The notes below the pieces were generated by a model, which was given only the letters and a program-made list of their open reading frames with translations, searched no databases and had not been told where the DNA came from. Both the position numbers and the translations under genes were made by a program. Source: Auricularia sp. M13 (taxonomy: Eukaryota; Basidiomycota; Agaricomycetes; Auriculariales; Auriculariaceae). From it: a DNA stretch of 64,000 nt. Below, one piece after another: positions 1 through 64,000 of the stretch (positions are counted from its first letter, which is position 1; every line of letters starts with the position of its first letter). The stretch spans positions 3,286,001 through 3,350,000 of the forward strand of contig CM073197.1 of the NCBI GenBank assembly GCA_037042915.1. The letters are read 5' to 3'.

Positions 1-1
1 C

Positions 2-1482
2 AAGAGAAGTATGCTGGCATTGGTGCGGAACTCTCGCAGTGTTATGCTTTCTGTGTTGCTGACCAGTGTTGCTCTAGGAGGTCTTTTACTCAGCAAATAT
101 AACGACGCGTCTGCTAAGCTTGTCGAGCACAAAGAAGACGTTCGAGAGGCGGCCGAGCATTGGCGCTTCACCGACGACACGTTCAAGGAGTTTCTGCGCG
201 CAGAGCGCGCGTTTCTGGAGAGCAAATCGGACGAATCCCCAGCAACGACTCTGGAACAACTTGAGGACGAGTATGTGCGTGTATTGGATCTACTTTGGGC
301 TGCGCAGTACGTCTTTCAGTGTCGCAGCGGTCCCCTGGCCCTGCTAACCGCTTGCAGAGTGAAGAAGGATAAATTGCCGCGCCCCTCCGCTGCAGTGCAG
401 GATGCGCTGACCCAAGGACGCGTCCGGGCGCCCCGAAACTCGACCAAGGCCGACAAAGACTGGCTCTCTGCCCATCGCGATGCGCTTCGCTGGGCACCGC
501 TGGCAACAGACCTCGAGGATAAGCTGCAACTTGCAGCGTCGTGGACGCCGACGTGTCCGGAATATCGCGCAGCTGTAAACGCCAGAGCTCAGCGTACGTG
601 TAATTCTGCTTTGCACGATCTCGAGGTTGCTGTCGTGGCACGGATACACGAAATGGAGAAGATGAATGTGCGAAACACAGGTGCGTGCGACATTGTGGGG
701 GATAGAACTATTTCTCACGTATTCTATCTGTGTGCTAAGGCTACAATCTCCGGCAGTTGATATCTAAGGAGCTCTCGCGGCGCAGCGGCGCCATCCTGAA
801 GCTTCTGGATACTTACAACACTGCTGCCCGAGCTTGCGATCCCCCCCGTACGACACTCCGATCAGATGAATTGCTCAACGCGGCATTTCTCGCCGACTTT
901 GCCCTGCTACGATATGACACGGGCGAGCAGCCATGGGCCCAACGCCGATTCCGAGAGTTGACGCGCGCTTGGGCCGCGACAAAGCGGGCAAACGAGGAGA
1001 TCCAACGAATTCGGATTGAATGCGTACGCATACGGACATGGATAATCGACGAAGAGCTGTCTCAGGCAAGCACAATCCGTACGCTGTCACTTAGCGCTGA
1101 TACGCTGGAGCAATTACTTGCAAGAGAGCTGGACAGTCGCGCCTACGTCCAATCCCAGATGCACACCAAGATTCTCGAGGATCTGGATAAACTGGACGCG
1201 CTGGACGGTCACAATGGTCCGCGCACACCAGGATGGCGTGCCAACATGCAGCACACGGACGAGCAGCACACGGTTCGGGAGCCTCGCACACGCGTCCGGT
1301 GGACGCGACTTGCCCCATACACGCGGGTAGAGCCAGGCATCAGTGTATCATGCGCAGCACAGATGCGTACTGCGATGCCCAATGATGCAGAGCTTTCAGA
1401 CGACAGTGACCACGAGTTGGACGAGGAGGAACAGCAGGAATTGGATAGTATAATGTTGGTCCTTGATGCTGTTACCTCGTAG
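2..1482 (+). CDS. KDZ transposase, C-terminal part (5' cut by window edge)
   Basis: This is the last part of a KDZ (Kyakuja-Dileera-Zisupton) DNA transposase. Two exons join cleanly: the first is open from the window edge to 680, a 59-nt intron runs 681-739 (GTGCGT...CTAAG), and the second runs 740-1482 and ends in TAG. Across the join the protein reads NTGYNLRQLISKELSRRSG, which follows the usual KDZ C-terminal pattern. Before it comes an E-R-A-F-L-E-S coiled-coil stretch, and after it a helical segment (NEEIQRIRIECVRIRTWI). The catalytic DDE region would lie upstream of base 1 and is not seen. The tail is acidic (DDSDHELDEEEQQE). Family assignment comes from sequence pattern only. Whether the whole transposase is intact cannot be judged. 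Confidence 0.75.
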
Positions 1483-2589
1483 TAATTCATTTGTACTCGT
1501 CTCGCACTTTGGTTATATGGCCACGGATCTCTCGAACGCCTTAGTACTTGCTCCATACGATTTCAGTGGTGCCTTCGAGCAGGTGAGCGCAAATGCAAGA
1601 AACCCGACGCGTCCAAGCGCAAGCCAATTCCGCCAAATGCGTCACTGTTCTCAGGCTCTCAGGTCATAGGGAGATTCATTGACTTCATATCTAATGTATC
1701 ATGTGTTAAAATACGAGTTGAAACCCGTATGCAACTGCTGAGCAGTCATGTCTGCTTCACCGGCTTTGCTTAGCACCACACGATGCTAGCTTATCCTGTA
1801 GGTATTCTTTCGGAGCATAAGCAAATAGTGTATTATAGCACATGCCTTTCGTGCAACATGTATACAGGATGTGTTGCTAGGACACTGTTGACCATGTGTT
1901 TCGGGAACCCATGCAAGTACGACATGCGAAGGGGCATCTAGAGCAAGGAGCTGACTGCCATTGCCAGTCTATGGATAGGCACTGTATATATGCATTGGAC
2001 CATTGATGAGGAAAGGCTAATATAGCATATTCCAAGTCGGGACGCAGCGTTACCTGGTTGGCGTGTGCGAAGGTGTAATCACATTGAATCCCTATTTCTA
2101 CAACCTCTCTACACAGCTTCATGGCATCTCTGGGGGGAGACAACAAAGTAACAAACAAATATTGAGTCTCAATCGCGTATCATCATTTCTGCGCAAGATA
2201 TGCAATGGAATGGGTCGGACGCGTCGGGAGCCAAGTGCGTGCAATGCGCTACTCCAATCGTCACACCACTCACAGCATCTCTTGTTAGGTGAGAGTATCA
2301 TCGGTACTAGAGCTAGATTGTTCAGAGAAGTGTTGAATCCGCAGTTATATCTGCCAGAGAAGTGTACGACACGTCCGGTGCCCGCGTGCATTGCACTGCA
2401 CTGGATGTGCTGCTCACTTCAACCCGAGTCACTCACACGCTCACATGCTACAGCAGCATCTAGAGACCACCAAACCCGGCAGGCAGATGATCTACCTTGC
2501 TCTGAACGAGTTGCAATTCAATGCTTTCCTTAGAAAGCCTACTTTGATTTTCTATCACATTTCCTTGTATTTTGTGCACTGTTGGAGAG
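1483..2589. other. intergenic stretch, nothing supported
   Basis: About 1.1 kb without a convincing gene. The open frames are short, overlap one another on both strands and show no recognisable family. No tandem repeat or long inverted repeat was noticed. It may contain the 3' end of the upstream KDZ element, but no terminal repeat could be recognised. Confidence 0.5.
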
Positions 2590-3531
2590 CTAATACATGG
2601 TGCTATGAGAGCTAAATGTGTCGTTGTCGGTGCGTTGGGATGGAGGAGTGGGGATGGGGAATCCTGGAACAAAGGATTGGAAGTCAATGGGGCGGGGAGG
2701 CAGGGGATCAGAGGGTAATGCGAGAGGTTGAGACGGCGGGGGGGTACGGTAGTACATAGAAGAGAATGGGGGCAAGGGGAGATGATGTGAGGTCTGAGGA
2801 ATGAGGCTGAGCGGGTCATGGGATGCGTCGGCAACCTGGGCTTCGGACATGGACTGAGGAAGCACAACGGACGCGCTGGAGTTTGGGTGCGACTCGACGT
2901 GCATCGTCACCGCTGACACACTGGGAAGGCTAGTGGGGGTCGGGATAGCACTGGTGGCGCTATCGCCCGTACGTGACGTGTCGGCAGTATGCGCTCCTTC
3001 GGTGGCGCGTTCTACGCGTTCATAACGTATCGTGCCGTCCTTGACGAGCCCCCAGATCTCCTCAGCGGGTCCCTTGCGCATGGCGGCCATGCTTTGGAAC
3101 GGGATATGAGCGGGCCAACCGGTCAGGACAACACCGTGCGTTCGAGCTAACGCGTCCGGGCTGGCCCAGGAGATACGCGCATTTTGTGCGCCTGTCAGCT
3201 CAGCTGAATGCAGTGTGAGTCCCGCTGTAACACATGTAAGATACGACGCACCGAGCTGCTGCGTAAGGGTCGCTGAAATGTGGTGCTTTGCACCGGACTG
3301 TTTCCCCAAACGCTGGGCAGCCGCTGCGGAGGATGTTAAGGTTAGATAAAGATATAATGAATGTGTGCTTACCCTCGGGTCCGTATACGCAGTACCCCTC
3401 CAAGTCAAGCACAATGTCGTTGACTTCGCGCCGCAATTCGTTGGTGAAGTACAATTGGGCAGTTGCGGACGCGATGACCGACGGCGCATATCGCGCCTCG
3501 CGCTTGGATCGGGTCGCAAACAGGGCATACT
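2590..3531 (-). pseudogene. 3' half of an unknown fungal gene split by an LTR element
   Basis: This is the C-terminal half of the minus-strand gene whose 5' half lies at 7900-8645. Reading from the insertion point, the first coding stretch gives ALFATRSKREARYAPSVI and continues to YCVYGPEG. A GT-AG intron follows at about 3322-3371, and then a region with ISWASPDALARTHGV and GWPAHIPFQSMAAMRKGP. The C-terminus is Ser/Pro/Thr-rich and ends with a stop at 2590. The function is unknown. The 'GWP..IPF' segment resembles a loosely conserved, expanded Agaricomycete family of uncharacterised proteins, but I cannot name it. The break is the Ty3-like LTR insertion (TSD ATACT), so the allele should not make the full protein. 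Confidence 0.6.
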
Positions 3532-4356
3532 TGTCACGGTGTGCTGCATACACCACCGACCAGGAGGCGTAGCCGACCAGGAAGGGTACTCAGGAGGGGA
3601 AGGTCGTACACATAATAGACCAGATCCAACCTAGGGTACACAGCTCGGCGATAGCCGGTAACTATAGCGGGTCCGGAAGCAATGGAAGCGCAGCCACAAC
3701 ACACTATAAAGCGGACCGAGGGGCGGAATAGAAGGGGTGAAGATCGGGGCAACGACCGAGGGGAAAGACACAAATAGAAAGGACACCGAGGTGCCGCGGC
3801 AGTGCGAGGGGACAGTGACGAAGTGAATGAAAGTGGAATCACCGAAGGGGGTGACAAAAGGAAGGTGAAGGAAACCATACTAAACTAGAGTCCATGCCTA
3901 TGGGGGTATCGGGCGGGTATATGAGAAGGGCCGAGAAGGAGGAGTGCAGCGGCAGCTGCACGGCGAATGACCGAGACCGAGGAACGCGCGCCGCGGCGCG
4001 GCGAGTGGTCGAGATCCACCATGGAAGTACTCCGAGCGAAAGGTCCGATCGTCCGAGGGTGCAGCGGGCACGGTGCACAGCACCAAGACTGAGGTCGGTG
4101 CCGAAGGCCGATAGCGGGCATGCACGGCCGACGGCCCGAACAGCGGTGGGAGCACGCCGACGGTGCTGGGATGCATCGGCGCGGCGACGAGAGAGGGGTG
4201 ACGTCCGGCGAGCGACTCCGAAGGGCATTGCGGGAGTGTGTCGACTGAGGTCAAGGGTCCGAGGTAATGGGAATGGAGGGCGACGAGCACGGGCTGAGCG
4301 TCGACAAAACAACGCGGGAGTGGCATGGGCGAAGAACATCGCCAGGAACCGCAACA
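3532..4356 (-). repeat. LTR (left copy; 3' LTR of the minus-oriented element)
   Basis: 825-bp long terminal repeat with TG...CA ends, matching the copy at 7075-7899. It is followed on the plus strand by TAACCCCCCTTCTAG, whose complement is the polypurine tract. Frames open through it on both strands occur in both copies and are not genes. Confidence 0.92.
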
Positions 4357-5239
4357 TAACCCCCCTTCTAGACGCGAAGTCCGTAGAGTCGGTCCGAAGG
4401 GTGCAGATCCGACCATCCACCCCGGCGAGTCGTAAACGTAGAATAAAGGGCGCACCAAAGCCTGGGAAGCCTGTGGGATGGAACCGGTCCGACTCCTTGT
4501 GTCGGAAGTGCCAGCGGTAACGACGAGCACGCTCGGGGATGACGGTAGACGGGCCATAAGAGCACGACGAACTAACCTTCACCGGTCCGAGGAGCAGCGC
4601 GGATGACGAAGACGTTCCGGTGGGCAAGGAAGACGCAACCGAGCCAAACACCCGATAGGAAGGGCACCACTCGTGGGTACCCCCACGCAGCATCTCGATA
4701 TGCAGCGGCCATCGGAGGTTGCACCGGGGTGGGACGGGCGCAGAGAAGTTCGTAGCGGCCGAACGAAGCGCGGCGGCGGTCGGATCGTAATGGAAAGCGG
4801 GGGTGGACGCTGCGCGCCCGAAACGACTCCTACATTCTCCGGCTCGGGCACAAGCGGTCACAAGCACCGAGTACGCCGAAGACATCGCCGAGGTGGCGAA
4901 AGGGGACCGAAGGTGACGGAGGTGTCGGTGTGCCGATCCGAGACCGACACAGCTGAGCGGTACACATCCCGGTGGATAGTAACCTCAACCCCGGCTAAGG
5001 GCACGACGAGGGTAAAGAAAGAGAAGTCGTGCGGGTCATATCGGACCGTATCGGACGGTGTCCGCAGCGGCCGAGTGGCGTTAGGGCAACAGCAACATTC
5101 CGGGGGTTGGTGCGCACTCCATGGGGCTCCGGAATGGGTCCAGGGGGTCCGAGGCAGGTAACCTGGGCGGCGAAAGAGTCCATAATATCCTCGGGTTGGG
5201 AACCACCACACGCGAGAGGCCATCGGTCCGAAACGACCA

Positions 5240-6520
5240 AACGGAAAGGGACAACCTCCGGCTGCAGCGAGCAGGGACATCGCAGTTGGCGACCGCGGGC
5301 ATGCGCAGCGACGGAGCGGGGTGTATCAGTGGTCATGCTCTGCAGCGGAAGGTCAGCGTTCCGGGGACCGTCGGAACCATGGGACATTGGGTGCCAAAGG
5401 TCCGCAGAGAACAGTGTCGGTCGTGGCGAGGACAGCTTCAGCAGGCTCGGGGCGAGCAGAGGAAAGGTAGTGTTCTACGAGGCGCTTCCATCGAGGGCCC
5501 GCGCGTGTCGACCCACCCGGGGACGGTGACGATATGGCTCCAGATGTCTCGGGTGTCGGAGACGAGTCAGACGTCCGGCGATCTCGACGGGGACAGCTCC
5601 GGTCAGCTTGCCACCAGCGACGGAAAGATGCGCAATCGAGCAACGGTCTGAACGAGGGCCTGCGCGCATGAAACGGTCCAGTGCTGAGTGTTGGCCGGGC
5701 AGCTCAGTGTCCACCTCGGATGACCTCAACCCGCTCCGCCGATCTTCGCGGGGATGGCACCAACGAACTTGCCCCGAGCGAGCGGATGGTGGTGGACGTC
5801 TGTGCGGTCATAAAGAGCTCCTGCGCGTGTGGAACGGGCCAATAACCAAGGTCCGGCGGTCCAAATCCAAGTGGGTCCGAGGTCCGCCACCAATTTCGTC
5901 CACAGGACATCCGGGAGCGCGAAATCCGTTTCACCACCAGTGCGCGTGTTGTAGCGCCAATCCGCGCGCACTGAAAGAGCCCTGCGCGATGCCGAACGGG
6001 CGAAGGGTCGAGGGGATATTGCCGGAATAGCGTAGGAGCAGCTCCCAGGCAGTATCGGCATGCGATCTCGACGGTGGTAGACAGCGGCGACTCGCGGCCA
6101 ATGCGGGAGGTGTGCAGCATGGTGATGCGCATCGAACGAGGCCCCGCACGCCTCGAAAGGACAAGCCGGCGTGGGGAAATCGTCCGATCTGTGTTGCACC
6201 GAGTCCACAGGGAGCGCGCCCGCGATCTCGGCGACGACTGCGCGGGAGAACACGGGGTAAGCGAGTGAAAGGTGCGCCTGAGCCGTGCGGTTTCAACGAG
6301 CCCTTGCGCGCGCCGGTCGGGCTGGTATTCGGCGAGATGTGGGCATTGGAGTGCCGGATAGCGGTGCTTGGCGGAAATCGGCGACGCGTTCGACGGGGTC
6401 AACTCCTTTAACGTCGCAGCCAGCGCGGGAAAGGTGCGCATTGACGAGGCGCATCGAACGCGCCCTTTAGCGTGCGAAACGGAGAGCATCTCGCTGAGAT
6501 CGAGGCATGGGTTCGTCAGG
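5240..6520. repeat. diverged tandem array, period about 160 bp, inside the LTR element
   Basis: A recurring block resembling CGATCTCGACGGGGA, followed about 50-70 bases later by a (C)GCATCGAACG- or AACGGGC-type block, recurs with starts near 5250, 5420, 5579, 5740, 5900, 6063, 6223 and 6374. Spacing is therefore about 150-170 bp. Units are strongly diverged, so this is an old internal array rather than a recent amplification. It fills much of the space where gag and pol would be in an autonomous element. No protein is supported here; long minus-strand open frames are by-products of the GC-rich repeat. Confidence 0.6.
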
Positions 6521-7074
6521 GGTCTTGGAGCAGCCATAGAAGCCTCGGGGGTCCAGCATTGGGGAAAGGAATCCTCCACGGGTCCTCCGAGGGGTCCTTG
6601 GGTCCTGCGCAGGGTCCGATTCCAGGGGTCCGGCAGGGAGAGTGGGACGGGGGGAGCATGCTGGCGGGGATTGATGGTTGCCGAGGGGGACCGGCCGAGA
6701 CCGGCGGTCGTTGTGAACGTCGTCAAAAGCAATGGACGTGTCGTGGGTGACTGGGAATAAAGAGCGAAATGGTTGGGGTCATGACCTCGGGGTCCGCGCT
6801 TGGTTGGGGCTCTACCCACGGAGGGCCGAGGTGTTCGGGTCGGGCTTGAGTCGGCGGACTTGAAAGAGAGCGAGGGGGTCGGCTGCGATATAACGGCCAC
6901 CAAGCGACCGGTGTGCATGTAGGTGGTCGCCGCAGGCGTGGGTGGAACCTCCGGGCCGCCACCGAGTGGAAGGGGGGTGTGTCCAAACGATATACCGGAG
7001 GTGAGGGGCGGATAAGAGGAAGAGGGGGAGAAGGGAACTGAGTACCCGGAGTGGACGGGGTAGGTTGGATCTTA

Positions 7075-7899
7075 TGTCACGGTGTGCTGCATACACCACC
7101 GACCAGGAGGCGTAGCCGACCAGGAAGGGTACTCAGGAGGGGAAGGTCGTACACATAATAGACCAGATCCAACCTAGGGTACACAGCTCGGCGATAGCCG
7201 GTAACTATAGCGGGTCCGGAAGCAATGGAAGCGCAGCCACAACACACTATAAAGCGGACCGAGGGGCGGAATAGAAGGGGTGAAGATCGGGGCAACGACC
7301 GAGGGGAAAGACACAAATAGAAAGGACACCGAGGTGCCGCGGCAGTGCGAGGGGACAGTGACGAAGTGAATGAAAGTGGAATCACCGAAGGGGGTGACAA
7401 AAGGAAGGTGAAGGAAACCATACTAAACTAGAGTCCATGCCTATGGGGGTATCGGGCGGGTATATGAGAAGGGCCGAGAAGGAGGAGTGCAGCGGCAGCT
7501 GCACGGCGAATGACCGAGACCGAGGAACGCGCGCCGCGGCGCGGCGAGTGGTCGAGATCCACCATGGAAGTACTCCGAGCGAAAGGTCCGATCGTCCGAG
7601 GGTGCAGCGGGCACGGTGCACAGCACCAAGACTGAGGTCGGTGCCGAAGGCCGATAGCGGGCATGCACGGCCGACGGCCCGAACAGCGGTGGGAGCACGC
7701 CGACGGTGCTGGGATGCATCGGCGCGGCGACGAGAGAGGGGTGACGTCCGGCGAGCGACTCCGAAGGGCATTGCGGGAGTGTGTCGACTGAGGTCAAGGG
7801 TCCGAGGTAATGGGAATGGAGGGCGACGAGCACGGGCTGAGCGTCGACAAAACAACGCGGGAGTGGCATGGGCGAAGAACATCGCCAGGAACCGCAACA
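7075..7899 (-). repeat. LTR (right copy; 5' LTR of the minus-oriented element)
   Basis: 825-bp long terminal repeat matching 3532-4356. The TSD copy ATACT follows at 7900-7904. On the plus strand it carries a CACTATAAAGCGG TATA-like box. On the minus strand the element would initiate here and read into TAAGATCCAACC. Confidence 0.92.
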
Positions 7900-8645
7900 A
7901 TACTCGAGGTTGTATGCAGCATTGAGTGTTTGCAACTAAGCACATGGATTAGTTCTTGTGGTGCGCTAGAAATCGGACGCGTACCTGGGTTTCCACTGTG
8001 TTTAGAATACGCGTCACCTCGGCCTGTACACCTTTCTTCGACTTCCCAGGCAGCTTCGGAATGACCTCGGTATCGTGTCGCGTCTTCAGGACCTTGAGGC
8101 GTTCTTCCGCGGCATTCAACATTTCGTCGTCGCTGTCGCTGCGGCCGCGTTTGGTCACCCGCTCGTAAATTGGGGGTGCGTATTCCTTGGTTATGTCCTT
8201 CCAGTTGGCATCCGGCTGGGCTTATAAGAAAGGAAAGCAAGCGTGAGCAGCTGCGAAGGACGCAAGGCAGAGTCAACCTACCGTCGCGTGCCAACGAACA
8301 ACAAGCATTCCACAGTGTCGGTGGTCGCTTGACTGTCTCCTGGCGGACGCCAACATGCGCCATCTCGCGTAGATCGTGCAGCGACATGTCATAGCGCTCG
8401 CTTAGATCACTGAGAGTGGCATTGAAGACGGAGACCGCGTCTCCAATCTCCTGGGCTAGTTTCTGACGACTAGCAGTGCGCGCTGCCCGGCTAGCGTGTG
8501 CCGCTTTGGTTTGTGTGACCGCATGTCCCGGTGATGGCTGCATAGCTCGTCTGTCGCGTCCTGCAAGGTTGAGCACAAGGCCTCGCGACGCATCGGGAAT
8601 AAACCTTACCTCACCGTCTTGTTCACGACGGATGCGTGCACTCAT
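7900..8645 (-). pseudogene. 5' half of the unknown gene split by the LTR element
   Basis: The N-terminal half of a minus-strand gene, with start ATG at 8645-8643 (MSARIRREQDGE). Introns with good GT-AG signals lie at about 8606-8560 (GTAAGG...TTGCAG) and 8275-8221 (GTAGGT...TATAAG). A third, at about 8003-7955, begins GTACGCG, has an ACTAATC branch site and ends CTTAG. Exons encode QKLAQEIGDAVSVFNATLSD, MSLHDLREMAHVGV, WNACC and a charged segment KRGRSDSDDEMLNAAEERLK. The last exon begins LQTLNAAYNLEY and runs directly into the insertion site; the frame is restored by joining to 3531 downwards. The gene is divergent from, and overlaps by about 14 bases, the possible start of the plus-strand gene at 8632. 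Function unknown. Confidence 0.6.
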
Positions 8646-10764
8646 CCTATTCCTCCTCCTTGCGTCGCTCCTGCTCCATGCCGCTGCTGGGCGCCCGCCC
8701 TCAAAGTCCAAGCGAGTAACCCAACTGCCTAGCAGTTCTTCAAGCTCAGAGCAGTCTCCCGAGTCGGAGGACGACAAGCCGCTGCATGTTCAGCACGTCG
8801 CTGGGAACGGTAGCGATGAGGACGAGCTTGCGGAAGACTCTGGCAACGAGGATGTATTCATGCAGCGGCGTGTGCGGTTCAGGGCCTCGCCCACGCCTCA
8901 GACGCGTCGGACTGCTGTCAACGACGATTCGGCACCCAATGAACCCGCACCCAATGCACCTGCACAGGGGCAAGCGCGTCCATCCACCCCTCCGCCAGCT
9001 AGCGCACCGTTCCAGCTGCCAACGACACCCGAAAGCACCGGGCGGCTGTACTTTGGCCTGAACCAGCAGCCGCCCGACACGTCGCTGTATGAGCGACCCG
9101 GTGCAGCTGGGCGCAAGGCGGCGGTGGCTGGCGAAGCAGACGACCAGGTCGGACGCCAGTTCCACAGCTGGTACCGGTTCAGCTCGGATGACCGTCGCCG
9201 TCTGTTCTCAGAGCTGCGTCGTGCGGCCTGCAGTAATGTGAGTATCCCGGGTTTTATGATGAATGAACGTTGCTTACACTATCGCCAGCTCTATGACATG
9301 GGTGCCTCCACCGGTGCATCCTTCGCGCTCTTCATTAGTCGCCCTGAAGCAAACCCTGCACAACCCGCCCATCTGGGCGACATGTACGTCAGCAGGTCTA
9401 TTCTGCGCGACGAAAACTTCATGCGTACCGCGCGCCACCTGTGGACGACATTCCGAAACGATATTGCTCATCCGCGGCGCCAGCAGTTCGAGGCACTGCA
9501 AGCGGAGGCCGCTACGATGCGACAACAGTACCACGACGCCCTTGAAAGGCTCGAGCGCGCAGGCCTAGGCGACGGGACGGAGGACGATACGGAGGCTACA
9601 AACGCGAGTGAGGTTAAGAAGCGAAAGCGCGAAGGGAAGTCGCGCACCTCGGACGCGTCCAACCCGAAGAGGAAGGGCAAGGCGAAGACGAGGGAGATCG
9701 AGCCGGACGACATGGGCAATGGCAACGAATCCACGCCGCAGCGCCCTAGGACGCGTCAGCGAACCACGCGCAGTGGACGAGCGAGTGCAGACGACGCACC
9801 TCCTCGTTTCGTCATCCCGCTTCCGGAGCCCGCGCTCGACACCGCGGATATGGCCGTAGACGACGAGCAGGAGTTCGAGCAGCTTGGGGAGGCCATGGTC
9901 CAGAGCCGTCGCGATGCGGAGGAGGAGGCACGTCGGCGCGAACAGCCTGTCGCGTCGACGTCTCAGCTGGACGATCCCCGCAACGCTGGGAGTGGCGAGG
10001 CCGCCGCCGCTGAGTCGGGGCCCAGCGCGCCAAAGGTCAAGAAGGAAAAGTCTGAAAAGAACAGTCAGCCAAAGTCGAACGCGTCGGGTCCAGCAGTACG
10101 TACCGCCAGCAGGTCCGGCCGCAACATATTCGGGCCGTTGCAGAGCAGCAGTCAGCTGCCGCAGACCATTGTGGGCTCGTCGCGCGCTGGCGCCTCGTCC
10201 GGGCAGGCTGGCCCATCGTCGCAAGCCAGGGGTTCGGCCGCGAACGTATCCGCCGTATCCACCACGACCGGCATGAGACAGCGACGCTTCATGGAGGCAG
10301 TCGAGGTCCCGCACATGTTTGCGGTGCCTGCGCTGCCCCGCGAAGCGCGCTCGAGGGTGGACGAAGGGTCGCTGCAGAGTGTCGTCAGCGCGTCCGACGC
10401 GTCGTCGATCCGATCGCGTACCCCTATCCATGTCGCGTCGGACCTCTCGTTCACACGCGGCTCACAGGTCTCGCTCTCCCCGCCACCGTCGCTGCCGCCC
10501 ACTGAGTCCGATGCCGGCTACGAAAGCGGCTCCCTGTCGCTGCTCCCGAACGGTGTGGAGCGGCTGCTGGAGGAGTTCAGCGTCGACTTCGACGATTGGG
10601 ATGTCGTGGAGACAATCTACCTGACCGGCCTGCAGCTCGGCGCCGCGGCACACCAGCACTGGGCAACGGGTTTGGCAGAAAGTCAGGAAGCACTGGGTCT
10701 GACTGCCAAACAAGTGCGCAAATTGGCGCTCGCAATGTTACGAGCGCAGACCGTCAGAAAGTAG
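8632..10764 (+). CDS. unknown nuclear-type protein, acidic and Ser-rich
   Basis: A long plus-strand gene ending in TAG at 10762-10764. If translation starts at ATG 8632, the N-terminus is a hydrophobic MRALILFLLLASLLLHAAAG, which looks like a signal peptide. The rest looks nuclear, with poly-Ser, acidic runs and basic clusters (KKRKREGKSR, NPKRKGKAKTRE). A downstream start at about 8860 (MQRRVRFRASP) is therefore also possible. A folded-looking core lies around 9130-9560 (FHSWYRFSSDDRRRLFSELR, LRDENFMRTARHLWTTFRND) and leads into a coiled coil. An in-frame stretch at about 9239-9289 (GTGAGT...CGCCAG) looks like an intron. No domain is recognised. It is divergently paired with the split gene at 7900-8645. 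Confidence 0.6.
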   Translation: MRALILFLLLASLLLHAAAGRPPSKSKRVTQLPSSSSSSEQSPESEDDKPLHVQHVAGNGSDEDELAEDSGNEDVFMQRRVRFRASPTPQTRRTAVNDDSAPNEPAPNAPAQGQARPSTPPPASAPFQLPTTPESTGRLYFGLNQQPPDTSLYERPGAAGRKAAVAGEADDQVGRQFHSWYRFSSDDRRRLFSELRRAACSNVSIPGFMMNERCLHYRQLYDMGASTGASFALFISRPEANPAQPAHLGDMYVSRSILRDENFMRTARHLWTTFRNDIAHPRRQQFEALQAEAATMRQQYHDALERLERAGLGDGTEDDTEATNASEVKKRKREGKSRTSDASNPKRKGKAKTREIEPDDMGNGNESTPQRPRTRQRTTRSGRASADDAPPRFVIPLPEPALDTADMAVDDEQEFEQLGEAMVQSRRDAEEEARRREQPVASTSQLDDPRNAGSGEAAAAESGPSAPKVKKEKSEKNSQPKSNASGPAVRTASRSGRNIFGPLQSSSQLPQTIVGSSRAGASSGQAGPSSQARGSAANVSAVSTTTGMRQRRFMEAVEVPHMFAVPALPREARSRVDEGSLQSVVSASDASSIRSRTPIHVASDLSFTRGSQVSLSPPPSLPPTESDAGYESGSLSLLPNGVERLLEEFSVDFDDWDVVETIYLTGLQLGAAAHQHWATGLAESQEALGLTAKQVRKLALAMLRAQTVRK

Positions 10765-11129
10765 TACAAAAGGCCTTGTAGTGCCGCAGCCTGTCGTTAC
10801 TCAGTGTCTTATTTATTGTTGCACCCTCTTTTGTTTACAATGTGTGTCTTTGTCCGCCCAAAATATATTTGCAATAGCACGCTAGTAGACAGGCAGCAAT
10901 GACGCCCGAGCGCTGCGCGACGCGTCGCGGACTTGTGCGCGCGAAAACAGAAAGCGGAACAGCAGCACGGGAGTCAGTCGTCTCCGCGCCGGCGACAATC
11001 CCTTCAGGGCGCCGTCAAGATCAGCTGGCGGCCAGCTGAGCGCCGGCATCGCGCTGATGGCCTACCCGTGTAGCGCCGGACGCGTCCCATCACCACCCAT
11101 TTGAATGGGTCGGATCAGGTGAGTCCTAG
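10765..11129. other. intergenic stretch, nothing supported
   Basis: About 365 bases downstream of the preceding gene. It holds AT-rich likely 3' UTR sequence followed by a GC-rich stretch. No gene, RNA or clear repeat is supported. Confidence 0.4.
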
Positions 11130-11795
11130 GTGGGCAGTGCCTACGACTCTCTAGTCTCGTTCCCAGACGATGCGCCGGAGTCGGACTTTGATTCCCGGAC
11201 ACGTCCGCCGGCTAACGTCTGGGCCGCACTTTCGATTTTTCAAGCGCCGCCGATTTTGATACTGAACGTGACTTTGGACTTCGCCAAATCGCGTCGACCT
11301 TCCCTACACTCAGAATTCACCTCTCCAGGGACCAGAGCATAAATGCGTTTCAGAGCATTTGGAGACGATTTGGACGATGTCATTTTTCCCACAAAGATAA
11401 ATATATAGAAATTAGCTGTGACCCCCCAGTCGCCCAGAAACACCTCAAAGGGCGTCTAGGACGTCTATTAGTGGATTCTACGCAAAATTGGGAGGTAGTG
11501 ATCAAGCAGGGTAATTACTACGTATTTTCCGGAGGCTCAAAATAACCATGGCTCATTCGCGACCAAATCGTTTGAAAGTCATTTTTGCCTATGCTTGTGG
11601 AGACATGAATTTGAAGTGGTGAGGCGTCGGTGCGATTTGGCTAAGTCCAGTGTCACGCTCAGTATCAAAAAGTGTGACGGTTCTGGTGACAAAAGTGCAT
11701 CCCAGCCTCTTGAGACTCCGTATCGGCGGAGTTCGAAAGAGGCTGGGGACGAGCCTAACGACTCTCGGATATATGCACTGAGCACGTACCTTATA
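11130..11795. repeat. fold-back (inverted-repeat) element with about 200-bp imperfect arms
   Basis: The left arm (about 11130-11335) and the right arm (about 11595-11795) are imperfect reverse complements. The best core is TTTTGATACTGAACGTGAC with GGACTTCGCCAAATCGC on the left, against the reverse complement of the right arm, TTTTTGATACTGAGCGTGAC with GGACTTAGCCAAATCGC. Similarity continues outward through CTCGTTCCCAG against CTCGTCCCCAG and GCACTTTC against GCACTTTT. About 260 bases separate the arms. This is the architecture of a fold-back or MITE-like element. I could not define exact ends or a target duplication. No gene lies inside. Confidence 0.6.
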
Positions 11796-12035
11796 AGCCA
11801 TGGCACTTGGGACCCCAACCTATGTTTTTGGATGGCTTGAGAGGGCGGGCATTTGTATCTAATACTCCATTCCGGAGGTGGCCAAACACTTTGGCCGGCT
11901 ATGGGTTATGGACGAAGAGGGCTACGGGTTTTAAGAGCTTCAGCTGTATGATGCATTGATGCCTGGTAAGGACTCGTAGTTCGGCAAGGGTTATGTGATT
12001 GTATATTACAGGTCGTACAGTATCTTACTGGTTCA

Positions 12036-13409
12036 TCAATCCTGCAGCGTTCCACTGAGTCTTTGAATGCTTGACAAAATATCCCTGTGGAACTCCCTTA
12101 CGACCTCCGCGGCAGGGATGACCGTCTTTACCGAGCCTACGGATGACCCTACGATGTTCGAGCTGTTATCAGCAAATGCCCGCAGAATGCGCAACAGCTC
12201 GTTCCCACCAGACCACGTGATGATCCTGCTAATGTCGCCGTCCGCGACAGCTTTGTCGAAGTCTTCCTTCAGAGCATCGACACTGCGGCCTTCGATGTAC
12301 TCGTCGTAGGTCTTGTTTCTCAAAGCGCGACCGTCAATGCCTAGACGATTGTTAGCCACATCCACTCGGTCATGCCGCATACGATTACCTTTGGGCCAAC
12401 CGGTGCTACCTCTGGTCTCATCAAATCACTGGGTGCATTCAGTGGGGGAGAAAGCCGCGCACCGCATAATGTCGAAAATCTCAGTCCGCACAGAGCTGCC
12501 GACGTCAGCAGCGACGATGGCCTCCTTCTGGGCCTGCGAATAGCCCAGCGCCTCGGGAGTGGCGAGCAGCCGCGTCCCGACGACCACGCCGTCCGCTCCC
12601 AACGCAAGGAGAGCTGCTGCCTGTGAGCCAGTGCTGATTCCGCCTGCCGCGAGGACCACGGGTCTCTGGTCAGTTTGTAGGGCATCGAGGACCACCGGCA
12701 GCAGCGAGATGATCGGCGCGCCGTTCGCTACGCCGTGTCCACCAGCTTCGACGCCTGCGACAGGATATACCCTTCAGTCGTATGCAAACTTTCCGCTGAG
12801 ATAGCGCGAGGGAGATCGGCAGACCTTGCACAATGATGACCTCGGCACCCCACTCCGCCGCCGCCTTCGCCTCGCGCACAGAGTTCACCACGATGGCGAT
12901 CTGGCGACAGTGGTCATCAACATGAGCATCTCGCATCTGATATTTGAGAGAGAGAGACGCAACGCGACCTTACCTTGACTTCGCGATCCGACTCGCGCAC
13001 AAAGTCATACCAGCGCTTCACATCGCCGAACGAGAGCCAGATACACTCGACCTGGCCCGCCGCGCGCTTGACGACCTCCTCCGCGCTCTGCGCGGGCATC
13101 TCGTCCAGGATCCACGCGAGGAAGCCCACGCCCAGCGGCAGTCGGCTCTGCGGTTGCTTGAGGATTCCACGGGCGATGTCCAGCTGCTCGTCGATGAACT
13201 TGAGCGTCGGCTTTGCTGCGCGTCCAGCATACTCAAGTGTCTGTTAATGCTCTGCACGATGACTGCGTACTATTGCCGATAAATCCGAACCCGCCAGCAC
13301 CGCTGACCGCAGCGGCGAGCGCGCCACCGGCCGGTCCGCCCATCGCTGCGCCGACAACGGGCACGCGGCAGCGAAAAAGCTGCGTCGCGCGAGTACGAAT
13401 GGCTTGCAT
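12036..13409 (-). CDS. nitronate monooxygenase (2-nitropropane dioxygenase family), possibly damaged
   Basis: A flavin-dependent TIM-barrel enzyme of the nitronate monooxygenase family, which oxidises alkyl nitronates. The start is ATG at 13409 (MQAIRTRATQLFRCRVPVV). Family signatures follow in order: GAAMGGPAGGALAAAVSGAGGFGFIG, then LGVGFLAWILDEMP, then the QGVEAGGHGVANGAP motif across an intron, then VVLAAGGISTG and ALGADGVVVGTRLLAT (flavin phosphate-binding region), then the C-terminal IDGRALRNKTYDEYI. Introns are placed at about 12945-12916, 12826-12775 and near 12390-12340. Two joins could not be made in frame with GT-AG introns: exon 1 to exon 2 (about 13280-13240) and before FDETRG (about 12470-12430). 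The gene is either damaged or has splicing I failed to resolve. Confidence 0.75.
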
Positions 13410-13650
13410 ATCTTGGTATTAGAGAACTGTGGTACAGGTGCTGGCTAAGCTTCTGAATCTGAGTCAGTTACGCGCCAGTCGTCGACGAAGCGGGCCATAT
13501 GTACGGCATGGGCGCCAAAGCTGATATCACACTCTCAAAACGGTGCGAGTCCGACAAACCCAGCCGGAATCCCGAAAGCGCTTTCGCAGTAAGCGGAATG
13601 CCCGAAAGAGGAACTGTAGAGCACGTCCAAAGAAACAAGGTGAGTACAAG

Positions 13651-16530
13651 CTACAACTTGAGCTTCTTGCCATCCACAGGAACAGTCGGCCTGCCCGCAC
13701 CCGCACCCGCCCCTTTCCCACCTTTCCCACCCTTCGCATCGCGTCCATTGACCTTCCCAACAACAGTCACACCGCGGCCTTTAGTTACGGCGCTTAGCGC
13801 CTTAGCCTTCTCCTTCTTGACGCCGCCAATTCCGCGCGGCTTGTGTCCGACCTGCGCAACCTTGCCTTGCGCAGCGACGACGCGGTCGCGCTTCTTGTGC
13901 CGCTCCTTGCCGCGCTGGCGCGCGCGCCGCTTCTCCTCGGGCGTCATCTCGCTGCGCGCAACCAGCTCGCGCGCCGTCGCGCGCGCCGCGACCTCCTCCG
14001 GCGCGAGCATCGTCGCCGCCGCGGTCGCCGTGGGCAGCGCCGACTCGAGCGACGCCGCCGGCACGTTCGCGATCGTCGTGATCTTGCTTGTCGGCTACAA
14101 CACAACAGCTCAGCAAGTTATCCCCCAACGAGCAGCAGCAGTAAAACAGAAGCAGAAAGAGGGGAGAGACGGAAAGCAGACGCACAGCCTTAGGCGTGAA
14201 ATGCGCGTTGCACAGCGCGTCGAGCTTGTAGCAGATGCCGTCCCACAGTTTCTCCAGCTCCTTGTGCTCCTTGGCGAGCTTGCCGTCGCGGTCGTCCGTC
14301 GTCGCAGCCCCGGACGCCGCGGCGCTGTACTCGTCCTCGTACAGCTGCGCGAGGCTCTTCTGGCTCTTCTGGTCCGAGATCTCGAACTGCGCGCGGCGCG
14401 ACGGCGCGAGCGCGCCCTCGGGCCGCTTGCGCTCGACGTCGTCGAAGTTGTTCTACATGCGGCGCGCGCGTCAGCGTGCATTCAAAAACAAACAAATCAA
14501 AGTCGGAGGATATTTGTTGAGTCAAGGGAGTGGCAGATGGAGGAGAGAGACGGGGAGGGGAGAAACTGGGATCAATGGACGCACCTCCAAAATGCGCCTC
14601 TTAATAATCTCCTCGAGCCCAGCCACCTTCTCCTCCGTAACAGCGGGCACCGGCCGCGCCGCGCGGTCAAACTCCAGGTCCTCCTCGAGCAGAGCATTCT
14701 GCGGGCGCGCGCGCGCGCCGACCTCGCCCATCAGCTCCCACGCGCGCGGCGCGACGTTCTCGGCCTCGAGCGCGGCGATCTGCGCCTGCAGCTCCGCCAT
14801 GCGCTTTTCGTGCGCCGACATACCTAGAGATCGAGCGAATGAGATGTCAGTCCATTTGATGCGTGGGGGTGGGGGTGGGGTAAGGACAAACCGGATTGAC
14901 CGCCCGGCTCGTCGTCGTCCTCCGCGAAGAGGTCATCTTTGAGCCGCTCGATGGCCGCGCGCCCGCCGTCCTCCTCCTCCTCATCCTCCTCATCTTCCTC
15001 CTCAGTCGTGCTCCCATCAAACTCCGCATCCTCATCCTGATCCATGCCCTCCCCACCCTCATCCTCATCCTCATCATCGCTATCAGAGTCGTCGTCGTCG
15101 TCCGAGCGCGAGAGACCTTGCTCCTTGAGCAGCTTCTCGAGCAGCAGGTTGCGCCGGCGCAGCGGCGACGGCTTGATGTTCTTCACGCGCACCTTCTCGT
15201 GGAACTGCACCGTGCGCTTCCTTTCCGGCGGTGGGGGGTCGGCGGGCTCATGGTCGGTTTCGAATTGGAAGCCTTGCTTTTTCTGCTTCGCTTTCGCTTT
15301 CGCTTTTTGTTGCGCTGCTTGTTGCGCTGCGAGGGCTTTGCGTGAGGGCGGGTCGAAAAAGTCTTTGTAGTATAATTCTGTTACGCCGCGTCAATGTCAG
15401 CCTGATTCTGCAGCGCGGAGACGCAGGGGGCATGAACGCACCGCCAGACTCCTCAAGATCGTCTTCGTCAAACGCAGCGGGGTCGTCCACCGCCGAAAAC
15501 AAGTCGACGTCCTCATCCTCATCGCTATCCTCGCCGTCGTCCTTCAGCTTGCCCGACGAGCGCGAGCGCGCCTCGGCCGCGTCCGCCTCGGCGTTAAAGT
15601 CCGCGAGCGAGAAGAAGCCGTCGTCCAGCACGCTCTTCGGTCCGCCGCCGCCCGTGGATTTATTCGCCTTATTGCTGGGCCCGTCTTCGAGGTCTTCGAA
15701 GTCGGTGCCGGAGTCCTCGTCGGACGGGTCGCGCAGGTCCAGCTCGTGCTCGGGCTCGGAGTGCTCGCCGTCGGACGAGTCCGAGCTGAGCAGCGCGTCG
15801 AGCTCGCTCGAGCCGGGCTCGGACTCGTCGTCCTCGCTGTCGCTGTCCCCCTCGGCGCCCTCGGCGTGCAACTTGTCCAGCGCAGCTTGCAGCCCGCCGT
15901 CGTCATCGCCATCTTCGTCCATCGCATCCTCATCCTCGTCTTCCATAACGACCTTCCGTGCGTCCCCGCCCGGGCCCTCGTCGTCGTCGTCCGGCTCCTC
16001 TTCGAGTATACGCCCAAGCATGGCGCATAGCGTGCTCGCGCGAAGGTCGAGCTGCGCCCAGACCTGCTCGTCCGCCGCGCCGTCGACGTACAGCGCGTCC
16101 AGCGGCGTCGCGCGCCACGCCGCGTCCGGGGTCGCAGCAGTAGCAGCGGCGGCTTTTTGCTTGCCCTTGCCTTTTCCCGAGGCCTCAGCGCGCGTCTGGG
16201 AGCGCGTTTTGGGCGCCTCGGACGGCTGCAGCGACGCGAGGAACGGCACGATGTGGCGCTCGGCCGCGGCCTCCGTTTTCAATGCTGCGTGTAGCCCATT
16301 AGCATTTCTTGTACGGACGAAAAGATTGGTATGGTGCTGCACTTACCCCGGTCAAAGATGAATTGCGCAGCGGCGAGACTCGCAGCGTGGATGTCGGCGT
16401 CGCCGACTGCGAGCGCCTCGGGTTTCTCGTCGAGCAGGGACGACAGACGCGCCAGCGGCGGCGGCAGCTCTGGTTCTGGCTCGGGCGCGACGGCGCGCGA
16501 GGGGCCCGCCTTCTGTGGTGAGCGCGCCAT
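13651..16530 (-). CDS. MPP10: U3 snoRNP protein MPP10
   Basis: MPP10 is a core component of the U3 small nucleolar ribonucleoprotein (SSU processome), needed for early 18S rRNA processing in the nucleolus. The start is ATG at 16530 (MARSPQKAGPSR). Domains in order: an N-terminal region with an intron near 16350-16285; a long acidic serine-rich middle (DEDEDAMDEDGDDD); the conserved YYKDFFDPP-type box near 15370; VQFHEKVRVKNIKPSPLR; a second acidic block; MSAHEKRMAELQAQIAALE, then ALLEEDLEFDRAARPVPAVT and EEIIKRRILE; then NFDDVERKRP, LYEDEYSAAAS and KLDALCNAHFTPK; ending in a basic Lys/Gly-rich tail. Several short introns (about 15390, 14850, 14580, 14450, 14180-14090) break it. The long plus-strand open frames here are antisense shadows. 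It is divergent from the thioesterase gene 130 bases away. Confidence 0.88.
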
Positions 16531-16658
16531 TGTTGCGTTGCGGGTTGGTTCAGCGCGCACCCAGTGGACGCGTGAAAAGATTCAGCAGGCAAAGTCCGGC
16601 AAAAGCGCCGGGCGCTCTTAGCTGCTCTCCGTCACCACCGAGCCCGGCTGCGCGCAAT

Positions 16659-17414
16659 ATGCAGGCGTCCAGCAGCAGCAGCAAGGAGCGTGTATGGAGC
16701 GGCTATCAGGACGCTGTGCGGCGCCGTAAAGGCCGCTTTGCGTATAGCATTGCGTCCAGGGTGCATTTGAAGAGCACTACTACCGAGCGCAAGAATGGCG
16801 CTGTCGTCTCGTCGACCGTCGTCTGCGAGACTGTGGTTGAGCAGGGTGCGTATATCTACGCTTTATATTCTCAGAATTTGAGCAGCTGACGCTGGGCACA
16901 TTCATAGATATGCTCAACGGCGGCGGCAGGATACACGGCGCATGCCTTGCCTACCTCGTTGACTTGTACGCCAAAGCTCACAATAATGGATGTATTCTGA
17001 ATCTTACGACACGCCAATTTATCAGGTGCACAACCTTTGCGCTCCAGCTGCACTCACTCGAGAGCGGTGGCAGCGGCAACGAAGGCTCAACACAGACGCT
17101 GAACGTCATATATCACGCTCCCGCAGCAGAGTGTGTCTCCCATCCCCGTTTTACTCTCAGATTAATGCTCACGCCGAATTGCTTTTCAATTCCCAAGGGG
17201 CGCAACTCTCCGCATCGTCTGCACCTCGCTGGACGTCGACGATACGACCATGAGCGGCAAATGCGAGGTGCGCAGCACTCCATCTCACTCGTATTCGGTA
17301 CTTACATCGGCTGATACTTGCACTTATACTTAGGTCTGGGACGCCGACAACAAGCGGCTGGTAGCCTCGGGAATGCAACTCAAGAGCACCGCGTCGCATC
17401 GTGCGCGCCTGTGA
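16659..17414 (+). CDS. PaaI-like acyl-CoA thioesterase (hotdog fold)
   Basis: A small hotdog-fold thioesterase of the PaaI/ACOT13 type, which would hydrolyse acyl-CoA thioesters. Start ATG at 16659 (MQASSSSSKERVWSGYQD), stop TGA at 17412-17414. The protein is spread over about five short exons. Exon 2 carries the family signature LTLGTFIDMLNGGGRIHGACLAYLVDL, in which the (G)G-x-x-H-G-A-C motif forms the active-site loop. Later exons give TLNVIYHAPAAE, then GATLRIVCTSLDVDD and MSGKCE, then VWDADNKRLVASGM, the last hotdog strand. Introns are typically 45-60 nt with clear GT-AG ends (for example after VVEQ and before VWDAD). The substrate cannot be inferred. It shares a short divergent promoter region with MPP10. 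Confidence 0.75.
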
Positions 17415-17647
17415 AATCTACAAACAGCATGTATTTTGGATCTCACTGAAGGAAACTATATAATTACACGGTGATTATTTGATTAAACGAACTACGGTTC
17501 TGAGTTATTTATTTATTGATCCCGCCCTTTCGACCGAGTCCGCCGAGGTACTACTAGTACCAGCTGGCACTTGTTCTTTGCGTTCAGTCTGCATGCTTCA
17601 ATTATAAAGCGGAATTCCCATTGACAGAATTTTCAGAAGTTTCAACG

Positions 17648-18461
17648 CTACGCTACATACACTGCGTGGATAATGGTCCATTCACACTCCCACGCCGCCC
17701 GCCTGGCCCCGCAGGGGAGACAAGGTGAACCAAGGTCTTTCCTGCTCAGATGTCTACTGTAAGAAAACTCATCTGGGGCCTCATTCTGAACCACTCTTAC
17801 CGTCTGCCGCCGTAGACATTGCCTCCAGCGCCTAAACATGGACCAGGTGTAGAGGGCGTGTAACACGGTAAGAAGCCATCCTACGACAACAACGGCGTAC
17901 AAGAGCCGACATCTGGAGTACAAAGGATAAAACGGTGAGCATGCCCCAACTTGAAAGATGCGCAGCATGGCGACTCGGCGTTGCTCACATGTGGTCCGCG
18001 GAACACGACTCGGACTTGGCCACGACGGCAGCCAGCAAGCTCATCGAAGTACCCGTCGCGAGAGTGACCATGGCCGTGGCGATGAGTATGGTGTATCCCA
18101 AGTACCGCTGCCACTTGTCGTCTCGCAGCGCCGGCGGCACAGCTGCATTGGGTGCCGCGGCGTGACTGCCCGTGGCAGCTTCCGCGATGCCGACAAACAT
18201 GGCCGCCGCCAGTGTAAACGTCGCGCACATAGCTGAAGCAACTACATAGCAGAGTAAGAATGTTGAGTATTTAATTTTAATGCTCGGTAGCGACAGCAGA
18301 CCCACATGATACGAGGACGCAGTACCACCTGGTGTTCTCCTTGGATGACACAGCAGTTGCGCGCATCCGGCAAGCCCGGATTCGACCAAGAACAGGATGG
18401 CGATGAGGAACGCGGAGGTCAGACGCGATGAGAGCGCTGCAAGATTCGGGGATATCTCCAT
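17648..18461 (-). CDS. multi-pass membrane protein, tandem paralogue 1
   Basis: The first of three related membrane-protein genes in tandem on the minus strand. Start ATG at 18461 (MEISPNLAALSS). The predicted membrane segments are LTSAFLIAILFLVESGLAG, FTLAAAMFVGIAEAA, YTILIATAMVTLATGTSMSLLAAVVA and LLYAVVVVGWLLTVLHALYTW, giving about four transmembrane helices. Introns lie near 18340-18240, 17990-17915 and 17800-17750. The pattern LLYAVVVVGW...RWRQCLR near the C-terminus recurs in the two paralogues. No known family was recognised. The 3' end and last intron are uncertain. Confidence 0.55.
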
Positions 18462-18744
18462 GATTTATCGTAGCAAGCTGCCAGAATGTCGGGTGGGGAC
18501 TGGCACCGGCATGTGGGGGGCGGACGGGTTATATAGGGCTTCGAGGGGAAGTCGCCATTGTGCGACGGGAGGTAGCCACAATGCGGGTGCATTGTTGTAG
18601 TTAGGACTGACTCATGTTCGGTGTTCACATTCTACTTTCGAATACAACGCGGTCACAAATTATGCTTGTAATATACAGCCTCCGAGTCAATGGGGAGGCG
18701 GGGCGGTCAAATCTACTAGTAATGCTTCTTGATCTTTGGGATTA

Positions 18745-19518
18745 TCAGTAGACGCGTAGGGTTTGGGACTGCCACGCTCCAGAGTCAGAATCACTGTGCC
18801 CCTGCCGCCTGTCCTGACTCCTCTTATATCGGCTTCTCAGACAGGAATCGACAGTCCGTCCCCAATACGGTACGGACAAGTCAATCGGAATCTTTACCAT
18901 TAAGATCATTACTACATTATCTACACGGAATGCCTGCACCAATATCAGGTGTTCGGAGATGTTGCCGCCAGCGCAAACAGGCAAAGCCGACGATAAGGCC
19001 GTGTGCCAGCGCAAGAGGCCATCCAGCTGCGACGACGGCAAATAGCATCATGCAGCTAATTGAGGGGTGAGAAGCATGATTAAGAAGTTGAAAACTACGC
19101 TGCTGCTCACCCTTCGTCTCCCGGACATGATTTAGCCACGACCGCCGTCAACGACACCAGCACCCCGATCCAGAAGACATCGCCGAGTGCTGTCAAGATG
19201 CATACGAAGGCTCCTATCCGGGGATGTTTCCTGATGCTGTCGTTCCATTCTGTCATGGTGGCTATAAAGCAGCCGACCAAGATTACAGTCATCGCACACC
19301 ACGCCGAAGCAGCTAAAGTATCAGTTGAGTGGGTATAAGGGAGAGATAAGCGACGGAGACGTACTGACTACGAGAAAGCAGTGCTTCCCGACGCTTTCGC
19401 TTTCGGATGCAGCTTGTGCAAAGGCGGCAAGCAAGATTTCGGCGATGAACCCGACGGCGATGATGCATGAGTAACTGCAATGCAGCACGAGCGAGTCAAC
19501 AAGTCGGGGACTCCACAT
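18745..19518 (-). CDS. multi-pass membrane protein, tandem paralogue 2
   Basis: The second member of the triplet. Start ATG at 19518 (MWSPRLVDSLVLHCSYSCI). Membrane segments are SCIIAVGFIAEILLAAFA, VILVGCFIATM, FVCILTALGDVFWIGVLVSLTAVVA, and across the next intron MMLFAVVAAGWPLALAHGLI, followed by the shared RWRQHL motif. The extracellular or lumenal join VVAKSCPGDEG matches VVAKSESCSAD in paralogue 1 and VANFCPGSRG in paralogue 3. Function unknown. Exon ends near 19370-19310 and 19110-19050 follow GT-AG rules. The final exon is the least certain part. Confidence 0.5.
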
Positions 19519-19739
19519 CGTACGGAAGGACCAAAGTTTTCGTTGGGGGAAGGGCAAGACCGGAGTTGTTGTGACTTTGAACTCGGGTTTTATAGGGATC
19601 GGGAGTTCGCCCTTTGTGTAGCCACAATGTGGGCCATCTGGTTGTGCGAAAAACTCAGAATGCACAAGATATATGTATTTATAACGAGATCGCGAGTCGA
19701 GTTCGTAATCTACAGCATGGCGACGCGAGACGGTCAAAG

Positions 19740-20419
19740 CTAAGGACTCTGGTACTTCGGGATCTGAGTACTGAACATTGGAATTGAATTCCTAAGCGAT
19801 CCTGTACTCCTTATCCTAGAAGGTGTGCATCTAAGAAATAGCCCGCGCGGAAAGCAGAGCGTCGCGCGCACCGTGGAGCCAAGACATTTCCGCCAGTATC
19901 CGTGGATGACGGCGATCTCGATGCCGTAGATCGCGGTCACGAACCAGCCAAGAAGCGTGACAACGTACAACATCCCGCACCTGCAACGAAGAGTTAGCGG
20001 ACCAAAGATGATTAGGACAGGAAGGAATGCTTCGGAACGCACCCCCGCGAGCCAGGGCAGAAGTTAGCCACATCCACGCACAAGTCGCGGAGCGCGACGA
20101 ACCAGAGCCCCGCGCTCCATGACATCGTAAGCGTTGTTACAGACCACGCCCACCGAAGCTGATTGGGCGACCACTCATACTGTAGGGATGCCAGGACGAG
20201 CAACAAGCCAAGCGTGCTGGACAGACAGCATGCGCTGCCGGCGACTGGCCCACGGCGTCGTTTAGCCACGAGCTGAGAGTGCTTCTGACGGTGACACGTA
20301 CCCAGAAGGAGTAAGATGTTGATGGACGGGCAGAAACCGATGAGCGCGATCTCTATGAAGAGTGCGCACGGGACGAGCGATGTGCAGGCCAAAATCCACG
20401 GTGATGGGAGGACGCGCAT
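19740..20419 (-). CDS. multi-pass membrane protein, tandem paralogue 3
   Basis: The third member of the triplet. Start ATG at 20419 (MRVLPSPWILACTSLVPCAL). Hydrophobic segments are CTSLVPCALFIEIALIGF, STLGLLLVLASL, WSVTTLTMSWSAGLWFVAL and, after an intron near 20045-19980, MLYVVTLLGWFVTAIYGIEIAV, followed by GYWRKCL. This last motif matches GWLLTV...RRWRQCL in paralogue 1. The three genes share order of segments and intron positions, indicating tandem duplication. No enzyme or transporter motif was seen. Confidence 0.5.
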
Positions 20420-20761
20420 GTCTGGGCGCAGGTCAAGCTGTGTTGGAAGCGGGGAAATGCAGAACCGGGGTTATGTAGGCTTCGGTCGCCATTTGCGCCC
20501 AGTCAAACAGTTGAGCCACGAGAAGCTCGAAATGTTCATCTCCATTGTGACTCAGTTGCAATTCCGCGGAGACGCGCAGCTCGTGTTAGCGCTTGATTGG
20601 ATAGCGGTTGTAATACTGCCTGGCGCAAACAACCGGGCACGAGCGTATGAATGCAGAGAGGAAGAAATCGTCGGGAGAAGAAGCGCCGCGGGATCAACCT
20701 GTCGATCGTGCCAACTCCGACACTCTTCCTCCTTTCCGCACTTTCCGCTTCCAGCCGGACA

Positions 20762-23243
20762 ATGGTTTCAGCACTCGAACGCCAGCGCGAGGAAAACTTG
20801 CGCCGTAACCGGGAGCTACTGCTTCAGCTCGGTCTTGATGCGCCTATCGTCCCAGCAGCGACCGCAGCGCCCAAGTCGCCTGCAAAGAAAAAGGTTGCCG
20901 CCCCGCGCAAGAGTGCGGCGTCCAAGCGCCGTATCTCCGAGGTCCAGGATGGTGATGGCGAGGACGCCGCGTCGCCGTCGCCGAAAAGAGCTGCCGTGGC
21001 TGCTGTGGTGGACAGCCCGAGCGGCGTGAGGCGTAGCTCGCGCCATGCTGGCAAGCCCCGCGTGAGCTACACAGACGAAATCATCACCTTGACGGAAGCG
21101 CCGGCGCCGGCGCCTCTGAAGGCCGTCAAGCGCATTAAACACGAGGGCGATGTGGACGGCATGGACGTCGAGAAGGAAGGCCGCGCCGAGCATGTCGGCA
21201 ACCGTCTTGGAAAGCGGATGTACAACCCGTACGTGTCTTTGAAGTCTAATGGTATACGGAGAGCTAACCTTTTGGGTGGAAAAGGAAAACCTATGGCTCT
21301 ATCCCTGGCGTTGAAGTAGGCACCTGGTGGGAAACGCGCGCACAGTGTTCTACGGACGCCATTCACGCGTATGTGAAAGCTTATTTTCTGCTGACAGATT
21401 TTGTTGAATGGCATACTTCCACAGCCCTTTCGTTGCCGGGATCAGCGCTGGCCCTCAAGGTGCTTATTCCATCGCCCTCAGCGGCGGATACGAGGACGAT
21501 GTCGACCTCGGTTACGCATTGTTCGCATCCTCCTCGTAATGCTTCACATTTGGTTTATCTTGCTTTTATAGCACCTATACGGGTTCTGGCGGCCGTGACC
21601 TCAAGGGTACGCCGCAGAATCGCAAAAATGTAAGCTTCGCGCGTTTTTCGCCTTGCGAACTTTGGCTGAGCAACTCATCCTACTGTAGCTAAGGACGGCG
21701 CCACAAAGCTCGCATCAGACATGGGAGAACACTTTCAACGCCGCTCTCAAGGTTCGTCGCCCGCCTTCGATGCCAGGACCCGTATTAATATTTTCCCCGC
21801 AGAGGTCGGTCGAAACGAAGAAGCCCGTGCGAGTAATCCGCGGATACAAGCTGCAGAGCGAGTGGGCGCCCGCGACGGGGTACAGATACGATGGTCTGTA
21901 CCGCGTCGAGAAGGTGCGTGCGACAGCTGTCCGTGGCAGCCCGTTCGCTCGCTTAACGCCACCTATCACTGTCAGGCTTGGATGGAGAGGGGTCTTAATC
22001 CGGGCGGCTTCCAGGTCTGCAAGTTCGCGCTCAAGGTATGTTGATGGAATATTCTTCGTGCCGGACGGTCAGCCTGACGACCGGTTTACTGTAGAGAATG
22101 GACGGCCAGCCTGCGCTGCCAAAGCGCGTGCCAGGCACTGCTGCTGCCACCTCTGAATCCGGTGATGATGATGATGGGCCCGAGGACGAAGATGAAGAGC
22201 AGGGCGACGAAGCCGAGGAGAAGACGGCCATGGATGTTGACACTGCGACGACGACGACGACCAACGCATCTTCCGTCGCGGACGCGGGCGGGAGCACGAA
22301 GGCCACCACCCCTGACGACGAGGCTCCAGAGGCCAGCAGCAAGCGGGGCGGCGCAGCGGAGAAGCCTACCGCGGACGACATGGACGTGGATGCGACTGGA
22401 GCGTCTGCCGACAAAATCGAATCCACGACTGACGGCACTGCCAAAGTTGCTCATGACAAGGAAGACAACGTCGCCGCGGAGCCTGTCAGTGCGGCGCAGA
22501 TTCCGCCAGCTGAGGAGCAACCCATGGAGGTCAGCGCCGCCGCGGAGCCTCCTGTCGAGGACGGCGCATCTGAGCCTGCAGCCCAGGCGATTGACGCCAG
22601 TGCCGCCGCTACCAACAACGGCACCCCTGCACAGGACTCTACCACTGGTTCTGACTTGAATGTCGCTGCGGCGCCCAACGACGTTGCTGCCGACGCGGCT
22701 ATGGTCGAAGAAGTTGCCTCGGCGATGCCTGTTGCGACTTCAGCAGACAACAGCGTCGTTAGCACTGCTGTGGAACCGCCATCCTCGACTGAAGGTGCTA
22801 CGGTCACCGCGACTGCGACGGCTGCTGAGGAGCCGTCTCCGAGCGTCGTTGTGGAGCCGCCGCCCGCCACCGAAGTCACTGCAGCCCCGATTGTCGAGGA
22901 CCAGACGCCTTTGACGGCCAATGATGTTCCTACCGACCCGGCGACCGTTGACGAAGTCCCTTCCGCGACGCCTACCGAAGGGCCAGTTTCGAACGTGGCA
23001 GACGACGGCGACGTTAAGACCGTTGTTAAGCCGCCATCGTCGAATGAAATCGCTGTGGCCGCCGCGGCTGTCGACGACAAGACGCCCGCGACGGAAGCCA
23101 AAGACCCTTCGCCGCCTGCGCCTGCCGCCGCCGTCGCTGCTCAAGAGGACCCAGCGTCCAAGTTGAATGGGCTTCCAGTTGCAGCAGTCGAAGAGCATTT
23201 CCCGCTGTCGTCCTTGCGCGACTCGAACAACACCACCGCCTGA
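20762..23243 (+). CDS. SAD/SRA (YDG) domain protein, likely 5-methylcytosine reader
   Basis: A UHRF1-type SRA-domain protein. SRA domains bind hemimethylated or oxidised CpG by base flipping. The start is ATG at 20762 (MVSALERQREENLRRNRELL). A basic linker (KSPAKKKVAAPRKSA, RRSSRHAGKPRVSY) precedes the SRA domain, assembled from short exons: KTYGSIPGVEVGTWWETRA, then PFVAGISAGPQGAYSIALSG with GGYEDDVDLGYA, then YTGSGGRDLKGTPQNRKN, RTAPQSSHQTWENTFNAALK, then RSVETKKPVRVIRGYKLQSE with YRYDGLYRVEK, then AWMERGLNPGGFQVCKFALK. All hallmarks of the fold are present and in frame. The first intron runs from GTACGT near 21226. The last exon (about 22098-23243) encodes an acidic, Ala/Pro/Thr-rich low-complexity tail of about 380 residues. 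No RING or PHD finger is seen, unlike animal UHRF1. Confidence 0.85.
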
Positions 23244-24263
23244 AGAATCTTCGCGACCAAAATCTACTGTCCGATCTGTCATGTTGTGTATATGTATATC
23301 TTGCTGTCTCATTTTTGCTATCTCGCTTTCATTGTGTTTGCTTGTTCGCGCTTTCTTCTTGGATAATAATATTGTGCATGGTGCGTCCTCCTGCTTGCCT
23401 TGAACGACTTCGTGCTGACCTTGTTCTGTATGGTAGCCATTTGGTTTGTCGTGGCTGAGATGACCTGAGTAGAATCGCCCGTGCCGCATCACTGCTCGCC
23501 TGCGCCGCGTCGACCGCTCGCAACCAACACATATTTCGCACCGCTAGGACTGGTTGCTGTTCTCTTTACTTAGGTAACCCTCCTACCCATCCCTCTGGAT
23601 ACAGACGTCTTGATCGTACCTTGCTGCGCAAGCGACGGCACCATCTCGTTCGTCGTTTCGAAGAGTGCTGCCGCGAAGACTAAATCGCAGGCCCTGGCGT
23701 CCATTGCAAGACCAGCTCGTCGCCAGGCGGCCAACGACTTGAAGCAGCTAGTGTTTGCCGCTTCACGGTCCCGCGTCTTATACGTGGGCAACTTCGGCTG
23801 CAGTGGGTTGCTTGCTTTCTCGGTTGTCACCTTTCCCAAGTTGGACGATCCGCTAGATCGACAGTGTCATGCGTATTAACATTGGGATCTTGTACCGATT
23901 CCATGCCGCCACGGTATGTCATGTCAACCTCGCCTCGCTCTCTAATAAGCGACCAGTGAGATTGAAGGCGTCGGCGCTGCGTGTACCAAGGTTGAAAGCT
24001 GCCTGCTTGGATAGACGCCCTACTGCACCCGGTGATCTCGGTTGACAGTCTCCAACAGTCAACGCAAGGCTTACTCTTCCTGACTGCTGAGTTACCGCTG
24101 CATCCGCAGCAAGCACATCTCCGCGAACCTGACTGGTCGGGCCAGTGTGCCAACCGACCGGAACACCATCTGACCGTGACGCCTGATCAGATAAAGAGCG
24201 CCATGTCCAAGTATAAAGCGCATGCCTGCCGACCGGCCCCGTTTCCCCTTTCCAACTTCGACC
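23244..24263. other. intergenic stretch, nothing supported
   Basis: About 1 kb between the SRA gene and the membrane-protein gene. Open frames are short and unconvincing. AT-rich sequence just after 23243 fits a 3' UTR. No repeat or RNA gene was recognised. Confidence 0.45.
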
Positions 24264-25889
24264 ATGCAGCATCCGCTGGCAGCACTGGTGCTGCTCGCGT
24301 TCGCTTTATTTTGTCCTGCACATGCTTTCTTTCCCATCGTGAGCCTGCTCCTTGACGCGCCGACCAGTTATCACTTATCATATCTCCAGAGTTTCCAATT
24401 TGACTGGAAACCTTTGAATGCCACAAACAGAATTCCAATAACTGCGCAATGCGAGACTTTGCACATTACCTGGTCGCGCTGTAGCTTCTGCACCGGGTGC
24501 GTCATTTAGTGGCAACTTCAGGTGTCTCTAATGAACCAGTACTGAAGACCAGATCCAATGTACGTGCGCTCCTGACGAATCGTGATATGGACGCGGCTGA
24601 TCTCTCTGTAGTGCCCCGTACTTCTTGCAATTGTACACCAGTCTATCGCAACTACCCCTGGTTCTTCCTGCTGGCGCGGGAGTGGTGAACCAGTTCGATT
24701 TTACTGTCCCTTTTCCGCCGAATACCTTGGTACGCTTCCCATCATCATGTTCTGAGGCCTATACGTTGACCGTCTAACAACGCTCAGTATCAGGCTTGCA
24801 TGGTCGACTCTGTGGGGAACTCAGGTGGCTGTCTGGATCAATACACAGTCATTCCTTCCTCCGAGGAGGTGGATTGTGCCAACATCACATTTCCATCACA
24901 ATATAGGCAACTCAACGTTCAAATGACGAACTCCGGCTCAAATCTCTCTACCAATGGCTTTCCCGCCCAGGCGTGTGGCGTCTTCGTGCGAGTCATGTTC
25001 ACGACTTATGATACCCCCAGTGTAGCGATATCGACTTTAACATTCGTAATGGGAAACCGCCATACACTCTAACGGTACGGACTCAGCTACTTGGATGCCG
25101 CATCATCTGACCGAAGCCTGACAGATATCTCCATCCCTTCATCCACCTTTAAACATAACGTCGAATAAGCCAAAGCTATCTTGGCAAGTGTCTCTGGTAC
25201 GCAGATTCTGTTGGTTCTTTGCCACGGTACCGACGCCGCGCAGTCATGGGGAACCAACTTCTGGGTCTCGGTGGCCGATTCGATGGGCTTCACGTGGACT
25301 GCCGGGCCTCTTCACAGCGGAATGGGAAGAACAGAGTGCTTAGCCCTTAAGTGAGTAATCAAGATTTGAAATCCAATCGCGAGAGTAATCGAGCTTCACG
25401 TGCAGGAAGGTCTACACGCGTCCGCAAGTTGCCGGCGTGGCAGTAGGGAGCCTCCTGGCGGGCTCTCTGGCGGTACTGGCGGCCTCAATTGCTTTCTTTA
25501 CGCTGCGTAACCGGCGCAGTGGAAGAGATTCCATGCGCAATGGATTCATCCAAGTTACAACGGCGTACCCAATCTCGACGCCAACCGCATCACCTCTGAC
25601 AATCCAGAGGTCGCCGACTACGCCCGGGGTTGATCTCTCCAGACCGCTTCCAGCAATCCCGGGATCACGCGGGCGCCGCAGCACTATTCAACCCGTGTCG
25701 CGGACGGACACGAGCCAGACGCCGGGGGACTCTGGCTATCGCCAGGATGTCCATCCTGCCAGTGCTCCGGTGACCGTCTCAGTCTTGCACACGCCGGAGC
25801 TCGTCGAACCGCCTCCCGGATATACGACAGGGCTGACGGATAGCTTCGCTAGTGTGCAGCGGTGGAGAACCGCGCACGATAAGCAGTAG
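24264..25889 (+). CDS. secretory-pathway single-pass membrane protein, unknown function
   Basis: Start ATG at 24264 gives a signal peptide (MQHPLAALVLLAFALFCPAHA). An extracellular region follows with several cysteines and possible N-glycosylation sites, split by short introns (readable segments include FQFDWKPLNATNRIPI, VVNQFDFTVPFPPNTL, VGNSGGCLDQYTV and CANITFPSQYRQLN). The last exon, about 25405-25889, has one transmembrane helix (VAGVAVGSLLAGSLAVLAASIAFFTL) and a cytosolic tail rich in Ser, Thr and Pro, ending in a stop at 25889. This layout (signal peptide, beta-type ectodomain, one helix, disordered tail) is common in Agaricomycetes. No named domain was recognised. Exon joins between 25080 and 25405 are uncertain. 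Confidence 0.6.
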
Positions 25890-26317
25890 CTTCAATCCCG
25901 AGGCCTGCAATATGTATTTTACTGATTCGACGCTCTTCCATGGCATTCGCGAGGGCTCAGGGCTCAGGCGCTCAGGGCTCATCGATCATCGATCATCGAT
26001 GGTCTTTGATTACAACCTTAAATCTGTCGTTCTCGCGCTCGTGCGGAAGTGGATACTAGCACAGCGGAGCTTCTCACAGGATGATTCAGATTTCTTACAG
26101 TTATGGGTCTTCCTGAGAGAACGCGGACCTCTGGGAAAAGAAACTCGCGATGCGGAAATAATGCGTTCATTGATAGCTCCTCGGACATTATTCCCCGTGG
26201 TGCATGGATCGTGAGAAAGCCACGCACGATAATACATGGTCGGCTCCAAGGCATTTGGAAATATCATTTTCAGAGGAAGTAGCTAATACTAGTAGGAGTA
26301 GAGTGCCTACAATAATT

Positions 26318-26850
26318 TTAGGGCGAACCCGAACCCTGTCCAGAATCGCCAGCGCTGGGGTCGAGAAGGCGCTTAATCTCTGCCAAAAGATGAATGTTTT
26401 TTGGAGCGCGGTAACCTGATTCGAGTTCGAGAGAACGGAGATGCTCCCGCGGACACCCGTCCAACGTGGAGCGGGGTCCTCGTGCCCGCGCGAGCCCACA
26501 GATTGCTTCCGAGAGCACTATTTCGTCGGAACTGGTAAGTACGACTCTGCTGAGCCGCGGACAAAGCCACAAGCCGAGTGCTGTCTGACACGAAAGGGTC
26601 TGCAGCGCGCCAGGCGCCGTCCCCCTTTGAACTGGAGCACCTTGAGGCAATTTAAGTACTGCAGGCCGTTTAAGATGTTGACGTCTAGAAGGTCCAGTGT
26701 CATGTCTTCCACCGTGTGCACCCCTACTCAGTGGTCAGAGGATAGGGATACGATTGGGATTAGTAACCTCCGGACCGCGGCTAAGGTCTCTTGAAGTACG
26801 AAGTTCGTCACACCCCACGGACCCCAGTGGACCACAAAGCCGCTTTCAAG
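26318..26850 (-). pseudogene. F-box protein pseudogene fragment
   Basis: Scattered minus-strand frames match the C-terminal third of the intact F-box gene at 32052-33572. One is MHTVEDMTLDLLDVNILNGL against MHTVEELTLDILDVSILDGL. Another is KNIHLLAEIKRLLDPSAGDS against ENTELLADIKRFLDPNSGDS. A third is a copy of the SLNETVEELLACGVSEFARA region. The match is spread over different frames with stops between, so it is a broken, truncated paralogue. The N-terminal coiled coil and F-box motif are absent. Confidence 0.7.
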
Positions 26851-26964
26851 TTCAACCAGTATTATTCAATCTAATCGACAATGCCTAACATCCTGCCACG
26901 GACAGAGTTGCGCCCGTCGTCGCGGCGCCAAGCAACCATTGCAAACAGCCAACACCAGGACAGG

Positions 26965-27185
26965 GCACAAGTATTTTGACCCAGAATACATAATCACCGA
27001 CCGTAGGTATTGCTCTCCTCTTGTGACACAGAATACTCTAGGAGATACCAAACAAAAACCGGCTCTTTTCAATTCAAAAGCTCTGGTATTCTCTCGGTAT
27101 AACTCCGGTATTGCGTGTCACAATACTCAGGCAATACCTACGGTCGGATACAGAGTATATTGGGCCATTATACTAATACTCTGCC
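26965..27185. repeat. MITE-like palindromic element, about 215 bp
   Basis: The stretch folds on itself around a centre near 27072 (CTTTTCAATTCAAAAG). Left-arm ACCGACCGTAGGTATTGC and TTGTGACAC match the reverse complement of right-arm sequence (TCCGACCGTAGGTATTGC, TTGTGACAC). Outer sequence GTATTTTGACCCAGAATAC against GTATAATGGCCCAATATAC continues the match. This is the shape of a hairpin MITE. Exact ends and target duplication were not resolved. No coding capacity. Confidence 0.65.
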
Positions 27186-27782
27186 CTGGTGCAAGAACTG
27201 CCCGCCCGACGCCTTCTTGCACGTTGGCTGATCTGCGTCCCACTTTGCACCGCCAGTCCGTGGATCCTCCGCGGCGAAGCAGACTATTTTTAGAAGTGCA
27301 CCGGGAAGTCATGGGAATCCTGCCATCCGCCTGTAAGTAGATTACAGGCTGAGGCGACGAAAACCCAGTCGTCGAGTCCAACCTGATCCCAAAGCTCCAT
27401 TGCAAATAACAAGAAACGAGGGTAGCATACAAAAAAAACGGTGAAGAAAGGCGGCGGGTGCGAGGAGGAAGAGTCCTATGACTAGTAACCGTACACAGTG
27501 GGAGAGTGGAGAGTGCAGAAGGAGCGTGAGCGTGACAGCGCGGGAGCGGGGGCCATGCAAGCAAACGAGCAGGGCGAAAGAAAAGAAAAGGGTTAGCAGA
27601 AAAAGGTGGAGGACATCAAGCTCGGAACTAGTCGTGTGTAGCGTGTGTGTGTGTGTAGAATGTGTATGCGGAAAGGTAAGGATAAAATGCAGGTCCAGGC
27701 GGAGTCAAGGAGAGGAGAGAGCAGAACGACACGACACGAGGCAATATAAAAATACCATCCACGCAGCAGAGTCCGCACTCCC
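27186..27782. other. intergenic stretch with a GT-rich simple repeat
   Basis: About 600 bases downstream of the P450 gene. A short GTGTGTGTGTGT run lies at about 27640-27655. No gene is supported. Confidence 0.4.
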
Positions 27783-29906
27783 CTACCGTCGGCGCACAAA
27801 ACGCACGGGCACAGGCTCGGGCGGCTGCAGCGTCAGCGCGCCCGCCTTGCGCCCCGCCAGGACGCGCAGCACGCGCTCCTCGCCCCAGCCCTCGCTCTCG
27901 CCGAGGATCTCGACGCGGTGGTTACGCAGCAGCGTGAGCATCACGCGCGCGAACTCCACCGCCGCGAACTTCTTGCCCGAGCACGCGCGGTTGCCCTCGG
28001 AGAACGGCAGCCACGCGCCGCGCCGCGGCTTCAGCAGGCGTTTACCGGCTGATGCTGTAGGAGGGGAGGAATGCGTGGAGAGGAAGGACGTGTTGGAGTT
28101 GGACGGCGTGAGGAGCTGCGCGGCGGGCGGCGAGGCCGGCGGCTGTGTTGGTGTATGCGAGAGCACGAACGCGGGTTGGCTCGGTTTCGGCGTCGGCGTC
28201 GAGGTGGCTGTAGGCGAAGTCGGCGCAGATCTCGACGAACCCGCTCGCGCCTCAAAGTACCCCTTGTCCCCCTTCTGCTGCTGCTGCAACCGCGCAAGGG
28301 TGCCCGGCGTGGGCGGCGGGGTCGGGTACTCCTCTCTATCCCTAAATCCGACGCCAGGCAGCGGCGTGCCGGGGCGCGACGCCTCGGGGCTCTCCACGCC
28401 GGGCTCGAGCACCCAGCGCGCGGGCCGCCATGCGTACTCGTCCGGGCCCCACACGTCCGGGTGGAAGTGCACGGCGGTGCCGTTCGTCGCGATGCGCGTG
28501 CCGGCGGGGATGACGACCTGCCTGCCCCTGTACGGCACCGGCGTCGCGCGCGGCGCGTACTTGTTCGTGATGCCCGTCGGCGTGTGCACGCGCAGCGTCT
28601 CGTACTGCCAGCTCATGATTAGACACCAATACCGCACACGGCCAGGCGAGACGCACCATGACGGCTTTTGCCCAGACGGCGCGCTCGAAGACGGCGTACG
28701 GCGGCTCGTCGGCGTCCAGGGTGTCGGCGTCGTCGAGGATCTCGTCGACCTCGGCGAGCAGCTCGGCCTGCACGTCCGGGTGCAGCGCGAGGCGCAGCAG
28801 CGCGTAGTGCAGCGTGTTCGCCGTCGTCTCGTGGCCCGCAAACAAAAAGATGAACGCATTGCCCATGACCTCCTCGCGCGTCATCGGGCGCGCGCCGTCC
28901 GGGCCCTCCTCCTGCGCGCGCAGCAGCGCCGCGAGCAGATTGTCCTCGGCGCCCGCGCCGGCCTGCGCGTCGAGCATGCCCTGCATGTAGCCGCCGAACG
29001 CGGTGTACGACGCCCACGCGCGGCCCCAGGTCGTGTTGGCCGGCGCGAGGCGCAGCGCCCAGCGCGGCGTCAGGAAGAGCGGCATCAGGTGCAGCGTGAG
29101 CTCCTCCAGGCTCTCGCGGTACGTCAGCGGCGTCGCGACGGCGCACGGCGGGTTGAACGGCCGCGTCTTCGTCGCGCCCTCCGGCGTCCACGCGAGCTTC
29201 GTGCCGTACGCCGCGCCGGTGATGACGTTCATGCCCAGGCGCAGCGTGTCCGCGCCCAGGTTGCGCACGACGAACGACGAGGACGAGGACGAGGATGGGT
29301 CTTGGGAGGCCTGCCAGGACTGCAGCATGAAGCGCGCCTGGCAGCCGGCCTCGCGCCAGACCTCTGAGTGGATGCGCTCTGAAAAGGCGGCCCCTGTGAC
29401 CCGCCGGTGCAGCCGCCAGACGTCGCCGTCGGCGTTGATCACGTTACGGCCGTAGATGTTGATTATAGCTGCCCTGCGCGTCAAACACCCTCGAGAAAAA
29501 ACACTGGCAGCAACGCACCACCCGTATTCGGCGGCTTAGGGAATTCTGCGCGCCGGCCATTGATATACGAGGCCACGGCGGGGTCTGCGACTATGACAGA
29601 GATGCCAGCAGGGTTGACGGTGACAAAGACGTCGCCCAGCTCCTTGTGGAGGCCGTAGCCGTCGGGGCGGCCCATGTTGAGGATGGCGTGCAGCCTGGAC
29701 ACGCCCGGCAGGGATTTTGGCAGGCGGCGTGCGAGCTGGTAGGCAAAGAAGGAGAAGAGGCCCTGGGGGACGGGCAGGACCTTGACGGGCAGGCCGATGC
29801 GCTGGGCGGTGCGGTAGTGTCTCCAGAGCGCCACGAACGGCCGCGCCGCGTTGACGAGGACGTAGGCGGCGACGAGCAGCAGGGCCAGCGGCAGGTGGTT
29901 GAGCAT
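27783..29906 (-). CDS. cytochrome P450 monooxygenase
   Basis: A microsomal class II P450. The start is ATG at 29906 (MLNHLPLALLLVAAYVLVNA), an N-terminal membrane anchor. Next come PVPQGLFSFFAYQLARR, then across an intron near 29525-29475 GRNVINADGDVWRLHRRVTG (C-helix W-R-x-x-R). The I-helix is FIFLFAGHETTANTLHYALL (oxygen-binding AGxET). The ExxR motif is ETLR, after an intron near 28665-28620. The heme-binding loop is PFSEGNRACSGKKFA, containing FxxGxRxCxG with Cys as thiolate ligand. A Ser/Pro-rich insert of about 80 residues (about 28075-28330) separates the PERF region from the heme loop. The frame is open and all key motifs are present, so it looks functional. Substrate and CYP family are not assigned. 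Confidence 0.85.
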
Positions 29907-31049
29907 CGTTAGCGTGGCGCGAGTAAGGACCGACTCAATGCATAAAAAGACGACTCGGAGTGTAGCAGAGGACAGGAGGCCAGACGCCCATCTCACAGGC
30001 TCGGATATCAGACTCCCCGGCGGCATTCCATCTTTAGCACTCCCTTTCCGGCCACTTCCTCCGTCGCTCATCAACAACGCCTGCCGGCCTCCTGGTGCCC
30101 TCTCATCGTTCCTACCACCCACCACTCGCTGGGCTCTGAGAGCAATTCCCCCATGGACGCACGAAGAGGCCGCGGTGCCATCAGTTTCAATTGCGTGCCC
30201 CTTGCAGCCGCGTGGCAAATCCCCATCTTCGCCATCAACTTCCCCGTCCAGACTCGGTATGCACAGGCCCCGCCTTCTCGCTGTGTCCTCAGTCAGCGCT
30301 GTCTCACCGCATAGTGGCGTCAACGCACCGCGTCAGAGAGGCGCCGCGGAGCAGTACTGGCAGTGTGGGTGCCTATATCCGTATGCGTACACGTACTTGC
30401 CTCTACCATCCAGCCGCGGCTCGTGGCCAGGTCGCTGCTCCAGCCCGCTTGCGCCTACCTGCCGGACGGGTGCTTCGTGGACAGCCTGAGTAACCGCCGT
30501 CGATCCTCCTGTGTATTGTAAGTAAACCAGAGCGCGCGCTCCGCACGTACAGCCCTGGCGACCGTGCCAGTCACCGAACGCTCTGCACCTCCCACCCCAA
30601 CTCGAGTAAGCCACCGACTCTTTGCACGGAAGGACCCAGGATCCAGGTCCCTATCCCCATCGACATGATAAGATTGAGATTGAGATGCATCATGCAATCT
30701 CCTGATCTTCCCACAGGTCCATATTGCACCATAGCTCCCCCTCATCCCCCTCATCCCCCTCCGCTCGCTGCCCGCTGACGTTGCCAGGAGGATCGTCCTG
30801 CGCCGAAATTACGAGCTACCGCAAGGCCACTAAGTAGACAGTCTTGTCGCCGAGATCCCCCTCGACCCACCAGTGACCACGGTCACGTGCGCATTATGAC
30901 CCGGCTAAACTCAGTCTCAGCGTTGCATATGAGGCCGGAATTGCATACAGTAGACGAGACGCCAGGGTCAGCTCAGCACCCCTGTAATGAGAAATCATCG
31001 ATGATCCTCCCGGCTGCCGATCCTGGCTAGCGATCTTGAGCTTGACAGA
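29907..31049. other. intergenic stretch upstream of the P450, nothing supported
   Basis: About 1.1 kb. The long minus-strand frame that extends upstream of the P450 start lacks a recognisable protein and is probably 5' UTR or promoter. No repeat of note apart from a short CCCCTCATCC duplication near 30740. Confidence 0.4.
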
Positions 31050-31440
31050 ATGGGTGGCGTCGCAACGCCAAAAGTCAACGTCCCGCTGTGCAGCACAGGA
31101 ACCCCGATGATGTCTTCTGAGGTTAAATTTGGAATGTCGGACATCGTGATACTGGAGAGCCGAAAATTTTCGGACATTTAAGGGGGTCTGGGGACCGCGA
31201 AACTCATTAAATTGACATTGCTGCGCCATCGGCGGGAGCTGCACCTACCATGCTTGGTGGCCGTCAAGGTGCATGTAGTGCGCATGTTTTTGCCATTCAC
31301 CGTATTCACCAAATGCTATGGGTCGCTCCCCGTCGCGCCAACATTGAACCAGTATCAAACAAATTTAACATCCGATGACATAATCGGGGGTCCTTGCAGC
31401 ACTTTGACGTTGGCAGAAATAGAACGCAGAGCCGGTACTA
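31050..31440. repeat. imperfect inverted repeat, about 90-bp arms
   Basis: Left-arm sequence (about 31060-31160: GTCAACGTCC, then GTGCAGCACAGGAACCCCGA, then GAGGTTAAATTTGG) is matched by the reverse complement of the right arm (about 31345-31430: CAACGTCAAAGTGCTGCAAG, then ACCCCCGATTATGTC, then GATGTTAAATTTG). A perfect short palindrome CCGAAAATTTTCGG sits at the inner edge of the left arm. This is probably a degenerate MITE. No target duplication recognised, no gene. Confidence 0.5.
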
Positions 31441-32051
31441 CCTTGGCACTTGGCGCCGGTTGAGTGCATTTGACGATCCCCGGGATCCTCGTGCTTGCCT
31501 CGTGCCACCTTCAAGCTTGGCATGTCGCCGCCGCCGTCTCGGGACTGCAATGTTTGCGTGTATGGTTGTATGGTGCATATTGCAATTGGCAGCTAGGGTT
31601 GACAGTTGTTGCTATGGAGGATCTTTCGGCTAAGGGATCGGATGTGCAAGGGTCTAAGGTGAATTGTATGCGCACCGGCACTGCTTTACTCACTACCGCT
31701 CTCATAAGCTATAGACAGTGGCGATGGGAAGGTGCGTGCACTTCGTGACTTCATTTGCACGACACTAACCCCAGGACTTTCCTCAGGCTGCGCAGTGCGC
31801 ACTCTGTCGTACACGCTTGCGTTTGCTCCCCCACTTCAAGGACAAGGAGAAAACGCTTCAAAGCAGGTCTGGGCTTATCCAAGCTCTAAACCATTATTTT
31901 CCAACTTGCAAATAGCACTCGAGGGCCGTCATCACCGCGGCTCACAGAAAATGTTGTCCGAAGCTCGGCGGAGCTTGAACTTCGTTCCGCGGCTTTCACT
32001 TCGTGAGTCCGTACCTTCGCGGCTTCGCCGCGCCGAGAACTCAACAAACAC

Positions 32052-33572
32052 ATGGACACCTTCGACAAAAATCGATACGCGGGCGCCGCAGAGGCCGACC
32101 TGCTGCGCGAGCAGCTCCGGACCGTTGAAGAGGCCAAACGCGCTCTTCAGACCCCGATATTGCTGGCTCATCAAGCGCTCCTCGCCGCTCAGCAGGCGCT
32201 TGCCGGCGCGCAATCCCACTACGACGGCCTTATCGAGCTCGAGCATCAAATTGACCTGCGCATATGCCGCGCGCGGGGGCCGTTGCATCCCGTGCGCAAG
32301 TTGCCTGACGAGATTCTGCGCGAAATATTCCTGGCATGGCGGGCCGCCGACGTCGACGGCTGTTATCGGGACAATACCGTGTGTGTGCGCGCGTCGTCCA
32401 TCTGCCGCTGGTGGCGCCGCGTAGCGCTGGGCCTTCCGCACCTGTGGACCCAGGTGACCGTGCGGCTGTCCCGGATACACCCCCGCAACGTCGATGGCTG
32501 GTGCACATACCTCGACACCCGTCGATCGCGCTCCGGCCGCATACCGCTCGTATGCACCGTCGAGGCCGAAGGGGATGGGCCAGGGCCGTCCTCCGCGGAG
32601 TTCTATGTTGCGCTGAAACGCTGCTTTACACGCGCCGGCGCGCTGTCCTTGGTCATCGAGCACTTTCCCGCCCTTGACCGCCGGCTTCTTGCGTGCCTAG
32701 ATGTGGACGCGCCTTACCTCGTGAAATTTAGCTGCACCATTGGGCTTGCTCGGTCGTATCCGCTAGATTGGACCGTGCCGTTCTTTCGCTCTGCGCCTCT
32801 GCTGCAGCGGGTGAATCTTGACCTGTATGAAGGCGAGCTGGCCTGGCCAGCCCAGTCGACCTTTCCCGCTGTTACCGCCGTACATCTCGACCACACGGAT
32901 GCAGGGGTCCTGATGGATATTTTCCACCACATGCCGAACCTCTCAACTCTGGACTTGTGGGAAATAAATCTGTGTGCGGACGACCTGCCGGAATTTTCTG
33001 TGCAGAGTGACCACCTCAGGGCGCTTTGCTTGTACATCGACGAGGTTTGCGACGACGCCATCATACGGAACATGCATTTTCCCTCCCTCAAAGTTGCTTC
33101 GCTCCAGGTCCCCCGCGCCGCCAATGCTGCGATAAGCCTGTTCCTGCGGTACCCCATGCACACGGTGGAAGAACTGACGCTGGACATTCTCGACGTCAGC
33201 ATCCTGGACGGTCTGCGATACCTGGACCGCCTCAAGGAGCTTCACATCAGACGTTACACGGAGACGTCGTGTGCCGCGCTGCAGGCTCTTTCATCGCCGA
33301 CAGCAGACGGCTCGTGGCTTTGTCCGCTGCTCAGCAGGGTCTTCCTCCCCAGCCTCAACGAAACCGTGGAAGAGTTACTCGCGTGCGGAGTTTCCGAGTT
33401 CGCGCGGGCACGGGGACCTCATGCCAGGTCGAATGGCCGGCCGCGCGAGCATCTCCGGCTCCTCGAAATCGAATACAGAGGCCGATGGGGTCCAGAAAAT
33501 ACTGAACTCTTGGCAGATATCAAGCGCTTTCTCGACCCAAACTCTGGCGATTCTGGTCAGGGCTCGGTTTAA
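32052..33572 (+). CDS. F-box domain protein
   Basis: A single-exon 506-residue F-box protein, expected to act as substrate adaptor in an SCF ubiquitin ligase. Start ATG at 32052 (MDTFDKNRYAGAAEADLLRE). Residues about 15-75 form a coiled coil (LLREQLRTVEEAKRALQ and LEHQIDLRICRARGPLHPV). The F-box follows at about 80-130: PVRKLPDEILREIFLAWRA and SSICRWWRRVALGLPHLWTQ, matching the usual L-P-x-E-I-L-x-x-I-F and C-x-x-W/R pattern. The rest consists of leucine-rich-like segments (FPAVTAVHLDHTDAGVLMDI, MPNLSTLDLWEINLCADDL). It belongs to a large expanded family in mushrooms. A broken relative lies at 26318-26850. Confidence 0.85.
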   Translation: MDTFDKNRYAGAAEADLLREQLRTVEEAKRALQTPILLAHQALLAAQQALAGAQSHYDGLIELEHQIDLRICRARGPLHPVRKLPDEILREIFLAWRAADVDGCYRDNTVCVRASSICRWWRRVALGLPHLWTQVTVRLSRIHPRNVDGWCTYLDTRRSRSGRIPLVCTVEAEGDGPGPSSAEFYVALKRCFTRAGALSLVIEHFPALDRRLLACLDVDAPYLVKFSCTIGLARSYPLDWTVPFFRSAPLLQRVNLDLYEGELAWPAQSTFPAVTAVHLDHTDAGVLMDIFHHMPNLSTLDLWEINLCADDLPEFSVQSDHLRALCLYIDEVCDDAIIRNMHFPSLKVASLQVPRAANAAISLFLRYPMHTVEELTLDILDVSILDGLRYLDRLKELHIRRYTETSCAALQALSSPTADGSWLCPLLSRVFLPSLNETVEELLACGVSEFARARGPHARSNGRPREHLRLLEIEYRGRWGPENTELLADIKRFLDPNSGDSGQGSV

Positions 33573-34101
33573 CCCTAAATTATTGCAGATACTTTACTCG
33601 CGGGGAGGTGGCGGCCTACAGCGTTGACTGCGCGCGTTAGGGCGGGTCCACGTTCCATGCGGGCTCTGCAATCATGTCACCCGTCATCCTGGCACCATGG
33701 TGGCACTGCATGCGTTCTCGGGGGGGAACTACAAAGTAAATGTCAGTCGAACCGTAAGAACAGTTGATCGTTTATTCTGCAGCACAGGAACTAAAGGAGA
33801 TCACAGCCACATTCGGGTCGGAAAGCTCAACAAGTTACAATGGCTCCATTGTAAACTGCTGTCCGAAACGACGGACTGACGAAGCATGACGAAAGAACGA
33901 GGTCAAGACGGTGACCACGTGACGGCGATTCGAAGGATCCGAGCGCGATGCACGATGCACACTCGTCGGTGTTGTTCTTTTCTTGTTCGGGTAAAACTGC
34001 CATCAGCCGGAGGCACATGGTGGTTACAATGGGAGTCGAGCTCGACGCGTTTAAAACCCCGCCACCGTGTTCACGCAACTCTTGCTCTGCCTTCTACGAT
34101 C
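33573..34101. other. intergenic stretch, nothing supported
   Basis: About 530 bases between the F-box gene and the next gene. No gene, RNA or repeat recognised. Confidence 0.4.
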
Positions 34102-35269
34102 ATGCTGGTGGTCGACTATCCTTCCGCGTGGGACAGGCCAGTTGAAATGGGCACTTTCGTTGTCATATCCTTGGATCCCGTCGAATCCGTTGCCGACCTA
34201 TGTGACGAGGAAGCCACGCGGCAGGCATCCGAGATGGAGCCACTGCGCTGTCTGGCTTTGGTATACTATGTATGTACTCGCATTTTCTCCCTGCGCAATA
34301 TCTAACACAATAAGTCGGGTGAAATGGTCGCCGCTGATAAAGCGGGAGGTCTACAACTCAGCCTCAGGTTCAGACTGGCTGCTCGCGGTCTGCCCGACCC
34401 ACCGGGTTCTTGGGCCGCGACGCCTATTGCACCTGCCCCGCCGCATCCGGAGACGGGTCGTTCTTCGGTTGAACCATCCTATCCGCTGCCGTGGGATGAC
34501 TGCTACATCCACACATTGAGCAGTTGCACGGCCCGTGTCTCTCGAATTTACCAGCACCGGACGCCCGGTCCATCATTTTCTGGAGCTCTACTTCGAGAGA
34601 TCCGGAGGACAGTAGGACGCGACTCGAGAGAAAACGGCGAGCGCCAACACGCGGTCGCTCTCGGTGCTTCTCCGTCAGCACCCGTCGTCCTCGAGCCTCC
34701 TACGCTTCCAGTTCCGCCTGTGGTCGATCGAAACCCTGATGCGCCCGTGAACGAAGGTGATGACCTACGAGAGAACTTCCCCGGGCTCTTTTCGGACGGC
34801 ACACCGACTGTGAAAGTATACGTGCAACTATGGGTCGAGATCACCGCTGCTGACCAGGTCTGTCGACCCGAAGACTTCGAAAAGGGTCTGAGGCGCCTCT
34901 ACGAGTACGTCTCTCCTCCATTCGTTCTCTTTCTGTCATCAACATCCATAGGATTGAAGAGGAATGGGTACGGCGCACGATCGCATCTACCCTATCGAAG
35001 AAGCCTCAAACAACTGCGTGGCTCGAGGGTGCCGCTGAAGCGGGTGCGCCTCCACTCGATGAAGATACCAAGTTAGTAAATGATTTATTTTGCTCTTTTA
35101 CCGGTTTACTGACTCAAGGTCAAGTGCTAATTTCATTGACGACGATTCCATCGGGCCCGACGATGCCATCGAGCATCGTATCGAACGCGGTGCGCAGTCT
35201 TCATTCTTCACGGAAGCTACGTTTAAAATGTGTGCTTTTGCAGAAATGGCTTCCGATAGCATTTACTAG
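34102..35269 (+). CDS. unknown protein, multi-exon
   Basis: Start ATG at 34102 (MLVVDYPSAWDRPVEMGTFV), stop TAG at 35267-35269. Exons join with good GT-AG introns: one near 34270-34320, a second beginning at the GTCTCTCC after 34908 and ending CATAG at about 34952, and a third at about 35070-35120 (GTTAGT...CTCAAG). Readable segments are VVISLDPVESVADLCDEEAT, then PLPWDDCYIHTLSSCTARVS, VKVYVQLWVEITAADQVCRP, then RIEEEWVRRTIASTLSKKP, then SANFIDDDSIGPDDAIEHRI. The acidic and Pro-rich middle suggests a disordered linker. No domain was recognised. Confidence 0.5.
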
Positions 35270-35748
35270 CCAGCGCCGGCCAGCCCAATTGCCGAGCCAA
35301 AATGAGCAACACTTTTCCGAAGAAGCGGAGAGGCGGAGCAGCATTTCTCTTACTCACGAGTCACTTACTCACGAGTCATTGATGTCGCAGCCGGTACTCG
35401 AATCGTGAATCTCTTCCGTTTGCTCGACCGTGACCGATGCACCCAGCCACCCAGTCGTGGTTGATTTTGTGCTTCAGCACGTTCACGCACTCCGCGAGCA
35501 GCGCGCCCGTGTTGTCTACTATCTATAGCGCCGCGTGAGCAAAGCGTGCAGTAAGAGTATAAAGCACGATGCCTACATGGAGCGTGCCTTTTAACGAAAT
35601 CATGGACGGCGGTGAACGTGCGGAAGTTGCCGGACGCGAACAACGCGCTTGGCGAGTTTTTCCACCAGCTGAGTCCTTCCAGACATCCTCGCGTATTAAT
35701 ACCATTTAAATCTACTTGCATATACAGGAAGGGCGGTAAATCATGACC

Positions 35749-35831
35749 GATGGGTATATAGCCTATGGTAAAGACAGTGTGAGAGTGTTCAGAAAATCAG
35801 AACAGGGTAGTTCGAGTCCCTGCTCCCATTC
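35749..35831 (+). tRNA. tRNA-like sequence, degenerate
   Basis: The stretch has an A-box-like TAGCCTATGG near 35759, a TGTTC...GAACA anticodon-type stem, and a B-box-like AGTTCGAGTCCC at about 35809. The CAGGG and CCCTG blocks around the B box pair. The 5' ATGGG pairs with 3' CCCAT as an acceptor stem. T-loop length is wrong for a standard tRNA, so this is either a decayed tRNA, a tRNA-derived SINE head or a mitochondrial-type tRNA insert. No anticodon is assigned. Confidence 0.3.
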
Positions 35832-36033
35832 GTAAACTGACAGAAAATATGTTTACCCGCGAGCTTCTCTTCGCCTTCTTCCCCTGTTGCGGCTCTGCCA
35901 TAGCAACATCCATGTTCAAAGGGACTGGATCTGCGCGAGGGACGCCGACGCCTTTAACGATCTGGCTGTAGCTGATGATGCCAGCGACCGTCTCGGCGTC
36001 GTCGCCGTCGAGCGACAGGAGCTGATACGCAAA

Positions 36034-36759
36034 TCAGTATAAAAGGTCCTGGATAGTGAAGAAACGCGACACTCTCACCAGATTGTTAGGGGGGTCTTTA
36101 GCTGTGCTGCCGGGCTCGCCGTCGTGGAGCTCGCAGGCCGGGCCCGCGCCAGGCGAAGCCTCGGAACCGGAGGTAGACAAGGAGTCTGCGAGTGACGATG
36201 GCGAGTCGGTCGGGGTGGTGTCTGGCGTATCCGCATCCTTGCTATCATGGAGCGCCGTATCGTGACTCGGACAATTCAACGGATCGCGGAGAGGTGGGAA
36301 TTCCTCAGCCCGAGGAGGATCGGGCGCTCGAGGGCCCGCCTGGCTCGTTCGAGTAGTAGGCTCTTGAAGACGGGGCTGGTTGGAGAGTCCATTATGATGC
36401 TGCGTGGCAGTAGTCGGCATCTGCGAAGGCGGAGAAGGGTACGGTGCGGGACGATGCGAACGGGAAGTCACGGGCGGAGGTCGTGGGTGCGCGTCACGCT
36501 GCTCCCGACGGCCAGAATCTTGAGCAGGTCGGCCCGCGGAGTGCGGTTGCTCAGTAAAGGCGTGGCGATGCGCGTAAACCTCTGACGCTATTGTACTGAG
36601 GTTGGTTTCTGCCTGACGTGCCAAGAGCCATTCGCGCCTCGAGACCTGAGATAGGACGATTCTATTCAGAAACCCCCTTTCTGCGGTGTCCGGGGGATTT
36701 CTGGGGGGGTTTCTGGAAACCGTGATGGTGTGCAATTGAGAAACCCCGGAGAAATGCAA
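36034..36759 (-). CDS. weak hypothetical protein, disordered and Pro/Ser-rich
   Basis: A 241-codon minus-strand frame with strongly disordered composition (TPDTTPTDSPSSLADSLSTS). It may continue through an intron into KGVGVPRADPVPLNMDVAMA near 35930-35880. No domain or homologous pattern is recognised and the opposite strand is also open in part. It is listed because the exon-like continuation keeps frame. It could equally be non-coding. Confidence 0.25.
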   Translation of the reverse strand: MHFSGVSQLHTITVSRNPPRNPPDTAERGFLNRIVLSQVSRREWLLARQAETNLSTIASEVYAHRHAFTEQPHSAGRPAQDSGRREQRDAHPRPPPVTSRSHRPAPYPSPPSQMPTTATQHHNGLSNQPRLQEPTTRTSQAGPRAPDPPRAEEFPPLRDPLNCPSHDTALHDSKDADTPDTTPTDSPSSLADSLSTSGSEASPGAGPACELHDGEPGSTAKDPPNNLVRVSRFFTIQDLLY

Positions 36760-37082
36760 TGTGGCTGTGCTCTGGATCAGCGCCAGTCCTGTGGATCGTT
36801 GGCCTGCAGAGATAGCGCAGTTGGCACTTCAAATGCTCCGCTCCCCCTCGACTACCATTTGCTCCCCCTCCTCTCTGCTCCCCGCCGCCACCCGCCCCCT
36901 CGGCCGCGGTCTGTCTGCTCGTCCATCTATGCTCACCCTCCACCGCTCACCCTCCACCACACTCGCGCACTCGCTTTGCTCTCCTCTTGCCCTGAACAGT
37001 TCCCCCATTCACCTGGACTGTGGACTATAGATACTCAAATATAAATTGAATTATATTTAAATATGTGCGACCAAGTCCCAAA

Positions 37083-37158
37083 GGAACAATGGTCTAGTGG
37101 TAGTGCACCAGTCCGCCCTTCGATCTGCTGTTGGTTCAAACTCCGGTCTTGCCATCTT
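37083..37158 (+). repeat. tRNA-derived SINE-like head (pol III A and B boxes)
   Basis: TGGTCTAGTGGTAG at 37090 is an exact A box of tRNA-Gly/Glu type. GGTTCAAACTCC at 37133 is a near B box, at tRNA-like spacing (43 bases). Acceptor and T-stem pairing are poor, so this is not a working tRNA. It suggests a SINE or tRNA relic. Confidence 0.4.
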
Positions 37159-37416
37159 CATCAATTTTTGAACTTTTTTTCGCCGGCGGGGCCAACTCCA
37201 CAACACTCCATATTCAGTATACAGATTCTACAGTATACCAATACTTTGGGAAAAATATATTTTGGAGTTAGGAAAGCTTCCTCCTTTTTTTTCAGTTCGG
37301 AGTTTACAAATCATCGCTCCGTTGTCATGTGTTGTGTGCGCTTTGAGTGGTGTCCCAAGAACTGAGGTGTGATTTTTTAAACTTGAGCTAAAGCATGGTG
37401 TACCTCACATAGATGA

Positions 37417-38241
37417 CTATAGGACATGGTTTTCCACGAAGAAACAGTCGTCTGAGTCCGAGTCGCCCTGCGCCCGCAAAGCCTCGTTAATATTCTTCAA
37501 TATCAACTCCATCTCGCGGATAGCCTTCTTCACATGCCGTTTAACTTGGCTTTTCGGAATAAGCACAAGGCGGTCTCCAGGCTTAATCTGCGCGCATGCT
37601 GGCTGGCCATTGACCAGGTAGCGGCCGTGCTGCCACAGCAACTCAACGCGGTCGAGGGCGCGGTAAAGTTTGAGGTGGTAAAGAGTAAGGGCCTCTTCCA
37701 AGTCGTCGGTCGAGCGCACCATCTCTGAGGCTCTCTAAGCAGTGTGGAAGTGAGTAATTGCCCCTACAAGTTGAGTATATGCGCACAATTAAAGCCCGTG
37801 CATCATGGATCCAGACTTCGACGTCTGCCTTGGTGGCCATGAGACTGGTGTCCCCAGAATCAGGCCAGGTCGGCTCGCTCTTGGCCAGGGCTGTAGTCCC
37901 ATCGATAAATGCACGGGCAATATCGAGGGTATTCTGAGCGCCAGCAAATGCACGGCGGATCCGATCGTCCTTGAGTTCGGCCAGATTATCTTGAATCCTA
38001 ATGATCCTCGTTTTTGTCAGCGTCTAGGATAGAATGATAGAATTGGCAATGAGCCGAGGCGCGAGTCCGCAACATAACGGAGGGTGCGGACCTCCAGATC
38101 TGCGCTGGCATGCATCTCCTCGAGGCGTGACATCGTGTCTGGATCAGGCTCTGGCACGTATATAGCCATTGGGTTGGCAGCTGCGCTGTCAAGATAGAGG
38201 AGTGGAGGATGGATGTCGTTCACTGGGGGGAACAAAGGCAA
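37417..38241 (-). CDS. unknown small protein next to the MULE
   Basis: Start ATG at 38241 (MPLFPPVNDIHPPLLYLDSA). An intron at about 38025-37985 leads into an exon near 37985-37790 (AGAQNTLDIARAFIDGTTAL, ADVEVWIHDARALI). A second intron (about 37786-37735, GTGCGCA...GCTTAG) leads to MVRSTDDLEEALTLYHLKLY, VELLWQHGRYLVNGQPACAQ and IREMELILKNINEALRAQGD, ending at 37417. The protein is mostly helical, with no known domain. It is divergent from the Ulp1/MULE gene starting near 38556 and might be a second gene of that element. Confidence 0.5.
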
Positions 38242-38555
38242 GTCTGTTGCGGCGCACGCAGGCCGCCGAGCTCTTGTCCTCCCTCTGTACAGCGTATGAT
38301 GTGATCACATCATGACCGCACTGGTGATGCTGTGCCTCACGCTCTTAGCACTGCGCGCTTCACTTTGCTTGTATAGACTACAAGCATGGACTGCTTGGTC
38401 TTGAATGCAAAGCATCCATGCTTTGCCAAAAGCGGTCACAGTGGATTCCAAGGGATTCCGAGCAGGCAGTCCTGGGCAATGGCCGGGGAGCGCACTCCTT
38501 GTAATGTAGATCTCTCATCAAATTGCGTATCTCACATCGGCCGAGCTATTCATCC

Positions 38556-39468
38556 ATGGCAGAGTACCACATGGCACTCAAACCACCAGATATAAAGACT
38601 ATAGGAATGAATCAGCTGTGCTCATCAACTTCTCCCACTCGCCTGCCCTTTCCCCACCAGGTTGCGATGCTGTCTTTCGAGGAGTATAATGCTTCTGAGG
38701 ACGGGCCGTTCGGTCGCAAAGCCACGTTCGCCATCACCTTCCAAGAAGCATTCGAACTCGGTCATATGCAGGTCTGCACACGAGGCCAGCTGATTGAGGC
38801 CCGCTGGGATCGCAAGACTCCTACATCCAGTGCCGCACTCGAATTTCAGAAGAGCGATTGGATTCCGAGCGTCACGGATCTGCGCCCTCTTGTCGAGTCA
38901 ATGAAGGATCAATATGAGAAACATAAGATGCGCAGCATCCATCTTACTGTCCGCACGCCTGGGAGCGGGACATACGAAATGCACTGTCACTTCAAAAAGG
39001 TTCGCCCTTCATCCGCTCCGCCCTGTTCGAGTTCCAGCAATTGTGTTGCGGTGAAATCTGAAATTTACTCCAGCTCTCGTTGCTTTGGACCCTCAGTGGT
39101 GCTGCGTATCGCATCAACTCAGCCAATGAACTCATGGCCTATGTCGCCGAAGAGGACGGGCCGCTCTCAGCCTTCGATGTTGGCAGTTTGGGAGAGATGT
39201 GCTTGACACAGTCCCTGCTGGGCTTTGATGTCAGCTGCAGTCCTTATCTACTCTCTTCCCTTGTGGGAGAAAGCTGGGTCTGGGAGGATGTTGTCGATGC
39301 ACGTGCCGAATTGGCTTACATGCGGGTGGCACCTCGTGGCGGCAAGGCGAATCGCTTCTTCTTTTCCACCATGTTCTACTCCACTTTGGAGCGTGCCTAC
39401 GACAGCCAGGGGGATAGCACAGCACAGGATGTGCAGAGCTTCGAGAACATGCGCATTCGCTTGGCTGG
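38556..39468 (+). pseudogene. Ulp1/MULE gene, 5' part, cut by a Gypsy insertion
   Basis: The N-terminal part of a Ulp1-protease/MULE-transposase gene. A first exon starts near 38556 (MAEYHMALKPPDIKTIGM); a CCCCACCAG just before 38662 looks like an intron acceptor, and an ATG at 38667 (MLSFEEYNASEDGPFGRKAT) is an alternative start. A second exon begins near 39080 (YRINSANELMAYVAEEDGPL, VVDARAELAYMRVAPRGGKA, FFFSTMFYSTLERAY) and corresponds to the N-terminal half of the C48 protease fold. It stops at RIRLAG, exactly where the Gypsy LTR begins. The target duplication GCTGG overlaps the last exon bases, next to a 5' splice site (GTGAGT) that is preserved only on the far side (45091). Confidence 0.7.
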
Positions 39469-39752
39469 TGTTACGGTGACCGAGGATACTCGCCGAACGG
39501 ACGCTCTGCGGGTGGGGGAAAAAGGACGAGATGTATCGGCGGTGGGCAAACCAGCTCGAATCTAGCATACAAAGAGCGGACAACACACGGTATATAAAGG
39601 GGGTCCGGATCCGGCCGGACCGCTGACCGCAGGCCGGGGCCACGCATGCGCCGGCGGGTCTCGGTCTGATGACTCGGTCCGTATGACGTCGGCGCGAGTG
39701 AGGTCCGATAAGCCCAACGGCGATAGGAGCGAAAAGCGAATGAGCCGTAACA
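39469..39752 (-). repeat. Gypsy LTR, left copy (3' LTR)
   Basis: 284-bp terminal repeat with TG...CA ends. It contains a plus-strand TATATAAAGG, antisense to the element. TSD GCTGG precedes it. Confidence 0.95.
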
Positions 39753-39763
39753 TAACCCCCCTA

Positions 39764-42700
39764 CTAGGACCGAACGAGCGTCGTGCCGAGGGCCCGCGCC
39801 CTGCGGGCCGCGGTGACCGGGTCGGGGATGTTGAAGTCGATCCCTGTGGTATGGTGGCGCTCGAAGAAGTTGGAGGGAAATATGGCACGGTCGAAGACGA
39901 GAGAGTGGATGTTCTGGGGTTTACCCGGGTTGCAGCGGACGAAGTCCTCGACGGCGCCGATCGCGTTGCCGAGATTTCCCTTGGGGACCCAGGAGTTGTG
40001 CTCGCGCCCGTAGCCGGCCCATTTGACCAGGTAGACAACGCCTCGTCCGAGCTTCTTGGAATCCAGGATCTCCTCCACTTCGTACTCCTCGTGATCGTCC
40101 ACGATGGTCGGCGCCGGCGGGCGGGGCGGCGTTGGTGCGGGGCGTACGGCGCAACGTCGGCGAGAGGAGGCTTTCGTGGAAGACGGGGTGTAGGTTTTTC
40201 CACGCCTCCGGCAGCTCCAATTTGAAGGCGGAATGACCCACACTTTCGAGGATCTTGAAAGGACCGAAGCGCCGTTCGGCCAGTTTCTTGGACGAGACCG
40301 CAAGCTTGAGGTTGGTCGCCGAGCCACACTTTGTCGCCGACCTTGTATTGTCGCGAAGCACCTCGGCGCCGGTCGTACTGTGTCTTCATGGACGCGGCGG
40401 CCTTGGTGAGTGCGGATTTGGCCTCCTCCCAGGTCCTTTCCATCCGCTGGGCGAACTGGGCGGCCGACTCGTTGGTGACCGCTCGACGCGGTTCCACGCC
40501 CATACGTGGGTGGCGACCGTGATTGAGGAAGAACGGAGACGTACCCGTCGCCTCGGACGCGCGGTTGTTGATGGCGAACTCGGCCATAGCGAGCCAATCG
40601 GCCCAGTCATCCTGCCGGGCGTTGGTCCATGCGCGAAGGTACTTCTCGATCTCCGCGTTCTCCCGCTCGGTCTGTCCGTCGGTCTGCGGGTGGTACGCGG
40701 TGGACGGGTTTGCCTCGATACCGAGGAGCTTGTAGAGCTCGTTCGCGAATCCCGACACGAACTGCGGGCCGCGGTCGCTGATGAGCTTCTTGAACAGGCC
40801 GAACCGTTTGAAGACGAAGTCACGGTACAAGCGCGCTATACCCTCCGACGTCACCGTAACATGCGTCGGGCAGAGGATGACCATCTTGCTGTGGCGGTCG
40901 GTCACGACGAAGACCGCGTTGAAGCCAAACGACTCGGGCAATGGCCCGATGAGGTCGGCGGAAACGACCTCCCACGGAGCACTCGGCGCCTCGTTGGGGT
41001 GTAGGGGTCCTGCCAGGGGTCCGTGCCTCGGTTTGGAGCGTTGGCAAACGTCGCATGCGCGGACGTAACGCGCAACATACGCGGTCATGCCGGGGAACCA
41101 GTAGTACCGGTTAAGGAGCTCCAAAGTCTTGTACCTGCCCGGATGTCCTGCTATCGGTGTGTCGTGAAATGCGCTGACGATGCGTTCACGTAGTCGGCGG
41201 TTACGCGGGATGTAGACTCGGCCTTTGTACTCGACGACGCCGTTCGTCTCCACAAAGTCCTGCGGGTACGCAAGCAGGCCCTTCTTGACTGCCTCGTCGC
41301 GTTCGTTGGCGTACTTGCGAACCTCGGCCAGGATGTGGTCCTCGTCTCGGAGTCCTAGTTGCCGAATGATCACGTCCAACGGTCCGTTGTGCTCCTCGGC
41401 GAGTTGACGAAAACGGTCCGGTTGCAGGAGGACAACGTCGGCGTTGTCTTCTGCCCCCTCATTAGGCATGTTCCGGCTCAGCTCGTCGGCGATGACGTTC
41501 GTCTTGCCCGGCCGGTGGTGCAATGTAAAATCATACTCGGAGAGCTCGGTGAGCCAACGAGCTTGCCGACGGTTGAGCTTTTGCGGCTCGCGGAAGTACT
41601 GCAGATTCCGATGGTCGGTCCATATCTGGAACTGCGGGGCCCCTTTGAGGAAGTGGCGCCAATGTTCGAGGCAAAGCATCATCGCGAGCATCTCCTTGTC
41701 GTAGATCTCGTAATTACGCTCGGCGGGACTGAAGCTCTTGCTAAAGAACCCGAGTGGGCGTAGCTTCCCGTCGATGACCTGGTGGAGGACTCCTCCTGCC
41801 GCGTAGTCTGATGCGTCGGTCTCCAACCTGAACGGGGCCCGGTCCTGGGGGAGAAGAAGAGTAACGTCGTTGCACACGGCGTCGCGAAGGTCCTCGAAAG
41901 CCTGCTGCTGCTCCGGGCCCCATTCGAATACGACCCCCTTTTCCGTTAGACGGTTGAAGGGTTTCGTGATGTGCGCGAAATGGGGGATGAAGTTCCGGTA
42001 GAAGTTACAGAACTGCATGAACGACCGGACCTCCCGCAGGTTGCGCGGGGGGTTCCAACGGCGTATGGCCTCCACCTTGACTGGGTCCATGGATACCTGC
42101 CCGTTTCCTACAACCAGGCCGAGGAACTTGACTTGGGCTTGCTCGAACTCGCATTTCTCCAGTTTGAGGTATAGGCCTGTCTGCCGACACAGTTCCAGTA
42201 CGGCCCGAACCGCGGTCCGATGGTCCTCCAAGGTGCGGGTAAAAACCAAAAGGTCGTCCATATAGACGATAAGGACGATCCGCCGAATAAGGTCGCCGAA
42301 TATGTCGTCCACCATGCGTTGGAAGGTGGCCGGGCTGTTGGTCATGCCGAAGAACATGACGGTGGGTTCGAACAGACCTCGGCTCGTGATGAACGCGGCC
42401 TTGAATTCGTCTCCCGGTCGGATTCGGACGTTGTTGTACCCCCATCGGACGTCGAACTTAGAGAAATAACGGGCGTCCTTGATCTTGGTCATGACGTCGG
42501 CGACCAGCGGGAGGGGGTAGGAGTCCCGCACGGTGTGGTCGTTGAGCCTCCTGTAATCCATAGTCGGTCGGAGTCCTCCATCCTTCTTGCCGACGAAGAA
42601 AAGCGGCGATGCAATGGGCGAGTTGGACGGCCGAATACGACCCGTCGCGAGGTTCTCGTCCAAGAACTCGTTCATCGCCTGTGTCTCCTTCGGCGACAAG

Positions 42701-43530
42701 GCGTAAACCTTTCCGCGGAGCTTGCGGTCGTTCTCCCATCCGGGCCGGAGGTTGATTTCGTGATCCCACCGACGATGGGGGGGTAGCTTGTCGAATTCCT
42801 TCTTTTCGAACACGTCGGCGTACTCGCGGTAGTATTCGGGGATGTCGGCGACGACGGCGGGTTTGGCGGCCTGCTCAATGCGGGTTGAGATAGACTCGAA
42901 AGCCCGAACGTACTCTTCTTCGTCGTCGGCCGCGAACTCCAAAGCGTCGGCGAGTGAGGCGAAGTCCTCGGCGAGGTAGCGGGCCGAGCTCGGCGCCGGG
43001 TTCGGCATACCACAGCGAGGCGGGCAGCGGGTGAACGTGAGCGCCCCCTTCGGCCAGTCAATTTCCGGGTTGTGCTCCACCAACCAGTCGTATCCTAGGA
43101 AGAGGTCGTGTTTTCCACCAAGGTTGGCTACCGGAAAGTCGCGCCGTTCGCGGTGTTCGCGGCCGCGTGCGTCGCGCACGACCACAAGGAGTTCGACGTA
43201 CTCCTTGATAAATCCATTGACCGAGCCGTCGGCGTTGTAGACGGTCCGAACGACGGCTGCGGCTTGGGTTGTAAGCTGCCGGCGTTTGACAAACGCCTGG
43301 TCCACACTTGAGGTCGTGCATCCACTATCCAAAAGAGCTTTGGCCGGGATCCGTTCTCCGGTGTCGAGGGAGGTGAGGGTGAGAGGTATGTTCATTTGCC
43401 TTAGGGCCGAGGGTCGGACCTCGGCGAGTCTTAGGTGTTCACGCTCGGTGTGCGTATCGACAAGACGTTCATCTGTATTCGGTACGGAGGGCACACCGTC
43501 GCCTTCCCACAGGGATCGCGCGGAAATCAC
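39764..43530 (-). pseudogene. pol: Gypsy pol: protease, RT, RNase H, integrase, chromodomain (frameshifted)
   Basis: Pol begins in the -1 frame relative to gag; the last gag codon overlaps the first open codon at 43530. Domains in order: aspartic protease with LLDSGC at residues 66-71; reverse transcriptase with VYMDD near residue 425; RNase H with TDASDYAAGGVL near 570; integrase HHCC zinc finger (H...H then CDVCQ) near 790; DDE core with SADLIGPLP and SDRGPQFVSGF near 860-920. After the integrase the frame is lost twice, at about 40317-40324 and about 40105-40160. The chromodomain (EYEVEEILDSKKLGRGVVYL, VKWAGYGREHNSWVP, about 40090-39930) is therefore out of frame with the catalytic part. 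The catalytic domains are intact. Confidence 0.88.
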
Positions 43531-44627
43531 TGCGGGGCGGAAAAATCCTTGTCCTCGGTCTCCTCGGCGTGTTCCTCCAGGAGCGTGGATTTTCCTTCGA
43601 CCATCCGAGCGATCTCCTCCATGTCCTCGGTGGAAAGGCCTCGGATGACGTCCTTGAAGTTCCTCTCCTGGCAGTCCCGAGCGAGATGGCCGGGTTTCTT
43701 GCAGCGGTAGCAGAGTCCTAGGGTCCGAGCGCGGTGACGGTCCACGTCCATGGGGTCCGGGTCGTGCGCAGGACCGGTGGTGGCTGGGGCGGTGATCGCC
43801 GGAGCGGGCGCCGCGGCAGGTACAATCACCGGTTGAGTCACCCTCTCGGTGTAATGGTGAACGAAGGGCTTGGCCGCCGGGCGCGGCGTAGAGTTGGTGG
43901 CCGGGGCGTGGTCACCGTGGCGGCGGATAATCGGGTCCTGCTCAAGGGCGTACTTGCGGAATTGAAAGTATCCGAGCGGTTTCTCGGCGTCGGCCTCCAT
44001 CTTGACGAGCTTGTCCTCGGTGGCGACCTCGGCCTTGCGAAGTCCTTCGACCGTGGCGAGACTGGTGGTCCGGAAGATTTCGTGCGACTGCATCACGGCG
44101 AGGACGAGCGCCGGCTTGAGGTTGCGCCGAAGGTAGTCGACGAGAACGATGTCGTGATACTCCGGGTTGGTAAATCCGGCCTTGATGCGGAGCTCGTCGA
44201 ACTTGAGGAAGAAGGTGTCGGCGTCGCCTCGGCCTTGAGTGAGCTTGGAGATCGCTTCGCGGGCGTGCTCGGCGATGCGCGGGTCGAGGAACTTCTCGTC
44301 GAGGTCGCGAAGGAAGTCGCTCCACTTGAGGTCCGGCGAGTCCAGGTCGTGGAGCTGACCCCAGTTCTGTGCCCAAGCGTCGGCGTCACCTTTGGTCAGG
44401 AAGCCGAGCGCGGCGAGTATCTTGTTGCGGTCGCCGGGGATTCCTTTGACGTGGAGCTCCAAGGTCCGACGGAAGGTCTCGTAGTTGGCGCGGGTCCCAT
44501 CGTAATCCTCCGGGGCCTGGACGTAGTTTTTGGTGGGTGGGTTGCCCGGTTTGAGTCCGAGCGATTTGATGGCGTTGGCCAACGACGTTTCGATGGAGGT
44601 AGCGAACTCCTCGGTCGTCATCGGCAT
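43527..44627 (-). CDS. gag: Gypsy gag (capsid/nucleocapsid)
   Basis: A 366-residue gag. Start ATG at 44627 (MPMTTEEFATSIETSLANAI), stop TGA at 43529-43527. The capsid-like region includes YETFRRTLELHVKGIPGDRN, LRDLDEKFLDPRIAEHAREA and LRRNLKPALVLAVMQSHEIF. The nucleocapsid zinc knuckle is CYRCKKPGHLARDC (CX2CX4HX4C) near residue 310. Open frame without lesions. Pol overlaps by one base in the -1 frame, as expected for programmed frameshifting or reinitiation. Confidence 0.92.
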   Translation of the reverse strand: MPMTTEEFATSIETSLANAIKSLGLKPGNPPTKNYVQAPEDYDGTRANYETFRRTLELHVKGIPGDRNKILAALGFLTKGDADAWAQNWGQLHDLDSPDLKWSDFLRDLDEKFLDPRIAEHAREAISKLTQGRGDADTFFLKFDELRIKAGFTNPEYHDIVLVDYLRRNLKPALVLAVMQSHEIFRTTSLATVEGLRKAEVATEDKLVKMEADAEKPLGYFQFRKYALEQDPIIRRHGDHAPATNSTPRPAAKPFVHHYTERVTQPVIVPAAAPAPAITAPATTGPAHDPDPMDVDRHRARTLGLCYRCKKPGHLARDCQERNFKDVIRGLSTEDMEEIARMVEGKSTLLEEHAEETEDKDFSAPQ

Positions 44628-44801
44628 CTTGACGGTGGTGTCGGGGAAAGCGAAAGGCGCTGGAGATGGGAGGCGAGTTCTTCGCCGTCGGCCTGGACGT
44701 CGGGGGTGGTGTGCGACAGCTTGACCGAGGGCGCGGGGTGAAGGCGGGGAAGGAACGGGGATACGCGGAGCGTCGGTAAGGGAGGGGTAGATTCGAGCTT
44801 A

Positions 44802-45085
44802 TGTTACGGTGACCGAGGATACTCGCCGAACGGACGCTCTGCGGGTGGGGGAAAAAGGACGAGATGTATCGGCGGTGGGCAAACCAGCTCGAATCTAGCA
44901 TACAAAGAGCGGACAACACACGGTATATAAAGGGGGTCCGGATCCGGCCGGACTGCTGACCGCAGGCCGGGGCCACGCATGCGCCGGCGGGTCTCGGTCT
45001 GATGACTCGGTCCGTATGACGTCGGCGCGAGTGAGGTCCGATAAGCCCAACGGCGATAGGAGCGAAAAGCGAATGAGCCGTAACA
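44802..45085 (-). repeat. Gypsy LTR, right copy (5' LTR)
   Basis: 284-bp terminal repeat like 39469-39752. Right-hand TSD GCTGG at 45086-45090. A plus-strand TATATAAAGG near 44924 faces the downstream Ulp1/MULE half. Confidence 0.95.
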
Positions 45086-48000
45086 GCTGGGTGAGTTTAT
45101 GTCATGCAGCGCATTATTTTGCTGACCAAATTAAATCCCTTTCTAGGGTTGATGACCCTGAATTTGGCTTTGTCCACTGCAAATGTACTCATTATACGGC
45201 CTACTACTGGCGCGGTGGCGAAACACTGCTGCACGGCGATTCCCTCCGAGGCGCACCAGACAACAAAGTCATGGAAGTGCTCAATTGGTTCTTGAAGGGC
45301 CTTGGGTATCCAAAACTTGTCCGGTTTCACTCTATGGAGATTGCAGAGCAGCCCGCAGGCACAGGAAGCTGCGGAATTGCAGCTACCAACGCAGTCGAGC
45401 GACTCATGGGAGCCACTGAGGACAAATGGGTTCCGGAGAGCACCACCGCTTTCCGGGACATGTGGCTCTATGACCTGCTGCAGTGGCACTGGATTAACAG
45501 GTCAGATCCTGCGGTACGTAGTACAGAGTACATTTATTTCTTCCGGCAACTCTGACAACGGCTTCACCACAGGTATATGCACCACTTCTGCGCGGAACGT
45601 ATTCGAAATCCTCTTCAGAGTGGCAGGACTTTAACATGTTTGATCTCCCAGTACGTCGCCTCTCAGACTTTGGCTCAGAGCTCTGCATGCTGATGGACAT
45701 CAGCAATCACATCCAATTGAGAGATTCATGCGCGACAAGAACACAAATCTCGTGGACTGGTCGAAAAAGAACTTTTTGCCTCAGAGCGCATCATTGGAGG
45801 ATGACCTTGATCATTGGTTGTTCCCAGAGACTCTGGTAAAACTCCAGGATTGCTTATGCGTGTATCAGAGACTAATATGCTTCTAGCCCAGTGGCAAGCG
45901 ACCAACTGTGATCACAGAGACCACTCCTATTCATATTGAGCCATCGGTACTTTCCCTCCTGCACTTCTGAGTCACCAACTCACTCAAATTCTTGTAGCCA
46001 CCGAAATTTGTACCAGCTCATCAGCTGCAAGAGTCACTCACAGGCGATCCAGACTTTCTCATGGAACTAAATTGGAGCGATAGTAGCCCAGTCCACACGC
46101 CTCAGAAGCCATCCGTTGACACCAACGCACCCCCTGCTCGCCAGACATCAGTCATCTCAATTTCCTCGACGTCAGAGGGCGAAACAATCCAGGCATCTGC
46201 AACCATTCTGCCGACAAAGAAGAAGCTGCCGATGCGTGTTGTGCTCTCCGAGCACTCCGAATCAGATGAATCCGTAATAATTGTCAAGGACGAAGCCAGG
46301 GAAGCTGTCCTACCCAAGCATGAGGGTAGCGCTGCACAGAAGGAGACGGCGGCATTGCAGTCTACGTGCGTATGAGATGAGATGCGTACGGTCATGCTCA
46401 TTCCATTCTGGCAGGGACACCATCTCAGTCCAGCCAGGTGGTCCACGAGAGTTAGACTCCTATGCATCTCTTGAGGATGGCGTCAAGGCTGTCTACAAGT
46501 GCGAGGAAGCAATCGGCTACAAATGGAAACGCGCCCAGAGCATCAAGGACGCTGCAGGTCGCCTCAAAAAGTTGACGATCCGATGCACCTGCTATTACAC
46601 CCACACCGAGCGACACGATGTTTCCATCGACCCGGCGAACCAGCGGAAATCCAAGACCATAAAGACCGGCTGCAATGCGCACGTCAATTTCAATCGTGTT
46701 GCAGGGTCTGACATGTGGCACATCACACTTGTCAATCGCACCCACAATCACCCTCGCACTCTGCCGGAGGGTGCATCGGCTCCTCGCCCGCCCTCTGGAA
46801 AGGAGAGAGAGATAGTCTCCAAGTACGCAGTGGATGGGCGCTTCGATCGCGGTCAGATACAACATATCCTGAAGGAGGCGGTTCCCGACAGCGTCCTTGA
46901 GCCTCGCCAGCTTTCCAATGTCATCAACAAGGCACGCGGTGAAGCTCGCCAGGATGTTGAGCGGCTTGGTGGGGATGCACAGGCAGTCCTGGCAATGCTG
47001 CAGCAGCTTCAGTCCGACGATCCGCGATGGTTCTACCGTGTTCAGCTTGACGACGATGGCAAGCTGGTATCCCTGTTCTGGCAGTCTCCAGAGCAGGTCG
47101 AACTCGCGCAGAGGTATGGCGATGTTGTTATCAATGACAACGCCCACAACCGCGACATGTATGCGTACTTGCTCAACATCGGCATCATTATCGACGGTCA
47201 TGGGAACAGCCGAAATGCCTGGTACGCATTTCAGGAGCGCGAGACCACAGAGAGTCACGCCTGGGTCCTTCGCGGATACGTCAAATCCACTGGATATCCT
47301 CCTGAAGTCCTGGCTTCGGATCGCGATGCTGGACTTGAAGGCGCTGCACGCCAGGAAATTCCATCAACCGATCACATCTTCTGTCTTCACCACCTGGAGG
47401 GCAACATCAGCACCAAGCTCCGTCCAGTTCTAGGCCATGACTGGCCAAAGTTTGTCACCGATTTCTGGACTATGTACCGCGCAGTCTCACCAGAAGCCTT
47501 CGATCAACTCTACGTCTCGCTCATCCAGAGGTATCCTGCCACTCGGGATTACTTGGACGCGCATCTCTATCCGGTGAGGTTCAAGTGGGCGCATGCATGG
47601 ATCTCCATGAAATTCACTGCCGGAGTCCGCACGATGGGACGGGTGGAGAGTGAGAATCGCGTCAACAAATTGCTTGGCGGCCCCAAAGTACCTTTCTTAA
47701 TGTTGTTCAAGCGTCTCAACAGCCGGACGGTGGAGCAGACAGCGAAGGCGACATCTCAGGTTCGCCAGGTATGGGTATCAGACATCAGTCTCAGACATCA
47801 TTCGCCATGCGCTAACCTTGATCGCAGACAGCACGCCGTTTTTACAATACAAACATAGAAACGACATTCGCACGCCCGCTGAAGGTCATCCGCGAGCACT
47901 GTGGTCCATTTGCACTGAGCAAGAGCTACAGTCAGATGGAGGCAAGCCTATTCTACCGAGTCGGCCGTCTCAAATTGCCTTCCGGTATCAAGTCCTGGGT

Positions 48001-49213
48001 GCGCGTGTTCGGTCATCATAAGATCCTTTGGCTCATATTTCGCAGAATGAGTATGCTGGCCAGGCTGAAAAGGAAATTGGATTTGACTGGATCAACCAGG
48101 AAGAAAGGGTGTGTACTACTGTGCAAGCACATAGTGCAGCATATCTCAAACTCACCGGTCTCACAGCACATGATGAACACTTTCGAAAACGACAACAGCT
48201 ATGTCTCTACAAAGTTCATCATCCGCGTCGCGCGTGAGATGGGACTGCGCGTGCGGGAGCTTCTCCGCGTCACCCACATTGGAACATCCGCGACACACAC
48301 AGTTGCTGTCATTGACCAGCAGCGCTATGTCTGTGATTGCCTCATGAACAATAACCTGGGAATACCCTGTCGGCACTACTGGGCAGTATTCCACTCCATT
48401 GGCGGGTTTGCCTTTCACATCGGATTGATTCGGCAACGGTGAGAGTTTGGCCTATGGATGACGCAACTTACTTGCCTGCTGACATGGTTCAGATGGCTCC
48501 AGGACAATCGACTGGATGTGTCCAAAATACCCAGTGTCGCTCGGCACCATGTATCGTGGGAGCATCGCATCGAGATTCCCGCGGATGAGCTTCCCTTTGC
48601 GCTGTCCAACCCTCTGGCTAGGCCCTCAGGAACACCTGCCCCACCAACAGCTACAGTACCATCGCGTCTGGTGTTCCATGAGGCACAAGCTGCACTGAAG
48701 CCACTCTTGGCCGGCATTCAAACACAGGAGCAGTTAGTTGCACTCGTGGGCCAGCTCAACAGCATAAGGTCAACACACTCTCATTGCCTTTGATGACCAT
48801 TCTCACACATGATTTCTTGCAGTACCTCGCAGACCAATGCTGCCGCAGCAGCAGCTCCCCGAAGGGCAGTTGACCCTCCGGCTGTGCGAAGAACGGGACG
48901 CCCACAAACTGCACGTCTCACTGCTGCTGCTACTGAAGGTAGAACGACTGGCGGTGGTGGACCAGTAACCAAGGAAGTCAGGAACAGATTCAAGCGAGCT
49001 TTGCAGGCCCAGGGGGATGAGGACGTGGAAGACCAGACTTCCCGTCCTCCCCCAGAGGACAGCATGCGCAAGAGAGCCAGGACAGATAACACAGACCAGA
49101 CAGCCACACATGAACATAGCGGTGCCACGCGCAGGACTCGGAATGTGGGCTGTAAGCTGTGTGGCCAGTCTGGTCATACGCAGATGCGCTGCCCAAATGA
49201 TCTCAACGCGTGA
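45086..49213 (+). CDS. Ulp1 protease-MULE transposase, 3' part (catalytic Ulp1 core, MULE, SWIM, CCHC)
   Basis: The main part of a single-strand unit combining a C48 SUMO-protease-like domain and a Mutator-like transposase. After the regenerated splice donor (45091) and an acceptor at about 45148, the Ulp1 core reads HYTAYYW (catalytic His), HGDSLRG (Asp) and EQPAGTGSCGIAATN (Gln, Cys), so the triad is present. Short introns follow. The MULE part starts near 46400 with a WRKY/FAR1-type zinc region (C-T-C-Y...H and THNHPRTLPE). The transposase core has VVINDNAHN (first D), VLASDRDAGL (second D) and GRVESENRVNK (E). A SWIM finger (CDC...CRHYW) lies near 48330-48390. The C-terminus has a zinc knuckle CKLCGQSGHTQMRC and stop TGA at 49211-49213. 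No terminal inverted repeats could be recognised. Confidence 0.8.
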
Positions 49214-50217
49214 GCATCTTATATTTATCTTTGGCTACAAGCTAATGCAGCCTATTCTCAGCGCTGGCGATGCAGAAGAAGACACTGAGTAGTAGTGCAT
49301 GAGCAAATGATGTTACCTGGATTAATTCTTCCGATTCTCTGACTGTACGACGGTGTCCATGTTTCAACTCAGCAATAACTACCCCTGTCGGGGCACTGGA
49401 GTTTTCTCACTCATAATAATATTTTATTTGAGTGCATTAGATACCTGCTTTACTATCCTGAGCTCTATGAATGTTAGGGAGTTCACCCCGCTCCTGAGGA
49501 AATTTTTGAAGGAGCTTGGTCGGCGCTGCCGGCATTTAACCGGAGGCACTCTTAATCTCTTCCATGCCACAAACGTCTTCTCCGACGCGGCCACAGCGCA
49601 GCAGGAGGCTATCCTGTCTACCCAATGGCACACGCTGTCTGCGGACGACGATATTGATGCCACCCTCGCAGAACTGCCTGGTGCAACAACGTACCCACAC
49701 GTCACTGCGCATGCTGTCCCAGGCGCTGGACCATCCAAACACATGCAAGATTCGCAGTCACTCACATCCACACACAAATGTGCCGCGGAGGACGGCGCAT
49801 CGCATGCAGACGATTCCGCCTTGAGCGGCTGCCCAGCACCACTTGAGCGTTGCGCGCCAGGAGGGTGTGGCGTACCGCGAGCGCAACGCTGCGCCTGAGC
49901 GCCCGGAGAAGGCCATCCTCTCAACACCGGGTGCGATCGTTCGAACCAGCCCTTGAAGTTTGGTGTTGCGCGCCTCGTATGTCGGGTCACTTTGCACCTT
50001 GCAAGATTTAATCCTCAAAACTTGCGCAGTCCATGCAGACCTTAAAACGCTTTGCGCTCCTCGGCCCTTAATGTCATGCTGCCTGGTTGCCGACGTAGAC
50101 TAGAGCACAACTAGAGCACGACGGTGTGTACGGTCCATCTACATATCGCAAACCGTATGAACTGACGCCCATGTGCCCAGGTCCGGTCAGGCTCCTGCGC
50201 GCGAGTTATAGACACCC
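49214..50217. other. no supported gene; possible MULE 3' flank
   Basis: About 1 kb. One 181-codon plus-strand frame (49353-49898) lacks any recognisable feature and its reverse strand is equally open. No inverted repeat partner for the 37-38.5 kb side was found. Confidence 0.35.
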
Positions 50218-51100
50218 ATGGCTGATCGCACACGCACGCCGTGCACCGCGCCCGTGTGCGTGATGGGCATGCAGCAGGCCAAGATGAGCCAGCACCTGTT
50301 CGCGCGCTGCGTCGCGCGTTGCAGCGTGGGAGGCATTCCCTGCGCATGTGCGCATTCTCTGCGCACCGCGCCATGCAGCCTGCGGGCACCAAGGCCAACA
50401 TGGGCGGTGAGAAGACGTTCGCAGACTCTCGCCGGGCAAGCAGGAGGGGAGCCCGAGAAGATCGAGGCGAACCGGGTCAAGGCCAACTTCGATAGCCCGG
50501 GCACGAACGGCACCGCGTCTGGCCGCCTGCGCCTCGCCGGCACCTGGATCACGCCCTCCACCGCCCGCAAGCTCACCGGCGAGTACCACCTGCAGCACAT
50601 CGTCGCCGCGCTGCTCGGCGCGAAGCCCGACCCGAGCGCCATGTACCGCCGCTCCACCAAGGCGAGCGGCGAGGACTCACCCACGGCTGACCCGCCGGCG
50701 CCAGCGCCAGCGCGCCCCGAGTTGCCCAGCTTGCCCAACAAGCGTGCGCGCCAGGTCAGCCCCGAGCAGCCGCTGCCGGCGACGCAGGCCATGCGCACGA
50801 GCACGCGCATCAAAAGCCCCGCGTGCGCTGCGGCGCGCGCGGGCGACGCCGACGCGCAGGACTCTGGCCCGGGCGTCGCGCCTGAGCCGTGTCTCCGCCG
50901 GGCAGCCGATTCTCATCGACGAGCTGCACGACGACGACGACGCGCCAGAGGTGCCTGGCCCGGACCCCGAGCAGGACATCGCAGAGTCCAAGGCGCTCGT
51001 GCACAAGATCATGGCCCAGGGCGGCGTCCCGACCAGCAACGCGCTCAAGCGCTCTGTCGCCGATCAGCGCGCAGGCGAGATCGTGCCGCTCATACGCGGG
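50218..51100 (+). pseudogene. Bqt4-like KilA-N/APSES protein, broken
   Basis: The frame near 50440-50680 reads EANRVKANFDSP, RLRLAGTWITPSTARKLTGE, LLGAKPDPSAMYRRSTKASG, which follows the KilA-N domain pattern of fungal Bqt4 (bouquet formation, telomere-nuclear envelope anchoring). The downstream segment PDPEQDIAESKALVHKIMAQ, near 50960-51020, is the helix found before the membrane anchor in that family, but it is in a different frame, so at least one frameshift lies between about 50850 and 50920. The N-terminal part of the KilA-N domain is hard to recognise and no C-terminal transmembrane helix is found. I read this as a decayed copy. Confidence 0.5.
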
Positions 51101-51258
51101 GTTATGGCCTTGAGTTCTTTTCTGGTTTGCTGCTCCCAGTTTTCTCAGGAATACTCCTGAATTTCTCTACTCCTACTCCCTATGTACATAATACTACTCC
51201 TAACTCCCACTACTCCCAGAGTCCAATTGACTCATTTTGCCTTCTCCAGGCCTTCTAA

Positions 51259-51400
51259 ATCTACCTAAGTCAGTACTCCTCCCAAACTCCCAAAATCTAC
51301 CTAAGTCAGTACTCCTCCCAAACTCCCAAAATCTACCTAAGTCAGTACTCCTCCCAAACTCCCAAAATCTACCTAAGTCAGTACTCCCAAACTCCCAAGC
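51259..51400. repeat. 36-bp minisatellite, about four copies
   Basis: ATCTACCTAAGTCAGTACTC followed by CTCCCAAACTCCCAAA recurs with starts at 51259, 51295, 51331 and 51367. The last unit is shortened. Copies are nearly identical and contiguous, without spacers, so this is not CRISPR-like. Related CTCCCAA motifs continue to about 51430. Confidence 0.9.
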
Positions 51401-51452
51401 ACCCAGTACTCCCAATACTCCCAAGCACCCAAGAAATGCAGAGCTCCTGATT

Positions 51453-51992
51453 CTAGAGCTCCTTGAGCACCCGACTTCCAGCATTCCCAACTCCCACTGC
51501 GCGAGCCAGGGCCGTTTTGGCGCTGAGACGGGCATACGGCCTCCGGACAATCTTCATAAAGTCAAGTCCCTTATCGGCCCAGTCATCCGGGGCATAAGTC
51601 CCAGCTGCGAGCGCGTGACGCGCAGCAATGTTCTCTTGCGCAGATTCGTGCGCAACCACGGTGTCGAGCATCGGGAGGTCGAGCGCGGTGAACGGCCGCA
51701 CGAAGTCCGTTGGTTCGAGGGCCGGCATTGCAGAGCCTGCGTTGAGCATCGGGGAGTCGAGAACGGGGGGAAATGACAGCGAGAAGTCGACTGGCTCCAG
51801 GACGGGCGGCACCGCAAAGCCTGGGAACGGCGCGCAGCCGCGCACTGGATCGTGCGTGGCTGTGGCGTCCATCATCGCAGCCTCGGCGCTCGACTCGTCG
51901 ATTCGAGCGCGCAACGCGTCATCCAAGGCCGCGGACCAGCGCGCAGCAGCAGCCTCAGGGGCGAACAGCGCGCTCGCTGTGCTGTCGTCCAT
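51453..51992 (-). CDS. hypothetical protein below the GC-rich repeats
   Basis: Start ATG at 51992 (MDDSTASALFAPEAAAARWS) to a stop at 51453. Composition is acidic and protein-like (ARIDESSAEAAMMDATATHD, PPVLEPVDFSLSFPPVLDSP, ALEPTDFVRPFTALDLPMLD). The same frame stays open upstream to 53195 through the minisatellites, but that part is repetitive Arg/Ala sequence and probably not coding. No domain recognised. Confidence 0.35.
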   Translation of the reverse strand: MDDSTASALFAPEAAAARWSAALDDALRARIDESSAEAAMMDATATHDPVRGCAPFPGFAVPPVLEPVDFSLSFPPVLDSPMLNAGSAMPALEPTDFVRPFTALDLPMLDTVVAHESAQENIAARHALAAGTYAPDDWADKGLDFMKIVRRPYARLSAKTALARAVGVGNAGSRVLKEL

Positions 51993-52140
51993 GGCGAGTG
52001 GGCGGGCGGACGAGAACGGGTGCGTGCCGCCGTGCGCGACCCAGCGCGTGGCGAGCGTCGTGCTGCCGGCATGGAGGTCGGCTTCCCACTGCCTGCTCGC
52101 GACGACGGGCGCGTGGTCAAAGCGCGAGACGGCGGGCGCG

Positions 52141-52965
52141 ACGGCGCGCAAGGGCAGGACGGGCAGCGCGTTGCGCGAGGCGCGCTGCCCGTTTGGCTGG
52201 TCGGCGCGCTCGTGGTCGAAGCGCGAGATGGGCAGCGCGTCGCGCGAAGCGCGCTGCCCGTTTGGCTGGTCGGCGCGCGCGTGGTCGAAGCGCGAGATGG
52301 GCAGCGCGTCGCGCGAGGCGCGCTGCCCGTTTGGCTGGTCGGCGCGCTCGTGGTCGAAGCGCCGAGACGGGCAGCGCGTCGCGCGAGGCGCGCTGCCCGT
52401 TTGGCTGGTCGGGCGCGGCGTGGTCGAAGCGCGAGCGCGAGCGCGAGCGGGAGACGGCCAGCACGGGCAGCGCGTCGCGCGAGGCGCTGCCCGTTTGGCT
52501 GGTCGGCGGCGCTCGTGGTCGGCGCGAGATGGGCAGCGCGCCGCGCGGCGAGGCGCTGCCCGTTTGGCTGGTCGGCGCGCGCGTGGTCGGGCGCGAGATG
52601 GGCAGCGCGTCGCGCGAGGCGCGCTGCCCGTTTGGCTGGTCGGCGCGCGCGTGGTCGGCGCGAGCGCGAGCGCGAGCGGGAGACGGCCAGCACGGCAGCG
52701 GCGTCGCGTCGCGAAGCGCGCTGCCCGTTTGGCTGGTCGGCGGCGGCGTGGTCGAAGCGCGAGACGGGCAGCGCGTCGCGCGAAGCGCGCTGCCCGTTTG
52801 GCTGGTCGGCGCGCTCGTGGTCGAAGCGCGAGACGGGCAGCGCGTCGCGCGCGAAGCGCGCTGCCCGTTTGGCTGGTCGGCGCGCGTGGTCGGCGAGAGA
52901 CGGGCGCGACGGCGCGCAAGGGCAGCACGGCAGCAGCGCGTCGTGCGAGGCGCTGCGCGTTTAGG
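52141..52965. repeat. about 67-bp GC-rich minisatellite with a hairpin in each unit
   Basis: About ten copies of a unit containing GCTGCCCGTTTGGCTGGTCG occur near 52186, 52253, 52322, 52391, 52488, 52555, 52621, 52722, 52790 and 52859. Most units contain GGGCAGCGCG and CGCGCTGCCC, 10-bp perfect complements around about ten bases. Units vary in length (66-101 bp). All six frames are open, so apparent proteins here are unreliable. Confidence 0.85.
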
Positions 52966-53310
52966 GAGGGCGAGCGGTGGGCGAGCATCTCGCCTTGCGC
53001 TGACGCGCGCAAGGCGGGTGACGCGACGTCGAGCCCGGCAACGGGCTCGACGTCGGCGGGCGAGCGGTGGACGAGCGTCACGCCTTGCGCTGACGCGCGC
53101 AAGGCGGGTGACGCGACGTCGAGCCCGGCAACGGGCTCGACGTCGAAGGCGGGCGAGCGGTGGACGAGCGTCACGCCTTGCGCTGACGCGCGCAAGGCGG
53201 GTGACGCGACGTCGAGCCCGTTGCCGGGCTCGACGCCGAAGGCGGGCGAGCGGTGGACGGCGTCACGCCTTGCGCTGACGCGCGCAAGGCGGGTGACGCG
53301 ACGTCGCCGT
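52966..53310. repeat. about 90-bp minisatellite with two strong hairpins per unit
   Basis: Four units start near 52967, 53058, 53151 and 53242 with GGGCGAGCGGTGG. Each has a first hairpin with stem CGCCTTGCGC, loop TGACGC, stem GCGCAAGGCG. Units 1-3 add a 14-bp palindrome, stem CGACGTCGAGCCCG, around a four-base loop (53024-53055, 53114-53145, 53207-53238). The loop is GCAA in units 1-2 and TTGC in unit 3. A further copy of the first hairpin is at about 53438. Confidence 0.88.
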
Positions 53311-53690
53311 GAGTGTGCATGTGTGCGGCAAGAGGGTCGGCTTGCGCCGGCGCGCGTACGCCGTCGCGCGTACGCCGTCCAACGTGACGGCGTTCGCGCG
53401 ACGGGCTCGACGTTGAGGGCGGCGGTAGGAGTGCGTCACGCCTTGCGCTGACGCGCGCAAGGCGGCGACAGGGACGTCGAGCCCGGGAACAGACGCTCGA
53501 GCTCGACGTCGGGTGCTGCGCCGTACGCAAAATCGCGCACGGTGCGCGGTATGTCGCCGTGAGTGTGCATCTGTGCGGCAAGAGGGTCGGCTTGCGCCAG
53601 CGCGCGTACGCCGTCGCGTGTACGCCGTCCAACGTGACGGCGTTCGCGCGACGGGCTCGACGTTGAGCGCAAGCGACGCTCGGATGAGCC
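53300..53690. repeat. duplicated block, about 125 bp, two copies
   Basis: GTCGCCGTGAGTGTGCAT...GGCAAGAGGGTCGGCTTGCG...CCAACGTGACGGCGTTCGCG occurs at about 53305-53420 and again at about 53550-53667, with few differences (for example ATGTGTGCGG against ATCTGTGCGG). It carries GCGCGTACGCCGTCGCG subrepeats. Confidence 0.8.
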
Positions 53691-54219
53691 GGGCGGGCTA
53701 GAGCAGCATGGCGTGAAGGAGCTCGTCCGTGGCGTACGTACGTACGGCGCGGCGTTCGGGAATGAGAAGTCCAAGCGCGGCTGGCGGTGGGCGGGCGCGG
53801 CTTGAGCGAGAGCTACGCGAGCGTCGTGCCCCGAGCTGGCGCGTACAAATTCATGGAGTCGCGCGGTAGCGATCGTCGAGCCCCTTCACACCGATCGAGC
53901 TTCACATCGAAGGTACACTTTCTTAATTTCTTGCTGTTTGTCGGGTTTGTAAACCGTCGAGGATGACGGAAACTCGACCGTTCTTGCTCGTAAACTCGAC
54001 CGTTCTTGCTCGTTGCAAATTCGCTACACCGTCCGTAATTACAAGATCGTCACATGGGAAATATGAAAATAACTGCAGTGGCATGTTTGCATCAGATATT
54101 ACAAATGAGATAATCGGGCGATACCGTGACGCACCAGTAATGCAGACGGAAGTTCAGGCACTTGGGATTATCCAGGATTATCCATGATCGCCCGATCGAC
54201 AGGGTCTCAAGCCATGTGA
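53691..54219. other. KDZ 3' flank with short repeats
   Basis: No gene. A 22-bp direct repeat (AAACTCGACCGTTCTTGCTCG) occurs twice at about 53970-54015. ATCGGGCGAT at 54113-54122 and its complement ATCGCCCGAT at 54187-54196 form a perfect inverted repeat. These might belong to the end of the KDZ element. Confidence 0.45.
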
Positions 54220-57125
54220 TTAATCAGCTGCCTCTCTCGATTTCTGCCGCATGCGGTTCCAAATGGCAAGGAATGTGTAAACGAGAACGATGCCGTGCCG
54301 TTGACCCATGTAACTGAGCGACTTGCGGATCTTGAGCAGACTGGAGTTCCCACATTCGCCGGCGCTCGAGTTGATGTTCCGATACTTTTCAGACCATTCC
54401 AGATACGCGCTGAGGAAACAGGCCGGCGAGCAGCGGGAGTGGTCGTGCTCATGGAAGCCATCGATGACGAAAAGGGTGTCGCCGAAGTAGATGGGTTCCC
54501 GAATCATGCAGTATGGGGACAGCGCGCAGGCGAAGTCGTACACGACGACTTTGGGTGGCCGGACCCAGTGAGTGTACAGCGGAAAAGACGTCGTTCCGCC
54601 CCCTCGCCTTTCGGGATGCAGTGAAACCCGTAGCAGACACTGTGCGGGCACCAGATGGCCATTAAGCCGCCCGTTAAGCCTTTCTTGCCATAGGTCTGAT
54701 AAAACTTGGAGCACGCCATCTTCCCGCCCGACGCCGTGACCGTCGCGCGATCGGTTGCGCCGTCTCCGGGAATGTTGGGGTACACCGATCTGTTTCGAAT
54801 GCGGGGCCGTCCGTAGAAGGTGCCAGTCTGAAATGCGTGTTAACTTTGTCACTGTCCGGGATCATTATAAAAACGAACCTCGCGCCAATCCTCATGCTCT
54901 TCGATCAGGTGTTCATCCGGGTCGTGGTGCGAAAGCGACGCGAAGACCGTTTGCGAACGGTCAAGAACAAATCCCGCGACGCTTTGAAGTGTAGAGCTGA
55001 TTTGTTTCGTCGTCTTCACTTCATACCGAGCGACGACGGCGAGGGCGGGAACGAGTGAGAGTAGCGGCAGGATGCCCTCCGCGTCGCCGTCCTTGAGCAT
55101 GTCAAGAAAGGGCCACGCCGATTTGTTTGCGAACTGTAGCACCGACTCATATGCCAGCAGCTAAATACGACGTTAGAGACAACATTACCCTGGAAAGGAA
55201 ACGAACCCACCTGCTCCAATAGATGCAAGTAATTCTTTAAGACAGTGCTGTCGAGGCTCTTCAAATCGGTCGCTACATATATGCCGAACATCTGTGCTAA
55301 TTCACGGCTCTGCTTCGCGAGTTCGTCCACAATCCCAGGCAACTTCTTTCTCATGGCCTTATCTTCCGCATCTCTCTTGTTGCGTCGTTTATTCGCCACG
55401 CGCTCCGCTCCCTCAGCATCGACATCTTCGTCAAGGGACTCCTCCGAATCGTCGCCCGGAGCGAGAGGCGTCTTTCCCTGCCGCAACTTCAGGCGCCATC
55501 GAACTGCCTGTTGGGCGCGCTTTCTGACATCGCCGTTCACCAACGACGTCTCCCCCGGCATCGGTTTCACGCTGAGTATCGATGACGCGTGCGCATCGAT
55601 GGTCGTAGGAGGTCGCAGAGACTCCGTCACCAAGTCGGCTCTGAAGCCAGCAGTCACGCCATCACACACGACGACCTCGGGTTCTTCACCGCAGATGTCG
55701 CAGACGAAGCTAACGTCCAGCTTCTGGAGTCTGGAGAACGAAAAATATGCTGTTCGGAACGTCCGCTCGCAGACGAAGGGAATTGACGACTTGGTATAAT
55801 CTCGACAAACGGATATATGGAACGCGTGGAAGGGAACCTCGGCGAGCGTCATGAGGCTAGTGTACTTGTCGAGAAGCTCGTGCGTGTACAGGCGGGAATT
55901 ATTGAAGTTGAAGATACCGAACTCGCGCAGGTCTGGCCCGGCATTCTGATGGCTTTGGGGCTCGCAGGTGCTGCAGACTTGGACTTCGATTTGGGCAGCG
56001 CACGCGGACGAGAGTCCGAATACGATGCAGTCGATGACCTTGACCGGCGCCGATTCCTTCGGACCACTCCCACAGCGGCAACGAGGATCTTCGCCGAGGC
56101 AGAAGTAGTCCGGGATAGGATCAACGAGAGCGAACGTGGGTGCATCCTCGTCAGAATCTGAGGCAATGCGCGCCCACGCCGGTGGGCCGACGTTGAGGCG
56201 GGATACGCTCCGCTCATCATCGTAATCCCTCAGACTCTTGGCTTCGGCTGCAGGGCCATTAGCATTCGGCCGGCCAAGCATCGAACACGCGAGCTCACCT
56301 CGTAGTCGCGCTCTCTCAGCTAGATCGTCACCCTCGTGTTCATCGACTTCCGCCTCCTCGAGCAGTAACTTCAACGCGTCGCGGGCACGAGCGGCTTTGA
56401 TGTGCACGCAGTTGTTGTCGCGATGCTTGCCGCAAGTCCAGTGACCCTGGTTCGAGGATCGCCCGCAATGTTGGACGATTTGTCTGCTGTGCCCTGGGAC
56501 GAAGGAGACGAAGAACGAAAGGGCGGGTGCTTGGGGTGTAGCTGGAATATGTTCGAACAAGACGGAGGAGGGATCGTCTACAGCAGTCAGTGCGAGGCTC
56601 GACGACACTACAGATAGTCAACGTACCTTTCTCGGTGAACAACTTGAACGGCGGCCGATGGTCCGACGAAAGCAGCATAGTGTGAAGACAGTATCGTTGG
56701 TCGACGTCCGAGTTGCGAAGGTAGTCGGGGCAGGTGCAGTTATACGACACGGCTTCTGCTTCGTCGACTTCGCTGCGCAGGACAGCCCAGCCGTTGACGC
56801 AACTGCCTTGCGCAGCCAACGTGTCGAGGTCGCATATCTCGGCGACCCAGGTTGAGGGATCGATGTGGAAGAAGGCGAGTCGACGCGAATCGACCGCTTC
56901 CCGGTAGGCTTCATAAACGCTCTCTGGAGCGCGCTGGGACGCCAAGATCCTGCGCCGCTTCACGGGACGGTCGACGTCGAGAGCAGGTGCTGCCCGCTTG
57001 CCCGCCGCTGTCGCCTTCGTGGAATTGCGTTTGCGAGCAGCGCTTGACGAGCTCGTGGGCTGCGAGGTCTTATTCTTTCCTCGCCGCCGCACATAGGTGG
57101 GCTCGACGAAGATATCGCGTGCCAT
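54220..57125 (-). pseudogene. KDZ transposase with SWIM finger (HMGXB3/Zisupton-like), frameshifted
   Basis: Start ATG at 57125 (MARDIFVEPTYVRRRGKNKT), stop at 54220. An N-terminal SWIM-type zinc finger reads CTCPDYLRNSDVDQRYCLH (about 56740-56680). After an intron come CHC-type clusters (HWTCGKHRDNNC; CRCGSGPKE), FGIFNFNNSRLYTHELLDKY, and the first catalytic region VCDICGEEPEVVVCDGVTAG (D). Next exons give YQTYGKKGLTGGLMAIWCPH and VVVYDFACALSPYCMIREPI (second D), then NSSAGECGNS (E) and YMGQRHGIVLVYTFLAIWNR. All three acidic residues are present. Two frameshifts within about 40 bases (about 54571-54605, around GEG-RNDVFSA) separate the first catalytic part from the second. KDZ transposases move large DNA elements in fungi and animals. 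Confidence 0.8.
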
Positions 57126-57139
57126 GAGGATCTGGATTT

Positions 57140-58195
57140 GGGACGTACGAACACTGACGCGTGCTCGACGATTCTCCGGGCAGACAACTGACGCGTTGAC
57201 TGCCACTGAGGGGAATGGACACAGAGAAATTATTAATCAGAGATTATGGCTGCTATGGAGAGCAATGGGCAAGGTTTTATTATTTAATTTGAGGATGGTG
57301 GGGCGTACGGACACTGACGCGTGCTCGACGATTCTCCGGGCAGACAACTGACACGTTGACTGCCACTGAGGGGAATGGACACAGAGAAATTATTAATCAG
57401 AGATTATGGCTGCTATGGAGAGCAACGGGCAAGGTTTTATTATTTAATTTGAGGATGGTGGGGCGTACGGACACTGACGCGTGCTCGACGATTCTCCGGG
57501 CAGACAACTGACACGTTGACTGCCACTGAGGGGAATGGACACAGAGAAATTATTAATCAGAGATTATGGCTGCTATGGAGAGCAATGGGCAAGGTTTTAT
57601 TATTTAATTTGAGGATGGTGGGGCGTACGGACACTGACGCGTGCTCGACGATTCTCCGGGCAGACAACTGACACGTTGACTGCCACTGAGGGGAATGGAC
57701 ACAGAGAAATTATTAATCAGAGATTATGGCTGCTATGGAGAGCAATGGGCAAGGTTTTATTATTTAATTTGAGGATGGTGGGGCGTACGGACACTGACGC
57801 GTGCTCGACGATTCTCCGGGCAGACAACTGACGCGTTGACTGCCACGGAGGGGAATGGACACAGAGAAATTATTAATCAGAGATTATGTCTGCTAAGGAA
57901 AGCAACGGGCAAGGTTTTATTATTTAATTTGAGGATGGTGGGGCGTACGGACACTGACGCGTGCTCGACGATTCTCCGGGCAGACAACTGACGCGTTGAC
58001 TGCCACGGAGGGGAATGGACACAGAGAAATTATTAATCAGAGATTATGTCTGCTAAGGAAAGCAACGGGCAAGGTTTTATTATTTAATTTGAGGATGGTG
58101 GGGCGTACGGACACTGACGCGTGCTCGACAATTCTCCGGGCAGACAACTGACGCGTTGACTACCACGGAGGGGAATGGGCAAAGGTAGAGTATAA
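57140..58195. repeat. 160-bp satellite, about seven units
   Basis: GGGCGTACGG begins units at 57301, 57461, 57621, 57781, 57941 and 58101, exactly 160 bases apart; a first diverged unit overlaps the start of the KDZ gene at about 57145. Units are nearly identical. Each has TGACGCG twice, first flanked by CAC and GTG, second within CAACTGACGCGTTG. The AT-rich half contains TTATTAATCAGAGATTATG and TTTTATTATTTAATTTG. In some copies the second motif is TGACACG. Confidence 0.95.
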
Positions 58196-58510
58196 AGAAA
58201 ATTTATGCCTGGCACTAGGGGGTTATACGATGTATTCAGTGGGGCAGGAGGGACGGCCGAAGAGAGCGCAGACACTGACGCGTGTCCACGCTCACCAACG
58301 ACCTGAGCTCTGGATGGCAACTGACGCGTTGCCACCGGCGGAGCGGAGGGAGGGAGGAGGGAAGGGGAAGGCGGGTGGGTGACGGGGATGGGGGTGTGCG
58401 GAGGAGGGGAGGGCGGATGAAAGACCAAAGTCCGTTCGAACTCCGACCCAGACTCACCGCCCGCCCGCTGCTGTCGACGCCACGGGTCAGTGTCCGTCCG
58501 ACAGCACGGC

Positions 58511-59023
58511 CAGGCCCGCTTAACTGCGGGCCTGTGACGAGGCCGCTCACGCGTCAGTGAGCGGCTTCTCGGCGTTCTCCTCATAGGCGAGATGATGGGG
58601 ACAGGTTCTTCGCTTAGGCGTACCTGCACGGCCACCCGCATACACGCTCACGCGCCAGTGAGCGTGGGCGGTCAGAGGAGGGTACATGCGTCAATGTATC
58701 CTCCTTGGCGTCCCTCAGAGTGCTCCTGTACATTTTCTTGTCGTTCCTCGCAGCCATTCCCCCAAGACCCCCAGACGCAGTCGCCCGCTCGCCCAAGGAC
58801 GCCACCCGCATACACGCTCACGCGTCAGTGAGCGTGGGCGATCAGAGGAGGGTATATGCGTCAATATACCCTCCTTGGTGTCCCTGGATATCTTCTTCCC
58901 GTTTCTCGCATGCATTCCCCCCGACGCTATCGCCGGCTCGCACAAGGACGCCACCCGCATACACGCTCACGCATCAGTGAGCGTGGGCGGTCAAAGGAGG
59001 GTATATGCGTCAATATACCCTCC
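58511..59023. repeat. cluster of eight hairpins with six-base loops, mostly GCGTCA
   Basis: Perfect or near-perfect stems (9-11 bp) with six-base loops lie at 58511-58534 (loop TTAACT), 58542-58565, 58643-58666, 58677-58704, 58813-58836, 58847-58874, 58962-58985 and 58996-59023. The loop is GCGTCA in five, GCGCCA in one and GCATCA in one. Two alternating stems are used: CACGCTCAC and GGAGGGTATAT. The last three pairs form units about 150-170 bp long, also repeating CGCCACCCGCATA and CTCCTTGG. Two further hairpins with TGACGC loops lie near 58272 and 58319. Confidence 0.92.
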
Positions 59024-59462
59024 TTGGCGTCCCTGGACATCTCATTCCCGTTCCTCGCATCCATTCCCCCGACGAAATCAGTGTTGCGCCCACAGTCAGA
59101 AGATATGCTCGAGCATTGGAAGATCCCTTCCCTGAAGAGCATCAGGTGCTATTTTCTTATGTTCTGTGTTGTTCAGACGTCCAGGAACGGAACGGCGTTG
59201 ACGAAGTACCACCGCGCGCTATATGCTCGCTTATCAGCATACATGCATATATGCAGCACTGGGACACGGCGGAGCAGGCTCTCTGATCTACTTTTCCTGT
59301 TATGTGGTGCAATGAAATGATTTGTTGTTTGCATTTCCTGGAGCGGTGGGCGAGTGCGATAACGAGTGACTGATATTAATCGGACGGACGGATGTGTGAC
59401 GAGGAGACCAGGAAAAAGAAAGGAATGTGGGGGGGTATCGAGGTATCTGTACTGCGATACTG

Positions 59463-61120
59463 CTACTTCGAACGCTTCTGCGCCTTCTCCCGCCAGTACT
59501 GCGCGGCCTCCTCGAGCTCCTTGCGAGCCTGCTCTGCCTGCTCCAGCCGCTCCTCCATCGCGTCGAACTTTGCTTGCTGTTCCATCATCCATGCCTCGGC
59601 GGCCTCAGCCCTCGCCGTCAGATCGGCGCGGGCTTTCATGTCCTCAGCAGCCCGCTGCTTGCGGAGGTTGTACAGCTGCTCGAACATCGTGCTGCGCATG
59701 GCCTCCGCCAGCTCGGGTTTCTCGTCCGCGATCGACTCAGAGACCCAAGTGTACATTTGCCCGCTGCCGTCCTTGGGCAGGAAGGCGATGAACGCCCACG
59801 ACGGGCACCAGTCGGCAAGCTTCTCCATCTGCGAGGTGCGCGCGTCAGCAGCGGACAGCACATCGGCGCGGACAGGGCTCACCTTCAGGCAAACACTGCC
59901 GAAGTTGGGGAGGGTGTCGTGCCACCTGTTGGTGCTCGTGGCGTTCTTCGACCACTGTGTGAGGACCCGACTCTGGCGAGTGGCGTCCGAGGCGTGACTT
60001 ATACCTGCGAGCGGCACGTTAATGAAGCACGGTATATGCGCAAGGACTTTACTTGTAATGAAGTCCCCCGCCGTACTCGTGCCTTTCCACAGGTTTGGTA
60101 TCGTGCACGAGCTCGTGTCGACGTCCTCCCGCACCTGTACAATATGCTGCACGGCCTCGTTCATCTTGGACTTGCGGTCCTTGCTGGAGTTCCAGATGTA
60201 CGCGAGCGCCGACCCGAGCTCGTGAATAGCCATCTTCTTGATTTTGGCTTCGGTGTACGGGTTGTCGTCCTCGTCCTCATCAGAGGTCTGATTGTCGTCG
60301 CCCTGGTTCTCCGCGTCCTCGATTTGAGACTCGTGCGCGGCCTGCTCGGTGAACTCGTCGATTTGAGAGGCAACGGCATCGGCGTTGTCGAAGTTCTGCG
60401 GCTCATGCATCAGCGGCGCGGCATACAGCCCATCCTCGCTATTGAAGAAGTTGTCGTCGTCGAGCCTCCTGCCGGCGTAGCTGACGCTTGCGCCGTCGTC
60501 CTGCAAGCCCTCGTCGTCGTAGGCGCGAGCGACATCTTGCTCTTGCTCGTCCGCGACGTCTTGCTCTTGCTCGTCCTCGACATCTTGCTCTTGCTCGTGC
60601 TCGTCGTCGTCGTAGGCGCGAGCGACATCTTGCTCTTGCTCGTCCGCGACGTCTTGCTCTTGCTCGTGCTCGTTGTCGTCGTAGGCGGGAGCAACGTCTT
60701 GCTCTTGCTCGTCGTCCATGAGGGAGGTAGCGGCGGTGCTTCGGGTCACGTCGCCATCGTTCTCGCTCTCGTCGAGCGTTGTGTCGCCCTCGTGCTCGGC
60801 GTCAGAATCCGAAGCCTGCTCGTCGACCTTCGTGCGACGGCTGGCAACGAGCTTGTCTCTTTGAGCACGCGTAGCCTCCATGTACTCCTGCTTCCGCTCG
60901 AGATGGTTCGCGGCTTCATCGGCCGCGAGCTAAGAAATTGCTCAGCATTTGTGGGCAGCGCGTACCGCGAGCGTCGTACCGGGCAACGGGCTCTTCCATG
61001 GGCTCTGACCTTCGTGCCTTGTGCGGCAGAGCAACGCTTGCAGGCCCTCTTGATCGTCTCCTGCGCTGGAGCTTGCTGAACGATCGCGCTCCGGCCGCTG
61101 CGAGTAGTCCGGGGTGACAT
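59463..61120 (-). CDS. acidic repeat and coiled-coil protein, unknown function
   Basis: Start ATG at 61120 (MSPRTTRSGRSAIVQQAPAQ). An 80-nt intron is placed at 61009-60930 (GTCAGA...CTTAG). The second exon runs LAADEAANHLERKQEYMEA to a stop at 59463, giving about 525 residues in all. A central block repeats EQEQDV six to seven times in acidic context. The C-terminal half contains a compact region (PSWAFIAFLPKDGSGQMYTW) and ends in a long coiled coil (MEERLEQAEQARKELEEAAQ). No enzyme motif. It lies between the hairpin arrays and the TET/JBP gene and may belong to the same mobile neighbourhood. Confidence 0.65.
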
Positions 61121-61378
61121 GGGATTTGCTGGCCGTCGTCGCGTTCGCGCAGCAAGGGATAAAATCTGGGTGGCGCGTCCTCAAAGAAATGAGTAAAAGG
61201 TGAAGGTCATGCGGTGATGGCCTGCGATCCACGCGAGGGAAGCTCTTTCACGTTTCAAGTCCTCTATCCAATCGGAATATTCTTGGGTCCAGATCGTGGG
61301 ACCGCGCAGCGACGTACTTAAGCGTCTGGGTCTCGCAGTTACAGACTTGACATTACCCCGCTCTTTAATCCTCTTTCC

Positions 61379-62431
61379 ATGCCCCCCAAGCTTCCGCTCT
61401 ACTCTCTACCGGACAAACCGACCCGCCCCAACGGCGAGTGGCAGTTTTATTGTCAGATGGTGGTGCGTATTATCCGCCGCGCTTTTCTTATGTTGCGAGA
61501 CTAAAGTCAATCAGACTGGCGAGACGATCATCGTGAACACGCCGCGCTTCAACCGGTGGTTGAGCTACGACGAGCTGCCGCCCACCGTGCTCTCTCTCCT
61601 GAACGACTGGGAGAAAAACTTGTTCGTCGAGGTGTTGCAGGTGCACCCAAGTTACGGTGAGGATATTCCTCGCTATGCGCACCTGAAGGAAGGCGACGAT
61701 ATGGACATGGGCCGGGATGGCCATGACTGTGACGGCATGTCCATCGTCGTACAGCTCCGGCTTGTGCGCAGGCCGTACAGCGGATCCGAGCTGCCAGATC
61801 CTATCCTCCAACCGAGAACCCGAATCCCGGAGATACTACCTGGCGACACCGCCGCCGCCGCTGCCGCTCCTGCCCGCACCGCAGCCGCTGCCGCTCCACG
61901 AACCAACCCCGCCGCCGCTGCCGCTCCCGCCCGCACCGCTGCCGCTGCCGCTCCACGAACCAACCCCGCCGCCGCTGCCGCTCCGCCCGCACCGCTGCCG
62001 CTGCCGCTCCACGAACCAACCCCGCCGCCACCGGCGCTCCCGCTCACGTGCCCACCGCCACCGCTCCCCCTCCACGCACCAAACGCGCCGTCGCCCCCGC
62101 CACCGTGCCGCGAAGCACCCGCCGCCGCCGCCGCCGCCGCCACCGCTGCCACTCCCTCGCCAACGCTGGCCTCCGCGGTGGCGCCGCCAGCGGGACGGCA
62201 ATCATGCAGCGGCCAATGGCTGGTTCGGCCAGCCGCAATGGCCGCCCCAAACCTAACCCGTTCGCCACCCCGGTGCCCGTTCCCGGCCCGTCGAAGAGCC
62301 GCGACGTCGCCAGTGCCAGGCAGGCACCCGCGGCACCGTCGAGCAGGGACAAGCGCAAGAGAGACATGCAGGGCGAGGTCGATGAGCAGCAGGAACTCCA
62401 GCCGGTGACGAAGAAGTCTCGTTCGGCTTGA
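61379..62431 (+). CDS. unknown Ala/Pro-rich protein with one apparent frameshift
   Basis: Start ATG at 61379 (MPPKLPLYSLPDKPTRPNGE). A short intron at about 61468-61506 leads into VNQTGETIIVNTPRFNRWLS, LLNDWEKNLFVEVLQVHPSY and IPRYAHLKEGDDMDMGRDGH, a compact N-terminal domain of unknown family. A low-complexity region follows with a 57-bp repeat (APARTAAAAAPRTNPAAAA). The third copy is 56 bases long, which throws the frame. Restoring frame gives an Arg-rich stretch and a C-terminus with a nuclear localisation-like SSRDKRKRD and VTKKSRSA, with stop at 62431. Without the restoration the frame ends at 62408. Function unknown. Confidence 0.55.
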
Positions 62432-62615
62432 ATACCCTTCCCTTAATTTATTTTAATCACTTTGTAATCTCGATGAGCCTGTCCTTGACCCTCTTAACCG
62501 CCAATCTTAATGCTTTCATTTGTTCATGATGAATGAGTGCCCGAAAATTAGTAAGGTGAGATATGAGTGCATATATGCTTGCCAGGGTGAGTTGAATACA
62601 TGCGCTCTTCAGAAA

Positions 62616-64000
62616 CTAATTCATCGGTTCATCGCAGTCACCGTTGCCTTCGTCGAAAGGCGGCTTATAGCCCGCCATTTCTTTGTATGTGAAAAGCTTG
62701 ACCTTCGTTGCACCGACCTCCGCAAGGACATTCTTGTGCATGAAGTGCGCAATCGCGATGCGCTGACCGCCTGCGAATTGAACAGAGTGCTTCAAGATGC
62801 CCCCTCTAATGAACGCAAGTGTTCCGGGAGATAGTTAATGTCCGAACCCGCGACACGAAGCGTGCCTTCGCGGTATTTACCCACTGTGAGAATCGGCGTC
62901 CATGCGAGCTTCATATCGCGGCGGTCAGTGTGTTCGCCGGTCTCTCGATTGTAGATGAGACTTCTCCCGTGGAGGAAGGAGGGGTCGGCAGCGGCCAGCG
63001 CGGCATATGCGGGGTACATGGCTTTCAACTTCTCCGAGGCATCGTTGAAGAGGTTGTACTGCTCGGGGTCGATGAGCTGGAACATGTCCATGAGTCGCAT
63101 GGTCACGAGCCGCAGCTCTCGAAGCAACGCGAGCCCCGCGTTGAGGTTGTCTGTTTTCTTGAAGAGATCGCGAGCGGGCCCCGCAGGGCCATTGTTCGCC
63201 TTCACCCGGTGAGCACACACACTCTAGGCTGATCATCTGAGCTCACCGATCGACCGAGGGCCCTCCAGATGGATACCAACTGGAATACGCCGTGCAGTTC
63301 GTCTTGATGCTCCTGCCGAGTATAGCATTCTTCCGCGTCTCTCGCATTCTGATCTGCGCCAGCGCGAATTTTCACACCGACACTGCGCCCGAAGTCCATG
63401 AGACTCTTGAATAGGATGTCCTGAGTTTATTCCGCACGTGAGTAGGAGTTTCCGCAGCAGCGCGGACGCACATGACTAGCTTTGGATAACCAGTTCGGGA
63501 AAACGATGACAGCAGGTACGTCTTTCTTGTCCACGAGGACAAAAGGCTCATCGCTGACCCTGGCCGTCACAGATTCGAAGGCGGGGTAAGGCTTGCTGTT
63601 GCGCTCTTGATTCCTGTCGACGAGCGCGGCGAGGTCGAGCTCGGGAACGCGGTCTGTACGGAGGAGTTGGTGAGGGCATGTATTCTCAACAGTACGTACG
63701 TATATTCCCGGGCTTCAGCGCAGTCTCTAGCATCTTCTTATTGAGACGATGCCAGCTTGTAAGCATCTTCGCCTCGAGTTTCTCGGGATTTAGTGCTCTG
63801 GATTTCCTTCGTGGCAAGTCAGAGCAAGTGCGTGAGTGTTCAGGCGATGCTGACTTATGCTTGCGGCCTTTAGCTTTTGTCCCAGTTTCCGCGAGCGGCT
63901 CAGCAGCTGATTCGCCAGCCGCGAGAGTCCCAGCAGCTTGTACCGGAGTCACAGGTTGCTCAGTGACCTGTCCAGCATCGTCGTCCGATAGAGCTTCCTC
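62616..64000 (-). CDS. TET/JBP-family 2-oxoglutarate Fe(II) dioxygenase, 5' end off window
   Basis: TET/JBP enzymes oxidise 5-methylcytosine or thymine in DNA. The C-terminal part is visible and the 5' end lies beyond 64000. The upstream exon (about 63999-63700) is basic and disordered (GTKAKGRKHKSASPEHSRTC). Next segments read VLVDKKDVPAVIVFPNWLSK and LHGVFQLVSIWRALGRS. The catalytic part reads SLIYNRETGEHTDRRD with the HxD iron motif (HTD, 62932-62924), then LAWTPILTVGKYREGTLRV. The distal iron His is in GGILKHSVQF (62789) and the 2-oxoglutarate Arg in GGQRIAIAHF (62762). Between DINYLP and the following GTLAFIRGG the frame is lost by one base at about 62824-62828 (in a CCGGG run), so the gene is a pseudogene or the base is missing from the assembly. 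Stop TAG at 62618-62616. Confidence 0.72.

Follow-up and report, generated by a model that had tools for sequence, protein, structure and literature searches.

Introduction

The iron-responsive element is a hairpin of mRNA leaders with a fixed six-base loop, and it controls translation. The hairpins described here differ from it in the loop and in the bulge. The Smaug/Vts1 recognition elements (SRE) are sought as a CNGGN0-4 loop "on a non-specific stem" (PMC4053848). As far as the cited part of that source goes, the likeness to our hairpins lies in the short fixed loop, the arbitrary stem and the recognition through the loop. In contrast, the loops found here were GCGTCA, GCGCCA, GCATCA and GAGTCA (GCGUCA/GNNYCA), which do not fit CNGGN0-4, and the hairpins are tandem copies in the leaders of a transposon, with a putative binder. 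The bacterial REP/BIME sequences, in the portion of PMC2817692 used here, are short palindromes in regular composite arrays and are tied to a transposase, whereas our hairpins lie inside one eukaryotic transposon with a transposase of another kind. The 5'UTR monomers of mouse L1, as outlined in part of their description, are tandem units present in variable number just upstream of the coding region. The 160-bp units of our element also vary in number just before a coding region; L1, however, is a retrotransposon, and hairpins with a constant loop and variable stems do not appear in that part of its description.

The element shares with Zisupton a CxC4/KDZ transposase and 8-bp target duplications of the kind reported for that group, and differs from the Zisupton/KDZ elements in its length of 18.87 kb, its extra genes without a Pfam match and its internal hairpin family. 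TET-bearing Zisupton and Kyakuja elements were reported from Auriculariales (PMC12730594); a term search of the main text of that paper found no "hairpin". Among the matches listed for open-licence papers, nothing relevant was found on leaders in fungi, on transposon hairpins with a conserved loop or on the loop sequence itself.

Results

The element and its genes

We analysed a window of 64,000 nucleotides (the whole stretch of DNA) of Auricularia sp. M13, together with L070, the stretch starting at window position 64001. The coordinates of the features are given in Table 1. The left end of the element was placed by 11 other copies, which start at 51098/51099, and the right end by 10 other copies, which stop at L070:5971-5974; an 11th is interrupted and picks up again at 5863-5971. 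Identical 8-mers were found at both sides in seven of the 11 copies with both ends read, whereas the flanking 8-mers of the remaining four agreed at only 1-2 of 8 positions. The termini GGGTTATG../..CATATCTG resembled each other only weakly. Both ends carry, 24 bp inside, a 17-bp inverted repeat (TGGTTTGCTRCTCCCAG) with a single mismatch; its left copy, TGGTTTGCTGCTCCCAG, is a candidate transposase site and precedes a 36-bp tandem array (51257-51398). The copies L037 and L042 were devoid of 59154-61294, which is read as a shared deletion because the junction is identical in both and shows no duplication.

Table 1. Features of the KDZ element and its hairpins (window positions unless stated otherwise).
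Feature	Position	Strand	Remarks
8-bp target site duplication CATACGCG	left 51091..51098; right C5:3355972-3355979	.	from the copy ends
KDZ element	51099..64000 in the window, on to C5:3355971 (L070:5971)	.	18.87 kb
Subterminal inverted repeat TGGTTTGCTGCTCCCAG	51123..51139	+	right counterpart with one base different
"Gene 0" open frame	51453..53195	-	rich in 93-bp and 69-bp repeats; covers first three CGCCTTGCGC hairpins
Hairpin A array CGCCTTGCGC-GCGTCA-GCGCAAGGCG, 5 copies	52991..53464; loops 53001, 53091, 53184, 53276, 53449	-	
KDZ transposase gene	54220..57125, ATG at 57125	-	CxC4 domain in ORF 55016-56608; weak KDZ match in 54220-54852
ATG-free leader of transposase gene	57126..58583	-	no sense ATG in 1458 nt
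160-bp tandem array	57139..58178	-	two hairpins (B, C) per unit
Hairpin D GAGCGTGGACAC-GCGTCA-GTGTCTGCGCTC	58264..58293	-	12 bp; two G.U pairs on the minus strand
Hairpin E GGTGGCAAC-GCGTCA-GTTGCCATC	58313..58336	-	one G.U
G-rich purine tract	58340..58440	+	from sequence; hairpin orientation flips there
Hairpin F GAGGCCGCTCAC-GCGTCA-GTGAGCGGCTTC	58539..58568	+	one G.U
Three G+H hairpin pairs	58643..59025	+	G CACGCTCAC-loop-GTGAGCGTG; H AGGAGGGTAYAT-GCGTCA-ATRTAYCCTCCT
Exon-like frame	62792..63223	-	weak TET/JBP dioxygenase match, below curated cut-off

Judged from its domains, the element carries a predicted KDZ-type transposase with the associated cysteine cluster: the CxC4 match was strong (E 2.7e-37), and the KDZ domain matched weakly (E 0.037), its 14.2 bits falling short of the cut-off at 26.6. 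In comparison with TET/JBP-bearing KDZ elements, only a weak match to PF12851 was found, in one frame of 143 aa, which scored 18.5 bits (cut-off 34.9; E 0.0013). The further genes were without a Pfam match, searches for homologues of two accessory proteins found none, and a domain search for an RNA-binding protein among the frames of the element identified none. Compared by eye, "gene 0" had a similar C-terminus in L050. The plus-strand ORF 59400-61079 is overlapped by a more plausible minus-strand gene, with which the counts by codon position at 96 variable sites (34/21/41) agree only weakly.

Hairpins with a near-constant loop

The hairpins of the element combine a nearly constant loop with changing stems. 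As the first-pass annotation had claimed, five CGCCTTGCGC hairpins were found at 53001-53449, two hairpins per 160-bp unit in 57.14-58.18 kb, and the stems GACAC, TGGCAAC and GCCGCTCAC at 58276, 58322 and 58551, respectively. In the 160-bp unit, hairpin B is GGCAG(T)CAAC-GCGTCA-GTTG(T)CTGCC and hairpin C is CGAGCAC-GCGTCA-GTGTTCG, with GTGTCCG in most units. The stems described for 58.54-59.02 kb were likewise present, CACGCTCAC at 58652, 58822 and 58971 and the GGAGGGTATAT type at 58688, 58858 and 59007. The loop was less uniform than described: three of the seven CAAC hairpins of the array carried TGACAC (57349, 57509, 57669), and the CACGCTCAC hairpins carried GCGCCA, GCGTCA and GCATCA, in that order. 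More members were found past 59,023, at L070:1160 (GAGTCA), 1201 (GCGTCA), and 1379 and 1519 (GCATCA). The GCGTCA loop was read on the minus strand in every listed hairpin left of 58.4 kb and on the plus strand to the right. The A array lies at least partly within an open frame. Beside it, the CGACGTCGAGCCCG palindrome has a 4-nt loop present in both orientations, so that loop inversion occurs at this place.

The hairpins are concentrated in the element. All 18 GCGTCA/TGACGC hexamers within 57126-59154, 11 of them from one tandem array, were enclosed by stems of 4 bp or more. Outside the element, one of the window's 30 such hexamers was so placed, and inside it none of the seven from three further stretches. 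GCGTCA/TGACGC was the loop in 10 of the 22 perfect stems of at least 7 bp with a 6-nt loop in the window; the next loop occurred twice and the other ten once each. Among 53 hexaloops in the DNA examined, GCGTCA was found on six distinct 6-bp stems, including two variants of hairpin A, three loops on two stems and 49 loops on one. The claim that stems change while the loop stays is borne out. A covariance model with random stems gave 19 matches at E ≤ 10. Sixteen scored at least 19 bits, all in 52991-59022, and two of the three weaker ones lay outside the element; a control model with the loop reversed gave a single match of 11.7 bits. Hairpins J and K were not recovered by the covariance model R1 at E ≤ 10, and Rfam families gave no match at or above the gathering threshold over the window.

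The loop fell within GNNYCA in all 15 hairpins of alignment A3; these were selected because they pair, so that the covariation score and pair count are biased and do not constitute independent proof. Compared by eye, paralogous arms differed on both sides, at two pairs between F and G/J and at one pair between H1 and H2/H3; hairpin A has a two-sided variant, and an insertion of 4 nt sets B and E apart on both arms. Some stem pieces were held in common, namely CGCTCAC in F/G/J, CAAC in B/E and CAC in C/D.

Distribution across the genome

The word CACGCGTCAGTG occurred 98 times in the genome; as controls, the backwards word occurred 11 times and two altered words 9 and 5 times. Copies of the 18.87-kb element accounted for 71 of these, six were spaced 9.5 kb apart on C1, and the other 21 were scattered, about twice the counts of the control words; the scattered occurrences at L012 and L030 formed no strong hairpin. 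The proposed linkage to KDZ genes holds in part. The hairpin clusters were present in copies of the element genome-wide, but no such hairpin was found in the 2.4-kb stretches upstream of five other KDZ genes; the genome contains several dozen, and the starts of these five were estimated. The first-pass annotation had named absence near other KDZ elements beforehand as evidence against its proposal, and such absence was observed for these five genes. One hairpin with a five-base loop, CGTCA, at L096 is probably due to chance. In a diverged relative with 67% identity, the site of hairpin K was occupied by TGGAC-GCGCCA-GTCCA. Hairpin I was not clearly kept in that related piece, and a second related piece had none. 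The related left end L091 contained decayed hairpins, and L099 showed almost no similarity there.

ATG-free leaders and RNA folding

Two of the hairpin clusters lie in ATG-free stretches. The leader at 57126-58583 was the longest such stretch on both strands of the window and L070 (74 kb scanned), and 954-1752 on the plus strand of L070 was the third longest, the second being a repeat with a GC of 0.77. Both lie directly upstream of genes, the transposase gene and a second element gene, and their coding strand reads GCGTCA or a close variant. The minus strand of 57126-58340 contained no ATG against 18.2 expected, whereas the other strand contained 29 against 28.8. With the repetition discounted, one 160-nt unit plus 58179-58583 would be expected to contain 5.3 ATGs (P of none 0.0055); singly, neither the unit (0.056) nor 58179-58583 (0.096) would suffice, and these simulated P values flatter the stretches because they are bounded by ATGs. 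No sense ATG was found in the leader of nine copies with both landmarks. The length from leader to E ranged between 408 and 1208 nt among copies, as the number of units varies, and 13 bp separate the array from the transposase ATG. A plus-strand leader for the F/G/H cluster was rejected, as ATGs were not depleted there (10 against 10.3 expected) and the plus-strand ORF 59400-61079 overlaps the minus-strand gene mentioned above. Each 160-bp unit also contains CTGAT..CCCCTCAG and GTACGC signals, which are putative splice sites.

Five of the six hairpins folded on both strands were stabler as sense RNA; hairpin J was stabler as antisense, which speaks against an RNA reading. A 407-nt stretch of the leader folded with z -6.2 in sense and -3.4 in antisense. 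The reference hairpins contained six G.U against two C.A pairs, but over the internal pairs of 34 distinct variants the counts were 9 and 8, which indicates wobble without strand preference, and the test was dropped as proof. In the A array, C.A occurred 9 times and U.G 5 times, overlapping loci being counted more than once. Among nine nearly identical copies, the truncated L040 and L042 being left out, variable sites were 2/54 in the loop, 4/168 in the stem and 19/589 in the surroundings, with no clearly lower variation.

Discussion

We propose, with about an even chance of being right, that the hairpins of this giant KDZ DNA transposon act in cis as RNA stem-loops and are read through the loop. 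Transcripts of the element would carry GCGUCA or a close variant (consensus GNNYCA) on an arbitrary self-complementary stem, in the leader of the transposase and in that of the second gene. They would most likely be recognised by an RNA-binding protein, from either the host or the element, that is specific for the loop, and the copies in the leaders may tune the translation or stability of the element mRNAs.

The main rival, which we hold to be unlikely but worth weighing, takes the tandem units and their palindromes for promoter monomers, that is, transcription-factor sites in DNA, like the mouse L1 arrays. The variable unit number, the end of the array just short of the transposase ATG and the G-rich tract at its other end, possibly a bidirectional promoter, suit such monomers; were transcription to start inside the array, the later units would become ATG-free leader. 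However, a binding site should keep its arms, whereas here the arms vary and still pair around a constant centre, and every copy of the motif in 57126-59154 sits in a stem. It is less probable still that cruciforms or single-strand hairpins in the DNA are bound by the transposase or another element protein in transposition or replication. The near-perfect palindromes of the arms and the flip of orientation at 58.4 kb, as expected of sites around a centre, agree with this, but the stretches read at the five other KDZ genes are without hairpins. The earlier idea of subterminal transposase-binding sites fails, since the hairpins lie far inside the element (at least 1.9 kb from the left end and about 4.4 kb from the right) and both ends carry a different inverted repeat.

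Equally improbable, to our judgement, is an array without function, in which one ancestral palindrome was tandemly duplicated, fold-back or hairpin-templated correction keeps the arms complementary and common descent accounts for the constant loop. The stem pieces shared among families, the loop inversion beside A and a loop conservation across copies not beyond background are in its favour. Yet such correction would not protect the loop, the stems of H and I share little with the others while their loop is identical, and ATG-free leaders are not predicted. Fold-back synthesis, as suggested in the first-pass annotation, accounts for the perfect arms but leaves the constancy of the loop unexplained; because two clusters lie in ATG-free leaders, RNA stem-loops fit better.

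A bolder and rather doubtful extension of the RNA reading is that the transposon possesses its own RNA regulon. Several transcription units would share the GNNYCA hexaloop on freely drifting stems, and a dedicated loop-specific RNA-binding protein, perhaps from a domain-less accessory gene, would control transposase and accessory genes jointly after transcription. The family suggests that repeat searches which group by sequence can miss families whose common feature is their loop and pairing, and if the RNA reading holds, it may lead to a new loop-specific RNA-protein pair. To our knowledge, little is known about the post-transcriptional control of eukaryotic DNA transposases, and a hairpin family that is defined by its loop and distributed over a large element's genes would offer a direct and testable handle on it.

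Results

Constant-loop hairpins

The first-pass annotation had described hairpins with one six-base loop on unrelated stems, and these were confirmed in place by the sequence and by a palindrome scan of the window. The loop TGACGC/GCGTCA was found in 10 of the 22 perfect stems of at least 7 bp with a 6-nt loop in the window; the runner-up loop was found in two. We built a covariance model from 20 synthetic hairpins that combined random stems with the GCGTCA loop; it gave 19 window matches at E ≤ 10, and all 16 with 19 bits or more fell within 52991–59022. Reversing the loop in this model, as a control, left a single window match of 11.7 bits. Among 53 loops compared in the DNA scanned, GCGTCA was found on six distinct 6-bp stems (two being hairpin A variants); 49 of the 53 had one stem and three had two.

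In the genome (52.1 Mb, 14 contigs; the window is C5:3286001–3350000), CACGCGTCAGTG occurred 98 times, the reversed word 11 times and two altered words 9 and 5 times. A tally of the listed places put 71 of the 98 inside copies of the KDZ element and six on C1 at 9.5-kb intervals; the other 21 were scattered (about twice the control words), and two of the scattered occurrences, at loci L012 and L030, showed no strong hairpin. The six C1 occurrences of this 12-base core, at C1:7802229–7849764 and about 9.5 kb apart, possibly belong to an rDNA array, judging by spacing alone.

The loop variants were GCGCCA, GCATCA and GAGTCA, with GTGTCA in some array units, and loop positions 1, 5 and 6 (G, C, A) were constant across 15 aligned hairpins. 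By eye, F differed from G/J by two pairs changed on both arms and H1 from H2/H3 by one pair; a hairpin A variant was changed on both arms (CGCCCTGCGC/GCGCAGGGCG), and B and E differed by a 4-nt insertion in each arm. In the alignment 91.3% of cells were paired (at most 50% in slid versions), a figure that describes the set, whose members had been chosen for their ability to pair. The hairpins were often paired at 31–46 nt (C-B, D-E, G-H, K-I), and A and F were partnered by a neighbouring palindrome with another loop. The palindrome CGACGTCGAGCCCG beside hairpin A (53024–53238) contained the 4-nt loop GCAA in two units and TTGC (inverted) in a third.

Hairpin stems (loop as GCGTCA or variant), genes and other features; L070 continues C5 from window position 64001
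Feature	Position	Strand	Description
Hairpin A			CGCCTTGCGC
Hairpin B			GGCAG-T-CAAC
Hairpin C			CGAGCAC
Hairpin D			GAGCGTGGACAC
Hairpin E			GGTGGCAAC
Hairpin F			GAGGCCGCTCAC
Hairpin G			CACGCTCAC
Hairpin H			AGGAGGGTAYAT
Hairpin I			CGTTCGC
Hairpin J			GCCACGCTCAC, one C.A
Hairpin K			CTGCGTAGAC, one A.G
KDZ element	51099–64000 + L070:1–5971		giant, multigene, 18.87 kb; about a dozen recent copies
Gene 0	51453–53195	minus	open frame
Transposase gene	ATG at 57125	minus	CxC4 E 2.7e-37; weak KDZ match E 0.037
Gene 2	59463–60929	minus	open frame
Further frame	61.3–62.4 kb	plus	open frame
Further frames	62.6–64.3 kb	minus	open frames
Exon-like frame	62792–63223	minus	weak TET/JBP dioxygenase match, under curated cut-off
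Gene 4	first ATG L070:1753, frames to 5689	plus	exon structure inferred
LTR retrotransposon	39562–44627	minus	RT, RNase H, integrase, gag domains
MULE transposase	46281–47858		FAR1-like DNA-binding domain

The KDZ element

The hairpin-bearing repeat ended at C5:3355971 (18,873 bp). On the left, 11 other copies started at 51098/51099; on the right, 10 stopped at L070:5971–5974 and an 11th resumed to 5971 after an interruption. Among 11 copies whose two ends were both read, 7 had flanking 8-bp duplications; in the other four, 1–2 of 8 positions matched. The element itself is of a known kind, a KDZ transposon. Its transposase had 11 database relatives; the best named of them, ranking behind four others, were Auriculariales proteins at 37–38% identity, a weak hint of a jelly-fungus host. 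No Pfam match at E ≤ 0.001 was found for nine other, non-transposase frames, and no database homologues were found for the two accessory proteins searched. The sub-threshold TET/JBP match is what a TET-bearing KDZ element would show; TET-bearing Zisupton elements are known from Auriculariales, according to passages of PMC12730594. Gene 0 was apparently a coding minisatellite, its long open frame containing repeats of 93 bp (31 codons) and 69 bp (23 codons); in another copy its C-terminus was similar and the remainder varied strongly. The gene 2 region (59154–61294) was missing from two copies (L037, L042) with an identical junction and was about 99.5% identical among most others.

The suggestion that the hairpins are subterminal transposase-binding sites was not borne out, as they lay at least 1.9 kb inside the element ends and a different inverted repeat, TGGTTTGCTRCTCCCAG, was common to both ends, 24 bp inside each; from its placement, TGGTTTGCTRCTCCCAG is the better candidate transposase site. 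The proposed linkage to other KDZ elements was not seen either: in 2.4-kb stretches upstream of five other KDZ genes, neither the hairpin covariance model nor the palindrome scan found these hairpins, nor any palindrome with a GCGTCA loop. At E ≤ 10 the model also missed hairpins J and K of L070; hairpins that are weak or variant could therefore go undetected by it. A related but diverged piece at C9:2.774 Mb, with 67% identity across 138 columns, carried TGGAC-GCGCCA-GTCCA in the position of hairpin K, where the loop fits GNNYCA and the stem differs; hairpin I was not clearly kept there, and a second related piece (L099) had no such hairpin.

Hairpins and ATG-free stretches

The 18 GCGTCA/TGACGC hexamers in 57126–59154 lay without exception within stems of at least 4 bp; the 160-bp array accounted for 11. 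The same held for 5 of 13 in 52960–53520, 1 of 2 in L070:954–1752, none of 7 in 53521–57125, 59155–63990 and L070:1753–5971 combined, and 1 of 30 in the window outside the element; the five in 51099–52959 and L070:1–953 each had fewer than 3 perfect pairs.

The minus strand of 57126–58340, before the transposase gene, contained no ATG against 18.2 expected (opposite strand, 29 against 28.8). This absence extended to 58583, and neither strand of the window or L070 had a longer ATG-free stretch; the third longest, on the plus strand of L070:954–1752, contained I, J and K and stopped at gene 4's first ATG. With repetition discounted (one array unit plus 58179–58583), 5.3 ATGs were expected and the probability of none was 0.0055, and in L070:954–1752 8.7 were expected and zero occurred in none of 2000 simulations, although these figures are flattered because both stretches were bounded by ATGs. 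In nine copies with both landmarks the sense leader had 0 ATGs and the opposite strand 5–29. Scanning ribosomes impose ATG-free sequence on a transcribed leader, and the putative sense leaders, as read from the sequence, are of this pattern. The coding strand read GCGTCA in both leaders. Read in the direction of gene 0, the A array likewise gave GCGTCA, but it lay at least partly within that gene's open frame, and no ATG depletion was found on either strand of the F/G/H cluster.

On the transposase strand, each 160-bp unit (57139–58178) contained a branch-point-like CTGAT, an acceptor-like end CCCCTCAG (CCCCTCCG in some units) directly before the two hairpins and a donor-like GTACGC directly after them, an arrangement in which the hairpin pair resembles a repeated mini-exon.

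Discussion

When RNA is recognised through its loop, the loop stays fixed while the stem may have any sequence that pairs. We therefore interpret the hairpins of the leaders as RNA stem-loops that bind protein and tune the element mRNAs, a reading by analogy to which we give about even chances. A loop-recognising protein would bind the leader stem-loops, and the element mRNAs would thereby be tuned. Smaug elements likewise have a fixed loop (CNGG) on a non-specific paired stem, and passages of PMC4053848 describe their search in these terms.

In isolated folding of six hairpins on both strands, five (C, D, E, F, H1) were stabler in the GCGUCA sense and J in the opposite one, and a 407-nt leader stretch folded with z −6.2 in sense and −3.4 in antisense; internal G.U versus C.A across all distinct variants showed no strand bias (9 versus 8). 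Among nine copies, variable sites were similar in loop (2/54), stem (4/168) and the rest (19/589), and the element copies are too young for this selection test. Of the alternatives, promoter monomers are unlikely, and sites acting at the DNA level and descent without function, rated equally, are less likely still.

An Rfam scan of the window gave no match. Among the matches listed, papers on KDZ, on transposon hairpins with a conserved loop, on structured leaders of fungal transposons and on the loop sequence itself held no description of the family, and a term search of the main text of PMC12730594 did not return the word "hairpin". If the protein-binding RNA stem-loop reading is true, the hairpin family would be a new form of an already known kind of RNA signal.
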